From Filobasidium wieringae (lineage: Eukaryota; Basidiomycota; Tremellomycetes; Filobasidiales; Filobasidiaceae): a stretch of 64,000 nt of DNA. The position numbers and the translations under genes were made by a program. The stretch is from the NCBI GenBank assembly GCA_001600055.1, contig BCIV01000011.1, positions 124,001 through 188,000 on the forward strand, in the 5' to 3' direction. The notes under the pieces are model-generated. The model ran no database searches. It saw nothing but the letters and a program-made list of their open reading frames with translations, and was not told the DNA's origin. Shown here piece by piece: positions 1-64,000 of the stretch (its first letter is position 1; the number at the start of each line of letters is the position of its first letter).

Positions 1-356
1 TGGTTCGTGCTTGTCCAGTGGACGGAGGGAGTGCTATCCGGCAATGCGCCTGATAACGATGACGAGATATGCGCGCTTCTATGTGACGAACAGATTCGAA
101 TCAAACAACAAACAGAGAATGTCAATCAACATTGTTGCTCCAGAGTCGCTTTAGAGATTGGAATGGCCTCAAAGGTTGACTTGTAGCTTGTCGCCTGACC
201 CCTATATCCTCTTCTAATACAAGCCACATTCACCTTTGAACGACTCTCACAGCTATCGCCTGTCTCTCTCCCCTACAACTCTCCACCTCATGAGATAGCT
301 GCAAATAACACCTTGTTTACACTCTGCTCGAAGGCTAGATCTCAACGAACTGGATC
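1..356. other. 5' flank of the kinase gene, no gene seen
   Basis: This stretch precedes the first start codon. It becomes pyrimidine-rich towards its right end, as expected for a promoter and 5' leader. I see no convincing coding exon, RNA gene or clear TATA box. Any gene to the left lies outside the window. Confidence 0.4.
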
Positions 357-2830
357 ATGTCGAAAGAAACGCCAAGATCAGTGCTGAAGAACGTCGGAGG
401 ATGGACCTTGGGCCCTACACTAGGTCGTGGAGGGTTCGGTAAGTGCAGAACTACGCAAGCCCTGGGAAACGTTCCTAAACCCAATTACTGCAGGTCATGT
501 GCGACAGGCAACTCACTTAGGTACGGGCCGGATGACTGCGTGCAAGATCTTGCCTGCTATGGATTCTAGTTGTTCCGGCTGGAAGTTCACGAAGGATACA
601 GTGATGGATGCTATGGAAGCCCAGAAGGAGGAGATATTGTTGAAAGTTATGGCTGGATTACAGATCGAGGGTGTTGTTGGATTGGATCTCGTCAGACAAG
701 AGAAGCAGTGGAAGTAAGTCGTTTTACCACCTCTATAGTTCTCAGACATCTAAAATACATTCCTCGGTCCTTCTATCGGCAGGTACCTCTTCCTCCCGAT
801 GCTCCCTAAATCAGCCTCTCAACTCCCCCTCCCTCGTCCAAGTTCAGAAGTAATCCCCTTCTTCCGTCAACTACTATGTTCCCTCCATTCCCTCCACTCG
901 ATAGGTATCTGGCACGAAGATCTGAAACCCGCTAACATCCTCATGACGAGCGATGGAAAACCCGTTCTAGCGGATTTCGGGCTGACTACCTTTTCACCTG
1001 GGTTTATGAAGATGAATGGTGGAGGAGGTACTTTGGATTATATGAGCCCGGAGAAGATCGAGGTGAGTTCAATAATATCGCTTCGACCTAGTATCACGGA
1101 TCATCTGAGCGATTCGCCCATCTAGAACTACCCCTATGATGGCGCCGCAGCAGACGTATATGCCTGTGGGATCCTACTCTACAAATTCCTTACAAATGGT
1201 CACCCGTTTATCAACAAACATAGCCGCAAGGACGATAACGACGAGGAGATCGAGGCTCGGATCCTCCATGGGGAGGCGGAATGGCTGTTGCAGGATTTGC
1301 CTGGGTCTTCAGGGGAGCTGATTAGGAAGATGACAAGGAGAGATCCGCTGAGGAGGTGGACTGTGAGTTGGAACCCTATCTACCGATAGTTTGCGTGACT
1401 AGGATGACTGAAGCGGTAGTTAAACGCAGATCCCTCAAATCCTGAACCACCCTTATATGATGAGACAAACTTCTCTGGACGCACTCGCACCAAGAATCGA
1501 TATCAAGCTTCCCCAACATACCGACCAACCCATTCTCAACCCTGAACCGAGCATCATGTTCGAGATTAATATGCTTTCTTACATGGCTCGTCAATGGTTT
1601 CCTTGCGAAACGGACCAGCGGTTGAGAGAAAAGTTGGCAGACGGGTACGTGAGGTGGGAGAAGAGGATGTATCATGCTATCAAGGCTTGGAAGGCGAAGG
1701 ATCCTGATGCCGACAGGAGGGCGCAAGCTGGAGGCGAGTTTGGAAGAGGGAAGCGAATTGAAAAGGGGTTGCTGATGAGTTACGATGCCTGTTCAGACAA
1801 ACCGATGATGAAGGCGTTGTTACGAGTTATGAGCGAGACTACCATCTCCGACAAGGTAAGCTGCTATGTTAGCGCCATTTGCGAACGCTAGTTCTGATCT
1901 CCTCGCTTTGCCACCATCAGGGCCCAACCCCGGTTCAAAACCAAACATCGACTCTACCCAAGATCGGATCCCCCCTCAAAGCACAGAAACTCGACTTCCC
2001 TCGAATCGCACCCAAAACGGCTACCATCCCCATTTTTGCTCTGACCCCTACGGAGAAGTTGGAAAAGGCCAAACTCGGTGTGCAGAAACAGATGGAGAGG
2101 AGGAAAGAGAGATTGGAGGACAAGGAGAATATGGTCAGGGTTGCTATGGGTGCGGCTGTTTTGGCAGAGAAGGAAAAAGAGATGAAGGCTGGGAAGGAGG
2201 AGGAGAAGGGGACGAAGAGGGTTGTTATGGCGGAGAAGAACGGGACGGACGATAACAAGATCGTCAGCAAGACGAATGCTCTGAGGGACGCCAAGTGAGT
2301 ATTCCCTACCTCCCAGAAACTTGCGAAATCGAACGGTTAAACGTTTTTCCGTTGGTAGGATCAATTTACAAGCGGCTATGAACAAGGTGGATGAGGATGA
2401 AGTGATCGATCTCTTATCGGACACGGAGGAGGACGAAGAGATTGTCGTCGCGTCAAGAAAGAAGGTCGTCGTGAAACAGACGAAAACAAAGGTCGCAAGG
2501 AAGGTTAAAGCGAAAGCTATCGTGGTTGAGGATGTGGATGATGAGGAAGGTGAGTTACGCTCTGCTTGGTCAGGGTAAAGGGAGAGCAAAGACTGATCGC
2601 CTGATGGCTGGGGGATTATAGAATTCTTACCCGAACCTTTACCTAAGGTTAGACATGCTCCTCGTCGTTCGCCGAGATTACAGGGGATGGCACCGGAACA
2701 TGATGCGCTTATTCGGGAACGTAAGTAATCGAAGCCAAGTAGTGATCTATAGTGACGAAATATTGACTTGTCGCCACTTCCCCCTCCGTGTATAGCAAGA
2801 GCGAGGCGCGCTGCCCGTCTAGCCTGTTGA
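357..2830 (+). CDS. Divergent Ser/Thr protein kinase with a SUMO-interacting-like tail
   Basis: This is a multi-exon protein kinase. The glycine loop LGRGGFG is near residue 22 and is split by the first intron. The ATP-binding lysine lies in ACKIL, and DFG and an APE-like SPE follow. The catalytic loop reads HEDLKPANIL, so the usual Arg of HRD is Glu while the catalytic Asp is kept. The C-lobe ends with HPYM, followed by a helical, tryptophan-containing segment and then a long, Lys- and Pro-rich disordered tail. In the tail EVIDLLSDTEEDEE fits a SUMO-interacting motif (hydrophobic core followed by acids). Near the end RRSPRLQG is basic. The last exon is short (about 2796-2830) and finishes in RAARLAC. 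I could not assign a named kinase family. The kinase call is firm, but the exact role is unknown. The last three exon joins are inferred from consistent splice phase. Confidence 0.85.
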
Positions 2831-3251
2831 TATCCAAGATTCACTTTTATACTCTGATAGACCACGATCCACTTCAGCACACTGTATGTTTGTACAGCTT
2901 ACGACTACGCCTCCCTCCTTTGGCCTGTAACTCCGATGTATAGTAGTGTAGACATTCGCATTCGAGACATGAACCGATCGACCGATTGAAGTCACCCTCC
3001 CTGTAAATGAACCTGGTTGGCTGATAGGTTCGAATAACCGGGAAAGTGCGGAAGCTGATTTGCTTATCTTACCGCGCACGCGACGGAGATCTACCGCATG
3101 GCGACATCCAGACAAGCCGGGTTGGTACTCTCCAGCCAGCACTCGTCTACTTGTACTATCTCGTTCTGCTCATCCTATACCTCTTCTGCTATAATCCTTC
3201 TGCCAAACGTCGTCCATTTCGTCATAATCCTACCACTCTTGAACGCTCATA
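2831..3251. other. Intergenic, no gene seen
   Basis: This is the 3' flank of the kinase gene and the promoter/leader of the next plus-strand gene. It contains pyrimidine-rich stretches just before 3252. No convincing ORF, RNA gene or repeat was found. Confidence 0.4.
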
Positions 3252-4805
3252 ATGAAGCTCTCTGTCGCTCGAGACAGCTTGGTAACGCTCGCGTTAGCCT
3301 CTACCTTGGTAGACGCAAAACAGTCCTAGTACGTCTCAAGTCGTGTGAGCCATATGAGATTTCTTGCTGACCATTCGCTTCCATTCTATGCAGCTTCTCA
3401 AAAGGATGGCAGCCTGGTCAAGAAGTACGAACGGTCGCTAGACCTCAACATACTCAAGTGTATGGGAAAGATGCTTCAGGTGCTTGGAAGTTGAGCGAGT
3501 TGCCCACCGCTCAGAAGGTAGAGGATGTCGTCGAGGATCTCGTCTGTAAGTTTGAGATGTATCTTTTCTGTCTTAGAACCTTGCACTGATCTGCCAGGAA
3601 CCCTTAGCTGAACCTGAACCAGTGAAGAAAAAGCCTTCGTTTGTGGTAGCTCTTACCGAGACCTTAACCAAAGCTACAGGGTTCAACTTTACCGGGGCTT
3701 ACGAACGAGCTCAAGCTGCGGAAAAGTACGACCCTGCTAAGGACGTGGAGGACGGGTTTGTCCGATTGACTGATCTCAACTATGAAGAGACGGTATGTCT
3801 AGCCATCCTGAGCGAGAGATAGGCAGGCAGGATTGAGCTGACTGTCCATACTTACTATGCAGGTGACGTACGAACATCTTCCTGACGAGTACGGAGTCAC
3901 TCAGGAAGACCGTGTGTGGTTCTTCATCGTGTAAGCTTGGAGATCGAATCTTTGACTTTAACCTGTCCGAAACTGATCTTCATCGCATGTTCCTGACTTT
4001 CCAGCCATGGACCAGAACGAGACGTAGCCTCCAAATGGTTTGGAGAAGCTATGACCAACGCTACCCGAATCGCTCGTGAGAACAAGGAAGACCCTATGCG
4101 TAACGTCAAATGGGGTCGATTAGCCTACATGGACGAAGTCGAGATGACTGCTAGGTGGTTGATCTTCAAGTGAGTCTGCATATAGCGAGTTGAGCATCTC
4201 CACCCGACTGACTTTGGTTTCCCTTCGTCTGAAAAAGACCCCCCGTTTTGGTCGTAGCGACTAACAGGGGACGTGATCTTCGATTTATCAAACCCGGTAT
4301 GGTTGCTCCTGACGGTGCAGTACTGGAGAGGTTCATGAGGGAAGAAAAGTGGAAGAACTTCCCGGTTTGGGAGAGCAAATGGGGTCCCGGTGGAAGCAGG
4401 TACGTACCGAGTATTAGCGATTTTCGTCGGAAATTGTGTGGGCTGACGATATATTGCGAGTAGGGCTTGGGTAGTCAACACTTACATCGCCGGAAACAAA
4501 ATCTGGTCCAGCTGGACAGCTAACGTTCCTAACTGGTAAGTTCCGATCAGCATCGCTTTTACATCATCTCGAAACTAATCGGAGGATCGCCTTCCAGGGT
4601 CCTTTTGATCATGTTCTCCATGTTCACGCAACAACTGCTTGCTTTCATGCATTCAGGAGATAAGAAGCCCGCCGTCAAGCCCGCTGTTGTTGTACCGAAA
4701 CAAGTCGTCGGTCCCGCACCTAGCGTAGTTGATGACAAGCTGTCGGCGAAGGCCTCGGACGATAAGGTCAAGGTAGAGGTCAAGAGGAGGAAGGGCAAGA
4801 AATAG
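3252..4805 (+). CDS. Thioredoxin-fold-like ER membrane protein lacking CxxC
   Basis: The start at 3252 gives a clear signal peptide (MKLSVARDSLVTLALAST, then VDA). About seven exons follow. The middle carries a thioredoxin-like pattern: WFFIVHG, then KWFGEAMT, VKWGRLAYMDEVEMTARW and PPVLVVATNRGRDLRF. This resembles the luminal domain of TMX/ER thioredoxin-like proteins. No CxxC pair is present, so it is unlikely to be a dithiol oxidoreductase. One membrane segment near VLLIMFSMFTQQLLAFM is followed by a cytosolic Lys-rich tail ending KRRKGKK, which resembles a dilysine ER-retrieval signal (KKxx-like, though imperfect). The inferred topology is type I in the ER. The fold assignment rests on pattern recognition only, and no specific family name is claimed. 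The reading frame is consistent through every join. Confidence 0.8.
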
Positions 4806-4919
4806 ATCGTTCTCATTTGGGTATTTAGACGTCGCAGACTAGCATTTCTCGGGTTTTGATTACACAAATATATCGCATTCATCGACTTTAATATGTTTGG
4901 AATGCCTCAAGGGCTCTCT

Positions 4920-5827
4920 TCACCTATCTCCAAGCTTTCTCCGCTCTTCATTTTCTTCACGCTGTCGTCTTGCAATCTCTTCCTCCTCCTCCCTTAGCTG
5001 TAGCTTCCGCTTCTTGTCTTCCTCTGCGTAGCCTTTCTCCCGCTCCTCTCCTTCCATTCTTAAGTTTCGCTCAGCTTCTATCTCTTCGCTCTGCTTCCTC
5101 AACTTTTCCGCTCTGTCTGCAGCCTCCTTCGTTTGTTTGGCTTCAACCTGTGACATGCGGGCCCTTCAGATCGTTTCCGAGTTGATAATATCAACAGCAG
5201 AAGGAAGCTGTGAAGAGGTTGCGAGGGATGCTGATCCTGACCCGGCCTTTTGGAGATTCCTTTCTTTCTGCAAAGCCAAAGAAGCTCTGATTTCATCACT
5301 CGGTTCCAGAATCCGGGTGGTTCCATCCGGCAAAGTAGCCTCTACCGCATACCCTTTCCAACCATGAGGAGATTTCTTCTTTGTCCCGCTACCTGTACTG
5401 TTTGGGAATCCGTAGGACCTGGTGATGTGGTTCCAAGAGGGAGATTTGCAGTAACGATTGAGGGGGCGATTGGTCGATTGATGCTCGCTTTTTGCCGCTT
5501 GGTGACGGGACCTGGACTCGGATCATACCGCTCTACAGGTCTCGTCGATCTTTTGTTCGACATAACGTTCTCTGCAGCAGAGATATGTGTGAACGCTGTA
5601 GATGCATGGGGCGAACTTCCAGTCGCCTGATTCGGTTGGTTTGTGATAGAGGTGGAACAGGAGGCATTGGGAGGAGCAGCGTTGAGCTTAGGCGAAGGTA
5701 TTTGCGTTGCGGAAGCACGAGAAGCGGAAGGGGGTGTTTTGCGAGCATTCCATGAACTGTACGTGTCGATAATGTGCCGCAAGATGTCTTCATTGCTACG
5801 TTCGAACTCGACTTTCTTGAGGACCAT
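4920..5827 (-). CDS. Unrecognised charged coiled-coil protein
   Basis: This is a minus-strand gene with its ATG at 5827 (MVLKKVEFERSNEDILRHI). An in-frame upstream Met at 5857 is possible but would run through what looks like an intron acceptor. The N-terminal 30 residues look helical. The middle is Ser/Pro/Thr-rich and disordered. After at least one intron (around 5400-5470, exact ends not resolved) comes a compact segment, HGWKGYAVEATLPDG followed by TTRILEPSDE. The C-terminus is a strongly charged Glu/Arg/Lys coiled coil ending ERRKLGDR. I do not recognise the family. The ordered patch followed by a charged helix would suit a scaffold or nuclear factor, but this is only an impression. It is convergent with the thioredoxin-like gene, whose stop is 114 bp away. 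Confidence 0.6.
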
Positions 5828-6105
5828 GTCGTAATCGAGCAGCAAGAAGCTGATCAAGATATCAGTTATCGAGGTTTAGAGTCGTTTCAAGAAGCCCAGA
5901 TGAATTTTTATCAAACGTTTAGTGATTTAGTGAATTGTGTTGTGAAGATGAGATGACAAGGTGAAAAAGGTAGCACTCGATTTTTGATGGGATGATCGAT
6001 ATCGAAGAGATGATCGTGTGTAATTCAGCGACCTCGGTCATTGTTCATTATTTAGTCACGCATGAATACACGTCATCTATACCAACGGTCTGTGCCACTT
6101 TGGTG

Positions 6106-6609
6106 ATGACACGTGAAACTTGCGGCAGAGCATTTTTAGAAGAAGTATAAGAATCTACATCGTCAAAACAACTCCATCTTCTTAGACCAAAACAACCTCG
6201 CCTTCTCAACGAGGACAACGGGACCGTAAGTCGACCTAGCCCGATCTGCACCTCGCTATCGTCACGGTCGCATTTCCCCCGTCCCTCTTTCCAACCCTTC
6301 CGACCTCTCGACAAACAACCCAACGGCATGCCTAGAGACCGGTCACCCTTCTTGAAGGAAATATCAAACGACCCTTCCTCTTACTTGCTGATTGGAATAA
6401 AAAACGCTCAACCTTAATGTTGCGGTCTAGACAACCGTCCCCTACTCCTCCCCTCCGGCCGAGTTCGTTGTAACGATGAGCTCGAACTGGATGGGGTAAC
6501 CGGGTTCGCTCGCTCCTCTGAATTGAACGCTCTTTCGCAAGAGAGGGCCGGAGACGATGAGGGTGAAGGCACGGGGGAGAGGGGAGGCACGCTTTTGTTC
6601 CACCCTTGA
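6106..6609 (+). CDS. Possible small spliced gene, weakly supported
   Basis: A candidate plus-strand gene starts at 6106 (MTRETCGRAFLEE). It would have an intron with donor GTATAA and an acceptor at the TTCTTAG near 6184. A strong GTAAGT donor follows near 6228, then a TCTAG acceptor near 6430. The frame then reads NRPLLLPSGRVRCNDELELD and finishes LLFHP at 6609. The splice phases agree, and the last exon looks like protein. No family is recognised, and part of the same DNA is also open on the minus strand (6414-6788, Ser-rich). It should be treated as a hypothesis. Confidence 0.25.
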
Positions 6610-7057
6610 TCAGCCTTGCGCCCTTTATTGGGTGGCAGTTTATTCTTTATGGATGATCGAGGACTAAATGAACGCGATAGCTCTTTGTATTTTGTAGATG
6701 ATCCGAGATGTGATTGATCATACCAAAGACCTCGTTGATTACTGCACAACCTATAGATTATATGACTTGATGCCTTTTGCCGTTCCATGTCTAAGCTATG
6801 TTCATAGATCTAACGTCCACACCAGTTCCTTTTCTCATCTCCCAAGCCCATAGCGTCCCGTCAGCTCAGCCCAAGAAGAACCTACACGCAAGTACGAACG
6901 GAATGTCGTATAGATCAGTTTCTCCCAAGATACCTCTCCCAGTCAGGGCAGACAACATGACTAACCGAACCCCGAAAACACTGCGCTAAAGGGAAGAGGA
7001 ACGTTCTTTCAAACCGAACCCAAATGAGACACTCGACCTTCTGGACAATTGTCCTGA
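6610..7057. other. Stretch without a confident gene
   Basis: The region lies downstream of GPI1 (minus strand). It contains a short plus-strand open frame at 6798-6989 beginning MFIDLTSTPVPF, and part of the minus-strand Ser-rich open frame that ends at 6414. Neither has a recognisable domain or a convincing set of exons. I cannot say whether they are coding or UTR. Confidence 0.35.
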
Positions 7058-9209
7058 TTATCCGGACTTACGACCAGCTCCAGCTCCAAACCTTCTTTCG
7101 TCTCCCTCGTCCGAATATTCACTCCTCCTAGCCGACGGACAACAAATAACATAAGCTCCTTCCTGTTCCTTAGATCTCATAACAGTCGAGAAGGAGCCGA
7201 AACTCACCGGGAAGTCGACTTGGTTCTTTGATCCTGAGCATAAGCGCAAAAAGGGGGAAAGAATTGATGAATGCCAAACTCGTCTCGATTAAGAATTTAA
7301 AGGAGAGTAGAAGCATTTGAACCTGATCATCAATCGTCTCAATCAGCGCCCAATAGTATGAAAACGGAGATAGCAGGCCTGGCGAGTACTTACGAGGGAA
7401 AAGAATAGATAATAAGTCACAATGGTTGGGAGTAGGAAGATCGTTACGGTGAATAACAATGTCCCCAGGAAGAGTTGATCCATATCGTAATCGTAAGAAT
7501 CCACTCGATGTCGCAAGGTGTTCCACCGTTTGCCTTCCAAGTGGACCGAGCACAATCATATCATATATCAGGCCTGTTCCGGTGGCTTGGGGAGGCGCTC
7601 ACGGACTCACCTCTGAACAAGTTCCAGAGACTATAACCCGCCTCGACCTCCCATGCGTAGATCCTCCCGATCAACCAGGTGGAAATCCTTAGATGAACCG
7701 TTGCCAATGAAACCAAGTCGTGTAGGATGGAGAGGAACGTGCTTCCCCCTAGATGACTGCCTAGAAAGAGGGTATATAACCCCAAAGGAACAAGCGAGGG
7801 ATTGTCGTTCAAGACGGCTGTAGAGGCATATGACTGAAATCAGATAACTTGCCAGCAAGTTCCTCGAACAACTTACAGGCCCAGATATCTGCTCCGCGGC
7901 TGAACGTGGAGCAAAGCAAGGCGCTAAGCTGAGTATTCAACTTGAGTCCGACTGGCCAGTCGTCCAACCATCTCAGGGAAGTTTGGATCGCCTTTATCAA
8001 CCAAGTCTATGTCATAAGGTACAGTAAAGCTGAGTCGTTATCATCATGCTTGAAAGACTAGCCCGTACCTCTTGAAACGTCTGCACGAAATCGACGAGTA
8101 CCCCATTATATTGTCGTAACAATCGAGCCAGACAGATTCCAACGATGAGATCGTTCTGAAATAGAAAAGGCTGGTCAATTTCCGGTACATGAGAGTCATC
8201 GCGATTTGCCAAACTCACAACGATCAACCACATCATGTTACAAAACCTAATTAAAAGTTTCGGCATCTCCCGCTTGGAACAGATGATGAAACGGCGTACC
8301 TGATATAGCGTACACTCGACTCTCTCAGGCTACTCCATGAGGTCTTGATGTCATTTTGAATATTTGACCATTCCTGAGGAGCTTTTTGCAGTTGAGTATA
8401 ACGGAGGTGGATCTGTCTGACTGTAAACAAATTCGATCCACTGAGGAGGGATGCTTAGCAATAGAAGAAGATAGTTCCACTCACTAGTAGCTGAAATATG
8501 GAGCAACTTTCGTAACGATATATGCTGGCTTGAAGTACCGTTATCTTCTCGAATACCCGAATCCAGCCGGCCAGGGTTTTTCCGTCGTTTCGACCGGTAG
8601 CCGTGCTTGCGGAGGTTGTAAACCTGATTGATAAGCTTTACGGTTTCATCTACTGTTACTTCCACATCTCGGTCTATTCCTTTCTTCCCATCGTCCTCTG
8701 CTTCCATACGAGACAGGGCTTTGATTTGAGCTGCTCGGTCAGGGTCTAAAGGGGGACGAGGGGTGATGGAAATAGGATTGATGGAGAGGAATCGCAATCG
8801 TTGTGGATTAGGAGGAGCGTATTTGATGAACAGTGGGTTCGAATACCTTTGTCAATGTTGGGATTAGCTAGCGATACTGGATCAAGTGACCGAACAGCTT
8901 ACCGGATCGTGTGGGTTCCATTGTCGAAAGTTTCTACATGGATACGGTTGCCTTGCTTCGTTATTCTGCCTATCAGAGAAACTTCTTCTTCATCGTACTC
9001 CTCCACAGCCTTTTGTTTTCCCTTGCGAATACGGCTAGCCTGTCGTACTAGACTATTTAGCTCGAATCGATAAAGAACGGCATGTTCATGTTGCTCACCT
9101 GTTCCTCAGTCACCCGGTCGACAACGCATAACGTAGTTTGAGTCAGCTTTCTACCGACTAGAAAGCCATCGGTTAGCTCTACATCCTTCGGCCAGAAGAT
9201 TCGGAGCAT
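7058..9209 (-). CDS. GPI1: GPI1/PIG-Q, subunit of GPI GlcNAc transferase
   Basis: Gpi1 is a subunit of the ER complex that adds GlcNAc to phosphatidylinositol, the first step of GPI-anchor synthesis. The spliced frame starts [20 protein letters not shown] at 9209 and runs through about nine exons. The second exon joins as [17 protein letters not shown]. The family-typical membrane part includes [10 protein letters not shown] then [52 protein letters not shown] and [19 protein letters not shown]. The terminal hydrophobic block ends [10 protein letters not shown], close to the PIG-Q signature. Several hydrophobic helices predict a polytopic ER protein. The N-terminal 150 residues are less conserved and charged. 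The last exon is uncertain: the final intron may be retained to give a short end after RLPGEFRLL, or spliced to end at 7058. A perfect inverted repeat lies about 90-130 bp upstream. Confidence 0.9.
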
Positions 9210-9296
9210 GACCTTGGCCACATGGCATCCCGAGTCGAGGGTACGTGCAATGAGCAGGTGAAGGAGTGAATTTCGTCATTGTTATGGATGTCAGAA

Positions 9297-9335
9297 GCGA
9301 CGCGTACGCAGTGTCTCCACGTGCGTACGCGTCGC
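9297..9335. promoter_or_regulatory. Perfect 14-bp inverted repeat with MCB-like and E-box motifs
   Basis: Left arm GCGACGCGTACGCA (9297-9310) and right arm TGCGTACGCGTCGC (9322-9335) are exact reverse complements separated by 11 bp. Each arm contains ACGCGT, the MluI cell-cycle box sequence known as an MBF site in fungi. A CACGTG (9318-9323) spans the loop and right arm. It lies about 90 bp upstream of the GPI1 start. Regulatory function is inferred from position and motifs. It could also be a cruciform or an RNA hairpin in the leader. Confidence 0.6.
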
Positions 9336-9613
9336 GGTAGCCCCAGAGAGTGATGGACGCGCCGTTTGTTACTATAAGCTGCGGTTGTAATCAGTAAATA
9401 AGCATAGGGTGTTTACTGTGGTAGTGGCCTAGACAGGATCTATGGATCATGATACTGCCCCTGTTTGAAAGTGTGACTTGGGTGTATGGGTATCAGGGGG
9501 AATGCGGGAGTCAGCTTTTTGTGGGTCCAGTTCTGTTATCAATAACACATGGGACAGGAAGAAGGTCTAACGAGAAACTAGACTACGGGACGCGCGAGCA
9601 AGGTGCAGCTACC

Positions 9614-10713
9614 TCAGGGTTTCTTCCTTCTGTACATGAATAGGGAATCGGCCAATCCCTCGGTAGGACGTTGCTATACGTTGCCAATGAAGTCAGTCAT
9701 CCATGATCAAGCCCGATCTAATATTCCGACTACACTCACAACTATACCCATTCCTGCGTGTCTCTTCTCATCATTGATCACGCTCGTCATGTCTTCTCCA
9801 AACGCCGCGTTAGGCGTGAAGCTGTTCTTCTGGTTGGACTTCGCTCGCATCGAGCGCCCCGTACTGGCGAAATAGCCAGCATCCTCGAGCTTCTCTTTGT
9901 GGAATTCCTCCGCCTCTTCGTTCTTGTCGATATAGGTCCTGGCGGCCTCATCTCCCGCAGCAGCTTGACGATACTTCTGCGCGAGTTCGCGGGCGTAAGG
10001 TTCCAGATTCTTCTCAGGATCGTACGCGTAACCTGGATCGTCAAACGGTTTATCCGCTTCCACGAGTATCTCGTTGTTCTTGCCTTTCACCTCGTGCCTC
10101 TGCATGGATTGATGCTGCGACAAGATATCGAGGTTACCTCTCGCCTTGTTCATACCGTTTCTGCGTGACCAAATCACTCCTCGCTCGATATTGAGAGCCT
10201 TCAAGAAGTCGGCCACGGATTCGTCTGAGGCCCCGTAGAGGTGTTTCAAATGGGTTCTGAACGCCTCGGCTCCTCCCCTTGAGCGTGTATGGGCATAAGT
10301 TTTCCCGACATACCGTTCAAGTTGGGTGCATGCTTCTTGAAACTTTTTCTGCTTCTCCAGTTCCCATTCATCAATCTTGTTCACATCGTTCTTAGTCATC
10401 AGTTGGTCCAAGTTTTGAATTGCTTTCCGGAATGAGCTTCCAGAGACTGGCCATATAAAGCCGATCAGTTCACGTTCCTCGTTTGAATTATATCTCTCGT
10501 CTTACCGATCTGAGACCTAGCGGGCATTTCTCCACCTAACCAAGTCTCCTCGATAAATCCATGCAACATCCGTGCTTCATCTAGTAGTTGACGAGCGTAT
10601 TCTGCGGTATTGAATCGCGATCCTCCATTGTGCGGTCGTCCTTGTCGGGGACTTTTCCCTTTAGTGGAACTCTTGGCCTTTTCAGCTTTGAAAATGATTA
10701 CTTCTTCTGCCAT
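9614..10713 (-). CDS. Unrecognised conserved-looking soluble protein
   Basis: This is a minus-strand gene of three exons. The start at 10713 gives MAEEVIIFKAEKAKSSTKG, and the first exon ends in ARSQI. The next begins SGSSFRKAIQNLDQLM after a 50-60 nt intron. The long central exon is Lys/Glu-rich and helical, with KFQEACTQLERYVGKTY, DESVADFLKALNIERG and EEFHKEKLEDAGYFASTGRS. After an intron with donor GTGAGT and CTGAC branch, the last exon encodes QRPTEGLADSLFMYRRKKP and stops at 9614. There are no signal peptide, membrane segment or Cys motifs, so it is probably cytosolic or nuclear. I do not recognise the family. All three exons join in frame. Confidence 0.75.
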
Positions 10714-11014
10714 TCTCTCGCCTCTTTCTCTCCAGATGCGTTTGACTTTACAAGTTCAATCAGATCGTTGTTCGGAGCATGACATACGGCTGGCGTGACT
10801 TACGTATCCTCGTACGTGCCTCTTTATAGTCAGGGGGGTGCTATAACCTTTTGCGTTAGATTCCTCGTGATGTCTGAGATTGAGACAACTAAACTGACAA
10901 CGGATAGATCACTGAAAAGGGGAGATGCACAACACGCGCAGACGACTGTTCGCCACGCGCAGACTCCCCTATACCAACTGACACGGCTCATTCAGTATTG
11001 CCACATCCACTCTA
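10714..11014. other. Intergenic, no gene seen
   Basis: This holds the promoter/leader of the 9614-10713 gene and the 3' flank of the next minus-strand gene. It contains no convincing exon or RNA gene. A repeated CACGCGCAGAC-like word occurs twice near 10933-10965, too short to interpret. Confidence 0.35.
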
Positions 11015-12358
11015 TTAGGTTCGGAACTTACTTCGGACGGACCAGGTAACACCAACCCTGTAAAAATCTCAACACGGGATAAAATTCTAGGTCAGGTTCT
11101 TGCTCGAGCACGTATGGAACTTCCGCTCACGAGAGGAATTGATATAACGGCCAGTACAACAACCATTGCCTAACATTGCCTGTGTAGTCCAGTGAGAACG
11201 TCAAGCCAAATCTCATCCCTTTGTACAATCTTCGCTCACCTTCCGTATAAGGATCCCCTGGAACCCGCTTCGCGTCGTTCGCAGCAGTAAGCACTCCCCT
11301 CAACGTAGCCTGGAGAGGTAAGACCGATGTCAAGAACTCCGACAGATAGGGAACTAAAGCCAGAGGTCCGTAGGCGAACAGGAGAGTGTAACAGGTTATA
11401 AACCCGATTACTAGGATAAGGACGCCGGAGCCGGTTTCTGCCCCCATCTGGGACATCATTTCTCCCAGAAACCCGTAGTTATTACGAATCTGGAGCGTTA
11501 TTGGGTAAGTGATAGGAATTGATCTAGGAAGCAACCTGTTCTAACCCCTTCGATGTACCGTAGATTCCTCAGAATTCTCATGTCCTCCTTCTCTTCTTGC
11601 TGCAGACACGTTATTCAGCGTTAATCTCATTGCCTCCCTATCAACCTACCTCAGTGATAGGCATTCCTCTCCATCTGGCCTGAGCTTGAGCCCGCATACT
11701 GTCGAGTATATCCCAAGGAGCGACTGGATTCCTCGAGATATCTGTCGATTTCAAGCCTCTTTCTCTGAATGGCTTTTGTGCAGGTTTGACGAATGGCGAA
11801 ACGACTATTGAACCGTCCGGACGGATACGGACGAGACGCCACTTCCACCCATGAGTGGAACGACGAAGACGGAGGTCGGCGAAATCATGGTTCCAGCTAA
11901 GGAATGTAGGTCTTAGCTAAAACATGTCGAGAAGGCAATGTTAATGGAGGTCCAACAGACCGAAAGTCGAGCGTTTCTGCCCATCGGTCATAAAATTCTC
12001 GGTCTTGAGCATCTTTTGGTAAACCCTGAATGGGTATGTCCAGATCGAATTTCTTTTCTGCGGCTTTGTAATTTAGCTCGGCATCCTCAGGAAACACCCC
12101 TATCCTAGCTCGATACACTTCCTCGACCGGAGGTCGGTTGTTCCGCTTGAACCATCCGGTGATCTCGTCAAATACCGGTAACTTCGCATCTCCTAATGCT
12201 AGATACTTCGTGCTAGGTCTCCCTTCCCCTTTGAACAAATCATCTTCCCCCGGAAGTCTGAGCCATTTGTCTATTCCTACTTCCGTTTGTCGGTCATGTA
12301 GCTCTTCTAGGTCTAGCAACGAAGACGAATCGGAATCAAAGCCTCCGTCGTGGTCCAT
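11015..12358 (-). CDS. Unrecognised protein with C-terminal membrane segments
   Basis: The start at 12358 gives MDHDGGFDSDSSSLLDLEE. The N-terminal half is soluble and well ordered in composition (KLPVFDEITGWFKRNNRPP, AELNYKAAEKKFDLDIPIQG). A splice with donor GTCTGT is inferred to join AETLDF to RWNHDFADLRLRRS. Next comes an arginine/tryptophan-rich block and NPVAPWDILDSMRAQAQARW. After two more introns comes one long hydrophobic region (GVLILVIGFITCYTLLFAYG, then LALVPYLSEF), one or two membrane helices. The end is either at 11127 (YQFLS) or, using a GTGAGC donor and a CTGAC branch, at 11015 in a final exon. I do not recognise the family. The gene is head to head with the AROM fusion. Confidence 0.7.
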
Positions 12359-12804
12359 CTTGATGATTGATACAATCTTCCAGGTTGTAGATCCGGGTGA
12401 ATAGGCTATAATTTGATTGCCATCTTTGCAACTGCCAATTCAAACCAAGGTCAGTTGCTCTCCTTTGCCTCGCCAGGAACGTTTCAGGCAAGCTGAAACG
12501 CGAGCTGGAATCGGGCAAAAAAGATGTCAGGCTCCCATTTTCACCGCCCGAAAGTAAAGTACTCATAATGGTCATTCAATGACTCAACAGCCAGTTCACC
12601 GAACCTCGACTCTACTCTTCCATACCAAACAAAAACGCTAGCAAGCACCTGAATAATAGTTGCAAGTGCAACTGATCGATCTCGAAGATCGGACTGGCTA
12701 CTGCAGTCAAAACCAAAACGAAGTAGCTCACCTGTTGAGCGATCGGCAAGCCAATACGAGTAGAACAAATCGATCGACGACGAGGCAAGAACGACCTCCC
12801 CATC
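12359..12804. promoter_or_regulatory. Divergent promoter region of the 12358 gene and the AROM fusion
   Basis: A 446-bp gap separates two divergent starts. The minus strand is open for 92 codons here (12541-12819), but the frame has no family signal and overlaps the first codons of the AROM gene. I treat it as chance. No TATA box is obvious. Confidence 0.45.
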
Positions 12805-15800
12805 ATGTCTGAGACTCACAACCCCCGCAGACCTGATCTGCTGAAGGTCTCTATTCTCGGATCGGAATCAATTCATGTTGGATGTAAGCCGATCTGTAGT
12901 GGTTGAGCCTACATACAGCTTCTAAGTAGCTGCTTCATGTTTGCTCTATAGTCCACCTGATACCCTACTGGATCGATACTATCCTCAATACCCTGAATTC
13001 CTCCACCTATGTCATCGTAACTGACACCTCTATTGGCCAACTCTACCTTCCCGACATCGTCCGAGAATTCACCAAGCAAATCGCAGAAGTTCAAGCAAGA
13101 GATCCTGCAACTGCCGCAAAAGTCGCCCGAGGAGAACCTGCCGGACCTCGATTACTCTACTATGAGGTTGCTCCAGGTGAAGGAGCCAAGAGCAGGAAGC
13201 AGAAGGAGTTGATTGAGGACTGGATGTTAGAGAACCATTGTCTCAGAGATACAGTGCTTATTGCGCTTGGTGGAGGTGTTGTGGGCGATCTTACTGGTTA
13301 TGTCGCTGCTACCTAGTAAGTAGATCACCAAAATCATCGGATTCAACCGTCATTAACTCTCATTATAGCATGCGAGGTATCAAATTTGTGCAGGTGCCTA
13401 CTACGCTATTGGCCATGGTCGATTCATCTGTCGGAGGCAAGACCGCAGTGGACACCCCTCACGGGAAAAACTTTATCGGTGCTTTCTGGCAACCCACCTA
13501 CATCTTCGTCGACCTTGCCTTCCTTGAGACCCTGGGGTCAAGAGAATTCGCTAACGGAATGGCGGAAGTAGTGAAGACTGCAGCTATCTGGAAAGATGAC
13601 GATTTCGCCTTGTTGGAATCGAGATCGAATGAGATTATCTCGGCTGTCGAGTCGGGAAGTACGGCAGCGAACCATTTGGGTCGATTCGCTGATGCTCGTT
13701 CGGAAGCCCAGGCCTTGTTGATGACCGTTGTCACCGGATCCATCTATGTCAAGTCGCATATCGTTACTATCGATGAACGAGAAACCGGGCTCCGAAACTT
13801 GGTCAACTTTGGTCACACTATCGGACACGCCATCGAGGCTGTATTGACTCCTAGGATGCTGCACGGAGAGTGTGTAGCTGTAGGGATGATCCTCGAAGCA
13901 GAGGTCGCAAGGCAGAAAGGTGTTTTCTCTCAAGTCGGAGTAGGACGATTGACCCGAGCTCTAAAGGCTTATGGGCTACCTGTCTCCTTGCACGATCCAA
14001 GAATCACCAGTCTTCCCCTTAGCAAAAATCTGAGCGTTTCCACCTTGATGAACCTCATGAAGGTAGACAAGAAGAACTCGGGAGCATTCATCAAGGTCGT
14101 CTTGCTCAGCAGGATCGGAAAGACTTACGAAGAGCGGGCTAGTTCTGTGGAAAACCCTGTTATCGAGAAGGTTTTGTGCGAGGCTGTTAAAGTCAAAGCA
14201 GGAATTCCTCGATCGATGACTGGCGACAAGGAGGGGATCGTTATGAGCACTCCTGGAAGCAAGAGTATCAGTAACAGGGCTTTGGTACTGGCCGCGTTGG
14301 GATCTGGTACCTGTCGAATGCGTAACTTGCTACACTCTGACGATACTGCCGTAATGATGGCTGCTCTATCTGATCTCAAAGGAGCTGTGTTCTCTTGGGA
14401 AGATGGTGGCGAGACTTTGGTCGTTCAGGGTGGAGGCGGACGTATGCACCCTCCCGCAAGTGGCAAGCAAGTCTACCTCGGTAACGCCGGAACCGCTGCG
14501 CGATTCTTGACTGCTGTTTGTACATTGGTACAACCCGAGGGAGAGCGAACTTCTACCGTTGTTACCGGTAACGCTCGAATGAAGCAGCGTCCCATCGGAC
14601 CTTTGGTTGACGCCTTGAGGGAGAACGGATCCGATATTGAATACCTTGAAGGTTCTGGGTGCCTTCCTCTCAACATTGCCAGCAAGGGTCTTAACGGAGG
14701 ACATATCAAGCTCGCTGCCAGTGTCTCCAGTCAATACGTTTCAGCCGTTTTGCTATGTGCACCTTATGCTCGGGAACCCGTCACTCTGGAATTGACCGGA
14801 GGTCAGGTCATCTCTCAGTTATACATTGATATGACTATCGCTATGATGAGGGAATTCGGCGTTGAGGTTGTTAGGGAGAAGGATGCTAGCACTGGAGCAT
14901 TGTTGGATATCTACAACATTTCTAACGGCTCTTACGTGAACCCTGCTATTTACAACGTCGAGTCTGATGCTTCAAGCGCGACTTACCCTCTGGCTATCGC
15001 TGCCATTACCGGAACGACTTGTACCTTGACCAACATCGGTTCCTCATCCTTGCAAGGAGATGCGCGATTCGCTAAAGAGGTTCTCGAACCTATGGGATGT
15101 AAAGTCGTGCAGACCGCTACGCAAACGACTGTCACTGGACCACCTATCGGGACGCTGCGAGCATTGAACAGCGTCGACATGGAACCTATGACCGATGCCT
15201 TCTTGACTGCCAGTGTTTTGGCTGCCGTTGCGGTGCAAGAACCGTTTGAGGGTCGACGGGAACAAGGCCTAGAACCAAATGTTACGCGTATCTACGGAAT
15301 TGCAAACCAGCGAGTTAAGGAGTGCAACCGTATCCAGGCGATGCGAGATCAATTGCGTGAGTGAATGAGATCTGAAGGAGAGTTCGATAGTAGGACTAAG
15401 TTCTTTCTGGCTCGTAGGCAAATTCGGTGTGCAGACAGACGAGTTCGATGACGGAATTATCATCTTTGGTTCGCCTCTCAACACCCTCAAACAGGGCGCC
15501 AGCATTCACTGTTACGACGATCATCGAGTCGCGATGGCTTTCAGTGTCTTGGCGACTGTGGTCGATGAGACCATCATCACCGAAAAGCGATGTGTAGAGA
15601 AGACTTGGCCCAACTGGTGGGACGATCTGAGCCGAATCGTGAGTACCGACACTACATCAGAGATTTTTGCGGTATAAGCTGACATATCTTGCTGTGCTAC
15701 AGATCGGAATCGACTTTGAGGGGGTTGACCTCGCGGATCAAGGGCAGACTTCTGCTTCTGGAGCTTACACGAGCCATCTGGCTGGATCGCTGCGCGAAAA

Positions 15801-18800
15801 TGCAACCATTTTCATCACTGGTATGCGAGGAGCGGGTAAAACGTACCTGAGTACCTTGGCCGGAGGACTGTTGAACCGTCCGGTTGTCGATGCAGACGAC
15901 TTCTTCACTGAAGAGATCGGAGAGCCTATCTCCGATTACGTCGCTAAACACGGCTGGCCTGCGTTCCGAGAAATCGAACGGGAGCATCTCGCTTACTTCA
16001 TCAAAAAGAGATCCGAGGGTTGGATCATCAGTCTTGGAGGAGGGGTCGTCGAAACACCTGCTTGTAGAGAGCTGTTGAAGGCGTACCTTGCCGATCGAGG
16101 TGTCGTTGTTCATGTTTTCCGAGAAATCGACGAGATCAGGAGCTACTTGAGTTCTACTGGTGACACTGCTTTACGTCCCTCTTATGGCGAATCGCCGATG
16201 GATGTCTACCAGAGGCGAAGACCCTGGTATTACGAATGTTCAAGTCATGACTACCTCAACTACAAAGGAACCATGGTTGGGAACGCTGGGGCCGGACCAA
16301 GCGAGAACTCCAAGAACGAGGCTTCTAGGTTCTTCAGTCTGCTCGCTGGTCTTAACACGAATAGACCAGAACTTGGAGTTAATCACCGCACCTCGTTCTT
16401 GGCTTTAACCTTGCCAGACTTGTCGCCAGCATTGAACCTCCTCGAGCAGATCACTGTCGGTGTTGATGCCGTGGAACTACGAGTAGATCTGTTGTCCCAG
16501 ACTGGAGAAGCACCTCTTCATGCGACGGTACCCAACATCGATTTCGTAGCTCTACAACTCGCTGCACTTCGGCATCACATCACCCTGCCTGTCATCTTCT
16601 CTGTAAGAACCGAAAGTCAGGGTGGTTTCTTCCCTGATAACGCGATCGACGAATACTTCGACTTCATCCGTCTCGCCATTCGAGCCGGCTGTGAGTACAT
16701 CGATATCGAGATCGACCGACCCAAGGAGCGCGTCCTCGAGGTAATCGACCACAAGGGCGCTTCCCAAATCATCGCCTCATGGCATGATTGGAGCGGCGCT
16801 GCCAAGTGGAGCGACTCTACTGTCGCTCAGAAATATCAGCAGTGCTGTACTATCGGTGACATTGCCAAGCTTGTTGGGACCGCGACTGAGCCAGAGGACA
16901 ACACCGCGTTGGCTGTGTTTGTTGCTCAGACTCGCAAGACTTCCGAGAAGCCCATCCTTGCTATCAATATGGGCAAACAGGGTCAAATGTCCAGGATCAT
17001 GAACCCCATCCTGACTCCCGTGACGCATCCTGCTCTTCCCACTCCTTCTGCTCCAGGGCAGATGAGTTTCGCGCAGATTCAGCAAGCTCTGCACTTGTTG
17101 GGCCATTTGCCCTCCAGGAAGTACTACCTGTTCGGTACTCCCATCCAGGCTTCCTTGTCTCCCGTCATCCACAACTCCGGATTCGAAGCTCTTGGTTTGC
17201 CACACCAGTACTCCTTGCACGAGACGCCAGAGTTGGACCTTAGTATCTCCAGGATTCTTTCGGATCCAGAATTTGGCGGTGCTTCCGTTACTATTCCTCA
17301 CAAGTTGGCGATCATGCCCCACTTGACATCGATATCTGATGACGCTCGAGCGATCGGTGCCGTTAACACTATCACAGTCAAGTACAACGATCAGGGTACA
17401 CGGGTTCTCTTCGGCGATAACTCTGATTGGAAGGCCATCCGATCTTTGTCATTCCGAAGGATGCCTCCCACTGTCAGAATTACCGATAGGACCACTGGAT
17501 TGGTCATTGGAGCCGGAGGAACCTGCCGAGCTGCTGTTTATGCCATCCACAAGCTCGGAATCAAGACCATTTACCTCTTCAACCGAACCAAGGAGAACGC
17601 GCAGAAGGTGGCCGACTTCTTCCCCAAGAAGTTCAACATCATCTGCGTCACTAGTCTTGACAACTTGCCTGCTGCCAAGCCTACAGTAATCGCTTCCACT
17701 GTTCCTGGAGGAAGCACCACCTTGGACGAGAGCGCTCCTGGTCTTTTGTTGAAGCCTAGCCTTCTTTCTGAGGCCGGTGGAGTTGCCATCGAGATGGCGT
17801 ACCGACCCAAGGAGACCGCCCTTACAGAATTGACCAAGCACAACAAGCTTTGGCAGCACGTTTTCGGTGTCGAGATCCTTTTGGAGCAGGCCTTTGTACA
17901 GTTCGAGGGATGGACCGGACGTCGTGCGCCTCGATTCGTTCAAATTGCCGCTGTTCAAGCTAGGGAGAGAGAGCGAGAGGAAGCCGAGGCGGCCAAGAAG
18001 ATGGTGAACGGGAACGAAAACGGAAACGTGATTTCTGACAAGAACCTGCTCAAACAAGGTGAAATGATGGGTAGTTTCCCTCCTGCAGCTCAGATCGAGT
18101 ACTCTTCGTCCGCTCCTATGCCCACTCAGAGCGCTACTCACACTGTCAACGGAAACGATCCTGAAGTACCTACTCACTTGTACTCGCGTTTGCCCGCGCA
18201 CATGTTGCTTCCCGGAGTCAACGGGCAGGACCCTACTCCTGATTACATGCGAATGATCCTGCTTTGTGAGTGCGCTGTGTCACACTCGCTTCGACACCTG
18301 ACTAAACTGTTTTCTACTTTTCACCAAATCAGCCAAGGTCTACAGTGCCCCTTTGAACCTGCAAGAGACTCCCTTGACTCTGGCTGTAAACCTTTCGGCC
18401 AAGTTGGGTAACGAGATCTGGTTGAAGCGGGAAGACATGCAACCCGTCTTCTCCTTCAAGGTTCGAGGAGCTTACAACCTTATGGCTCATCTGACTGAAG
18501 AGGAGCGATGGAAGGGTGTGATCACATGCAGTGCGGGGAACCATGCTCAAGGTGTCGCTCTGGCCGGTTACAGTCTGAAGATCCCCTGTACCATCGTCAT
18601 GCCCCTCGCCACTCCCTCGATCAAGTGGAGGAACGTCGAACGATTGGGTGCAAAGGTCGTCCTTCACGGTCAAGACTTTGACGAAGCCAAGGTGGAATGT
18701 GCTCGTCTAGCCAAAGCGCACGGTCTGAACTTTATCCCACCCTACGATGATCCTCTCATCATTGCCGGTCAGGGAACCGTCGCTGTGGAACTCGCTCGTC

Positions 18801-20212
18801 AGATGAAGGACTTTGAGAAGCTCGACGGAGTGTTCACTAGCATCGGAGGAGGAGGATTGACTTCTGGAATGTCGGCATACATCAAACGGATCGCTCCCGA
18901 GAGTGTCAAGTGTATCGGAGTGGAGACTGTCGATGGGGACGCGATGAAGCGAAGTATCGCCGCGGGCAAGAGGGTCATGTTGAGTGAAGTCGGACCGTTT
19001 AGCGACGGAACGGCGGTGAGGATCGTAGGAGAGGAATGTTTCAGGATCTGTAAGGATACTTTGGACGATATCACTCTTGTCAACAATGATGAGATCTGTG
19101 CGGCCGTCAAGGACGTTTTCGAAGGTAAGCCGATCTCATCACACTCGACGCTTTCCCTTTTCTGACCTTCCCTCCTCTCCCCTTCTTCGTCTGATCTCTG
19201 TAGAGACCCGATCCGTACCGGAACCCGCGGGTGCTCTGGCTCTAGCAGGTCTCAAAGCGCATATCGTGCGAAACGACCTGATCGGAGCTCGGAAAAAGTT
19301 TGTAGCGGTCATCTCGGGCGCCAACATGAACTTCGGTCGATTGAGGTTCGTCGCGGAGAGAGCCGAGTTGGGGGAGAGGAGGGAGGTCTTGATGAGCGTC
19401 AAGATTCCTGAACAACCGGGATCGTGAGTGCTCGTTTCTGTGCCCTTTTGTGGGGTTTGGGAGGAGGAGAGATGGAGGGCTGATTTGGGTTTTGTTTGCT
19501 CTTGCGTGAATAGGTTCATCAAGCTTCACTCGATCATCCACCCAAGAGCGACGACGGAATTCTCATACCGTTACTCCTCGCCCACCGAGGCCCACGTGAT
19601 CACCTCTTTCCTCCTAAACTCATCCCCCAGTAGCGCTTCCATCAGTCCCGACGCGCGAGCGAAGGAGGTCAAGGATATCTTTACGGCCTTGAAGAAGGAA
19701 GGGCTGGGGCCTGTTGATCTGAGCGATGATGAGTTTGCCAAGAGTCATGTGAGACATATGGTCGGGGGGAGACAGTTTGTTCCTCATGAGAGGATCTTTA
19801 GGTTCGGTAAGTATCCCAGTCAGGTTTTCAAATCAGTTTTTGTGGGAGATGAAGCTCATATGTTTCTGCTCCCGCTTACTTTTGACGTGTAGAATTCCCT
19901 GAAAGACCTAACGCACTGAGGAAATTCTTACTGGGTATGGCGTCCAAGGATAAAAACTGGAGCATCACCATGTTCCACTACCGAAACCACGGGTCGGACG
20001 TCGCTCGTGTTCTCGTCGGTGTGAGCGTCCCTCCCGCGGCGGTAGGGGACTGGACGGAATTCGTTGGACAGTTGGGATACCCGTTCGTAGAGGAGAGCAA
20101 CAACGTGTGAGTCTCGAGGGTTCTGGATGCGGCGTAAGGGATGGGGAGCTGATTGTAGAAATGGGTTGCGTTTTTTTCTTATAGTGCTTATGCGCAGTTC
20201 TTGAAAGCTTGA
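12805..20212 (+). CDS. ARO1-ILV1: Six-activity fusion: pentafunctional AROM joined to threonine deaminase
   Basis: Ten exons (12805-12883, 12952-13315, 13369-15356, 15418-15638, 15703-18265, 18333-19124, 19204-19423, 19514-19806, 19893-20106, 20185-20212) sum to 6,762 nt, exactly 2,253 codons plus stop. Domains in order are as follows. 3-Dehydroquinate synthase, about 1-390, has [12 protein letters not shown] and the metal-ligand motifs [14 protein letters not shown] and [13 protein letters not shown] synthase, about 405-895, has [10 protein letters not shown] and [11 protein letters not shown]. Shikimate kinase, about 915-1095, has GMRGAGKT. Type I dehydroquinase, about 1110-1330, has His1245 in SWHD and the Schiff-base Lys1273 in GDIAKLVG. 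Shikimate dehydrogenase, about 1355-1630, has [12 protein letters not shown] and [11 protein letters not shown] roughly 95-residue Ser/Asn/Gln-rich linker follows. Threonine deaminase, about 1725-2253, has [10 protein letters not shown], the PLP Lys1781 in [20 protein letters not shown] and GGGGLTSG, plus two C-terminal ACT-like regulatory domains. No stop or polyadenylation-like break lies between the AROM and ILV1 parts. The N-terminus does not look mitochondrial. Confidence 0.93.
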
Positions 20213-20731
20213 ATGAGGCGAGGAATACCGGATTGGATTTGATTGAGCATATTGGTTTGGACTTGGGTAATATCATAGCTAGCCCAGTGGAACTAGTGGT
20301 ACCACGATTTCTTGTTTATTGCATTTTTATACGTATGATCGAGTTGCTGTTCGGCCTGCGAGGTCCGGTTATTTGGTTGATTCTGATAAGCCGGAAGTAA
20401 ATTCGATGTACGGGGCTCCGGATTCTGATGAATTGATTGTGGTTCGATCAGGAATCAAGGGGAAACGAGAATCGATTAGGTCAGCTCAGTCGTCGATTTG
20501 TAGAGATCACAGATAGGGGTAATCGTTAGGCTCCAGGTGATATACAGCATACAGCCACTGGCGAGCGATTCCATAACGTTCAGCGACGATCACAAGGCTG
20601 TGTTCCTACTCGCCTCGACTTGAAACGAAATCAACAGTTACATCCTACGGTAGCTTTACCATGCCCCGATTCTGCTAGTCACAACACCGCACAATCATTT
20701 CAACCTAGATCGTACCTCAATCAAGGTCAAG
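20213..20731. other. Intergenic, no gene seen
   Basis: This is the 3' flank of the AROM-ILV1 gene followed by the promoter of the lipase gene. Short open frames occur on the plus strand but have no Met-led exon structure or domain. No RNA gene or repeat was seen. Confidence 0.4.
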
Positions 20732-23700
20732 ATGATCGACCATATCCTAGGAAAACCATCCCCCACCTTCCGCCGTGTCCAAGTATTCCTCGTCATCTTT
20801 TTCTGGTCATGGCGTTTATACGTCGGCGATCTTCGTCGACGAAGCAAGAGGAAACTCAGGGTTTTAGGGGAGAGGAAAGTATGGGGTTTGATCGCGGGGA
20901 GAGAAGGGGGAGGGTTTTTGGGGATCATGGGGTTGATCAATAGGAAATTGAGTGAGTTTTGCGAGGTTCATTTTGTTGCGCTCGGGGATGGATGGGAAGA
21001 GTTTTGCGGGAGCTTGGGTGGGTAGGAAGGGCGATACTGATTACGGACTTTTGATAGAGCAATTCTCCCCTTATCAATTAGTAGTTGGAACCTTGACTCT
21101 CATGTACGCCCTCCGGAATCTCGACGTTATCGTCGGCCTAGGATGTACGTCTCGTCTCCCCCTTTTTCCCTGTCGATCAACCTAATCCTCTTATCTCCTA
21201 CTAATCAGCCCCAGAACCATTAGCCCGAATGGTCCGTCCTCCCTCCTCCCTCTTCTGATCCTTAACAACTAACACCCTGTCTTAAACAGTACTCGAGAGC
21301 ATACTACCGAGCGACGTATATATCCACCTCACTCGATGCAGGGTTCGCCACGGCCGCTTCTATTCGTCCGAAATGGGTGAGAGATTTGGCTAGTGTGGTT
21401 TTGGGGGGGTGGTACCTCGTCTGGGTACGGGAGGGGGATGAGAAGGTACGTCTCAAGTCCAACACGGGAAGAGAGAGAGAGGGAGAGAGAGAATGACGGC
21501 TGATCGTTTTTTTTTGCTGGTGGTGGTATAGTTGAGAAGGTTCAGGAGCGTCTGTACTGTTGAGATGTTGAGGGTCACTTGGGAGAAGACTAGTAATCCT
21601 TACGTAAGTGTTCTGCTCTTCTAGCTCTCATCATTTCTGCAGTAACATCCATCCATTGACCGCATCTACCAACCACAGCTCCGCCTTTTAACCTACTTCG
21701 ACCGTCCTTCCCTTCCTCTAGTCAAGAAACTCCTCCTCCCCCGCCCGAAATCCTCTAAACACACAAAACCGATCTCCTGTCAACTCTTCTCCCCCCTTCC
21801 TCTCGAAGAGCTTAAAGCGTGTACGGAGATCATATTGGATTTCCCTGGGGGCGGGTTCGTCGCGATGGGGCCGGAACATCATGAGGAACGATTGAGACGG
21901 TGGGCGAAGAGGACGGGGAAACCGGTACTGGCTGTCGATTATGGGAAAGCTCCCGAGTGTGAGTTCATATGCCCGGGTTGCGTTTCTATATCAGGTTGAG
22001 GTATTGATGAGGTCGTTTGGAAATGCCAGATCCGTATCCTTGGGCTATCGAGGAGGGGTTCGATGTTTATCAAACTCTGGTACAGACTAAAGGATCTGTT
22101 ATTGGGATCAACAGTGGACAGTTGGATATCATCATGAGTGGGGATTCGGCGTGAGTCTAGATTATGGAATGACAGCGAGCACGGACGTGTCACTCATCTT
22201 GGGATCATGGTTGAAACCATTCGATTAGCGGAGGCAATATCGTCACGACCATCATGCTCAATATCCTAGAATCCTCGGAAAAGATCAAACATCCTCTCGC
22301 CCTGGTGCTCGCCTACCCCGCCATCGATTTCAATTACAACAGTTGGATGACACCTCAAGACCTCCAAGTCCTGAGGGTAGAACAATCTTCCGGAAACCTC
22401 GCGGGGATCATGGAGGGGAAAGACCATATGCGCCATAAGAGTCCGCTGAGCGTGGTTAGTGATACTCAGAAGAAGAAATCGGTAGCAGATATCAAGGGCG
22501 ATTTGTCCAGGAAATCCAGCTGGCAACGATCTCTTAGTGGGAGGTTGAGACAGTTTTCGGGGGAACGTGCTGGATCTCGCTCGACTAATCCATTCAACCT
22601 CGATGGTCGAAGGGAAGAGGAAAAGAGTTTGAGAGAAAGGGTGAAGACGCCTGCAGAGGAGGTCTCGATGGAGGCTTTACAACGGGAATTGAGAGCTGCC
22701 GCAGCAGAGGCGCAGGAGGAGGAAGAGAATAATAGGCTACCTATCGGGACCAGGTTGACGATGACTTCTCGTACAGGGTATTTCCAGGACCGTATCATAA
22801 GCCCAACAATGGTGAGCAGCCCCTGTTGAGTGTAATCCATTTTGGCAGATACTGACTCGCTTATCATGACAGATGCGCGCCATGGCGATCCTCTACATCG
22901 GTCCCAGACACAACCCCGATTTCGCCACTGATTATTATATCAGTCCGATCTTGACTCCCGAGAAATTGCTCGCACAATTCCCCCGGACCTACCTGATTTG
23001 CGGCGAGAAGGATCCTTTCGTCGACGATACTGTCATTCTTGCCGGTCGACTGCGACAGGCCAAACGTAACAGGAGAGAAGAAGCTAGACGCGAAAAGGCC
23101 AAACGTCTAGCTCAAGCTAGAGCTGGACTAAGGATGAGCAGAGCCGACTCGAATACTCCAGACGACAAGATCATCGACGAAGAAGAAGACGATTGGCTGA
23201 GCATGCGAATCATCGAAGGATGGGGACATGGTTTCGTGAGTCGGCAGTTCGCGTCGAGGTGTTTCACTCAGAAGTTGACGTCTAATTACCATCAGATGCA
23301 AATGCTATCCGTAATGAAGCATGATGTCGAACCTGTGCTGCTGGATATAGCGGATTGGATTGACGAGACATTCGCGCAGGCTGCCGTGGAACGCGAAGTC
23401 AAACAGCATCGCCGGTCTCAAAGCACGCCTTTACCTAGGAGTTTCAGTCTAGTAAAAGCAGCTAAATACAAAGAGACGGAGCCTGAGAAACCACTTGGCT
23501 CTGCAGATCTTGGAGGGCCACTAGCGCTGGACTCGGAGACTGAAGGGGAAGATGATGACGAGACGGACGATGTTTTGTCATTCTCGACGAAGAAGACCAG
23601 GATGAGTTTTTCTCAGAGCATGCCGAACGGCATTTCGTCCGATCGCAGCCCTAGTGTGCCCAACTTTTCTTTCTCAGGGGAAAGCTCGAACGAACCTCTC

Positions 23701-24012
23701 ACCCCGCCCTATCTGGACGAGTCTAGGTTCAACACCATCAAACCCTCGAAACAGCAAAGGGAATCTTATGCCTTTTTCACTCAGAAGAAAGCTGAGACGC
23801 CTAGGATCGCCGTTCCTACCTATCTCAAGAACCGAACAATCAGTCCAGCTGGTTCGGATCATGCGAAAGGTGGCTTGTCCGAGGCGGAACTGATGCGTCG
23901 CAGACGAGTGGAAGCGGTTTTTGGGATGGTCGATGAACCGCCTACAAACCCTCGACATGACGATGATGATGACGAGGAAGATGAAGCAGAGCAAAGGGGT
24001 TTCCGATGGTAA
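20732..24012 (+). CDS. HSL-type alpha/beta-hydrolase (lipase/esterase), membrane-anchored
   Basis: This is a multi-exon gene. The start at 20732 gives MIDHILGKPSPTFRRVQVFL with an N-terminal hydrophobic anchor. It belongs to the hormone-sensitive-lipase-like alpha/beta-hydrolase-3 family. The oxyanion-hole region is DFPGGGFVAMG (the family HGGG has Pro instead of His). The nucleophile elbow is GDSAGGN, split by an intron. The acid lies in CGEKDPFVDD and the histidine in GWGHGF, so a full catalytic triad is present. Between the nucleophile and the acid is a disordered insert of roughly 170 residues rich in Ser, Arg and Glu. The C-terminal 200 residues are also disordered and end in an acidic DDDDDEEDEAE run. 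A 60-nt segment after HGF is open in frame but has donor GTGAGT and acceptor CAG, so it is probably an intron. The substrate is unknown. Likely substrates are acylglycerols or steryl esters at the ER or lipid droplets. Confidence 0.85.
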
Positions 24013-24126
24013 AGTCGTGGTGAATCTGCAAATCATGCCAGAACGTGGGTATACAATGTTGTGTTTGTTGTACTATGTCAATGAAGTTGTTGTACATCTA
24101 GAGCAAGAATGGTCATGCGTTACATC

Positions 24127-26693
24127 CTATCCGAGAAGACGGTTTATCCTCTTTCCTTTAATCTGTTGCGGCGAGTTTCTCGTCAATTCCTGCTTGCAGC
24201 TGATGTTATAGGCAGATCTTACTATTTCGGCAATTTGAGAACCCCGGATTCCCGTCGACATGTCTGTAGACTGCTCGTAATAGTGGTCCGACGTGTTGTC
24301 TTGCGTGGTGAAACGGTCCACGTGCAGGGCTGATTGAAGAGTGTAGGCCACTTTGCCAATCACGATCGTAGGAGGTGGAAGCGCAATTTTGGCATCATCA
24401 GCCAGGAAGGCTTTCAAGTTCTTTGGTAAGGAGTCGTGCTCGATCTTGTGGAGCTTCCTCGTACGTATTCTCAAGTCAGTAAGACTAAGCCACAAATGTC
24501 AGAATCAGCGTCTCGTGCCGTTTGTCGCTTGGAAATATTGCTCACTCTTCTGGTCGCAGACAATGCCGAACCTGTTCACTTCCAGCCAAAATAGTTGTTT
24601 GGCCCTCAGACTCCTCATCAATCTCCTGTTCAACTTCCAAGAACTGCTCCCGACCATCTTGTTCTGCCTGGTACAAAACCCTTCGCGATCGCAAGGGAGG
24701 CCGTCCGAGGGCTTCCACATCACCAACAGTAGTAGAAGAACTGGGTAAGAAGACGGTAGAGTACCCGCTCTGCTTCATCTCCATTCCAATCATAGACAAC
24801 GAAGCGGTACCGTCAATTGGCGGTTTCCAAGATGCGTTTCCTGCGTTTTCTGACGAAAGGACAACTTGCCCGTGCCTGCACGTTGGGAGTTTGTTATCGC
24901 GTTAATCCCCACTTGGAGAAAATACGCGGGGAAACTCACTCAACGGTCACGACAACATCCTTGTCATTGTCCGTCACCAGATCGTTCAAGCTCAACTCGC
25001 CACTTCCGCCTTCCTGGCTCAGAGCGATCACTTTGCTGGTGTTTTCGCCTTCCCGAGGACTGAACCACCCTCCAACCTTTCTAAGTCTGAACCAACTCTG
25101 TCCCGCCAGCACCCAATCCGATCCAATGTCCGCTTTCGTCACCACTCCCGAAGCGCTCAGAGCGGAAGGGACGTAGGCTGTAGGTGGGATAAAAGGGTAA
25201 AGGGCGTATTCTTCCGGTTGATCGGGAGCGCTGGAAGAGGAGGCGAGGGCGAATGTTTCAACCTGCTTGGAAGCAGAGGAAGAGGATAGATGTTTGTGAG
25301 CCGCTCGGAGTAGGTCGATCGCCTTTTCTCGATTACTCTCAACGAAGTAACTGATCTTGATCTGTAGAAAGAAAAATCGTCGTGATCAGCAATCGCAACG
25401 TATGACTGTAATCATGGCTACTCACATTCCCTCCTTCCGTCTCTTCGACAAAGGCGTCCGCCATAACGCTAACAGTCTCAAACAACCTCCCAAGACCCTT
25501 CATCTCACCCTGCTCTCCCTCATTCCGCAGGATTTCCCGGGTAAACTTGCGACTGATCATCGCATCGAACTTGTGTTGCAAGGCCGCTTGGAATTGCTCG
25601 ACATCGTATGTTCTTCCTTTGACTAGGAGGACGGTCAGTCTTTTCGCACTGGAGCCGGGTTGAGAAGCATCGGGTGGGGCAGAGGAGTCGAGAGTCAGTT
25701 GAAGCATATTACGGGTCGCTAGTTCTCGGATGAAAGCGGGTTCTATGTGTGGTCGTTTTGATTAGGGTCGCTTAGGGTTTGAAGAGCGAATGTGCGCAAC
25801 TCACCTCGTCGTAAGAAATAATTCTCGGCCGGTGCCAACGGAACAGCTATATCGTATCCCCGAAAACTTAGTCAATTGCTCTTACGGCTATCTGATAAGG
25901 ACAACGACTCACGTAATTGGATGACCTTTTTCTTTCTCTCCCTCTCTTTCCTCTCTTTCCTTACATCCCGCATAGGTGGCCAACCCCAATGAGAGAGTAT
26001 CGATTGGATGATTTCCTTTTTCGGTGCGCTTCTCTTCATTGGGTAAAGAGGTGGGGTGAGGGAGGTATACGGTTCTGACGCAGGAGTTGAAGTTGAAGAG
26101 TCGGAAGTAGAAGCCTCGGGTTCTTCGGATGGAACCGATTGTCCTCTCATCTCCTCCACCCTTAATTCTTCGTACATGGTTGCCAATTGATCCCTCAAGA
26201 ACGCTCTATTGAGTTTCTCGTAGTGTCCATTGTACTTCCATTCGTACGTTTTGTGATGTGGCTGCGGCGGTTGTGTAGGTCGACAGGTTAGGAGGACTCT
26301 TAGGTCTGGAGAGATATCTGGGGTGGGAAGAGGGGCGCTCTTCAGGAGCGAAAGGAAATCTGTTTTTGAGCCATCGGAGGATGGACTGGAGGTCGTGTCC
26401 TCTTCGGCGTCTTCCTGCTCAACGACCTCGTTCTGATCACCTGATCTAAACGATTGAGCCAGGATTTGTCCTCGTTCCAACATCTGTTTTTGAGCCTTTG
26501 TCATCCTCTTCGCTCCCTTGTCCGTCTTATCGTCTCCATTCGATCTCGTTTCGGGTTCAACGACTTCATGCTCTAGTTGCGATGAGGACGCTACCGAGCT
26601 GGTGGAGGTGAAATTGCGAGCTAGATAGGAGACTGGCTGTAGCTGCCTCGGCGCCGAATAGCGTACCAAAGAGGGGATACAGCGACTCATCAC
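24127..26693 (-). CDS. SLS1: SLS1-like mitochondrial inner-membrane gene-expression protein
   Basis: The start at 26693 gives MMSRCIPSLVRYSAPRQLQP, an Arg/Ser-rich N-terminus without acids that fits a mitochondrial presequence. The first exon is long, acidic in the middle, and ends with a SAP-like helix pair (KKEIIQSILSHWGWPP). After an intron near 25870-25910 come LAPAENYFLRREPAFIREL and a KH-like block (RLTVLLVKGRTYDVEQFQAA). Further exons run to 24127. This layout resembles fungal Sls1, which couples mitochondrial transcription to translation at the inner membrane. The assignment comes from domain order and motif feel, so it is moderate. The C-terminal exons after about 24800 are the least certain, and the true stop may differ. 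The gene is convergent with the lipase gene (115 bp between stops). A CACGTG lies 120 bp upstream. Confidence 0.65.
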
Positions 26694-26812
26694 GATATCC
26701 TGATTACTAGTTCAAGTCGACGAGAAACTTGACGCTCGATTTGCTTGAGATGGTAAGGATAGAGATGCTCATGAATCGCTCACGATCTCCATCGAAATCT
26801 CGGTTCTCGGGT

Positions 26813-26818
26813 CACGTG
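26813..26818. promoter_or_regulatory. CACGTG element upstream of SLS1
   Basis: The context GTCACGTGAC is a 10-bp palindrome 120 bp before the SLS1 start. This matches the bHLH (Cbf1-type) core. Function is inferred only from sequence and spacing. Confidence 0.45.
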
Positions 26819-26926
26819 ACATCTAAATCGTCATACACGGCGCGTGCGGTACACAGCTAGAAGATCCCTTAGCGAAAGTACAACGTTGTCCACAAGCACT
26901 ATATGTAAAACCTCGTGAGCAGCTCT

Positions 26927-29900
26927 TCATGGCCACATGGACCGTCTTTCTTCCCTGTTCATTTGTCGCAAGTATTCCAGTTCCTCCCGATCCGCATTCG
27001 CCTTGTCTCGACGAGTTTACGAATCAGTCATCCCCCACATCAAGGTATTCAAGAAGAACCTCACTCACCTCTAGCAAATCTTGTTCGACGTCCCGTACCC
27101 TCGACCTAGCCTCCTCCACCTTGTCCCTCAAACCATCCAATTCTGCCATAAGCGAAGCGTGCCCGGATTTGGCAGTCTCGGAAGGATCCTTTTCCTTTCG
27201 TGCGGAAAGGATCCGGATTTCTTCCGCCTGCCGAGTGTTACTCTCTTTCAAGTCGCTGATTGTCAGACTCGCAAAATCAGCTGAATGTTGACGATGCGAT
27301 TCGTTCCAGAAGACCCACCGAGCTTGACTTTGCAACTCCTCGTGTTCCTTTCGCAAAGAAAGGGTGTAATTCTCCATCTTCTCATCGTACCAATCGTCAG
27401 TCCAACGCACATCGGACCACCACCCAAAACTCACCTGTACGAACGCGCTCTGCATCCTGTTCAAAGCTTGTTTATGCTCTTTGAGTTTCGTAATATCATC
27501 ATGCCTGACTCGCGCGATCGTATCAGCGTTTCAAAGATCCTCAATAAATAAGGATAACGCCTCACCAAGCCGTCTGGTTCTCGGTGAATTTATCAATGAC
27601 GGTCTCGTAATCCGTTATCCTCTTGATCTTAGGCTCGGCCTCCTTGAGCCTGTTATCCAGCTTGAAACTCCTTTTCGAGGGAGGGTGGTTTGGGTCAATA
27701 TGAGGCCGACACGGCAGCCAAGTGAACGCGACACCCACTTGTCTTTCTCCTTTGAGAGTTCCAATTCGAGATGCTCGATATACCCCTGCGCACCCACGCG
27801 ATCAGCTCCCCTCACCCCCGCCTACCAGTGAACCGAAACCGGCACTCACGTTCCGATCGTTCAGATCGTCCATGACCTTCCCCTGATCCTGTAACAACTG
27901 TTTCTTCATATTCTTGAACCCCTTGAGCTTTTCATTCATCCCGTTCTTACTCTCGCTGGAGGCTTTACGGAGGAGGGCGAGTTGGTCCTTGTTCTTTTGC
28001 AACTCGGTACGGATCTGAGCGAGTTGGTCTTCCTGGTCTTTGATCCGGTTGAACTGCGCGGAGCGGAGCGGAGTGAAGTGGGGTGAAGCGGAGTGGGGTG
28101 GAGTGGGGAGAAGCGGAGTGGGGTATAGAAGGAGACGTTGAGAGATCGTACAATTGTCGAACGGGTTGAAACAACTCACCAAATTCTGTTGCTCCGCCTC
28201 CCCAGATCGAGCAGAAAGGGCCGACTGATAAAGTCTATTCACATCTACAACCGACAGAACCCACAGCGTACAGCGCACAAACCCACAAACCACAGACCCA
28301 CAACCCATCAACCCCGCCCCACCTCTAGGCCAAACAAACCCCAAACTCACGTTGTAAATAACACCCAGCCAACCTCCTCTGATAGCCCAACTCCAGTCTC
28401 AACCCCCGTACCTCCCTCCTCATCCTGTCCAGCTCCAGATCGTTCCCCCCGCCTAGCGAACCCTGGGGTCTTATGGCGATAGGTTGCGAGTGGAGGGAAG
28501 AGGGTGCGAATGCCTCTACCCCTGGGGGAGGGAAGGTTAGGGCTGTTAGTGGGTTGTGGTAGGGCGAGGCGTTGGCGTTGGCGTCAGCGTTGGCAGTGGT
28601 GTTGGCAGTGGAGGTACGGGTGGGGGTGAGGGAAGTGAAAACGAGTGAATCGGATGATCGCCTTTTCCTCGCTGGCCAAGCTGCGGAAGTGGAAGTGGAT
28701 GGTCCACCCGTACCCGCGCTCGTAACCGTTCCTGTGCTCGTGCTAGTGCTAGCGAAACTATTACTGCTCAGCTCCGACCCCGTTCTCTCCTCCGCCCCTT
28801 CAGGTGAAAGCCCAAGCTCAGGCTCAGCTTCAGGTGCAATTGCAGGTCCAGGTGTCGGCCCCAACAACCCCGTCGACCCGGATGAAGACCCATCCAGCCC
28901 ACCCGCCAACCTCCCAGCCAAAGCGACGACCTCATCAAGCTCGACCTTGTTCTTCCCCACGTCCATCTCGGACCGGGCCGTTTGGGTGAGTACGGAAGGG
29001 TTCAGGAGGAAGTGTTTCAGGTAGGGCTGTGGGGTGGGGTCGGGGTCGGTGTCGATGCGGGAGGTGCGGGGTGAGACAGGGTTAGGAAAAAGAAAGGAAA
29101 TTATCAACGCGTTATGATCATNAAGGACGGGCAAGGGGGGGGGGGGGGACGAACGGCGAATAAACCGGGGAGATGGCCTTCTTTCCAGATCGTGTTCCAT
29201 TCCGTCTCTATCGTGGTCTGGGACTGCGAGTGGTCTTCTTGTTCTTGTTCTTGTTGTGGTTGGTTTCGTTGTTGGTTTTGTTGTTGTTGGGTTGAGGGCG
29301 TTGAGGGTTCGTCCGCCCCGTGCTCCACCGAGTGCGCGGGTTCAGGCGTGTTCTCACCCACCTCGAAATCCACCTCCTTCCCACCCCCCACCCGCACCAC
29401 CTCAGTCCCTCCGGCGAGGCGGTAAAAACAGCCAACCCTCATCCGTGCCAACCAAGCGGCCGGATCGATCACGAACTGAAGCAGGTTCTGCGGGTGGGTC
29501 GTGTATATGATCGACAGGAGGGAGGTCGTCGATGAGGTGCCCCCACCCGAGATGGGAGAGACGGAATGAGAGGTCGGGAGGGGCGCGGGCGTGGGGGTGG
29601 TGGGAGATGGGAGCGGGGGAAAACGTTTCCATCCCAACTGGTCTTTCGGTTGTGGTCCATCGGAAAGACGAGCGAGATTCGAGGTGAGGGGGGAAGGACG
29701 GTCCCCCCCCTGTCCCATCCAACCGAGTTCTTCGATGGAAGAGAAGGAACCTCCGCTCCGTCTCTCCACAGCCCTGGTCAGCGCGACCAAGATCGACCCC
29801 AATTTCCCCCCCTCCCCCGCCCAGCAGGGTACGCTCGTGGGAAGCGTGACGAGCAAGAGTTTCACCCCCAGCTCGACGAGTCGGTCATCGTCGTCCAGTG

Positions 29901-30210
29901 CGATCCCCAGGGTGACGGTGCGGAACAGATCGGAGGAGACGAACGGGCCGCTGGCCGAGGGCGAGGTGAGGAAGAGGTGGACGAGGAAGGGAAGGAGGTG
30001 CGGTCTTATGGAAGGGGAAGAGCGGTAGAGCGTGTTCACGTTGGAAAGGAGGGAATGGAGATCGGGCGGTTGTAACCCGTTCAACGGGGTTTGGAGGGAA
30101 GAGGAAGGGATCGTCCCCGTCGGGATCCCGTGCGAGTGGAGGTGAGATCCGAGGGTGGATGACATGGCGAGTGAGAGTGTGAGTGTCTGTTCGGATGATG
30201 TCATCTCCAC
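26927..30210 (-). CDS. TSC1: Hamartin/TSC1 homologue
   Basis: TSC1 is the scaffold of the TSC complex that restrains Rheb and TORC1. The start at 30210 (MEMTSSEQTLTLSLAMSSTL; a later Met is possible) opens an alpha-solenoid-like N-terminal domain with DRLVELGVKLLLVTLP and SLLSIIYTTHPQNLLQFVI, matching the hamartin pattern. An intron (29027-29154, donor GTTCGT, acceptor CACAG) joins LPGLFA to PYLKHFLLNPSVL. It contains the poly-G run and the single N at 29122. A disordered Ser/Thr-rich middle follows. Then comes a long coiled coil split over many short exons (DLELDRMRREVRGLRLELG, NVNRLYQSALSARSGEAEQ, FNRIKDQEDQLAQIRTELQK). The last exon reads ANADREELEYLRQMNREER and ends at 26927. The identification rests on domain layout and is fairly confident. 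TSC1 is absent from some yeasts but is known in basidiomycetes and S. pombe. Confidence 0.75.
29135..29148. repeat. 14-nt poly-G run beside an ambiguous base
   Basis: Fourteen G in a row, with an N at 29122, lie inside an inferred TSC1 intron. The length of such a run is often wrong in assemblies. Because it is intronic, the gene's frame does not depend on it. Confidence 0.85.
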
Positions 30211-30277
30211 GTTCAGTCAGAGTGAACGGTAACAGGTCAAGCTGGTCGTAGGTGACCATGTACCACCAGGGTGGGAT

Positions 30278-30283
30278 CACGTG
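30278..30283. promoter_or_regulatory. CACGTG element between TSC1 and the UBA-E2 gene
   Basis: The context ATCACGTGACC lies 68 bp before the TSC1 start and 200 bp before the divergent UBA-E2 start. The two genes share a 272-bp promoter gap, so this site could serve either one. Confidence 0.4.
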
Positions 30284-30482
30284 ACCTCCCATTTACTCCC
30301 GGATGATCATCACCGGATGTAAAATGGGTACACCCGGTCGAATCACTCACTCACCGTTGATCGAATCCACTCGGTTCTCGACTTTCTACTAGCTACTTGC
30401 AATTCGAAATATACGTCCTGTTCTTCCTCAAATAGTCAAGCGACGCAAACGATAGTGTGGTAGCAGCGACGAGTGAACTACG

Positions 30483-33400
30483 ATGGACGAAAGACGGATC
30501 GCTCGATTGACAGAACTGGTAAGTTCCAAATCATCACAGGGCCCCTATCTCCTCCCCTTGATCCTTTCACTCGCACTTCGCTCTCATCAATTCATCCTCA
30601 CCGATATCCATCTCATTCACTAATCCTCGTTCACTCACTCATTCACTCGTTCACTCACTAATCCTCGTTCACTCACTCATTCACTCGTTCTCCATGACAG
30701 GGCGCAACGAGAAGACAAGCGATCACGGCACTACAAGCTAATAAATGGGACGTCGTCTCCGCTACCGTACGTCGTCGCTTTTCGGGTTCGGGTTCTTGGG
30801 TTTGTGGTTGGGAGAGTGGTCCTTGTCGTTCTTACCTTTTTACATATTCTTTTTGCGTTTATTGGTTTCGGTTTTGGTTCGGTTTGCTGCGTTCTATCGC
30901 TCCTCAACGATCACCCAATCACCCAATCACCCAATCACCCAATCACCCAATCACCCAATCACCCGATCACTTGATCTTCATCCCACACACCCTGCTCCCA
31001 CTCAATCGACCCCACCCGGACACCCGGACACCCGGACACGTAGGATCGGTACTTTGAAGGGACGTATGATCATCTCCTCACCACTTTCGATTCGTCCGGC
31101 CCGTCCGGTTCAGAAGTGGCCTTAGGATTGGGAGCGGGGCTGGAGCTGGGAACGGGGCTGGGAAAGGGGGGGACTAGAGTGAGTGAATCGTCCGTTCGTC
31201 CGGTCAGTCGGATCGGTTGGAAGGGGTTCATCGATCTCATTCATTCTCTTTTTCGTCTCCTCATTTTTCCCCCCCCTTTTCTGTACTCGTCCTTTCCCTT
31301 TTCTGGGCCCGTTTTCCTCTTCCACACCAACTTCCTACACGCCCACGCCCACGCCCATGCCCACACACCTCTTCAACCGTAACCCCGCTCGACCGCGCTC
31401 GACGAATAGGACCACCCATTGCGGGTCTTCTCCAGCCCAGCCAGCCCAGGGAGCCCAGAGAATAGGGGTATGACGTCCACTCACCCTATTCTTCAGGGCC
31501 CGGCTGTTGAGGTTATCGAGGTTGATGATGATGATGACGATGTCGATGGTGCTGTGGACGATGGTGCTGTGGATGATGATGACGGTGGGGTCATTGAGAT
31601 CGACGACGATGACGATGGTATGGACGATGACGAAGGGTACGAGGGGTATGAATACGGTAAGTCCTACATCGGATTTGCTCTACGGGAGAGTGGATATTGG
31701 GCTGATCAGACATCTCTCTTGTTTTCAAAATCTCCACTTGCTAATTTTTGGAATTTTGGATTTTTGGAATCTGTCGATCTTTCGATTTTTGGATCTGTCG
31801 ATGGGTCGATCTCGCAAACCCAATCTGATCGAGCAGGGGAGGAAGATGACGAGCTCGAAGAACGTCAGGTCAAGGGGAGCGATCCTTATGCCAGTAAGCC
31901 CGCCGAGCTCTCCATCTCCCCCGTTCGAGGCCCTGATCATTGATCGCACATACTCTCTGTTCCACCGTTCACACTCTCCTTTCTACACTCCACGACAGAC
32001 ATCTTCTACTCGAAAGAAAGGACGGAGACGACGGTCCAAGTGGAAGAACCCGTCGTCACGGGGACCATGGAGAGACCGATCGGTCCGAGCGGGGAGAAGA
32101 AGGAGTTGACGTACAAAATTCTGAGTAGTGGGGAATGGATGGGGGGGTGTGCGGAGATGGGTTAGTCCTGAAGCGGGTTTTCCCTGTTCTCCTGGGGAAT
32201 GGATGGCTGATACGAACGACGGATGATACGTGTTGGGATGAATGGGGATTACGTTGGGGAGAATAGGGGAACAAGGATTCTTGTTCCAGTTATATTACGC
32301 TTTGGTAGAGGGCAACATGAGCTGTGTTACCAAAGACTGTACTTGGGTTTGGGAGAGGAGTCCGTCGGATTTCTTTGCCATTTGTGTGAGCCCCCGCTCT
32401 TTATACCTCTCGACTGTTTCTGTAATTCTGAAGCGGGTCACTTTTTGCCTGGGCAGGAGGACTACGAGACGACGTTGAAGGCGATTGATTGTTGGGTAAC
32501 ACAGCTGTGCCCTCGATGCGGGGTCAAGGTTTGTTTGGCTTGTGAAGAAGCGGCCACTGAGGAACCCGCGGTACCTCTTGGTGAGAAGGGGAAGTTGCGT
32601 AGGGAGAGAGGAAGGTGGGATTCGTTACATTGTCCTAATATCCAGGTGAGTCGGGTGGACGTATAGGGGTCACGTTTGGGCTCTTATAGGTGAATGGCGC
32701 ACGGCAGGGAGTGATCATCGGGATCGGACTACATCTGGCGGAGAGATTACACGCCGCCCCGATCGAATCGAAGGAACCATCATCGACCTCTAAACCGAAA
32801 GTCCCCAGTAAACGTAAACTCACCGGGACCGGGAATTCTGGCGCTCCGAAAGGGTCTGGCGCCGGGACGGGGTACGCGGGGGCGGGGAAGGAAGATCAGT
32901 CGGGCGTAGAGGCCGCTCGTCTGGTCAACAGGGAGAAGGATGACAGGCTTAAACAACTGTTGGAAGCCATCCGGGTCTATCTTCCTAATCATTTCCGACC
33001 GGGTGGGGTCAGAGCGGGAGACTCGATGATACATAGTACCGTCTTGTCTCATCTGAGGAGGAAGTTCAACCAGATCGCTTGTACGTTGTTGCAATCGGAG
33101 AGTATCAGTGATGTTCACGACAGGGAGACGTTGTTTGTGGAATTGATGCATTGGTTCATGGTGAGCAGGTTCGAGCTTGTCACGGACTATATACTTATCC
33201 TTTGTTCTTGTATAGATATTGTCACATCATGATGGTTTGGGAAGTGCGCTTGCCATGGTGGGTGGCAGTACCACTCGAGTCTGCAGTATCACCTGACGTC
33301 GTCCTTCATCTGTCCAGCCACACATGAGGGTAGCCGCCGTGACGGTAGAAGAACGAGCAGACGGCCGACGCGAAACTACCACTCGATACGAATGCATGGC

Positions 33401-35428
33401 CAGTCCGCGCGAGTTGCTCGAACGACTCGTCATTCAATGCAAACAAGTGCTCAGGTCGCTGGATTCCACCAAAATCGGGAAGGAGTCTGAAGATCAGCAT
33501 ACCGTTCATGTCACTGCAAAGAAGAAGACGAAAAAGGAGAAAAAGGTCGAGACCGGGTTGACCGAGGGGGAGTCTAGCGATATTGCAGCGTTGAGGATAT
33601 TTTGGTATGGAGCGCTCGTTGTACGTGACGCTCGTGCGTACAGCTAAGATTCACATCGTTTTAGCGGAACGATCATCGATCGAGCAGCCTCAATCGATTA
33701 TGCTTTGGCGGAGACCAAGGGAGAGGAGTTTGTGAAAAGGATGCAAAGCGAATTCCCGAAAATTGGAGCGTCGCAGATTGCGACTACAACACACAAGGAG
33801 GGCGATAGCGATCCATCTCATGAAGACGTGAAGAAACGATGTGAGTGGTTTGGTTTTCCCAAGATATCACAAAATACCAACCCAATTCAATGAATAGACA
33901 TCGCCTGGGTGAAAGAAGCCCGCTTTGATCACGCCACCCTCGGCACGACAAAGGACAACAGCGAGGCCATCACTTGGGATTCATGTTTCGCTACGGAAAT
34001 CGCGGCTCTGACGAATGGTACCGTCAATTCCAAGCGAGCTCTTTCCCTGGCTAAAGAGATAGGAACGTTGTCCCAGAATCTACCCGCAGCATGGGAGTCG
34101 AGCATTTTCATACGGTCAGCATTGATTGTGCTGCATGTCTAGATACGCGTTAAAGACAGAAACCACACTGTACTCTACAGTGTTGATGAGGTCAGAATGG
34201 ATGTAATCAAAGTCAGTATCGAGACGATTACGTACGGTATCTGATATGCTGAATCTCGGAGCGACTAGGCCATGATCATTGGGCCCGAAGGTTCACCGTA
34301 TTGGGTAGGCCGACTCCGATGAGATGCTTATTCGTGTCTGAAGAGCGCTGAGAACGATCCTTCATAGAATGGATGTATCTTGTTTGACATATTTCTGCGT
34401 GAGTCATACTGCGCGCCCTCGGAGGCATTCGGCTCATCGGTTGTCTTACAGCGAAGGATTATAACTCGGTACGAGAGATCGCTCGAATGACACCGCATTT
34501 GGTTCTAGTCTGACGAGTGATTTCGTGGTCAGGTTCCACCGAAGTGCAAGATCGTCAGTACTCATGGAGGGCGGTAAGGTCGCCCAATGTTATCGTGTGA
34601 TCGTATGTCTCACTGATCGTCGGCTTGTCGCAGCCATCGATTCGGACCAAACTTGTGTACGTGATGCACGTGAAGCGTTGCCTACTGTTGCACTGACATT
34701 CAGTCGTCGTAGATGCCGATGGCAAGGTTTGCCTCAGCCTGTTAGGGTATGTGATCGATTCCCAAATTGGACTCTCTCGGAGGATGGAAGCGCTGACGAG
34801 TCCGATTATCAGAACATGGTCTGGTCCAGGATGGCAGAAAGGCAGTACTCTGCTCCAAGTCTTGATTAGTATTCAGGCGTTGATCCTAGGTACCGCATCG
34901 CCAATCGCATGTGAACCGGGTCACGAATCTGATATTGGGGCGAGTTGACTCTGCTAAAAGCTACGGACCACTCAAATGGATACTGACCTAACATGAATAT
35001 AATAGACCGCAAGGGATGAAGCTTACAACTGCAACATTCGACGTATGACAGTCAATAGCGCGATGATCGAGCTGCTTCAAGACCCGCCTTCCATCTGTAT
35101 GTTCTTGAATAGAGGCTGCATCACTTGGCATCAGTGACTAACGATCAGAAATACAGTCAAGGAAGAGATTCGCGGACATTTCCGGTTGAAAAAAGCTGAG
35201 ATGGCAAAACAGATTGACGAGTAAGCGCGGAATCATACCCAACATATGTACAGTACTACTGCTAACCCCATGTACCTTCTCACTAGTTGGGAAGCTTTAG
35301 ATGATGGTGGAGCGCTGGTTGGCGATTCTATGATCGCTTCCCGGATAGGCTCTAAAAAGACAGCCAAGATCTCTACCGCTTATAAGGCAAATTTGCTCAA
35401 ACTGAAAAAGTTGATTGAAGCCTTATAA
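30483..35428 (+). CDS. Large UBA-UBC ubiquitin-conjugating enzyme, BIRC6/UBE2O type
   Basis: Exon 1 (30483-30518) and exon 2 encode an N-terminal UBA domain (LTELGATRRQAITALQANKW). After a repeat-rich intron come two acidic motifs, VEVIEVDDDDDD and GGVIEIDDDDD, that fit SUMO-interacting motifs. A Cys-rich zinc-binding-like part follows (LCPRCGVKVCLACEE), then a long helical middle. The E2 fold is split into exons at 34181-34211, 34269-34304, 34368-34398, 34452-34468, 34533-34573, 34634-34656, 34713-34746 and 34813-34939. Joined, it reads AMIIGPEGSPYW, FDIFLPKDYNSVPPKCKI, FGPNLYADGKVCLSLLG and TWSGPGWQKGSTLLQVL. The catalytic Cys codon is at 34730-34732. The C-terminal helices (NIRRMTVNSAMIELLQ, FKEEIRGHFRLKKAEM) match the BIRC6 tail. 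There is no BIR domain. Exons between 30766 and 31488 and around 32150-32460 are unsure. Confidence 0.87.
30621..30690. repeat. 38-bp direct repeat, nearly two copies
   Basis: A unit beginning TAATCCTCGTTCACTCACTC starts at 30621 and again at 30659. It is built of TCACTCACT-like words and lies in the first intron of the UBA-E2 gene. Confidence 0.7.
30911..30970. repeat. Tandem octamer repeat ACCCAATC, about seven copies
   Basis: The 8-bp unit ACCCAATC is repeated with almost no change, the last copy being ACCCGATC. It lies in the second intron region of the UBA-E2 gene. Confidence 0.85.
31013..31038. repeat. Tandem octamer ACCCGGAC, three copies
   Basis: Three copies of ACCCGGAC follow the ACCCAATC array by about 45 bp in the same intron region. 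The related 8-bp length and shared ACCC start suggest a common slippage origin. Confidence 0.7.
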
Positions 35429-35560
35429 CCCTGGGAGACACGAAACGATACGTGACACGAAACCGACCACTCGGACGGACTCAAAATAACGAACAGATAG
35501 ATATGTAGCAAGTTGTGGTATAAAGCAAGTATATAGAGAACAACATGATCATGAAAGCGC

Positions 35561-38074
35561 TTAGAACCGTCTCGACTTGCTCGTGGTAGAGATACCGGTC
35601 TTCTCTCCCTGATAAGATCCACCCAAAGCACCCTGCCCACCAGAGTAGACCGCACGCATGGACTTGACCTTCCTCTTCGCCTTCTCGTAGTTCTCCCTCT
35701 TCTTGACACGGGGGTTTCGGTTCGCCTTGGCTCGCCGAGGTGTAAGTCCTCGGTTCTTTTCGATCGCTCGAGTAAGAGATCGAGGCCCATCGGCTGACTC
35801 GGGCTCCATAAGCGCGCGTCTAGGGAGTGAAAACGAAGGTTAGTTTCATGCCGAAAGGATTTGATAGACAGTTTTGCAACTCGCCTCTCTTCTTCTCTAG
35901 CATCATCATGAGCTTGTTGTTTGGCATCCTTCTCATCCGTCCGTCGTCGCTTGACAGTCTCGTAGTAGTCCTCTCCATCCTCCTCCGTATCCATAGCCTC
36001 CCTCGCCCTCTTCTTGTCCTTCTCTGACCACTCTTCACCATCCAGGTCCTCACCAGCCGCACCTCTCGCACTGTTCCTCTGCAGAGCAGCATCCCTCGCA
36101 GCCTGCCTGTTTTTGTATGGCACATCCTCGTCACCTTGTAGCCTTGCCTCCCGTGCTGCAGATCTTCGGGCGGAAGTAGCGGCGATCTTGCTGGTATGAA
36201 ATCGAAGGGAACGCTTCTTGGCAGTTCGTTCGGCTTGCTCCGAAGCAGAAAGGGCGGTAAGGTCGCCCATGTCCTCTTCCTCAAAGATGGACTTGTTCGC
36301 TCCAGACTTTTTCGATTTACTTGCGGGAACAAACTCGGGCTCTTCCAGAGTGGAAGGCTTGTTCTTGGACTTCTTTTCCTTGCCTTTCTTGCTAGGTTTG
36401 ACTTCAGCAGGCTCTTCGTCGGATTCCTCCAAGTCTTCGAGATCATCCAGATCATCGAAGTCCTCCATCTCCTCATCCTCATCGTCCTCCATCTCCTCGT
36501 CGTCATCTTCTTCTTCATCATCATCCACATCGTCTTCACTTCCCATATCCAAAGAAGCATCTGCCTGTAATTCATCCAACTCTCCATCCTCCAAGCTGCC
36601 ACCCTCCCATAGATCTTGCGCATCGTCCCAGTCGATATCTCCCATCTCACCAGCCATATACTTGGCCAACATTTCCTTCTGCGCCTCGGTCATCTCCTCG
36701 TCATCATCGTCATCGTCATCGTCCTCGATATCCTTGATACGTTGGAATAGTTGGATCTTTTCGTCCTCGTTCACGCTTCCTGCAGAGAACTCGGCTTCCT
36801 CCATCGCATTAACGGCTTCCTTGAGTTGGAGGAGACGAACAAGGATAGGGTGAGTGTTGAAATCGGGGCGTTTATCGGATGGTAGAGAAGCGAGGTGGAG
36901 GTAGAAGGCGAGGGTAGTTACATATGACAAGAGCACCTCTGTGACATCCGAGAATAGACATTAGTGACAAGTCTAAGCGTAACTTCTTAGATAATACGTA
37001 CGGTAATGCAGCCAAGCCAACCCCTCGTGCAACTTCTCATTACTCTCCTTTTCCTTCCTCCCTTTTTTCCCTTTGCCCTTTCCCTTCTTAGCCTCCGCTT
37101 CCTTTTTCTTCTCCTGCTTCTCCTGCTTCAATCGATTTATCCCCCTCTCGGTCTTTTCCAACTTCTTGACCATCAACGGAAAGTCTCGGGCAAGGGCAAG
37201 CTTGACAGGCTCTTTAAATTTGAGGTGGGTAAGGAGTTCTGAAGTGGGAGTTGTCGAAGGTAGGGATTCTGTCGTGGTTGGAAGAGATTTTCTAGTTGAG
37301 GTACTATGCATAAATCGTATTTAGTAAGGATTTGGCATGGAAGCCAGAAGGGTTCATGAGACTCACGCAGAAACGGGCACATCGGCCAATTTCTCCTGTA
37401 CGTTCTCATCCAACTCATCTAACCCCCAATCTGCATCTCCCTCAATCCCACTCCTCATCTTCCGTTGCAGCCTCTTCACTTCCTTTTCCTCTAACATCCT
37501 CTCCTCCTCCTTTCTTTCCTCCTCGCTCCCATATCCATCATCCTCCATATCCCTTCCACGACGAGTGGAAGGCCGAGAGTAGTATGATCGACCCCATGAT
37601 TCAGCATCAGGATCGTCAGAACTTGCGGCCTCATCGTCATCCTCCGAATCGGATTTGCCATATCTTCCTTTCCCAGTAACATCCAGCTTGACTTTCTGCT
37701 TCCTCCCTTTCTTTACTGGAGCTTCCTCCTCCTCCTCGTATTCATCCTCATCGTAATCGGCTTCGGCGTCCTGCTCAGGGAGGTTCAAGCCGAAGACTTC
37801 TTGACCTCGATCGGTAATGTAATCTTCATCATCGCTATTGGCTTGAGCAGGTGCTTCATCGTCGCCCAAGAGAATCTTATCTCGTTGATGCATGACTATG
37901 ACGATGGGAGCTTCCATAAACTGTACGTCTCAAAGAAAGTCGATCGGCCTCGAACTTACACTCGTCGACTCCTCCCTCTTGTAACGTGTCCTTAAATGTC
38001 TTGATCGCATTGATAGTAGAAGGGCCTTTCTTGTTCTTGCTGCTCCCGGCTTTGGGGCCTCTAGTCTTTGCCAT
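35561..38074 (-). CDS. SAS10: SAS10/UTP3, SSU processome component
   Basis: Sas10/Utp3 is a nucleolar protein of the U3 snoRNP/small-subunit processome that makes 18S rRNA. The start at 38074 gives [17 protein letters not shown]. Next come an acidic N-terminal part ([20 protein letters not shown]), then [20 protein letters not shown] and [10 protein letters not shown] joined across an intron to [16 protein letters not shown]. This is the Sas10/Utp3/C1D domain. A very acidic middle and a basic C-terminus with the Sas10 signature follow ([20 protein letters not shown], then [16 protein letters not shown]). The C-terminal segment is an independent short exon. All key parts are present and the length is normal for the family. 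It is in tandem with NOP14, a partner in the same particle, 283 bp downstream of that gene's stop. Confidence 0.94.
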
Positions 38075-38201
38075 CTTTATACTGTGCAATGACAACGTTC
38101 CGCAGAGAATTCCAGCTGCGATGGTAGAGATTCGGTTAAAAGGCGAACCTGAGATGGGATGTTATCAACGCTCAACCCAACTTTTGATTTGGATGACAAG
38201 T

Positions 38202-38207
38202 CACGTG
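38202..38207. promoter_or_regulatory. CACGTG element upstream of SAS10
   Basis: The context AGTCACGTGACC lies 128 bp before the SAS10 start, in the 283-bp gap after NOP14. The same element is found before NOP14 at a similar distance. Confidence 0.45.
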
Positions 38208-38356
38208 ACCAGCGGTAGACTCAAATTCAACCTGAAACACTTCACTCTGGACATTTCATCTCCGATCAGGCCATGATGTATGGATGTACCACGATGTATA
38301 CAAGCGATAGATACAAGCACAAACACAAGGAACCAAGAAATCTAATGCAAGACGGC

Positions 38357-41300
38357 CTATTTTCTTCCTCCTCGTCTTTTGTCTCTCGCCTTCTCTCTGT
38401 AACGTGAAGCAATCAGATCAGCATGTTTTTCCCCAACATCTTTTTCTTATTTGTGGACTGACCTCTCTGCAGCCTTTTCCTCGGCTCGTTCCGTGGTCGC
38501 AATGGAACCCACAACACTTCGCATCCTCTTCTCGTAGCCTTCGTCCTTCTCCTTCCTCTCCTTTGCCTTCTCCACGGCCAAAAACTTGGCATCCTTCCGG
38601 AGTTCCCGGATAGCTCCTTTCCTCTCCTTCTTGTACATCGATTTGAGCTTGGCCGCTTCGTTTCGCTCCGCGTCCGGGTCCACTCGTTTTCCTCGAGAAT
38701 ACTCGACATCGAATTTCGGCGCGTATTGAGGGATAGGAATGGCTTTGTGGGTTTGCATTTCGAGAGGTCTTCGGTGCTTTCCTGCAACGCTTAGCATCTT
38801 TCCTAGTTTACCAGTCTCCTCCTCGCACAAAGCCTAATCAGACGGAAAATCAAACATCGGTCATCTGGGTTGTTTTACTGGTATCAAACCCATCAGAGAA
38901 CTCACCTTGACGCCAGCCGGTACCTTACTTCCCGAAAGCGCAAAGACGATCTCAAAGAAGGGTTCATAAACTTCCCCAAATGCGTCAGTCCCCTCGTGCA
39001 TCTCCGCAAACTTCCCAACCAGCTTCAAAGCGAGTCCTATCAGATCCACCTTAGCTTGTTCCAGCTCAATCCCCTCTAGCTCATCCGCGTTCAATAAAGA
39101 AGGAAGATCCGCCGTACGGGGCGCAAGACCGGTGGCTTGTTTTCGTTGGATCTGAATGAGGTTGTTATTCTTGATTCCTTTTAGTTGAACCAGAGGGAAA
39201 CTTCCCGGTACAGGATCTAGAATGAGGGAAGAGGGTGCCAGAGCGAGGATGCTGAATGCTACGAAGTTCAGGGCTTCAGGTACGATCTTCTTGGAGTAAG
39301 CTTCGTACTATTCGTTTCAGGAAACGAAATCAGCAGACCGATCCAACTTCGTCTAAGCAGAACCACTCTCACCTGAAGGAAAATGGCAGCCATGAACAAT
39401 CCAGCAGCGATATCTCCCAACCCCCTTACACGACCCTGACTCAGATTTTGTCCCATATATAGCGCTGCAGGGACGGAAACCGGATGAGAGAAATCGCTGG
39501 TTGACCAAAGGGTCCCTATCATCCTCAAAACCGCCAGTTCTCCCAAATCCGGGAAAGTCGATTCGGTGGATTTGGAATTGGCTAATTCTTCCATCAAGAT
39601 CTCGTGCATTTCTGCCAACATCGATTTGAAATGTTCTGCAGCGGTGAGCGGGTTGAGGGCGACGAGAGCGTTGATATGCGGCGCGAGGAGGGTAACCAAA
39701 TTCATACTCTCTTGAACGGGAATAGCCTGAACTACGTGTTCAAGCAATATTCCGAGCAGACCTTGTAATCTCTCCTTGTTACCTTCTCCTAGACTGGGAT
39801 GGTAGAGCGTCCGGATTCGCTTGACTACCGTCTCGACGTCTTCATCGTCCAGGCCTTCGACGATTTCCAGGAAATCCTCGTATGATTCGGGACACTTGAA
39901 GGTAAATGGAATCTCCTTCTTTACGGCCTTGCCCTTGCCTTTGACCTTGAGGGTAGACTTCTTGGTCAGGCGAGATGAAGCGGCTTCGAGGTCCTCTTCG
40001 CTTGCAACATCCTCTTCATTCATCTCAGATGCGAGATCGTCGAGATCGTCTGCCTCTTCCTCCAAATCATCGTCTTCGTCTTCGTCCTCGTCCTCTCCAT
40101 CCTCTTCGTCCTCCTCTTCATCTTCAACTTCCGATCCGTCCTCTTCCAAAACAGCCTGCCTTGCTCCCAGACCATCTCCTAACCCGAATTCCTTTGCATC
40201 CCCGTCCTCCGACCCATCCATATAATCATCATCCAGATCATCCGCCTCCGGTTTCCTACTCTTCTCCCCAGTATTCCTTCTCCTTCTCCTGCCCCCGGCT
40301 TCTTCCTCATCTTCATCCTCATCCACCTCCCCTCGCATACGTTTTAGTCGAGCAGCTTCAGCTTCTTGAAGCTTCTCAGCTTCTTCCTTGACCGTCTCTT
40401 CCTCCGTCTTTGTTCGGTCTTTAGGCTTCGCTCGTCGATCGAAAGCAAGCGACCGAACGTATTGATCGTAATCAATTTTCTCTTGCTCGCTCTTCTTGTC
40501 ATCCGCAGACTTTTCTTGTTCGGCCACAGGAGCTTTATAGAAATCCAAGTTCGACTTCATCTTGCCTTTTGGTGCGGATTCTGCTAGTAATTCTCGCAAA
40601 TCATCCAGACCTTCATCTAGTTCCATACGCATATCCTCGTCTAGTTCTTTCTGTTGTTGTCGCTCAAGCTAAAAGACACGAAACCAGAATCCTCAGACGG
40701 GGATCCTTGAGAGGTTTTGAAGAGCTGGACTAACCTTGTAGCTTTTGCTTTTGGCGATGACTTCTTGCATAATCTCGTTTTTGCTCCTCTTTCTATCAGG
40801 CTATCAGACACCGTGATTGATATCAGTATCCCACCGAGATACGATCGAGCTTTAACAACTTACATCATCATTTGGCTCATCTCCAAATCCTCCAAAGTTA
40901 TTCCGTCTAGTCAAATCCCGTTCCACAGCTCCCTCCTCCCCTTCAACCTCTCTGTTGATTCCAAAATCGTCTTCAAGTTCGTCTTCGTCCCCTAGACCTT
41001 GAGTCATGAAGTCGTCCCCCTTCAGATCATCCACCGCTCTTCCACCATGAGTAAGAGTGAACCCGGCATTGGAAGCTCCCAAATGCAGATCTCCATCATC
41101 AGCTCCGAATCCAAGTCCACTAGAATCTTCGTCGTTCAGGTTGAATATTCCCTTTCGACCTGCTCGACCTCGCTCGGCATCTCGAGTTCGGGTGAAACGC
41201 TCAAGAGCACGTTCTTCAGGAGTGATATTAGGGTTTGATTCTCCGAAACGTCTGTCTACGAAGGTACCAGTATGACCTGATCTTCGGAGTTGTAGTTCTG

Positions 41301-41663
41301 GGAGTAAAGTCTCCCGTCTCTGTCCAGACGAATTGATTTCAAGGTTTCAATATCATGCTGCATCAAACAGGGAATCCTAGGACTGACCATCTCCAATCCT
41401 CTCTGTCTACTCTGACTAGGCGTTCCTGATAACCCTTTAACATCCTTAACCCGTCCGACGACAGGGTTTTTTACCTTGGTCTCCCTCACATCAAACTTGT
41501 TGAGAGTCTCTTTGATTGCATTCAACTTGTTTTGCTTCTTCTCTCGGTCTTTGTTAGTCAGACCAGCTTTCCCGGTCTGCTTCGAACCGCCCTTTTTGCT
41601 CTGCCTGCTCAATCCGGCTCCAGCTAGTGCTGATTTCAGCTGTGCAAGCTGAGAGGGAGCCAT
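38357..41663 (-). CDS. NOP14: NOP14, SSU processome component
   Basis: Nop14 is a nucleolar protein needed for 18S rRNA maturation and 40S export. The start at 41663 gives MAPSQLAQLKSALAGAGLSR. The N-terminal part carries family patterns NKLNAIKETLNKFDVRETK, NPNITPEERALERFTRTRD and GFTLTHGGRAVDDL. Next come KSKSYKLERQQQKELDEDM, a highly acidic region (residues about 350-450), and a helical core with HINALVALNPLTAAEHFKSM and FPDLGELAVLRMIGTLW. The C-terminus has PEYAPKFDVEYSRGK-like sequence (IPQYAPKFDVEYSRGK here) and a basic tail REKARDKRRGGRK formed by a last small exon ending at 38357. The length is normal for the family. The gene is upstream of and in tandem with SAS10. Confidence 0.94.
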
Positions 41664-41776
41664 GGTGTTTGCGGTCTATGTTGCTAAAGGTAGGGAGTGA
41701 TCAAAACGTATGTGAGACGATTTCCCGTTCTCGAACGACATGTTGAACGCTCTCGAGGCGGACTTTCAGGTGCGAT

Positions 41777-41782
41777 CACGTG
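41777..41782. promoter_or_regulatory. CACGTG element upstream of NOP14, beside an RRPE-like word
   Basis: CACGTG lies 114 bp before the NOP14 start and runs directly into TGAAAATTAC, which resembles the ribosomal-RNA-processing element TGAAAATTT known in yeast. The link to ribosome-biogenesis control is inferred. Confidence 0.4.
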
Positions 41783-41919
41783 AAAATTACTCAAATGAAC
41801 ATGCCGTAACCGTGTTTCACCTGGGCACAAGCGGATGAACACGAGTTCACAAAATCGGCAAAAAGAAGTCTTTCTATCCTTTGCAAGGTTTTCCTTCAGC
41901 CGACAATAAGAGGTTATCC

Positions 41920-42240
41920 TTACAGGATGTTGTTCCCTTCCGTGGGTTGCAGACGGAGGCTGATCTCAGGGATTTCCCTAATATGCGCGTTCATTAGACG
42001 GCTCTGCCACTCTGTCTCGGCCCTCCCTAACCTTTTCTCTGCAATCTCTAACCTTTCCCCATACGACGCTAGTATCTCCTCATAGTAAGACACTGTCTCT
42101 CCATGATCTCGTTGATGACAAGATGAACATCTGCGGGAGGAGAGAAAGAGGGAGGAAAGAGAGAGGGAGGAGGAGAGGGAGAGGGAGAAGGGGAGTAACA
42201 GATCAAATCGATCACCTCCTCGTTGACGGCTGCGTAAGAT
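41920..42240 (-). other. Coding-like minus-strand stretch, gene not resolved
   Basis: Between NOP14 and the F-box gene the minus strand holds a good open frame that reads SYYEEILASYGERLEIAEK, then RLGRAETEWQSRLMNAHIRE, and stops at 41920. It looks like a helical protein end. Just upstream is a frame with YAAVNEEVIDLI and VHLVINEIMERQ, separated by a pyrimidine tract that resembles a splice acceptor. I could not find a start codon that joins them cleanly. It may be a small gene or a 3' exon of the F-box gene. Confidence 0.3.
42131..42199. repeat. Polypurine tract rich in GGGAGA/GGAGGA
   Basis: This is a nearly pure A/G stretch on the plus strand (about 65 bp), and so a long C/T tract on the minus strand. 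It could be the polypyrimidine tract of an intron in the unresolved minus-strand stretch, or a simple low-complexity repeat. Confidence 0.7.
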
Positions 42241-42312
42241 GGGAGAGGGTGAAAGACTTCGCGCCAGAGGAAAATGTAACGTTTTCAGAAAGTTCAGAAA
42301 CTATAATAGTAG

Positions 42313-44861
42313 CTACATATTGACGAAACTGGTATCTAGACCATATCCAAAGTCCCAAATAATAATACTCTGTCCACCAAATGAGCAAAGATTTAGTGTT
42401 GCAATTGACGCGAAGCGTTGTTTTCGCTCTCACCTGATCAATCCCGGTGCTGACGATCTTTGTACGATCTCCGATTACACTGAAGATCCGAGAGGTGTGT
42501 AGTCCAGGTAGATCGGCAAGGAACACCCGACCTTTTCTATCCCAAAGCTATAAATCAATCATGTCAGATGGATAAGATAGATCACAGCTGACTCCATTGT
42601 GACTCACCTTGATGGTCATATCGTAACTCCCGCTACAAACTATGTCTCCTCCTAACCACAAAGACCTGACCAGCCCCTTGTGCGATCGGTTATAGCATAC
42701 CATGCACCTGAGCGCGACCTGTCCCCCTTCGCCAGCCTGAGCCGCGTCTGTGTGCAAATCGTGCATAGGCATGTGTGACCGGTTGGATTCGTTTGAACGG
42801 CAATACCTGCACGCGAAGAATTCTTGCCCGCTCGGATGAGGAATCTGAGGCATTCCAGTTCCAGGAGTAGGATGTATTTGACATCCCGCGGAAGGTTTCG
42901 TAAAGTCGAAACCCCATTCGGAGAGTTGATAGATTCTGACCCCTGTATCTGAACTACCAGTGACTATCGTTCCTGTCGATTCGTCCACGTCCAAACTGGC
43001 GATCCCCCCGGTGTGAGCGTTTATTCGGGTCAACTCTTTGCCTGTGTTGGCACACCAAATCCTCAGTGTCCGGTCGCCTGAGGCGGAAATTCTAGAAGAC
43101 CAGCACACAATCGATCAGCCTTTCTCTTTATCGCTTTCCTAATGCGATGCGGCGTAACCACGTACATCAGGTCTTTTACAAGTGCGACAGCGTTTACAGC
43201 AGCAAGATGCCCTTCGAGTTCATTCGGATGAGGTATATCCGCTTGTAAGAGATGGTTTTCTGCTTGGACGCCGACATTTGGTGATGGTCCGCCGATGATC
43301 AAGAGCGGTTCTAGAGTCTTCGCATCCCATGTTCGAATTGATCGATCTGTCAAATCCGTAGTGTCATGAGTGAGCGCTCCTTGTATTTGCGAAGAAAGCG
43401 TTTGACGAATCCTCACCTTTGGAACAACACACGATCCGCTTATCATCAAACCTCACGCAGAGCACGCTCTCCAGCCTTTCATGAGCCTGAATCTGCCCTT
43501 CAATCGCACCAGTAGCGACATCCCAGATGACCAATTTCCCATCTGATCCTCCGGAGATCAATCTCATTCCTTTCCCCGCACCCTGAGCTCTCACGTGAAG
43601 CGTGAGGACGGACCCTCCATGCCCGCCCTGATCTGGAGATGCTTGGTAGACCTTGACGACTCGGGAAGATTGAAGATCCCATAATCTTATGGTCCGGTCT
43701 CTTGAGCCGGAGAACAACCAGTTTCGACCTTCAATCGAAGTGATCGCGCTCGCTCCATCTATTGACCCTGAGCGACGGGGACTGCTCATTGATTTGGAAG
43801 TCGGCTCGATAGGTATGACTAGCTCTTGATTGATTATCTGCAAACAATATATACCCTCCCTATGGCCATCTAGGCCTCCATTTAGGACGCTTGCTGCAGC
43901 GTCTAACACAGTAGGCCTTTGTTTTCCTTTCATGAATCTTGCCTTGAGGATTTTGTGGACCAGGTAGAGATGCTTGTAATTGCATTGAGGGCGAGGAAAT
44001 GGGGCGGGTAAATGGGACAGAACGGGGAAGTTGGTAGTGGGACGTTGTGGTGCAGGATGGCTTCCCGAAGAACTGGAACCAGTGGGTAAAAGAAAGATGG
44101 GTAGTCCACTATGTTGTCTCCCAGATCGAAACGAAGGTCTTCTCCTGCTGGACGGGTCGACCGAAGGTAGGGAGAAATCGGCTCTCTCGATCACATCCCT
44201 TCTTATCCCTGAGAAGATGGCATCTGGAATCTGATCGTCTAGATCGCTGGTCTCATCCCATGAATCCTCTTGCTCCTTAGAATTAGTCTTGCGTTCTGCA
44301 TCTTCCTTTTCAATGCGGATGACCTTTTCTCGTTCGGCAAATATATCTCGCCAGGAAGTCAAGGGGTTTGAGGATATCGAATCGTTCTCGCACAGTCTGT
44401 GCCATAAAACTGTTATAAAGCCAATTGACATTAATATCGATCGATCACAGCAGAAGACAAAGGCCTAACCTTGATCGTTTGCTAGAGCTTGCCAAGTCTT
44501 GTTCACCAAACTGGCTTGCAATAACGAAGGGATATCTAGGTAGCTGAAGATGTATAGAGCTAGCTCTCGAGGAAGACACTGCCTCGAGGAAAGTTAGGAG
44601 ACATCGGTATGAGCAACGCCGATCGCGACCAAAGGAAGTTCCGCTCTCACCCCTATGACATCCCTTCTCAATCTCTCCGTGAGTACCGCATGTATATCAC
44701 ATAGATGATTCCTATGGAGACCTTTAAGGAGATCCAAGACGAGTTCTGAGGCACAGAGACAATACTTTCAGTCTTTCGTTTCGAGTGTGCAGCTTACGTG
44801 CAAGTTTACCTTTTCGATCTAGCTCTTCCATGTTTTCATGCTGCATCTCATTCTGTGCCAT
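42313..44861 (-). CDS. F-box/WD40 protein, SCF substrate receptor
   Basis: The start at 44861 gives MAQNEMQHENMEELDRKG. After two short exons comes a clear F-box (CLPRELALYIFSYLDIPSLL, then ASLVNKTWQALANDQ), which binds Skp1. A linker of about 130 residues leads to seven or so WD repeats: LFSGSRDRTIRLWDL, LISGGSDGKLVIWDV, RSIRTWDAKTLEPL, ISASGDRTLRIWCA, TIVTGSSDTGVRIYQL, IVCSGSYDMTIKLWD and SIIIWDF. This is the layout of Cdc4/Met30/Fbw-type ubiquitin ligase receptors. Inserted before the sixth repeat is a Cys/His cluster (FFACRYCRSNESNRSH, then RCMVCYNR) that could bind zinc. The last exon ends DTSFVNM at 42313. The target protein is unknown. Its SCF partner Rbx1 is also encoded in this window (61122-61829). 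Confidence 0.88.
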
Positions 44862-45460
44862 CCGGCTGCTTCGCTGGATACTTGTGTGGTCAAATTAAAC
44901 GTAAATGGGAGGTTAAGGATACATGATATTGCGTTGGATTTGAGGAGAATAATGGACTAGCGAATCAACGATGCTGTATCACGTAGGCAAGGGTCAGGCA
45001 TAATCAATCCAACTCGATAAGCACCTGATCCCGATCGCCGAGCCCTGTGCGCGATTACTAGGCTGTCGATCGGTCAGGGCCCAGGCGATCCTAGACTTCG
45101 CTGGTCTCGGGATCTCTAACGAAAAGCATAACTGTGGACTAAGCATCTACAGCAGAGTTTCCAGCTGGTCCAAATTGGAGTCCTTGATAACCCTGTTCGC
45201 TTGACGTGGCTCCTGAAATCAAGGCAGAAGCAACCGATCAATGTCAACGTGTTCTGCTCACTTTGGTATCGGTAGCTTCATGCGGAGCGATTCAACGATG
45301 TTGATCGCTGGGAAGGTTTGAGAAGATATGATCTATACTCCGATCATGATATGACAACAAAAATAACCCAAAGAACGCGAACGAGGAAGTGATATAGTAA
45401 GAGGCTGAAGGATGAACAGCGATGTGAGAAAGGAATAGGAAACGATCAGATGGCCGTTTC
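44862..45460. other. Intergenic, no gene seen
   Basis: The stretch holds the promoter of the F-box gene and the 3' flank of RPB6. Short open frames are present but none shows exon structure or a known motif. No RNA gene or repeat was found. Confidence 0.4.
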
Positions 45461-46459
45461 TTAGTCTCCGTTGAAGATGAGCTCGGAGACCTTTGAGGAA
45501 AAAGAGAGGATCAGACTGGTTCGCATCTTTGAAAACTCTGCGCAATCTCACCTTCCATTCCTCATACGAGTTGTCTATATCATACGAAACCAGAAAGCCT
45601 CAGTCAGGTCGATTTCACAAACCGTATTGGATACGATTCTTACCTGGCAAATACCGCCTAATAACAAGAGGAATCTTTCCCTGTCTCAATTCCTTCTGCG
45701 CAATTTCCAAAGGATCCGTCTCTCCCTCAAGCTGAACCAGAACAGGAGCGTTCATACTGTTTGCGCAATTCCAATTTCAGTGAACCCATCAGACAACCAT
45801 GCTAAAAGAGGATATGGACGAACCTAATCTGTAATGCTCGAGTTCCCAGAATTCGAGCTCGCTCATATTTCGTCAAGTAAGGAGTGGTCACCCGGTTCGC
45901 GTTTGGTTTTGATAGTTTCCCCGTTCGGACGCTTGCTGCCTAAAATACCAGAAGGAGTAACGGTCAGGCCCCAGCCACAGTAAGCAGTTAGGTTATCAGA
46001 ATAGGTAGCCAGGAGCCAAAGAGATGCAATCTCCGCTTCTTTATGNCCCCCGCCTGTCCTAACCCTCCAATCCGCTCTGAAGAACCGTCCCAAAGCTAAA
46101 TCGACTTACTCCCTCTCCATCCATCATCTCCTCATCCTCCCCAGCCCCAGCTCCATTCGTCTGATTCTCTCCCTCTCCGTTCTGAGCTCCATCAAACGCA
46201 TCTTCCTCATCGATCATCTCTTCAGCCTATATGTAGTTGAGCAGTTAGGCAGGCGGAAAAGCAATAACGAAAGATAGAGTCGTGTGAGTTTCGGCTATCA
46301 GGGGTAAGCGACGGATTCTGCATACCTCTGGCTCTCCCTGGAAGTCCTCGTAGTCCCTGAACATACCATGAAGACTGTTCAATTACGGAGCTTGGCTGCA
46401 AGATGGACAAGGGAGTGGACTGACTGTCGATCACCGCCATCGTATTCATCATCAGCCAT
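45461..46459 (-). CDS. RPO26: RPB6, shared subunit of RNA polymerases I, II and III
   Basis: Rpb6 (ABC23) is common to the three nuclear RNA polymerases. The start at 46459 gives [12 protein letters not shown]. The donor GTCAGT joins this to [10 protein letters not shown] and then [12 protein letters not shown], the usual acidic N-terminus. The conserved core follows in separate exons: [63 protein letters not shown] and VSELIFNGD at the end. The order and spacing match the family throughout. There are about seven exons, and one intron contains an ambiguous base (46046). A CACGTG lies 177 bp upstream of the start. Confidence 0.96.
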
Positions 46460-46815
46460 TATTATAAAATCGTTTCAAGTTGGTTCTTGTCGGGATAGAG
46501 TTTTGCTTATTTCGCACTGCGATCGTCTCTGTAAGTCTGATGCTGGAAGTCTGAGAGATTCTTTCGATTGCGGTTGTGTTGAAGAGAGATACGGCTAGAT
46601 GTTCTCATGTCTCGGAAGGTCGATAATTAGGGAATCACGTGCGGACATGCTACCGTTCCGATCTCCGTTGAGCTAAAGGTTCCGGCAAACAGTCTATGGC
46701 ATATATCATAATGGCTACAATCAAATCTCCTCCATTAGTCCACGAACGGATTTCTAATCACATCCGATCATAATCAGCTGAGCCTCAGCCTCTCTTAACA
46801 TTTAGAACCTAAAAC
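46460..46815. promoter_or_regulatory. RPB6 promoter and transporter 3' flank, with CACGTG at 46636
   Basis: This 356-bp gap has one CACGTG (46636-46641), 177 bp before the RPB6 start, in the context AATCACGTGCGG. I see no gene in it. Confidence 0.4.
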
Positions 46816-48702
46816 TCACCCGCCCCTGACTATCCACCTGACCAAGAAACTAGCCACACTCCCCAGCGCCAACCCAGCGGTCAAACAGAACCCTGCCAGA
46901 GAACCTGAAACGTCCTTTTCTTCTTCCCTGATCAGTGGGTTGAGGGTGGGGGACGAAGCGAGGATCATTCCGATCGAAGAGATGTACCTGAGAAAGAGGA
47001 CGTATGAATCCAATATCAGTCTCTTTCCACATCTCCTCAAAAATAGGGGTCCACCTGATACCCACCCATTACTAGCCCCGAACGCCATCAAAATCCCCGC
47101 ATACCCCCAATCACTATTGACCCAGGGAACTTTACTTGCTCCTCCAGCCTTTTCTCCCGCTTGGAAATTGCACAGCAGGAAGAGGGGGATGAAGAGTGTC
47201 CGACTGAGAGAAGCTAGTAAGAGTTTCTTATGGCTTGTTATGAGGAACCGAGATGGGAGGTAAGTTCGGCCTAGGTAATCGGATACTAAGTGGAAAGGAG
47301 GGGTTGTTTAGTACTGCTCGTTATTTGAGTATTGAGGAGGGGAAGATTTACCGTTGAAAAGAAGGAAATGGAGCGGGATGAAGATACTTGGGGAAAGGTA
47401 TTTAGGAGTAGGATCCATGGTAGAAATGATCGTCGTGGTGATAGGAGGAAAGACGGCCTGTTTCGATCCCCGCATGTTGAAAGTGAATGAAACGATTCGT
47501 CAATCAAGTGTCATACGGATGAACGAGAATTTCAACTTACGAGGGTGACGATGAATACCCAGGCGATGGCGAGGTAAACGATCTTGTTCCGCTTTAACAA
47601 CTCTCTAGTCCCAGACTTCTTTATCAAATCCACCCCGCTCACTCCATTCACCTCATCCCTCTCGGTCTCCAACTCATCATTCAAAAACCCCTCCTCCTCC
47701 GCCTCGTCATGCTCAACCCTCCCCCGAGATCCACTCCCAACGAGCCCCGACTCTGCCCAAACCCCCCTGGAAATCCAAAAACAAACCCCAACGAAAAAAG
47801 CAGAGACCCCCCATAATCCTACAGCGCCTACCAGATCTGCTGGTCTCGGTGGAGATTCCGGACCCGACTCGGATCCATCCGGTCTAAACCCATTTTCACT
47901 TGCCGGACCTGGGGCAGGAGCTTCGGCGGGTGGGGAATAGAGCGTAGAGAAGGCTAGGTATACTTGGAGTAGGGAGATAAGGACGGCGATACCTCCTTGT
48001 CCGCTTAAAACGTTTAGGAGAGCTCGTTCGTTCTTGTTCGCTGCGATTGCTATGACGCTCGATTGGAGGAATGAGGTTATGTATGATAGTCCGATTGTAA
48101 GGGTTAGGAGGAGGAGGAAGAAGAGGGTAGGGGAGACGCGGGGAAGGATGGATGGGAGGAGAGGAAACGTCGTGAGCGTCAAGAGAAGGAGGAGGAGGAG
48201 GAGGTTTGAGCGTAATCGATTTTGTTGTGAGACCTGCGATAAGTTCTGATTAGCTTGGACCAGTTGGTGAATACTGGTTGAGGAACCGTACTTTTCCTAC
48301 CCCACGCTGAGCTAGACCGAGGAAGACGAAGTTACTGAGCGTAAATACGCTTGTGATATAGCTTGACAAGGTATGTCGTAGACTGGAGGTAGAGGGGAGT
48401 AGAGCTTGGAATAAGGGTAACGTGCATATCAAGACTACCGGCAATGAGACACAGTCAATAACGAAGGACCATCTTGGTGTGTTTACACAACGAAACTCAC
48501 CATTCCAGGAAACCAAGATGACCGCTCCTAATAACCAGAACACCCAGCCGTCCTTCTTCGAGCGATTCGATTTGGTATGTAACGAATGATCCATATGACG
48601 AGATTGAGTGGAACTCGAGCGTGATGACGAGAGGGGAGATGTTTCATTCAGATGTTCATGTTCCTGATCGGTAGTCGTTGCCTGTAATACTGGTTGTGAC
48701 AT
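46816..48702 (-). CDS. FUN26: Equilibrative nucleoside transporter (ENT/SLC29 family)
   Basis: The first ATG in frame is at 48702 (MSQPVLQATTTDQEHEHLNE), with a good context (A at -3). The upstream extension of the frame has no ATG. The N-terminal 65 residues are polar, and about ten hydrophobic segments follow. Family marks are VFWLLGAVILVSWN in the first helix, the TFPLLPSI pattern, VFPPITTTI after the long central loop, DYLGRTYLPS, RTLFIPLFLLCN and SNGYISSIGMILAS, the last formed by a splice. The central acidic loop between helices 6 and 7 is typical of ENT proteins. In yeast Fun26 moves nucleosides across the vacuolar membrane. The location here is inferred. It is head to head with RAD52 (302 bp). 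Confidence 0.87.
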
Positions 48703-49004
48703 CCTTCGTGGTGTCCAGTATAGTCGAACTAGACTACTGTCGAGTAGAACGTTCGCAGACAAGTCAGGCCAAAATGGGAATGAGCGATATGAGGTTCGAT
48801 CTGGTCTTACGTAAGCACGCCTTTCAGATGTGATATATCGGTTTGTTATGTTTGTGATATATCAAGTTGAGCATATTCACTCGCCTTCACTCAGAGAATA
48901 ATGATTAGACATGTCGAACATCCTCAATCGTACTGCTTCTCTCTCTCTCCATCCGTCTCACACGCATCTTGACTGCTATTCCTCGCTAAGCACACGAACA
49001 TGAG
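48703..49004. promoter_or_regulatory. Shared divergent promoter of the transporter and RAD52
   Basis: The 302-bp gap between the two divergent starts contains an imperfect duplication of GATATATC near 48829-48859 (GTGATATATCGG and GTGATATATCAA). No ACGCGT or other DNA-damage-type element is obvious. Confidence 0.4.
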
Positions 49005-51425
49005 ATGGCACTCTCCACTCATCTAGTCCAAGCATTCGAGCACCAACAACTTTCACACAAACACGCTCAACTACACCCTTCCAACCCTACTCGACAACCG
49101 TTCACTCCTCAATACATAATACAAACGCCTACCAAACCTGCACCTACCTTCAATCCGATTCCTTCTCCATTATTTAGCGTCTCTCACGGTCAGCCCGTCA
49201 GAGGAAAGAACGGCTCAAGACATACGATCCCGACAGTCGATTCGGAAATGGAACAAAAACCTCCTATAACCCAGAACCTATCGACCCCTCAATCCCACGC
49301 CCCACCTCATGCGTTCACTTATCAGTCGAACAACCCGACTCAACTTACTGCGTGGGATGCTGGAGGTTCTCTCCCCCCACCTCATCCGTCACACCACCCA
49401 TTCACACAATCAAGTCAAGCACCGGCTACAATGTCTCTATCGGAATATACCGCAGGGCAGATAGCTACGCTTCAAAGTAGGCTGGCAAAGAAGTTGGGAC
49501 CGGAGTATATCACACAGAGACCTGGAGGCGGGGGAGCTAAATTGAGGTAAGCAATGTGAGCTTGGATTGGCAGGCAGAGCGAGGGGCTGATTTGGTAGTG
49601 GGTTGAACGGGAGGTAGTTATATCGAGGGATGGAAAGGTCGGTCTATTATTCATCATTACACAGCCGTTCGAGTGCTTGGTGAAGATCCTGATACATTTT
49701 CCTTATTGTTCCATCGATAGCGGTCAATTTGGCGAACGAAGTGTTCGGGTTTAACGGCTGGTCCTCGCAAATAATCTCTTTGACGACCGATTTCGTACGT
49801 CCTTTTCTCCCCTTCCTTGTGCTCCATGCTCAATTTTTTTCCCTCCTCTTGCCTTGTCGCGTTTGTTTAGTGCGACGAGCTTTCCCCCGGTCGTTATACC
49901 GTAGGGATCACTGCTATCGTCCGAATCACCTTGAGGGACGGGACGTTCCATGAAGATACTGGATACGGGCATGGGGAAAATCAGAAAGGCAAAGGGGTCG
50001 CTTTAGATAAAGTCAGTATCGCCGATCTCTTTTGATCTTTTACAGAATGAATGAGATGGGTGGTCTAACGTTCGATCATTATGTGCGGTAGGCGAAGAAG
50101 GAAGCGGTGACGGACGGAGTGAAAAGGGCTTTGAAAGGGTTTGGGAATGTCTTGGGAAATTGTCTATATGATCGAGAGTTCTTGAAAGACATTCAGAAGG
50201 TTAAACTTGGGCCTGTGAGTGTAGGTTTTCTACCGTATCTGAAGGAGAATATTGATGAAATGTTGTTGCAGAAAAAACCTCTGGTACCGGAAGATCTGTG
50301 GAGACGACCGGAACATGATGAACTATTCCAATCTTCTGCTCAAGCCGGTCCTTCTCGTCCCCATCCTGCTTTAGATCAAGAGACAAGGAACTACGTCGAT
50401 CCACCCGGCCAGCCGTTGGATAATGGAAAATATTATCGTAGTTCGGAACATATGCCTGCCGACCAGACCATACAGTCTGTAAAGGACGAACAAGGCTTCA
50501 CGAAACCTGCTTTACCCAGCCGATTGGATCCAACAACCGTCTCAACCCCTATCCGAGCACCACCTAGAGATCCCGCCTCCCGTGCAGCCGGAGCTCAAGC
50601 AAGGGCGGAAGCGCTGGCAGCGGGAATGGCAATAACTCGACCGACAACGACGGAAGTGGAAAACTTTTACGCGGATGATGATGAGGCTCTGGCCGGGATT
50701 GATATGTTGGATTACATTGATGATCCAGCTGTTAGACCTACCAGTACGGACTTGGAATTGGATGGGCTTGACGGCCAGGACTTTGGACACGTGGCGGAGG
50801 AGACAAGGGAGGAGGAGGGGATGGGACAGGTCTCGGTTAGGACGGATGGGTTTGGCGCTCCACCTGGTAACACAGAGGAGCACGATAGGCCGGCGGAGAA
50901 AGTTGGAGAAAGACCGGAACCGGTCAGGGTGCGATCGGCTGGTGGCTTTGTATACCCTTCGGCAACGGTAAGCTTCAGCAGTGTGTCATATTATGGGATG
51001 ATGCACTGACATGTGACGGTACAGAACGGAACGACCGAAAACCGATCAGTAAAATCAAATATATACCCAGAAGTACCTACCCTAAACGGTGTGAAGAAAC
51101 CATCCCCGTCCGAAGCAGCCTTGAGACGGGCAAAAGCTATACAAGACGGTATGAATGCTGGCTCTCCTTCCAACTCCCATGGGAGCGATAGCGACGGATT
51201 TACTAGCGCGAGGGGAATGAAGCGGACTAATCCTGGAGATGGTGATGGGTAAGCTAGTCTTTGCTGTCTGTCCCTTACGAGTCTTCGTCACTGATGACCA
51301 AAGGGGCATCTTCCAGATTCGGATTGAAGAACCCGGGCAATAACGGTGGAATGACGACAGCTCGGAAGGTCCTCGGAGAACTGAACGTACATACTTTGCC
51401 AGATCCAAAGCGGATACGATCGTAA
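49005..51425 (+). CDS. RAD52: RAD52, recombination mediator and annealing protein
   Basis: Rad52 anneals single strands and loads Rad51 in homologous recombination. The start at 49005 gives [20 protein letters not shown]. Translation here begins with a long disordered N-terminal extension of about 145 residues rich in Pro/Gln/Ser. The conserved Rad52 core follows: [90 protein letters not shown] and [16 protein letters not shown]. The C-terminal half is disordered, with acidic patches ([19 protein letters not shown]). It ends [15 protein letters not shown]. About seven exons are present and the core is complete. The N-terminal extension before the core is longer than in budding yeast Rad52, where the core starts near residue 40. 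Confidence 0.95.
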
Positions 51426-51724
51426 ATGGCCGGTTCGTTGTGGGTTATGGCCGGATTTTATCACGACAGTTGGGATAATGAGTTTTTCAATAGCATGTAA
51501 GATAGGCGATTGTAGTAATGACTCACTGGAACGGTATGAAGATATCATGATGACGATTTCAACGATCCTCTTTGCGCTTTTACGGTCCATGACGCATTCA
51601 TTTTCACAAAGGACTGCTTGAACGTGGCGTGCTTGAGAAGGTCTCAGGATGGGACTGCCTTCCTTTGTTGCCCCGACAGGTGTATAAATACTAGGCCACT
51701 GCTCAGCGTTGAACACAAACTTGA
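51426..51724. promoter_or_regulatory. Gap with a TATA box before the 51725 gene
   Basis: This contains a clean TATAAATA at 51683-51690, about 40 bp before the first candidate start. An alternative reading is that it lies in an intron of a longer 5' end (a possible exon 51652-51679, MGLPSFVAPT). Confidence 0.35.
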
Positions 51725-52586
51725 ATGTGTTTTCTAGGTTCGCAAAACCTCGCCCATCCCTTTCACACCGACATTCATCTCTTCCACAATGGCTATGGCC
51801 CATTCGTCCTGATCTCGCTCGCGCACCAAGCTCCAAAAGGGTCAGCATATCGTTGACTCCCTCTCAGAGGTACAATGGGGTGGTCGAAAAGGGAGCTGTA
51901 CCTCGAGTCCTTACTCCTTACAAGCTTGGTAGTTCTCCTGTCGACGCAACTACACCCTTCAACTCGCTCGCCCAACCCTTCTCACATATCAAAAGCCCCA
52001 TGTCGCCTGGTCGGCGTCTTATCCCTGTAGGTGAAGGGGTGAACTTCGAAGGAAGTCAGAGGGTGTCAGCTTGGAGCCCTCCCCCACTGAGAGGGAACAC
52101 TCCACTAGCTCAAGATCTTTCTGCTCGGCTCGCGAGGTCGATATCCATCCAAGGGTTAGTGAGATCGCGCACCCAATTGCATCCGTCTTCTGACGCGTTT
52201 CATCTGCAGACATCAAGCGGAAAAAGAGAAGAAAAGCAAATCCCCAACATCTGCTCAAAAGTTGGTACCTTCTTCATTTTATACTGACATACTAAAACGG
52301 TTACTTAGCTTCTACATATATTCCATAGATGCCCTTACCTTGCACAGCATGCTTTCGATTTAGACGACGTTGAAACTTCCTTCCGGCGGGACTCGCCCGC
52401 GCGCTCAATCCGCTATGAACCAAGGGAGTTCGCCACTCATTTCGGCGGGACAGAGAACGACCATCACACTCCCGGTGAGCTTGAACAATGATCTCCTACT
52501 TTATTAGGTACTGAGACTAGGAAATTACAGGTCCCTCATGGTTCGGCGGAAGCGGAAAAGTGATGGAGAAAGAGAAAGAGAATTGA
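51725..52586 (+). CDS. Small unrecognised Ser/Pro-rich protein ending in KEN
   Basis: This is a spliced plus-strand gene whose 3' exons are well supported. SARLARSISIQG joins, by intron 52154-52210, to HQAEKEKKSKSPTSAQK. This joins to CPYLAQHAFDLDDVETSFRR and then, across a last intron, to PGPSWFGGSGKVMEKEKEN, with the stop at 52584-52586. All phases agree. The 5' end is uncertain. An ATG at 51725 is possible with an intron before RYNGVVEKGAV, or the frame through VSISLTPSQRYNGVV may start in an upstream exon. The middle has many SP/TP sites (VLTPYKLGSSP, HIKSPMSPGRR, AWSPPPLRGNTP), typical of proteins phosphorylated by cyclin-dependent kinases. The C-terminal KEN resembles an APC/C degron. 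A cell-cycle role is only a guess. I do not recognise the family. Confidence 0.5.
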
Positions 52587-52940
52587 GACGCTTAGTTGCA
52601 GTGATTCTCGATCTTTCCGTCTGGTTTAACGTCTTATACGGAGGGAGGTCTGCTGACTGTTGTGGAATTCAAAAAGTAAAACCAACTGTCCGCTATACAA
52701 GTATTGTGATCGAGAACGATGACCGTTGCATATATCGATTGATCCCTGTTCATAAAGGAGGTGTGTCGTCCCCGCTCTGACCTGGGAAAGCAATCTTTGC
52801 AAATTCGAGAGGTCACATGCAGTACTTCAGGCAACTTCCAACCAGTTCCCACTCTCTGACTTTTAGATAAGCTGGTTCGAAATGCGATGCTCGTAAAATC
52901 ATGATGGGGGTATTCATATACAACTGTTTGCGCGTGAGTT
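52587..52940. other. Convergent 3' flanks, no gene seen
   Basis: The 354-bp stretch lies between the stops of the 51725 gene and ATG11. Nothing recognisable is present on either strand. Confidence 0.4.
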
Positions 52941-55900
52941 TCATTGATTACGTTCCGTATTTTCTGATTTATTTTCTCCTATCCTCTTCAAAATGTCTAG
53001 AGCACCTTCTCCGACACTGAATCCTCCTCTTCCTCCAGCCGAGGTGGAACCTCTCGAACTAGCCTCTGCACTAGCTCGGAGGCCGGCCACACGAGCGTAC
53101 CGAGCTAAACCACCTAAAATGGGAGAACCGGGACTTCGGGGAGACCTTCCTGTGTCGCTGATACTCGCGGTGTGACTACTACGCCTATCCCTGACTGCCC
53201 CCGGGATCGTTAAACCAGTGGTAGACGGACTTTCCGACAGCTTGACCCTGCCATCCGGATCTATCGCCGTGGAATCGTTCGATGATATAGTCAATGGCGG
53301 TTGTGAAAGGCGGTCAACAAGTCCCTCTCGCGTCACACCCACGACACTACCCGCCTTGCCTGTCCCGCTCATACCAAGCTGAATTCCTCTGCCAAATTTG
53401 CTGGACGAAGCGGAAGACGAAGCGACGCTAGACGGTCGCCTCATCGACTTGACAGAAGCGTGCACTGCATCTCTGAAACTGTGTGGAGCAGGCTGTGATC
53501 CTAAGCGTAAATGGGAGGAGTTTTCCGCAGAATCTCTGCTGCGTTCGAGGATGGGTCTTCCGGCACTATCGAGGAGCGGCGGGAAATATCCTCCCGACGA
53601 TTTCCTTGCTACGGCCGGAGAGGAAAGAGGAGCAGATGGCCGATGATCAACTAGACTCGACATTCTTTGCAGCTTTGAGTTTTCGATCTGACTTCCAGTA
53701 GAGACTGACCGTCGTGGTCTGGCTGGCGTCGGGACGTATACCTCGGCCTCCAATTCGTGATAACGAATCCCTTCCGCTAATCCGTACGGGTTAAACCCCT
53801 TGCCAGCGCTAGGGTTGTGATGATCGACGACGCCTTCTTCTACCGCAGTAATCCTGCCGACGATCCATTCTCGCTCTTGCATCATCTGTTCAATTCCACT
53901 GGTAGGCTTCAAGAAATAATGTGGGCTAGCGATATTGAAAGCCGCCCAGCTTTTCGCGCTAGCATTCCGCGTTGGTAGGAACAGTGCGAGGTCTCCCTTT
54001 GTGAAGCTAGCGAAAGCGATTTGATTCTTGGACCGCTCCCGGTATTGCTTGCAGGACTTTTGCCATTTCTTGACCAGGCTCATAGTCCTAGATACTGCTT
54101 CAGAAAACGCGTTGAGATCATAATTCTTCAGGGTTTGCAGTTCAGCCAACAAGTAATCGGCGCTAGCCATAGAAGACATGGTGGATTCCTTGATAGCTGC
54201 GTTGCTCGCCGATTCCACTGCGCTTTTCCCCGGTAGCGTACCAGAGACGGATCCGGAAATGGTAGCACTCGATTGTATAGCTAGATGCAGTCTTGACACG
54301 CAGTCGTGAAATACGCTTGCGATCTTGATTGCTTCCTTGCTGAATTCCTCCTGTCTCTCCTTCTCGACCTTCGCAACGCCTGCTCTATCTTGTTCTTGTA
54401 TCACCACGTCGTTCGATTGGGATACCTTCCGCTGCGCTTCTCTTAACTCGGCCTTGATCATTCCCATTTCAGCTTTCAGGCCGTTCATTTCTCGCGTATG
54501 TCGCGCTTCAGCAGCATGCAAGTCTGCCGACGCCTTGGTCTTTGCCCCTTCCACCTCTTTAGCCAACTCGATCGTCTGGTTCTCCAAGACGGCCCTATCC
54601 CCGTGCGCCTCGGCCAGTCTATCTCTCAGCACTTTCTCGGCAGAAATCGCCTGAGCCTCTAATGCGGTATCTCGTTGCGCCTTTACTTCCTCGACGGAAT
54701 GCAAAGCGGCCTCCAGTTCAGTTTGCAATTGCAAGACCTTTCTCGCGAGCGCTTCCTCGTCTTTACGCGCGTCGGAAAGCCCTTGCAAGATCTGGGATCG
54801 ATCCGCTTCGAGGTTCTGCAGTTGTGACTTGTGAGCCAGTCTCTCTTCCTCCAGGTCTTTCACAGCCGAACGTAGTCGTTCTTGCACGATTTCCTTCTCA
54901 TGGTCGAGTTGTGCGATCTTACCGTTCAGTCGTGCAATATCAGAAGACTGAACGTCTTGATCGGACGTCTGCGATTGTCTTCTCGATCGTTGGCGGAGTT
55001 CTTGATTCTCTGTTCTTAGCTTTTCGATCTGTTCGAGGAGGGAAGCGACGACAGGTGCTACTCGATCGTTATGCCCGTCCAGCCTACTTTCATGGCGCAA
55101 AGCATCCCCAAGAGCGCTGATACTTCGTTGAGGTACGTTACTTGGCGATATCGCTTGCGCCTTCTCGTCTTCAAGGAGAAGGATGGAATCAGCCCTCCGT
55201 TCCGATATACCGTCCCCTTGCGACCTACTCTCTTGAATCCAAAGGATTCGCAGCTGTTCCAATTCCGTCGACATCGTTCCCATCTGACTCTTCATTGTCG
55301 ATAACGTGACGTCGATCGGGTTCGTGTCGTCCCGTATGAAATCCGCCAAAACCGGATCACTTTTCAGCCTTTCAAAGCTCCCAAGTAGTTCTACAAGTAC
55401 GCAAGGCTTGTTAGCGACATATCAGTAGCTTAGCAATTCGACTGACCAGGCAACGTCGTTCTGGAGATATCACACTCCTCCAGATCGATATCCCCCGAGA
55501 CGACCGATAAATCGACACTCGGTCCCAACTCCCCATCCTCCGTCTTCTCGCTCAACCCCTCGATCTCGTAGGGTAACAACCCCAGGACGTCGTTCCTAAA
55601 CCCCTTCCTCCTCTCCCTCTCCCTTTCCAAATGCGTTCCGAGGGAATCGACCAACCTCCCCGCTCCCTCATGTAACAAGTCCCCCAGTCCTTTCCTCCAG
55701 GCCACCTCCACGCATGCGAGGCCGTAGGCACCTAACATGCCTCGTAGGCGGTGCAGATGCGGGAACCCGGTTTTAGCGAGGGTCCGGGTGGACAAGAGGG
55801 ATTCCTCGAGAGAGTTCATCCGAGGTGTTAATTCCGCTATCGCGCTTTGTTGAGCAGAGATCCCGTGTAGATGAATATGGAGGGTGAGCGTGAACAAGTT

Positions 55901-57915
55901 CTGTCCGTGCAGACAAACGGATCAGTTCGAGCCCCATCACCGTTGGCGTGTAGTAAAAGGAAGATGACCGACCTTGAGGTTAGTCATCTCCACAACCTGG
56001 TCCCTCATCAACCCATCCAAGAACCTAATCTCTTCACTCGTAACATGACCAATCAACCACCATCCCCCCTCAGCTCAAGATCAAAAACCTACCTTCCCAA
56101 CCCCCCACCCCTCCTCCGACCCCCTGCACAACCGTCTGAAGCGCATCCCATATCTCCCTCAGTTCCAGCTGAACGTCGTTCACCCTCTGTTCCGCCTCTT
56201 CGATCAAGAGTGGGATCTCGTCCATCATCCCCCTCGCGTTCTGGGTCACTCGGTCCAGATCAGTCATCAACGATGTGTATCTCGAGGAATGGTCTTCTAC
56301 CCGACCCCCCAATCGGGATTATAAGCGTGAACAGAAACGAAAAAACAAAACAAAAAAAGACACAGCAGCTCAGTGTTTCTATTCTTTTTGGTTTGGGAGG
56401 GGGGGGGACGAGGGGAAAAGGCAGACGATCAAACTTACCATAAGTCCTCCGACAAGTATCCCTGACCAACCCCATCTTACTCTCGCTGACCCAATCACCT
56501 AACATCTTCTTCTTCCCCTCTCCCATTACCAAGTTCTGATTCGTCCCCGTCGAAGCGTTCGTCGTGTTCCCTGCATTACCATTCAAAGGGGGATGCGCAT
56601 GAACCCCACCCACACCCACACCCACACCCACACCCACACCCACACCCACACCCCCAGCTCTACCCGATTTACGTTTGAGCAGGAAGAACGGGTTTATACT
56701 GATCAACCCTATAAGATGAAGATCCTGTTCCATCCCCCAAACCACGCCTTTCCCGGTTCCCTCGGTCTTGTCGGTCGGCTGGACGGGTTGATGCGTCAGG
56801 GAAGGGGAAGGGTGGTACTCGTTACTCTGAACGAGAGACAGTTCCCTCGCTAATTCGCGGGCGATTTTCGTCCTCCTCCCTCCCCCCGTCCCCGTCCCCG
56901 TCCCAGTTCCCGTCCCTATCCCATCCGCGCCCCGATCGTTCCCGGCTTTCGAATCGGTACCAAGCTCACCACCCTCAGAGAGGATCCGTCCGAGATGTTC
57001 CCCCAAGCTCCCCGTGGCGAGTTCCAACCCCCTCTCTTGCGCGCGAAGACGATCGGTGAGATCGTTTATCGTCCCGATGTTCTGCTGAAATAGGTCCGTT
57101 ACATCAGCGGTAGAGAAGGGTTGGTGGGGTTGAGCTGAAAGGGGGTAAGGGGGGTCAGGACGATCGGATCCGAAAAAAAGGTTGAGGTTGAGATGGCGAA
57201 AAGGTTCAGGGAAAAGGGAGGGGGACGTACGTGGTAATGGATCGGTCAAGAACAAATCCTCCTGGATCCCCTGTACAAAGTCGTACGGATCCGCCATGAA
57301 GCTCTCCCTATCGAACGCATAGAGGGCGATCCCCGTCCCGCCTGTCTGATCTACACGCCCATGCTCAAGCTCAAGCTCAAGCTCATGCTCATGCTCATTG
57401 CCAGGCGTATCCCGATCCCGACCATCCCTCCTCTGAGCAGACCGAGAGAACGAATGCGCGGCAGCCAAATGCCCCAGCTCGGAGTAGAGGGAATCGCCGA
57501 GTTGAGAACCGGAGGAATGGAAGAGGATCAGGTTGGGGAGTGGGATATCGATCAATCTCGAGGTGGCTTTTCTCAGCGCATCTAGACTGTTCGGGGTAAA
57601 GCAAAGGGGGGGATGTGTGAGTGAGAGGAGAGAAGGAGGAAAGGAGAGGGCGGACGGTTACGAAGGGAAATCGTGCAGGCTGACATCTAACCGTTCGAAC
57701 GCTCCGTCCGATACACGAAAGATGTCCATCCCCGTAGTGTAGCTCTGCTCCGGTAGGCTGGTAGTGATGTCAGGCTGAGTGTGTGCTGCGTATGTGCCCC
57801 GTACGTGTCGTGTTTGTGATGTGGCGACTGTACTCACTAGCAGTAAGGATAACCAGATCGAAAGGTCACATCGAACCAAGGGCAGCGACGGTGTACTCGC
57901 ATTTGGATCCGACAT
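52941..57915 (-). CDS. ATG11: ATG11, selective-autophagy scaffold
   Basis: Atg11 (related to RB1CC1/FIP200) links cargo receptors to the Atg1 kinase. The N-terminal ubiquitin-like part is MDIFRVSDGAFERLDVSLHD, then PLPNLILFHSSGSQLGD. The initial exon may be MSDPNASTPSLPLVRC at 57915, joined by a GTGAGT intron. A start at the MDIF Met (57733) is the alternative. A helical middle includes VTDLFQQNIGTINDLTDRLR. The next exons (56070-56300 and 55430-55870) are helical. Then come ELLGSFERLKSDPVLADFIR and a long coiled coil (exon 52941-55349). The C-terminal Atg11 (CLAW) domain has FASFTKGDLALFLPTR, WAAFNIASPHYFLK, REWIVGRITAVEEGVVD and LAEGIRYHELEAEVYV. The last 250 residues are Ser-rich and disordered. 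The middle exons carry three in-frame simple repeats. Confidence 0.92.
56606..56653. repeat. (CCCACA)n hexanucleotide array inside ATG11 coding
   Basis: About eight copies of CCCACA lie on the plus strand (minus strand TGTGGG). On the coding strand this gives alternating Gly-Val (GVGVGVGVGVGVGVG). The frame stays open across it, so it is a coding microsatellite. Confidence 0.85.
57361..57398. repeat. Hexamer repeat CTCAAG/CTCATG inside ATG11 coding
   Basis: About six hexamers encode the acidic run HEHELELELEHG on the minus strand. A related (CCCCGT)3 array at 56886-56905 encodes a Gly-Thr run in the same protein. Confidence 0.75.
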
Positions 57916-58102
57916 CTACTCATCAATCACGTAAAGATAAACAACGGTCATCTTGGAGTCTTACCTCCCACGCTCTCGGTTCACGCAGAATCTGATCTCT
58001 ATCGATTAGATCTCATACGTTCTAAACAATCGCTTCAGCCCTTCCATTCCTGACCTCACACCGCTCCACGCCACGCCACGCCACACCACACAAGCAGGCA
58101 CA
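57916..58102. promoter_or_regulatory. 187-bp divergent promoter of ATG11 and the deacetylase
   Basis: The two starts are very close. The part nearest 58103 is a CCACG tandem (58066-58085, four copies), probably in the 5' leader of the deacetylase gene. No TATA box is seen. Confidence 0.4.
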
Positions 58103-60012
58103 ATGAGATCCAACGTAGCCTACATCCATTCCCCTCTACTCCAAAACCTCGCTGATATAGGTACACACCCATCCAACCGTTCGACTCAAGTACACTCCCT
58201 CATCCACGCTCTAGGATATTTATCTACTACTGATTCCCGTAACGACGCCGACAATGACGATCACAAGAACATGGGAAAGCGAGCAAGGGTAGTCCCACCC
58301 TGTATAGCAACCAGGGAAGATCTAGAGCGGTACCACACGGAGGAATACGTCAGTCCCTTTCCCTTTTCCCCTTTCCTCCCTTCTTTCAGGGACCCGCTCG
58401 AACAGTGAGAGGGAAAACTGAGATTCGTCCCCATCCGGTCAGATCAGGTGGACGCTTTGTTATCCCAAAACCCACGTTCGGTAGCGGAAACCGGATCCCC
58501 TCCCCGCTCTGGATCTAGCTCCGGTTCATGCTCAGGTTCGAGCTCGGACCTGGATTCGGAACTGGGTTCAAGCCGATCGTCACGCTCAACCACAGGTAGG
58601 AGACCGAAGAAAAGATCTCGAAGAGAATCGTTCGGGTTACATTCCGTCAGTTCCTTTCTCTCTTCTACCTTTCTTTCATCGCCAGTCTGATCCCTTTTTC
58701 CCCAACGATGACGATGACCATAGGATTGTCCCCGATTCCCAGCCCTCCCCGCTTACGCCCGAGCGATAGCCGGATCGACATTGACCGCTGCGAGGTTACT
58801 CTGCTCGTCTTCCCCCAAAATTCCGGCGGGTGGTGGTTTGGGAGGGGGAGGGGAAGCGGAGGTGGTCGGAACTCGGGGTGGGATGGTGGGTGGGTGTGAA
58901 TCTCGTTCCGGTCCTGTACCCTGCGACCGGACGACAACGAAACAACAACAAGAAGAAGGGGAGGAGGAGACGACGATAGCGATCAACTGGGAAGGAGGGA
59001 GACATCATGCGCTTCGAAATCGAGCTTCCGGGTTCTGTTACGTGCAGGATATAGTCCTCGGTATAACCCATTTACGATCCTTCGGATGCGTTCGAGTTCC
59101 CTCCCCCACCATCAGCGGGGAATTCGAATACGTCTTACCATCCACCATGATTGCACCGAAAAGAACACCGCGAATAATGTACATCGATCTGGACGTTCAT
59201 TATGGGGACGGTCCTTCCCAGGCGTTCCGGCATCCTTACCCCTATTCCCACCCGATCACGGAGAGACAGAAGAGACAGCCCAGACCGAACGTACTGACCG
59301 TCTCCGTTCATCATCATTCCCCCGGGTTCTTCCCTGCCGATCCGGGGGCGAGTTTGAACCCGGAAGATACCAAGGGGGTATTCAATCTGAGCATCCCGTT
59401 ACGACCCGGATCGTCTAATGGGACTTATCGAAGGGTCTTCGAGAGGTCGATCGGGCCGCTCGAGAACGCTTTCGGACCGGATTATATCGTGCTCTTGCTC
59501 GGGACGGATGCCCTCGCCGGGGATCCTCTCGTAAGGGGGGTAAGTAATTGGGGACTCGGTGGGGAGGGGGGCATGATCTGGATCTGTGAACGGGTGAAGG
59601 GGTGGGGGAAGAGGTGTTTGGTACTCGGTGGAGGTGGGTATGAGAGGCTGAACGCTGCCAGAGCTTGGGCGGGGGTGACGGGGGTTTTCGTGAGTCCTTA
59701 AAAACAGCATCCTTCAGTCACTTCACTTCACTTGACGTCAAGAGGAGATGGGAATCCGCACTGATCCGCCTCTCATTCGATCCTCCTCCACTCCCTCTTC
59801 ATACTTTTCAGCTAGACAGACCGTTTGACCCGGAATCGGTCGTACCGGAACACGACCACTGGCTCTCTTACGCGCCCGATTTCAGTATGGACGTGAGACC
59901 GTGTGAGATGAGGGATGAGAACGATGAGGCGTATTTGAGTGAGATCGAGAGGGTCAGTCGGGTTTGGGTCGATAGAGTGAGGGAGATCATGGGGACGGGC
60001 GGGACTGGGTGA
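58103..60012 (+). CDS. Histone deacetylase, class I/HDAC8-like
   Basis: This is a zinc deacetylase in about four exons. The start at 58103 gives MRSNVAYIHSPLLQNLAD. The first exon ends HTEEY, and the next is VDALLSQN followed by a Ser-rich insert. The frame then joins to DCPRFPALPAYARAIAGSTL, as in class I enzymes. A Gly-rich insert of about 75 residues comes before INWEGGRHHALRNRASGFCY. The catalytic His pair (HH) is intact. Zinc ligands are D and H in IDLDVHYGDG and D in TDALAGDP. The catalytic Tyr lies in LGGGGYERLNAARAW. The second His of the usual DVHHGDG is Tyr here. The final exon after a GTGAGT/CAG intron is LDRPFDPESVVPEHDHWL and ends at 60012. It is probably nuclear. The HDAC8/Hos1 subgroup is a likely but untested placement. 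Confidence 0.9.
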
Positions 60013-61121
60013 GAGGGATGGTCGAGGTTTCGATGCATGGACTCTCGTGAGGATGAGTCTTCCAGTGATTTGCCCCTTTGTCGTGGGAAATTTGACGTAA
60101 ACTCGTAAACCATGTCACAACGCACAACGCACCATCAGTTGGACGGAGAACCTCATGTCGTCAGATAGTTGCGAACGCCGAGATCCGTAAGGGTCACTGA
60201 TTGATCATCGTATATGAGCCAGGATCTTCATTACGTGGCCATAATATATAATTCTCATATATGTATGGTATGATCATACATCCCATCCAGGCGTACAGCA
60301 CATGGAACAACGATGTCCATCGACATGACGAATCTACCTTATATTGTTGAGGAGGGCACCTTCCCTCCTAGCAGAGGATCTCACCTTGTCGACTGTTTGC
60401 CAAGATCTGTTTGATGTTTGTGCTTTTTGTGCTTGCCGTTCCTGTTCTGATGGAGGTATTGCGGAAAGGTGTCTGTGCTCCTCTTGTTGTTGGAATCTGG
60501 CTGATATTGTACTTTTCAAACTACGGAAAGCAGTGAATGATGAATCATATTATTCGCCTGTATCAGCCAGGAAACTGATAGGTTCCCTAGCTCGGATTTT
60601 CAACTCAACAATCAACCGACAGTGCCCGATAGGCGACAACAACGAAATAGTAATGGTGTCCCATGGCAAACCTTCCGCTTTGGTCCACTGTTGGCTAGAC
60701 GCACATCACTCGTTCAGAGGATTTGATATCTTGACTTTAGGTACCTTACTCGGATGAACATTTCTGCACTCGTCCCCGGCACTAAATATCATAAGCAATC
60801 TAGGTTTGAACCCTTCCTTTCGATTGTGGCATGCTGCTTCGGCGAGTTCATACCTAGTTCAATCCGGTCTCCCTGCTCAAGTCGTGCAAGCCAAGTCGAT
60901 CGACCATCCGATTTCCCAAGGTATATCATAAGATCCACGGCACCGAAACATATTCTCTATTGATACAAACAACAGAACACCCTTCAAGCTGAGCTTGAGC
61001 GGATCGAGTTCCCCATCGGAAGAGACAACGGGGATAGTAGAAAAGGTGGAAGGAAGAGGGTTGGTCGTGAGTTGAGGGTCGTAACGGATTCTTCCAAGTA
61101 GGATGAAGGGTGTGAAGAGGT
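60013..61121. other. 1.1-kb gap without a convincing gene
   Basis: This lies between the stops of the deacetylase and RBX1 genes. A 137-codon plus-strand frame (60344-60757) is Cys-rich (CAFCACRSCSDGG) but has no spacing like a known zinc finger and no family match. An A/T-rich stretch with a near-palindrome lies at 60242-60285. I see no tRNA or clear snRNA. It could contain a noncoding RNA or 3' regulatory DNA. Confidence 0.35.
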
Positions 61122-61829
<708 letters not shown>

Positions 61830-62201
61830 GTTTGATATACTTTTTTGGCGGTTTTGGTTTCGTAGGTCGTTCGAATACGATGCTTGAAAGTCCGGCTGTT
61901 CCAGCTATGTAGCTTCTGAACACACGATCTGTGACCGATTGAGAATGTTGGACGGGTCATCTCATGGATTGAGGTCCTCCTCAACGGTCGCTAACGTAAC
62001 GGATGATTAATCTGATAATTAGTGACGTGTAATACTGTCGTCATCTTCCCCAACTTATCTGTGAGATCCCCTTTTATAGACATTCGCAGCTTCCAACACA
62101 CCAGCTTGCAGAGCTTGCAGATCTCGACGACATCGATACCCAATACCTTGCACGCCTAATCTATAGCTTTGGATGGTGGCAAGCTGTCCGATGCGTCCTT
62201 C
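61830..62201. promoter_or_regulatory. Divergent promoter of RBX1 and IRE1
   Basis: The 372-bp gap between divergent starts contains TTTTTTGGCGGTTTTGG just upstream of RBX1, weakly like an E2F-type site (TTTGGCGC core with one mismatch). I see no unfolded-protein-response element. Confidence 0.35.
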
Positions 62202-64000
62202 ATGAAGCCTATCAATCCGCAAAGTCGCACGCACCAATGCAACATCCTACCTCTCCTCTTCCTCTTGATATGCGCTCTCTTTCTGACCCTACCGGAATAC
62301 GCCCGAGCAGGTCCATCACCCGAACCTGCAGCCGTACCGGCTCCAGCGCTGTTTCGTCCCGAATATAAGGGTGCTGGACCTTCCAATATCGCTTTAGGCC
62401 TATCCCATCAAGCTAAGAAACAGTTATCAGCAGACGAGACCCGCGCGCAAGAGACCGCTCACCGAGAAAAGCCAGTGGGCTTCGAGGATCTGGAATTATT
62501 AGATATAGTGATCATTAGTACGGTCGATGGTGCTCTTCACGCTCTGGAGCGATCCACCGGGAGGAAAATATGGTCTCGACCTGGAATTGTTGGGGAAGAA
62601 CGTGGAGTCATCAAGAGTCGATATAATACCAGCTCAGGGGAACCTTGGTATATTGTTGACCCGCACGATGGTCAGCTATATGCTTATTATAAAACAAATG
62701 ATGGCGAGGCGCACGAAGATGGGACCTTGCAAAGATTACCGCTCAACCTGGAAGAACTGTAGGTTGACGAGGAAAATCCTGCTGCTCTGATCTTCTAACC
62801 AAATCTTTTTTATCTTTTTCTGTTCATTTTTCAGAATCAACCGCTCGCCCTTCTCTTTCCCGCAAGAAAAATCACTCATTTTCATAGGCAGTAAAACGAC
62901 CTCACTCATGGGCATAGATCTTCAGTCAGGGCAGCCTATCGGCTCTTTCGGCACGCTGAAATCTTCCGGCGTAGGGTATTGTAAACCGGATGGGAAAGGG
63001 GACGGGCTGTATGCAGAAGAGGAAGAATGTGAGAGTGATATCGATGAGAGACCTGAAGATTTGCTCTTCTTCGGTCAAACAGGTGAGTTTAAAGCCTGGC
63101 GAATCAACGGGTTGAGCTAAGATATTAATCTTTCGGGTAGATTACCACCTCGTCATGAGATCGCAAACAGGTCATATCATACAAGACCTGCACCATTCTA
63201 AGATCGTACCGAATTCGATTCATCGAGATTTGGCCGATTATTGGTCAAAGAACGGTCATATCAAAGGAGAAGTTACTGTGCGTCCGGGACGCAAATACAG
63301 CGGATATACCGGTTCCTTCAATTCGGCTGCGTCTAATGAGCGGGTGGAATACGAAGATCGGTTGAGGGTAGAAATGAGGCACGACGGAATTGTTGTTGGA
63401 ATGCTTCAGGAAAAGGGGCCACAGTGGTCGTATAACTTGCGTTCAATGGGAGTCTCAGCTTTCGATGTCCTGCTACCTGGAACACCAGGATCACAACCGA
63501 TTCTCGTCCCTCAACCGCCTGTTCATCTTCCTACCCTCTACGCGAGTGAGGAAATCAATCTACAATTGATGTCCCTTCCAGCATCGACTTTCATCCATCA
63601 ACTTGCTAGAGTGCCAGACGAGGCGGTTGAGGAAGAATTGGACGCAATGAACTTCTATGCAATGTCAAGCAACAATCACCCGTTCATCGGATATGTACCG
63701 TTGGCGGAGACTGGATCGTTGGTCGGTCGACATCTGGTCACTGAAGCTATTCAGGAGAGACTACCACCTCTATTAGATCCTGCTGATGACATAGAAACAC
63801 ACGGGGCGGATGAGCTCAGTCAGTCCGAGACGGACAGACGCTCATCTTCCAATGGAACCCAAATCATCGAGCTGATTGAAAGGACTTGGTGGTACGACCA
63901 ATCAGGCTGGTTGTTGGCAGGGTTGACCGGATTGGTAGCGATATTACTGGTGCTAGCCGTCTACTGGTATAATACGAGATTAGACCTTACGTATATACCT
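62202..64000 (+). CDS. IRE1: IRE1, ER stress sensor, N-terminal part (cut by window end)
   Basis: Ire1 senses unfolded proteins in the ER lumen and signals through kinase and RNase domains in the cytosol. The first ATG in frame is at 62202 (MKPINPQSRTHQCNILPLLF), a signal peptide followed by the lumen. An apparent earlier start at 62169 is a TTG codon and was not used. The luminal domain shows DIVIISTVDGALHALERSTG, RKIWSRPG, EPWYIVDPHDGQLYAYY, SKTTSLMGIDLQSGQP and VGYCKPDG, then LFFGQTDYHLVMRS joined across an intron. The membrane segment is GLTGLVAILLVLAVYWYN near 63900-63970. The cytosolic kinase and RNase domains must lie beyond the window. Exons seen are 62202-62759, about 62835-63080 and 63141 onward. 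Confidence 0.92.

Follow-up and report, generated by a model that had tools for sequence, protein, structure and literature searches.

A predicted in-frame fusion of AROM and threonine deaminase in Filobasidium wieringae

Results

One open frame through ten exons

Positions are those of the window (the whole 64-kb stretch of DNA that was analysed), and the gene described below lies on its forward (+) strand, as do its exons, linker, tail and upstream TGACTCA. A single gene at 12805–20212 consists of ten exons separated by nine GT..AG introns of 53–90 nt each (646 nt in total), and its spliced coding length of 6,762 nt gives 2,253 codons plus a stop and a predicted protein of 245.2 kDa; an earlier note on this DNA had described one frame of 2,253 codons in ten exons, and splicing reproduced it. 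The frame is closed upstream by a stop at 12736, and the absence of any ATG from there to 12805 supports the start codon at that position. Exon 1 (12805–12883) carries the start codon and the beginning of the DHQ synthase, which occupies exon 2 (12952–13315) and continues into exon 3 (13369–15356), where EPSP synthase follows and runs on to its end in exon 4 (15418–15638). Exon 5 (15703–18265) encodes shikimate kinase, type I dehydroquinase, shikimate dehydrogenase, a linker and an ILV1 N-terminal tail, and so contains the join between the AROM part and the threonine deaminase (TD) part. The catalytic PALP domain of TD occupies exon 6 (18333–19124) and ends in exon 7 (19204–19423), in which the regulatory part starts; exon 8 (19514–19806) encodes an ACT-like regulatory part, exon 9 (19893–20106) the second ACT-like regulatory domain, and exon 10 with the stop codon (20185–20212) the final residues.

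Exon 5 is open and stop-free through the join, positions 12000–21000 contain no N letters, and the fusion protein lacks the 2A-like self-cleavage motif NPGP. An antisense open reading frame at 17449–18279 has no Pfam match, no non-coding RNA family was found within the window at the gathering threshold, and the only repeat at the fusion locus is one weak inverted pair of 25 nt.

Both halves retain the conserved features of their families

The steps of fungal aromatic amino acid synthesis from DAHP to EPSP are carried out by AROM, a textbook example of one protein with five enzymes, and threonine deaminase is the first enzyme of isoleucine synthesis, converting threonine to 2-oxobutyrate. In the AROM half, Pfam profiles above their cut-offs are DHQ_synthase, DHQS_C, EPSP_synthase, SKI, DHquinase_I, Shikimate_dh_N and Shikimate_DH, with SDH_C slightly under its cut-off (24.7 vs 25.8); in the TD half PALP (residues 1749–2041) is followed by two Thr_dehydrat_C stretches. 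These matches agree with the five AROM domains and the full Ilv1 with two ACT-like domains that had been read from the translation alone. The AROM half matches the solved AROM structure 6hqv across residues 13–1631, and the TD half matches the IlvA structures 8y1j and 1tdj over almost their full length. Near-invariant family columns are preserved at 480 of 491 positions in the AROM half and at 194 of 200 in the TD half (the latter count omits P0125, P0141, P0159 and P0188, whose ends look cut or odd). The locus is predicted to encode one polypeptide with six catalytic activities, the five of AROM and an isoleucine-regulated TD.

A second fused protein in another species

The earlier note had proposed a search for AROM proteins with a C-terminal PALP domain in other fungi, and one was found. 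P0001, from another species, is a colinear AROM-TD fusion of 2,235 aa that is 82% identical to the window protein, and the alignment of the two, which extends through the residues of exon 10, is gap-free at all nine splice sites of the window gene. Identity is 1328/1630 in AROM and 496/572 in the ILV1 tail plus TD, the PALP domain being the best-conserved part (278/303), and all 11 departures of the window fusion from the near-invariant AROM columns are also departures in P0001. Among the best 120 of 2,156 AROM matches P0001 is the only fused protein; the other 119 are unfused and 1,474–1,635 aa long. P0001 stands for a cluster with a single member, which comes from one contig. That single contig of 6,911 nt runs through the join and has 203 nt outside the frame, too short for introns like the 646 nt of the window gene, so it is probably the cDNA of one transcript.

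Merged gene models do exist, and P0002 (Phlebia), which combines a TD part with topoisomerase I, resembles one. That the window fusion is likewise an artefact of assembly or gene modelling, with two neighbouring genes read as one, is nevertheless next to inconceivable, given an N-free locus, an exon that is continuously open through the join and the same join in the P0001 species. Since P0001 has this join, with a conserved ILV1 tail behind it, neither chance nor a mis-join accounts for it, and the assembly error that had been named as a way to overturn the fusion was not borne out.

An alternative in which the fused TD is inactive or dispensable, and 2-oxobutyrate comes from another enzyme, would have a candidate in a stand-alone SDS/CHA1-like serine/threonine dehydratase-like gene on contig C4. 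No regulatory domain was detected in the C4 protein, and the strong conservation of PALP between the two fusions and of the near-invariant TD columns (above) also makes this alternative highly improbable.

The linker and a possible internal start

Between the two enzymes lies a fast-changing linker (residues 1644–1678, 17980–18084), in which only 6 of 33 aligned residues are identical with P0001. It is followed by the retained ILV1 N-terminal tail (residues 1679–1738, 18085–18265; it includes VPTHLY and, further on, PDY), in which 48 of 60 are identical. Two in-frame ATGs (residues 1672 and 1673, 18064–18069) stand directly ahead of this tail, and P0001 also has a Met at the position of the second; they could be a relic of the ILV1 start or a putative alternative one.

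An almost complete ILV1 N-terminus behind these ATGs is what would be expected if the locus made two products, a read-through fusion and a free ILV1 from an internal promoter and ATG 18064 or 18067, with much of the TD free. A GAGTCA core at 18215 could belong to such a promoter, although four other cores within the gene (13845, 17012, 18375 and 19742) indicate that it may be there by chance. Against two products, no stop codon closes the AROM part and a long transcript therefore yields the fusion, the single P0001 contig runs through the join, and there is no full TGASTCA between 12587 and 34399. We consider two products unlikely; the fixed 1:1 ratio of AROM to TD holds only if no separate ILV1 is produced.

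Upstream of the start codon is a TGACTCA (12580–12586), which we take to be a Gcn4/Cpc1-type site. As proof of joint control of the two activities it is weak, as TGASTCA occurs 7 times in the window where 12.2 are expected by chance.

One ILV1-type gene in the assembly

In the 19.76-Mb assembly, whose completeness was not given, the Thr_dehydrat_C profile has one match, at the fusion gene, and EPSP synthase matches likewise occur in the fusion gene only. A TD query gave seven matches, five of them in the fusion exons, one (27%) in the SDS-like C4 gene and one, short, on C1. PALP has 15 matches, one at the fusion and 14 across six other contigs; the genes that were read look like tryptophan synthase (C21), cysteine-synthase types (C16, C17 and C20), an SDS type (C4) and, on C1, a serine racemase or a dehydratase, all of these names except that for C4 having been given by eye. 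A second, stand-alone ILV1 had been suggested as something to look for, and with a single Thr_dehydrat_C match and one ILV1-like gene we reject its presence elsewhere in this assembly.

Where threonine deaminase may act

Presequences were assessed by a crude charge test on N-terminal composition. The net charge is −1 at the start of the fusion protein, between −2 and −3 after the four Mets found in residues 1651–1690, and −1, +2 and 0 after residues 1718, 1733 and 1735, respectively; by this test neither the N-terminus nor the join has a presequence-like start. Together with the open exon 5, this matches what had been reported for the join, that neither a stop nor a targeting peptide lies there. 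Presequence-like starts do occur in the same genome, at ILV2, at ILV5 and at one dihydroxyacid-dehydratase gene; the second dehydratase-like gene (on C9) has none. Of the RidA copies, one has a presequence-like start plus an inner Met and another apparently lacks one, which is uninformative for TD location.

Ilv1 of Saccharomyces cerevisiae is reported to be mitochondrial (PMC5829821, PMC6874960), as is Tda1 of Schizosaccharomyces pombe, which has a putative presequence (PMC9730122). From the mitochondrial location of TD in these yeasts and the lack of a presequence-like start in the fusion, it could be argued that fusion itself removed TD from mitochondria, and the earlier note had indeed proposed that the fusion would place 2-oxobutyrate production in the cytosol. 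That claim is not supported: by the charge test the presequence is already absent in 118 of the 120 nearest stand-alone ILV1 matches, among them the nearest separate relatives, P0122–P0125. A LEYSSxAP-like motif lies near the start in 115 of the 120 (it is absent in the other 5), and the same motif is internal in the fusion. Relocation by fusion is thus very unlikely, and any change of compartment very likely predates the fusion, a cytosolic TD probably having come first. The comparison suggests that Agaricomycotina may make 2-oxobutyrate outside mitochondria, with acetolactate synthase and ketol-acid reductoisomerase retaining presequence-like starts, and this mismatch is a testable question of compartments.

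Discussion

Descent and origin of the fusion

Trees were built from hand-picked subsets (29 of 122 TD rows and 27 of 121 AROM rows). Each half of the fusion falls beside Naganishia, TD in a clade of seven rows (support 98/96) and AROM in a clade of four (SH-aLRT 100); branching within the Naganishia group is resolved by the AROM half alone (SH-aLRT 90) and unresolved by the TD half. Judged by these subsets, both halves are inherited vertically, near Naganishia, and a horizontal origin of either one has no support.

The simplest history is a single origin of the fusion, once Naganishia had branched off, in a common ancestor of the window species and the P0001 species. The genes ARO1 and ILV1 would first have stood in tandem; ARO1 would then have lost its stop codon, and the intergenic sequence would have become the variable linker of ~35 residues ahead of an almost intact ILV1 N-terminus. 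The full-length fusion would be the main product and act in the cytosol, and 2-oxobutyrate would then be imported into mitochondria for the later enzymes. Because the two pathways share no intermediate, the fusion would tie the amounts of the enzymes together rather than channel anything between them. We regard this explanation as a whole, a six-activity polypeptide from a single fusion after the Naganishia split, as quite probable.

TD is a tetramer and AROM a dimer. A more speculative idea, which we think unlikely, is that TD tetramers link AROM dimers into a larger assembly or filament in which isoleucine or valine at the ACT-like domains alters aromatic flux; two amino acid pathways would then be coupled via one protein. 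Yeast Aro1 is reported to occur as punctate foci and Ilv1 as mitochondrial rods (PMC6874960).

Comparison with known fusions and stand-alone enzymes

The window protein shares with fungal pentafunctional AROM (ARO1) all five activities in their usual order on one chain. Of the stand-alone AROM proteins among the matches listed, P0003 from Naganishia onofrii is the nearest (68%). AROM ends after shikimate dehydrogenase at about 1,600 aa, whereas the fusion runs on for some 600 residues into a sixth enzyme. With biosynthetic ILV1/IlvA it shares PALP followed by two Thr_dehydrat_C stretches; here, however, TD is the C-terminal module of a 245-kDa protein, its nearest stand-alone matches being P0122–P0125, and unlike the mitochondrial TDs of S. 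cerevisiae and S. pombe it has no presequence-like start. An enzyme of another pathway has been built into AROM, and in this assembly it is the sole ILV1-type copy detected.

A survey of the domains joined to EPSP synthase in 390 fungi (PMC9394408) counts 22, of which 16 occur in fewer than three proteins, and its main text contains none of the terms PF00291, PALP and threonine. The earlier note knew of no description of an AROM-TD fusion, and there was none among the matches listed in full-text literature searches. The fusion is apparently a genuine, undescribed merger of two unrelated pathways, and it could be used as a natural experiment on why enzymes that do not act consecutively become fused, whether for stoichiometry, for assembly, for shared regulation or to no purpose.

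In-frame fusion across pathways as such is already known in basidiomycetes from spermidine synthase-saccharopine reductase (SPDS-SR), which joins two pathways in frame with a long stop-free exon as the bridge (PMC10051792). The AROM-TD gene has the same construction; it differs in its enzymes and in that a sixth activity joins an enzyme that already had five parts, an arrangement seen in two species.

The fused gene and its relatives

Removal of nine GT..AG introns (53-90 nt each, 646 nt in sum) from the ten exons at 12805-20212 (+) gives 6,762 nt that encode 2,253 residues with a single stop and a predicted protein mass of 245.2 kDa. Eight of the nine introns contain an in-frame stop, and the remaining one (18266-18332, 67 nt), which has none, would shift the frame if kept. 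Pfam displays the AROM domains in their usual sequence (SDH_C scores 1.1 bits below the cut-off), then PALP at residues 1749-2041 and two Thr_dehydrat_C stretches; residues 13-1631 align with the solved AROM 6hqv, and the threonine deaminase (TD) part aligns almost full length with threonine deaminases 8y1j and 1tdj. Splicing and Pfam thus bear out the earlier note's single 2,253-codon frame of AROM followed by Ilv1. An antisense open frame of 276 codons (17449-18279, -) spans the join; it has no match to Pfam and is probably due to chance. The neighbours are ordinary: exons of Nop14 (39271-40668, -), a WD40 protein (43367-44464, -), Rad52 (50092-51006, +), ATG11 (52944-55421, -) and a histone deacetylase (58724-59698, +).

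The search proposed in that note, for other AROM proteins with a C-terminal PALP domain, found one with the same architecture. Residues 1620-2253 returned two proteins among 7,983 scored candidates of 0.55-1.75 times the length of the whole window protein. P0001, from another species, has 2,235 residues in the same domain order; its alignment with the window protein covers the full length of both and contains six small gaps, all of them away from splice sites. Identity is 1830/2235 overall, 1328/1630 in the AROM part, 6/33 in the linker (1644-1678), 48/60 in the ILV1 tail (1679-1738), 278/303 in PALP and 170/209 in the regulatory part of TD, the linker being the fastest-changing part between the two fusions and PALP the slowest. 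The longest P0001 contig is 6,911 nt and its frame 6,708 nt, and since nine introns of the window's size would not fit in the 203 nt to spare, we infer from these lengths that it is a spliced transcript. The second protein, P0002, is an annotated Phlebia brevispora protein in which the C-terminal part of TD precedes topoisomerase I; two gene models have probably been merged there. Only candidates sharing the most words were scored and the database probably lacks unannotated eukaryote genomes, so the fusion is present in at least two species.

P0001 is the only fused protein among the best 120 of 2,156 AROM matches, the other 119 being 1,474-1,635 aa long; the best 120 of 8,000 TD matches are 515-670 aa long, in a length-restricted search in which fusions could not appear. 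ARO1 and ILV1 locus numbers are far apart in the three species with both genes among the matches listed, Cutaneotrichosporon sp. HIS471 (0205440 vs 0403680), Cerrena zonata (007386 vs 011496) and Coniferiporia weirii (007969 vs 000689), so adjacency is not general. Within the window's assembly, of 33 contigs, 19.76 Mb and unstated completeness, Thr_dehydrat_C has a single match, at the fusion, and EPSP synthase matches only at that locus; a TD query found the fusion exons, an SDS/CHA1-like gene on contig C4 (27%), a short match on C1 and nothing more. The second, stand-alone ILV1 that the earlier note suggested looking for was therefore not found in these 19.76 Mb. The C4 gene (G000:C4:301654-302415; L010, L040) encodes a stand-alone SDS/CHA1-type serine/threonine dehydratase of 415 aa whose best solved match is 4h27, and neither a presequence-like start nor a regulatory domain was found in it.

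Near-invariant columns (at least 98% one letter) are kept in both halves: 480/491 in the window protein and 475/491 in P0001 for AROM (columns from 119 stand-alone AROMs), and 194/200 and 195/200, respectively, for TD (from 116 stand-alone TDs). All 11 of the window's AROM departures also depart in P0001.

Origin of the join

The window protein and P0001 pair in a TD tree of 29 rows (support 100/99), within a clade of seven that includes Naganishia adeliensis and four others (98/96) and whose internal order the tree leaves unresolved. They also pair (100) in an AROM tree of 27 rows made by a quick method with SH-aLRT supports only, where Naganishia onofrii is sister (90) and one further sequence lies outside (100). 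The two halves thus appear native, and a single origin of the fusion is the simplest reading.

Stand-alone TDs of the Naganishia group mostly start with a variable stretch, then (L/I)EYSSSAP, then VPSHLY-like residues, P0123 being an exception without the (L/I)EYSSSAP motif. A block of 20 residues, letter-identical in the window protein and P0001, sits after the linker in the fusion; ILV1 was therefore joined with a near-complete N-terminus, as loss of the AROM stop codon would predict. Two in-frame ATGs (18064 and 18067) precede this block, and the one at 18067 has a Met as its counterpart in P0001 and could be a remnant of the start codon of ILV1. Less probably, translation from an inner start could also yield free ILV1 besides the fusion; we infer that the full-length fusion is the main product.

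Compartment and function

S. cerevisiae Ilv1 is described as acting in mitochondria (PMC5829821, PMC6874960), and S. pombe Tda1 is reported to carry a putative presequence and to give a GFP signal in mitochondria (PMC9730122). The presequence test used here is passed when the first 40 residues have a net charge of +4 or more and no more than two of them are acidic. With start codons picked by eye, ILV5 (C4, +7), ILV2 (C2, +5) and a DHAD gene (C11, +7) of the window's genome pass; NCBIfam matches to ilvC, acetolactate synthase large subunit and ilvD, respectively, support their identities, the queries being gene pieces that fall below the whole-protein cut-off save for acetolactate synthase. 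A second DHAD-like gene on C9 (G000:C9:840177-841453, L038) matches ilvD and, unlike that on C11, has no presequence-like start by eye, so the DHAD step could lie in either compartment. The start of the fusion protein fails the test (-1), as do its Mets at residues 1651-1690 (-2 to -3) and 1718, 1733 and 1735 (-1, +2 and 0), in agreement with the claim that no targeting sequence lies at the join.

Relocation of TD by the fusion, which the earlier note raised, is not borne out. Among the best 120 of 8,000 TD matches, all stand-alone (P0122-P0241), 118 fail, in models from which upstream exons may be missing, and the two that pass, P0188 and P0203, start in an unusual way; an LEYSSxAP-like motif lies close to the start in 115 of the 120. 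The test is crude, since it would miss a comparison cysteine-synthase-like protein that scored +3 and is probably mitochondrial. The matches that carry a species name belong to Agaricomycotina, and on a plain reading of these starts Agaricomycotina ILV1 would already have been without a presequence before the fusion, which would remove the difficulty that the note raised and may have been what made the fusion possible. This suggests cytosolic synthesis of 2-oxobutyrate throughout Agaricomycotina, even though ILV2 and ILV5 in the window's genome keep their presequence-like starts. A RidA-type protein on C21 (G000:C21:281748-282026, L044) combines a presequence-like start with an internal Met, which would fit dual targeting; further matches to the RidA family occur on C1, C9 and C19.

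The fusion would work in the cytosol, and both enzymes would be made in equal amounts. The AROM and TD pathways have no intermediate in common, so channelling is an unlikely purpose.

Comparison with known fusions

Like the earlier note, which knew of no published description, we found none of an ARO1-ILV1 fusion among the literature matches listed on the fusion, fungal gene fusions, TD and compartment. A survey of fungal EPSP-synthase proteins reports 22 associated domains, and its main text contains no mention of PF00291, PALP or threonine (PMC9394408). The SPDS-SR protein of basidiomycetes is a precedent for a cross-pathway fusion (PMC10051792).
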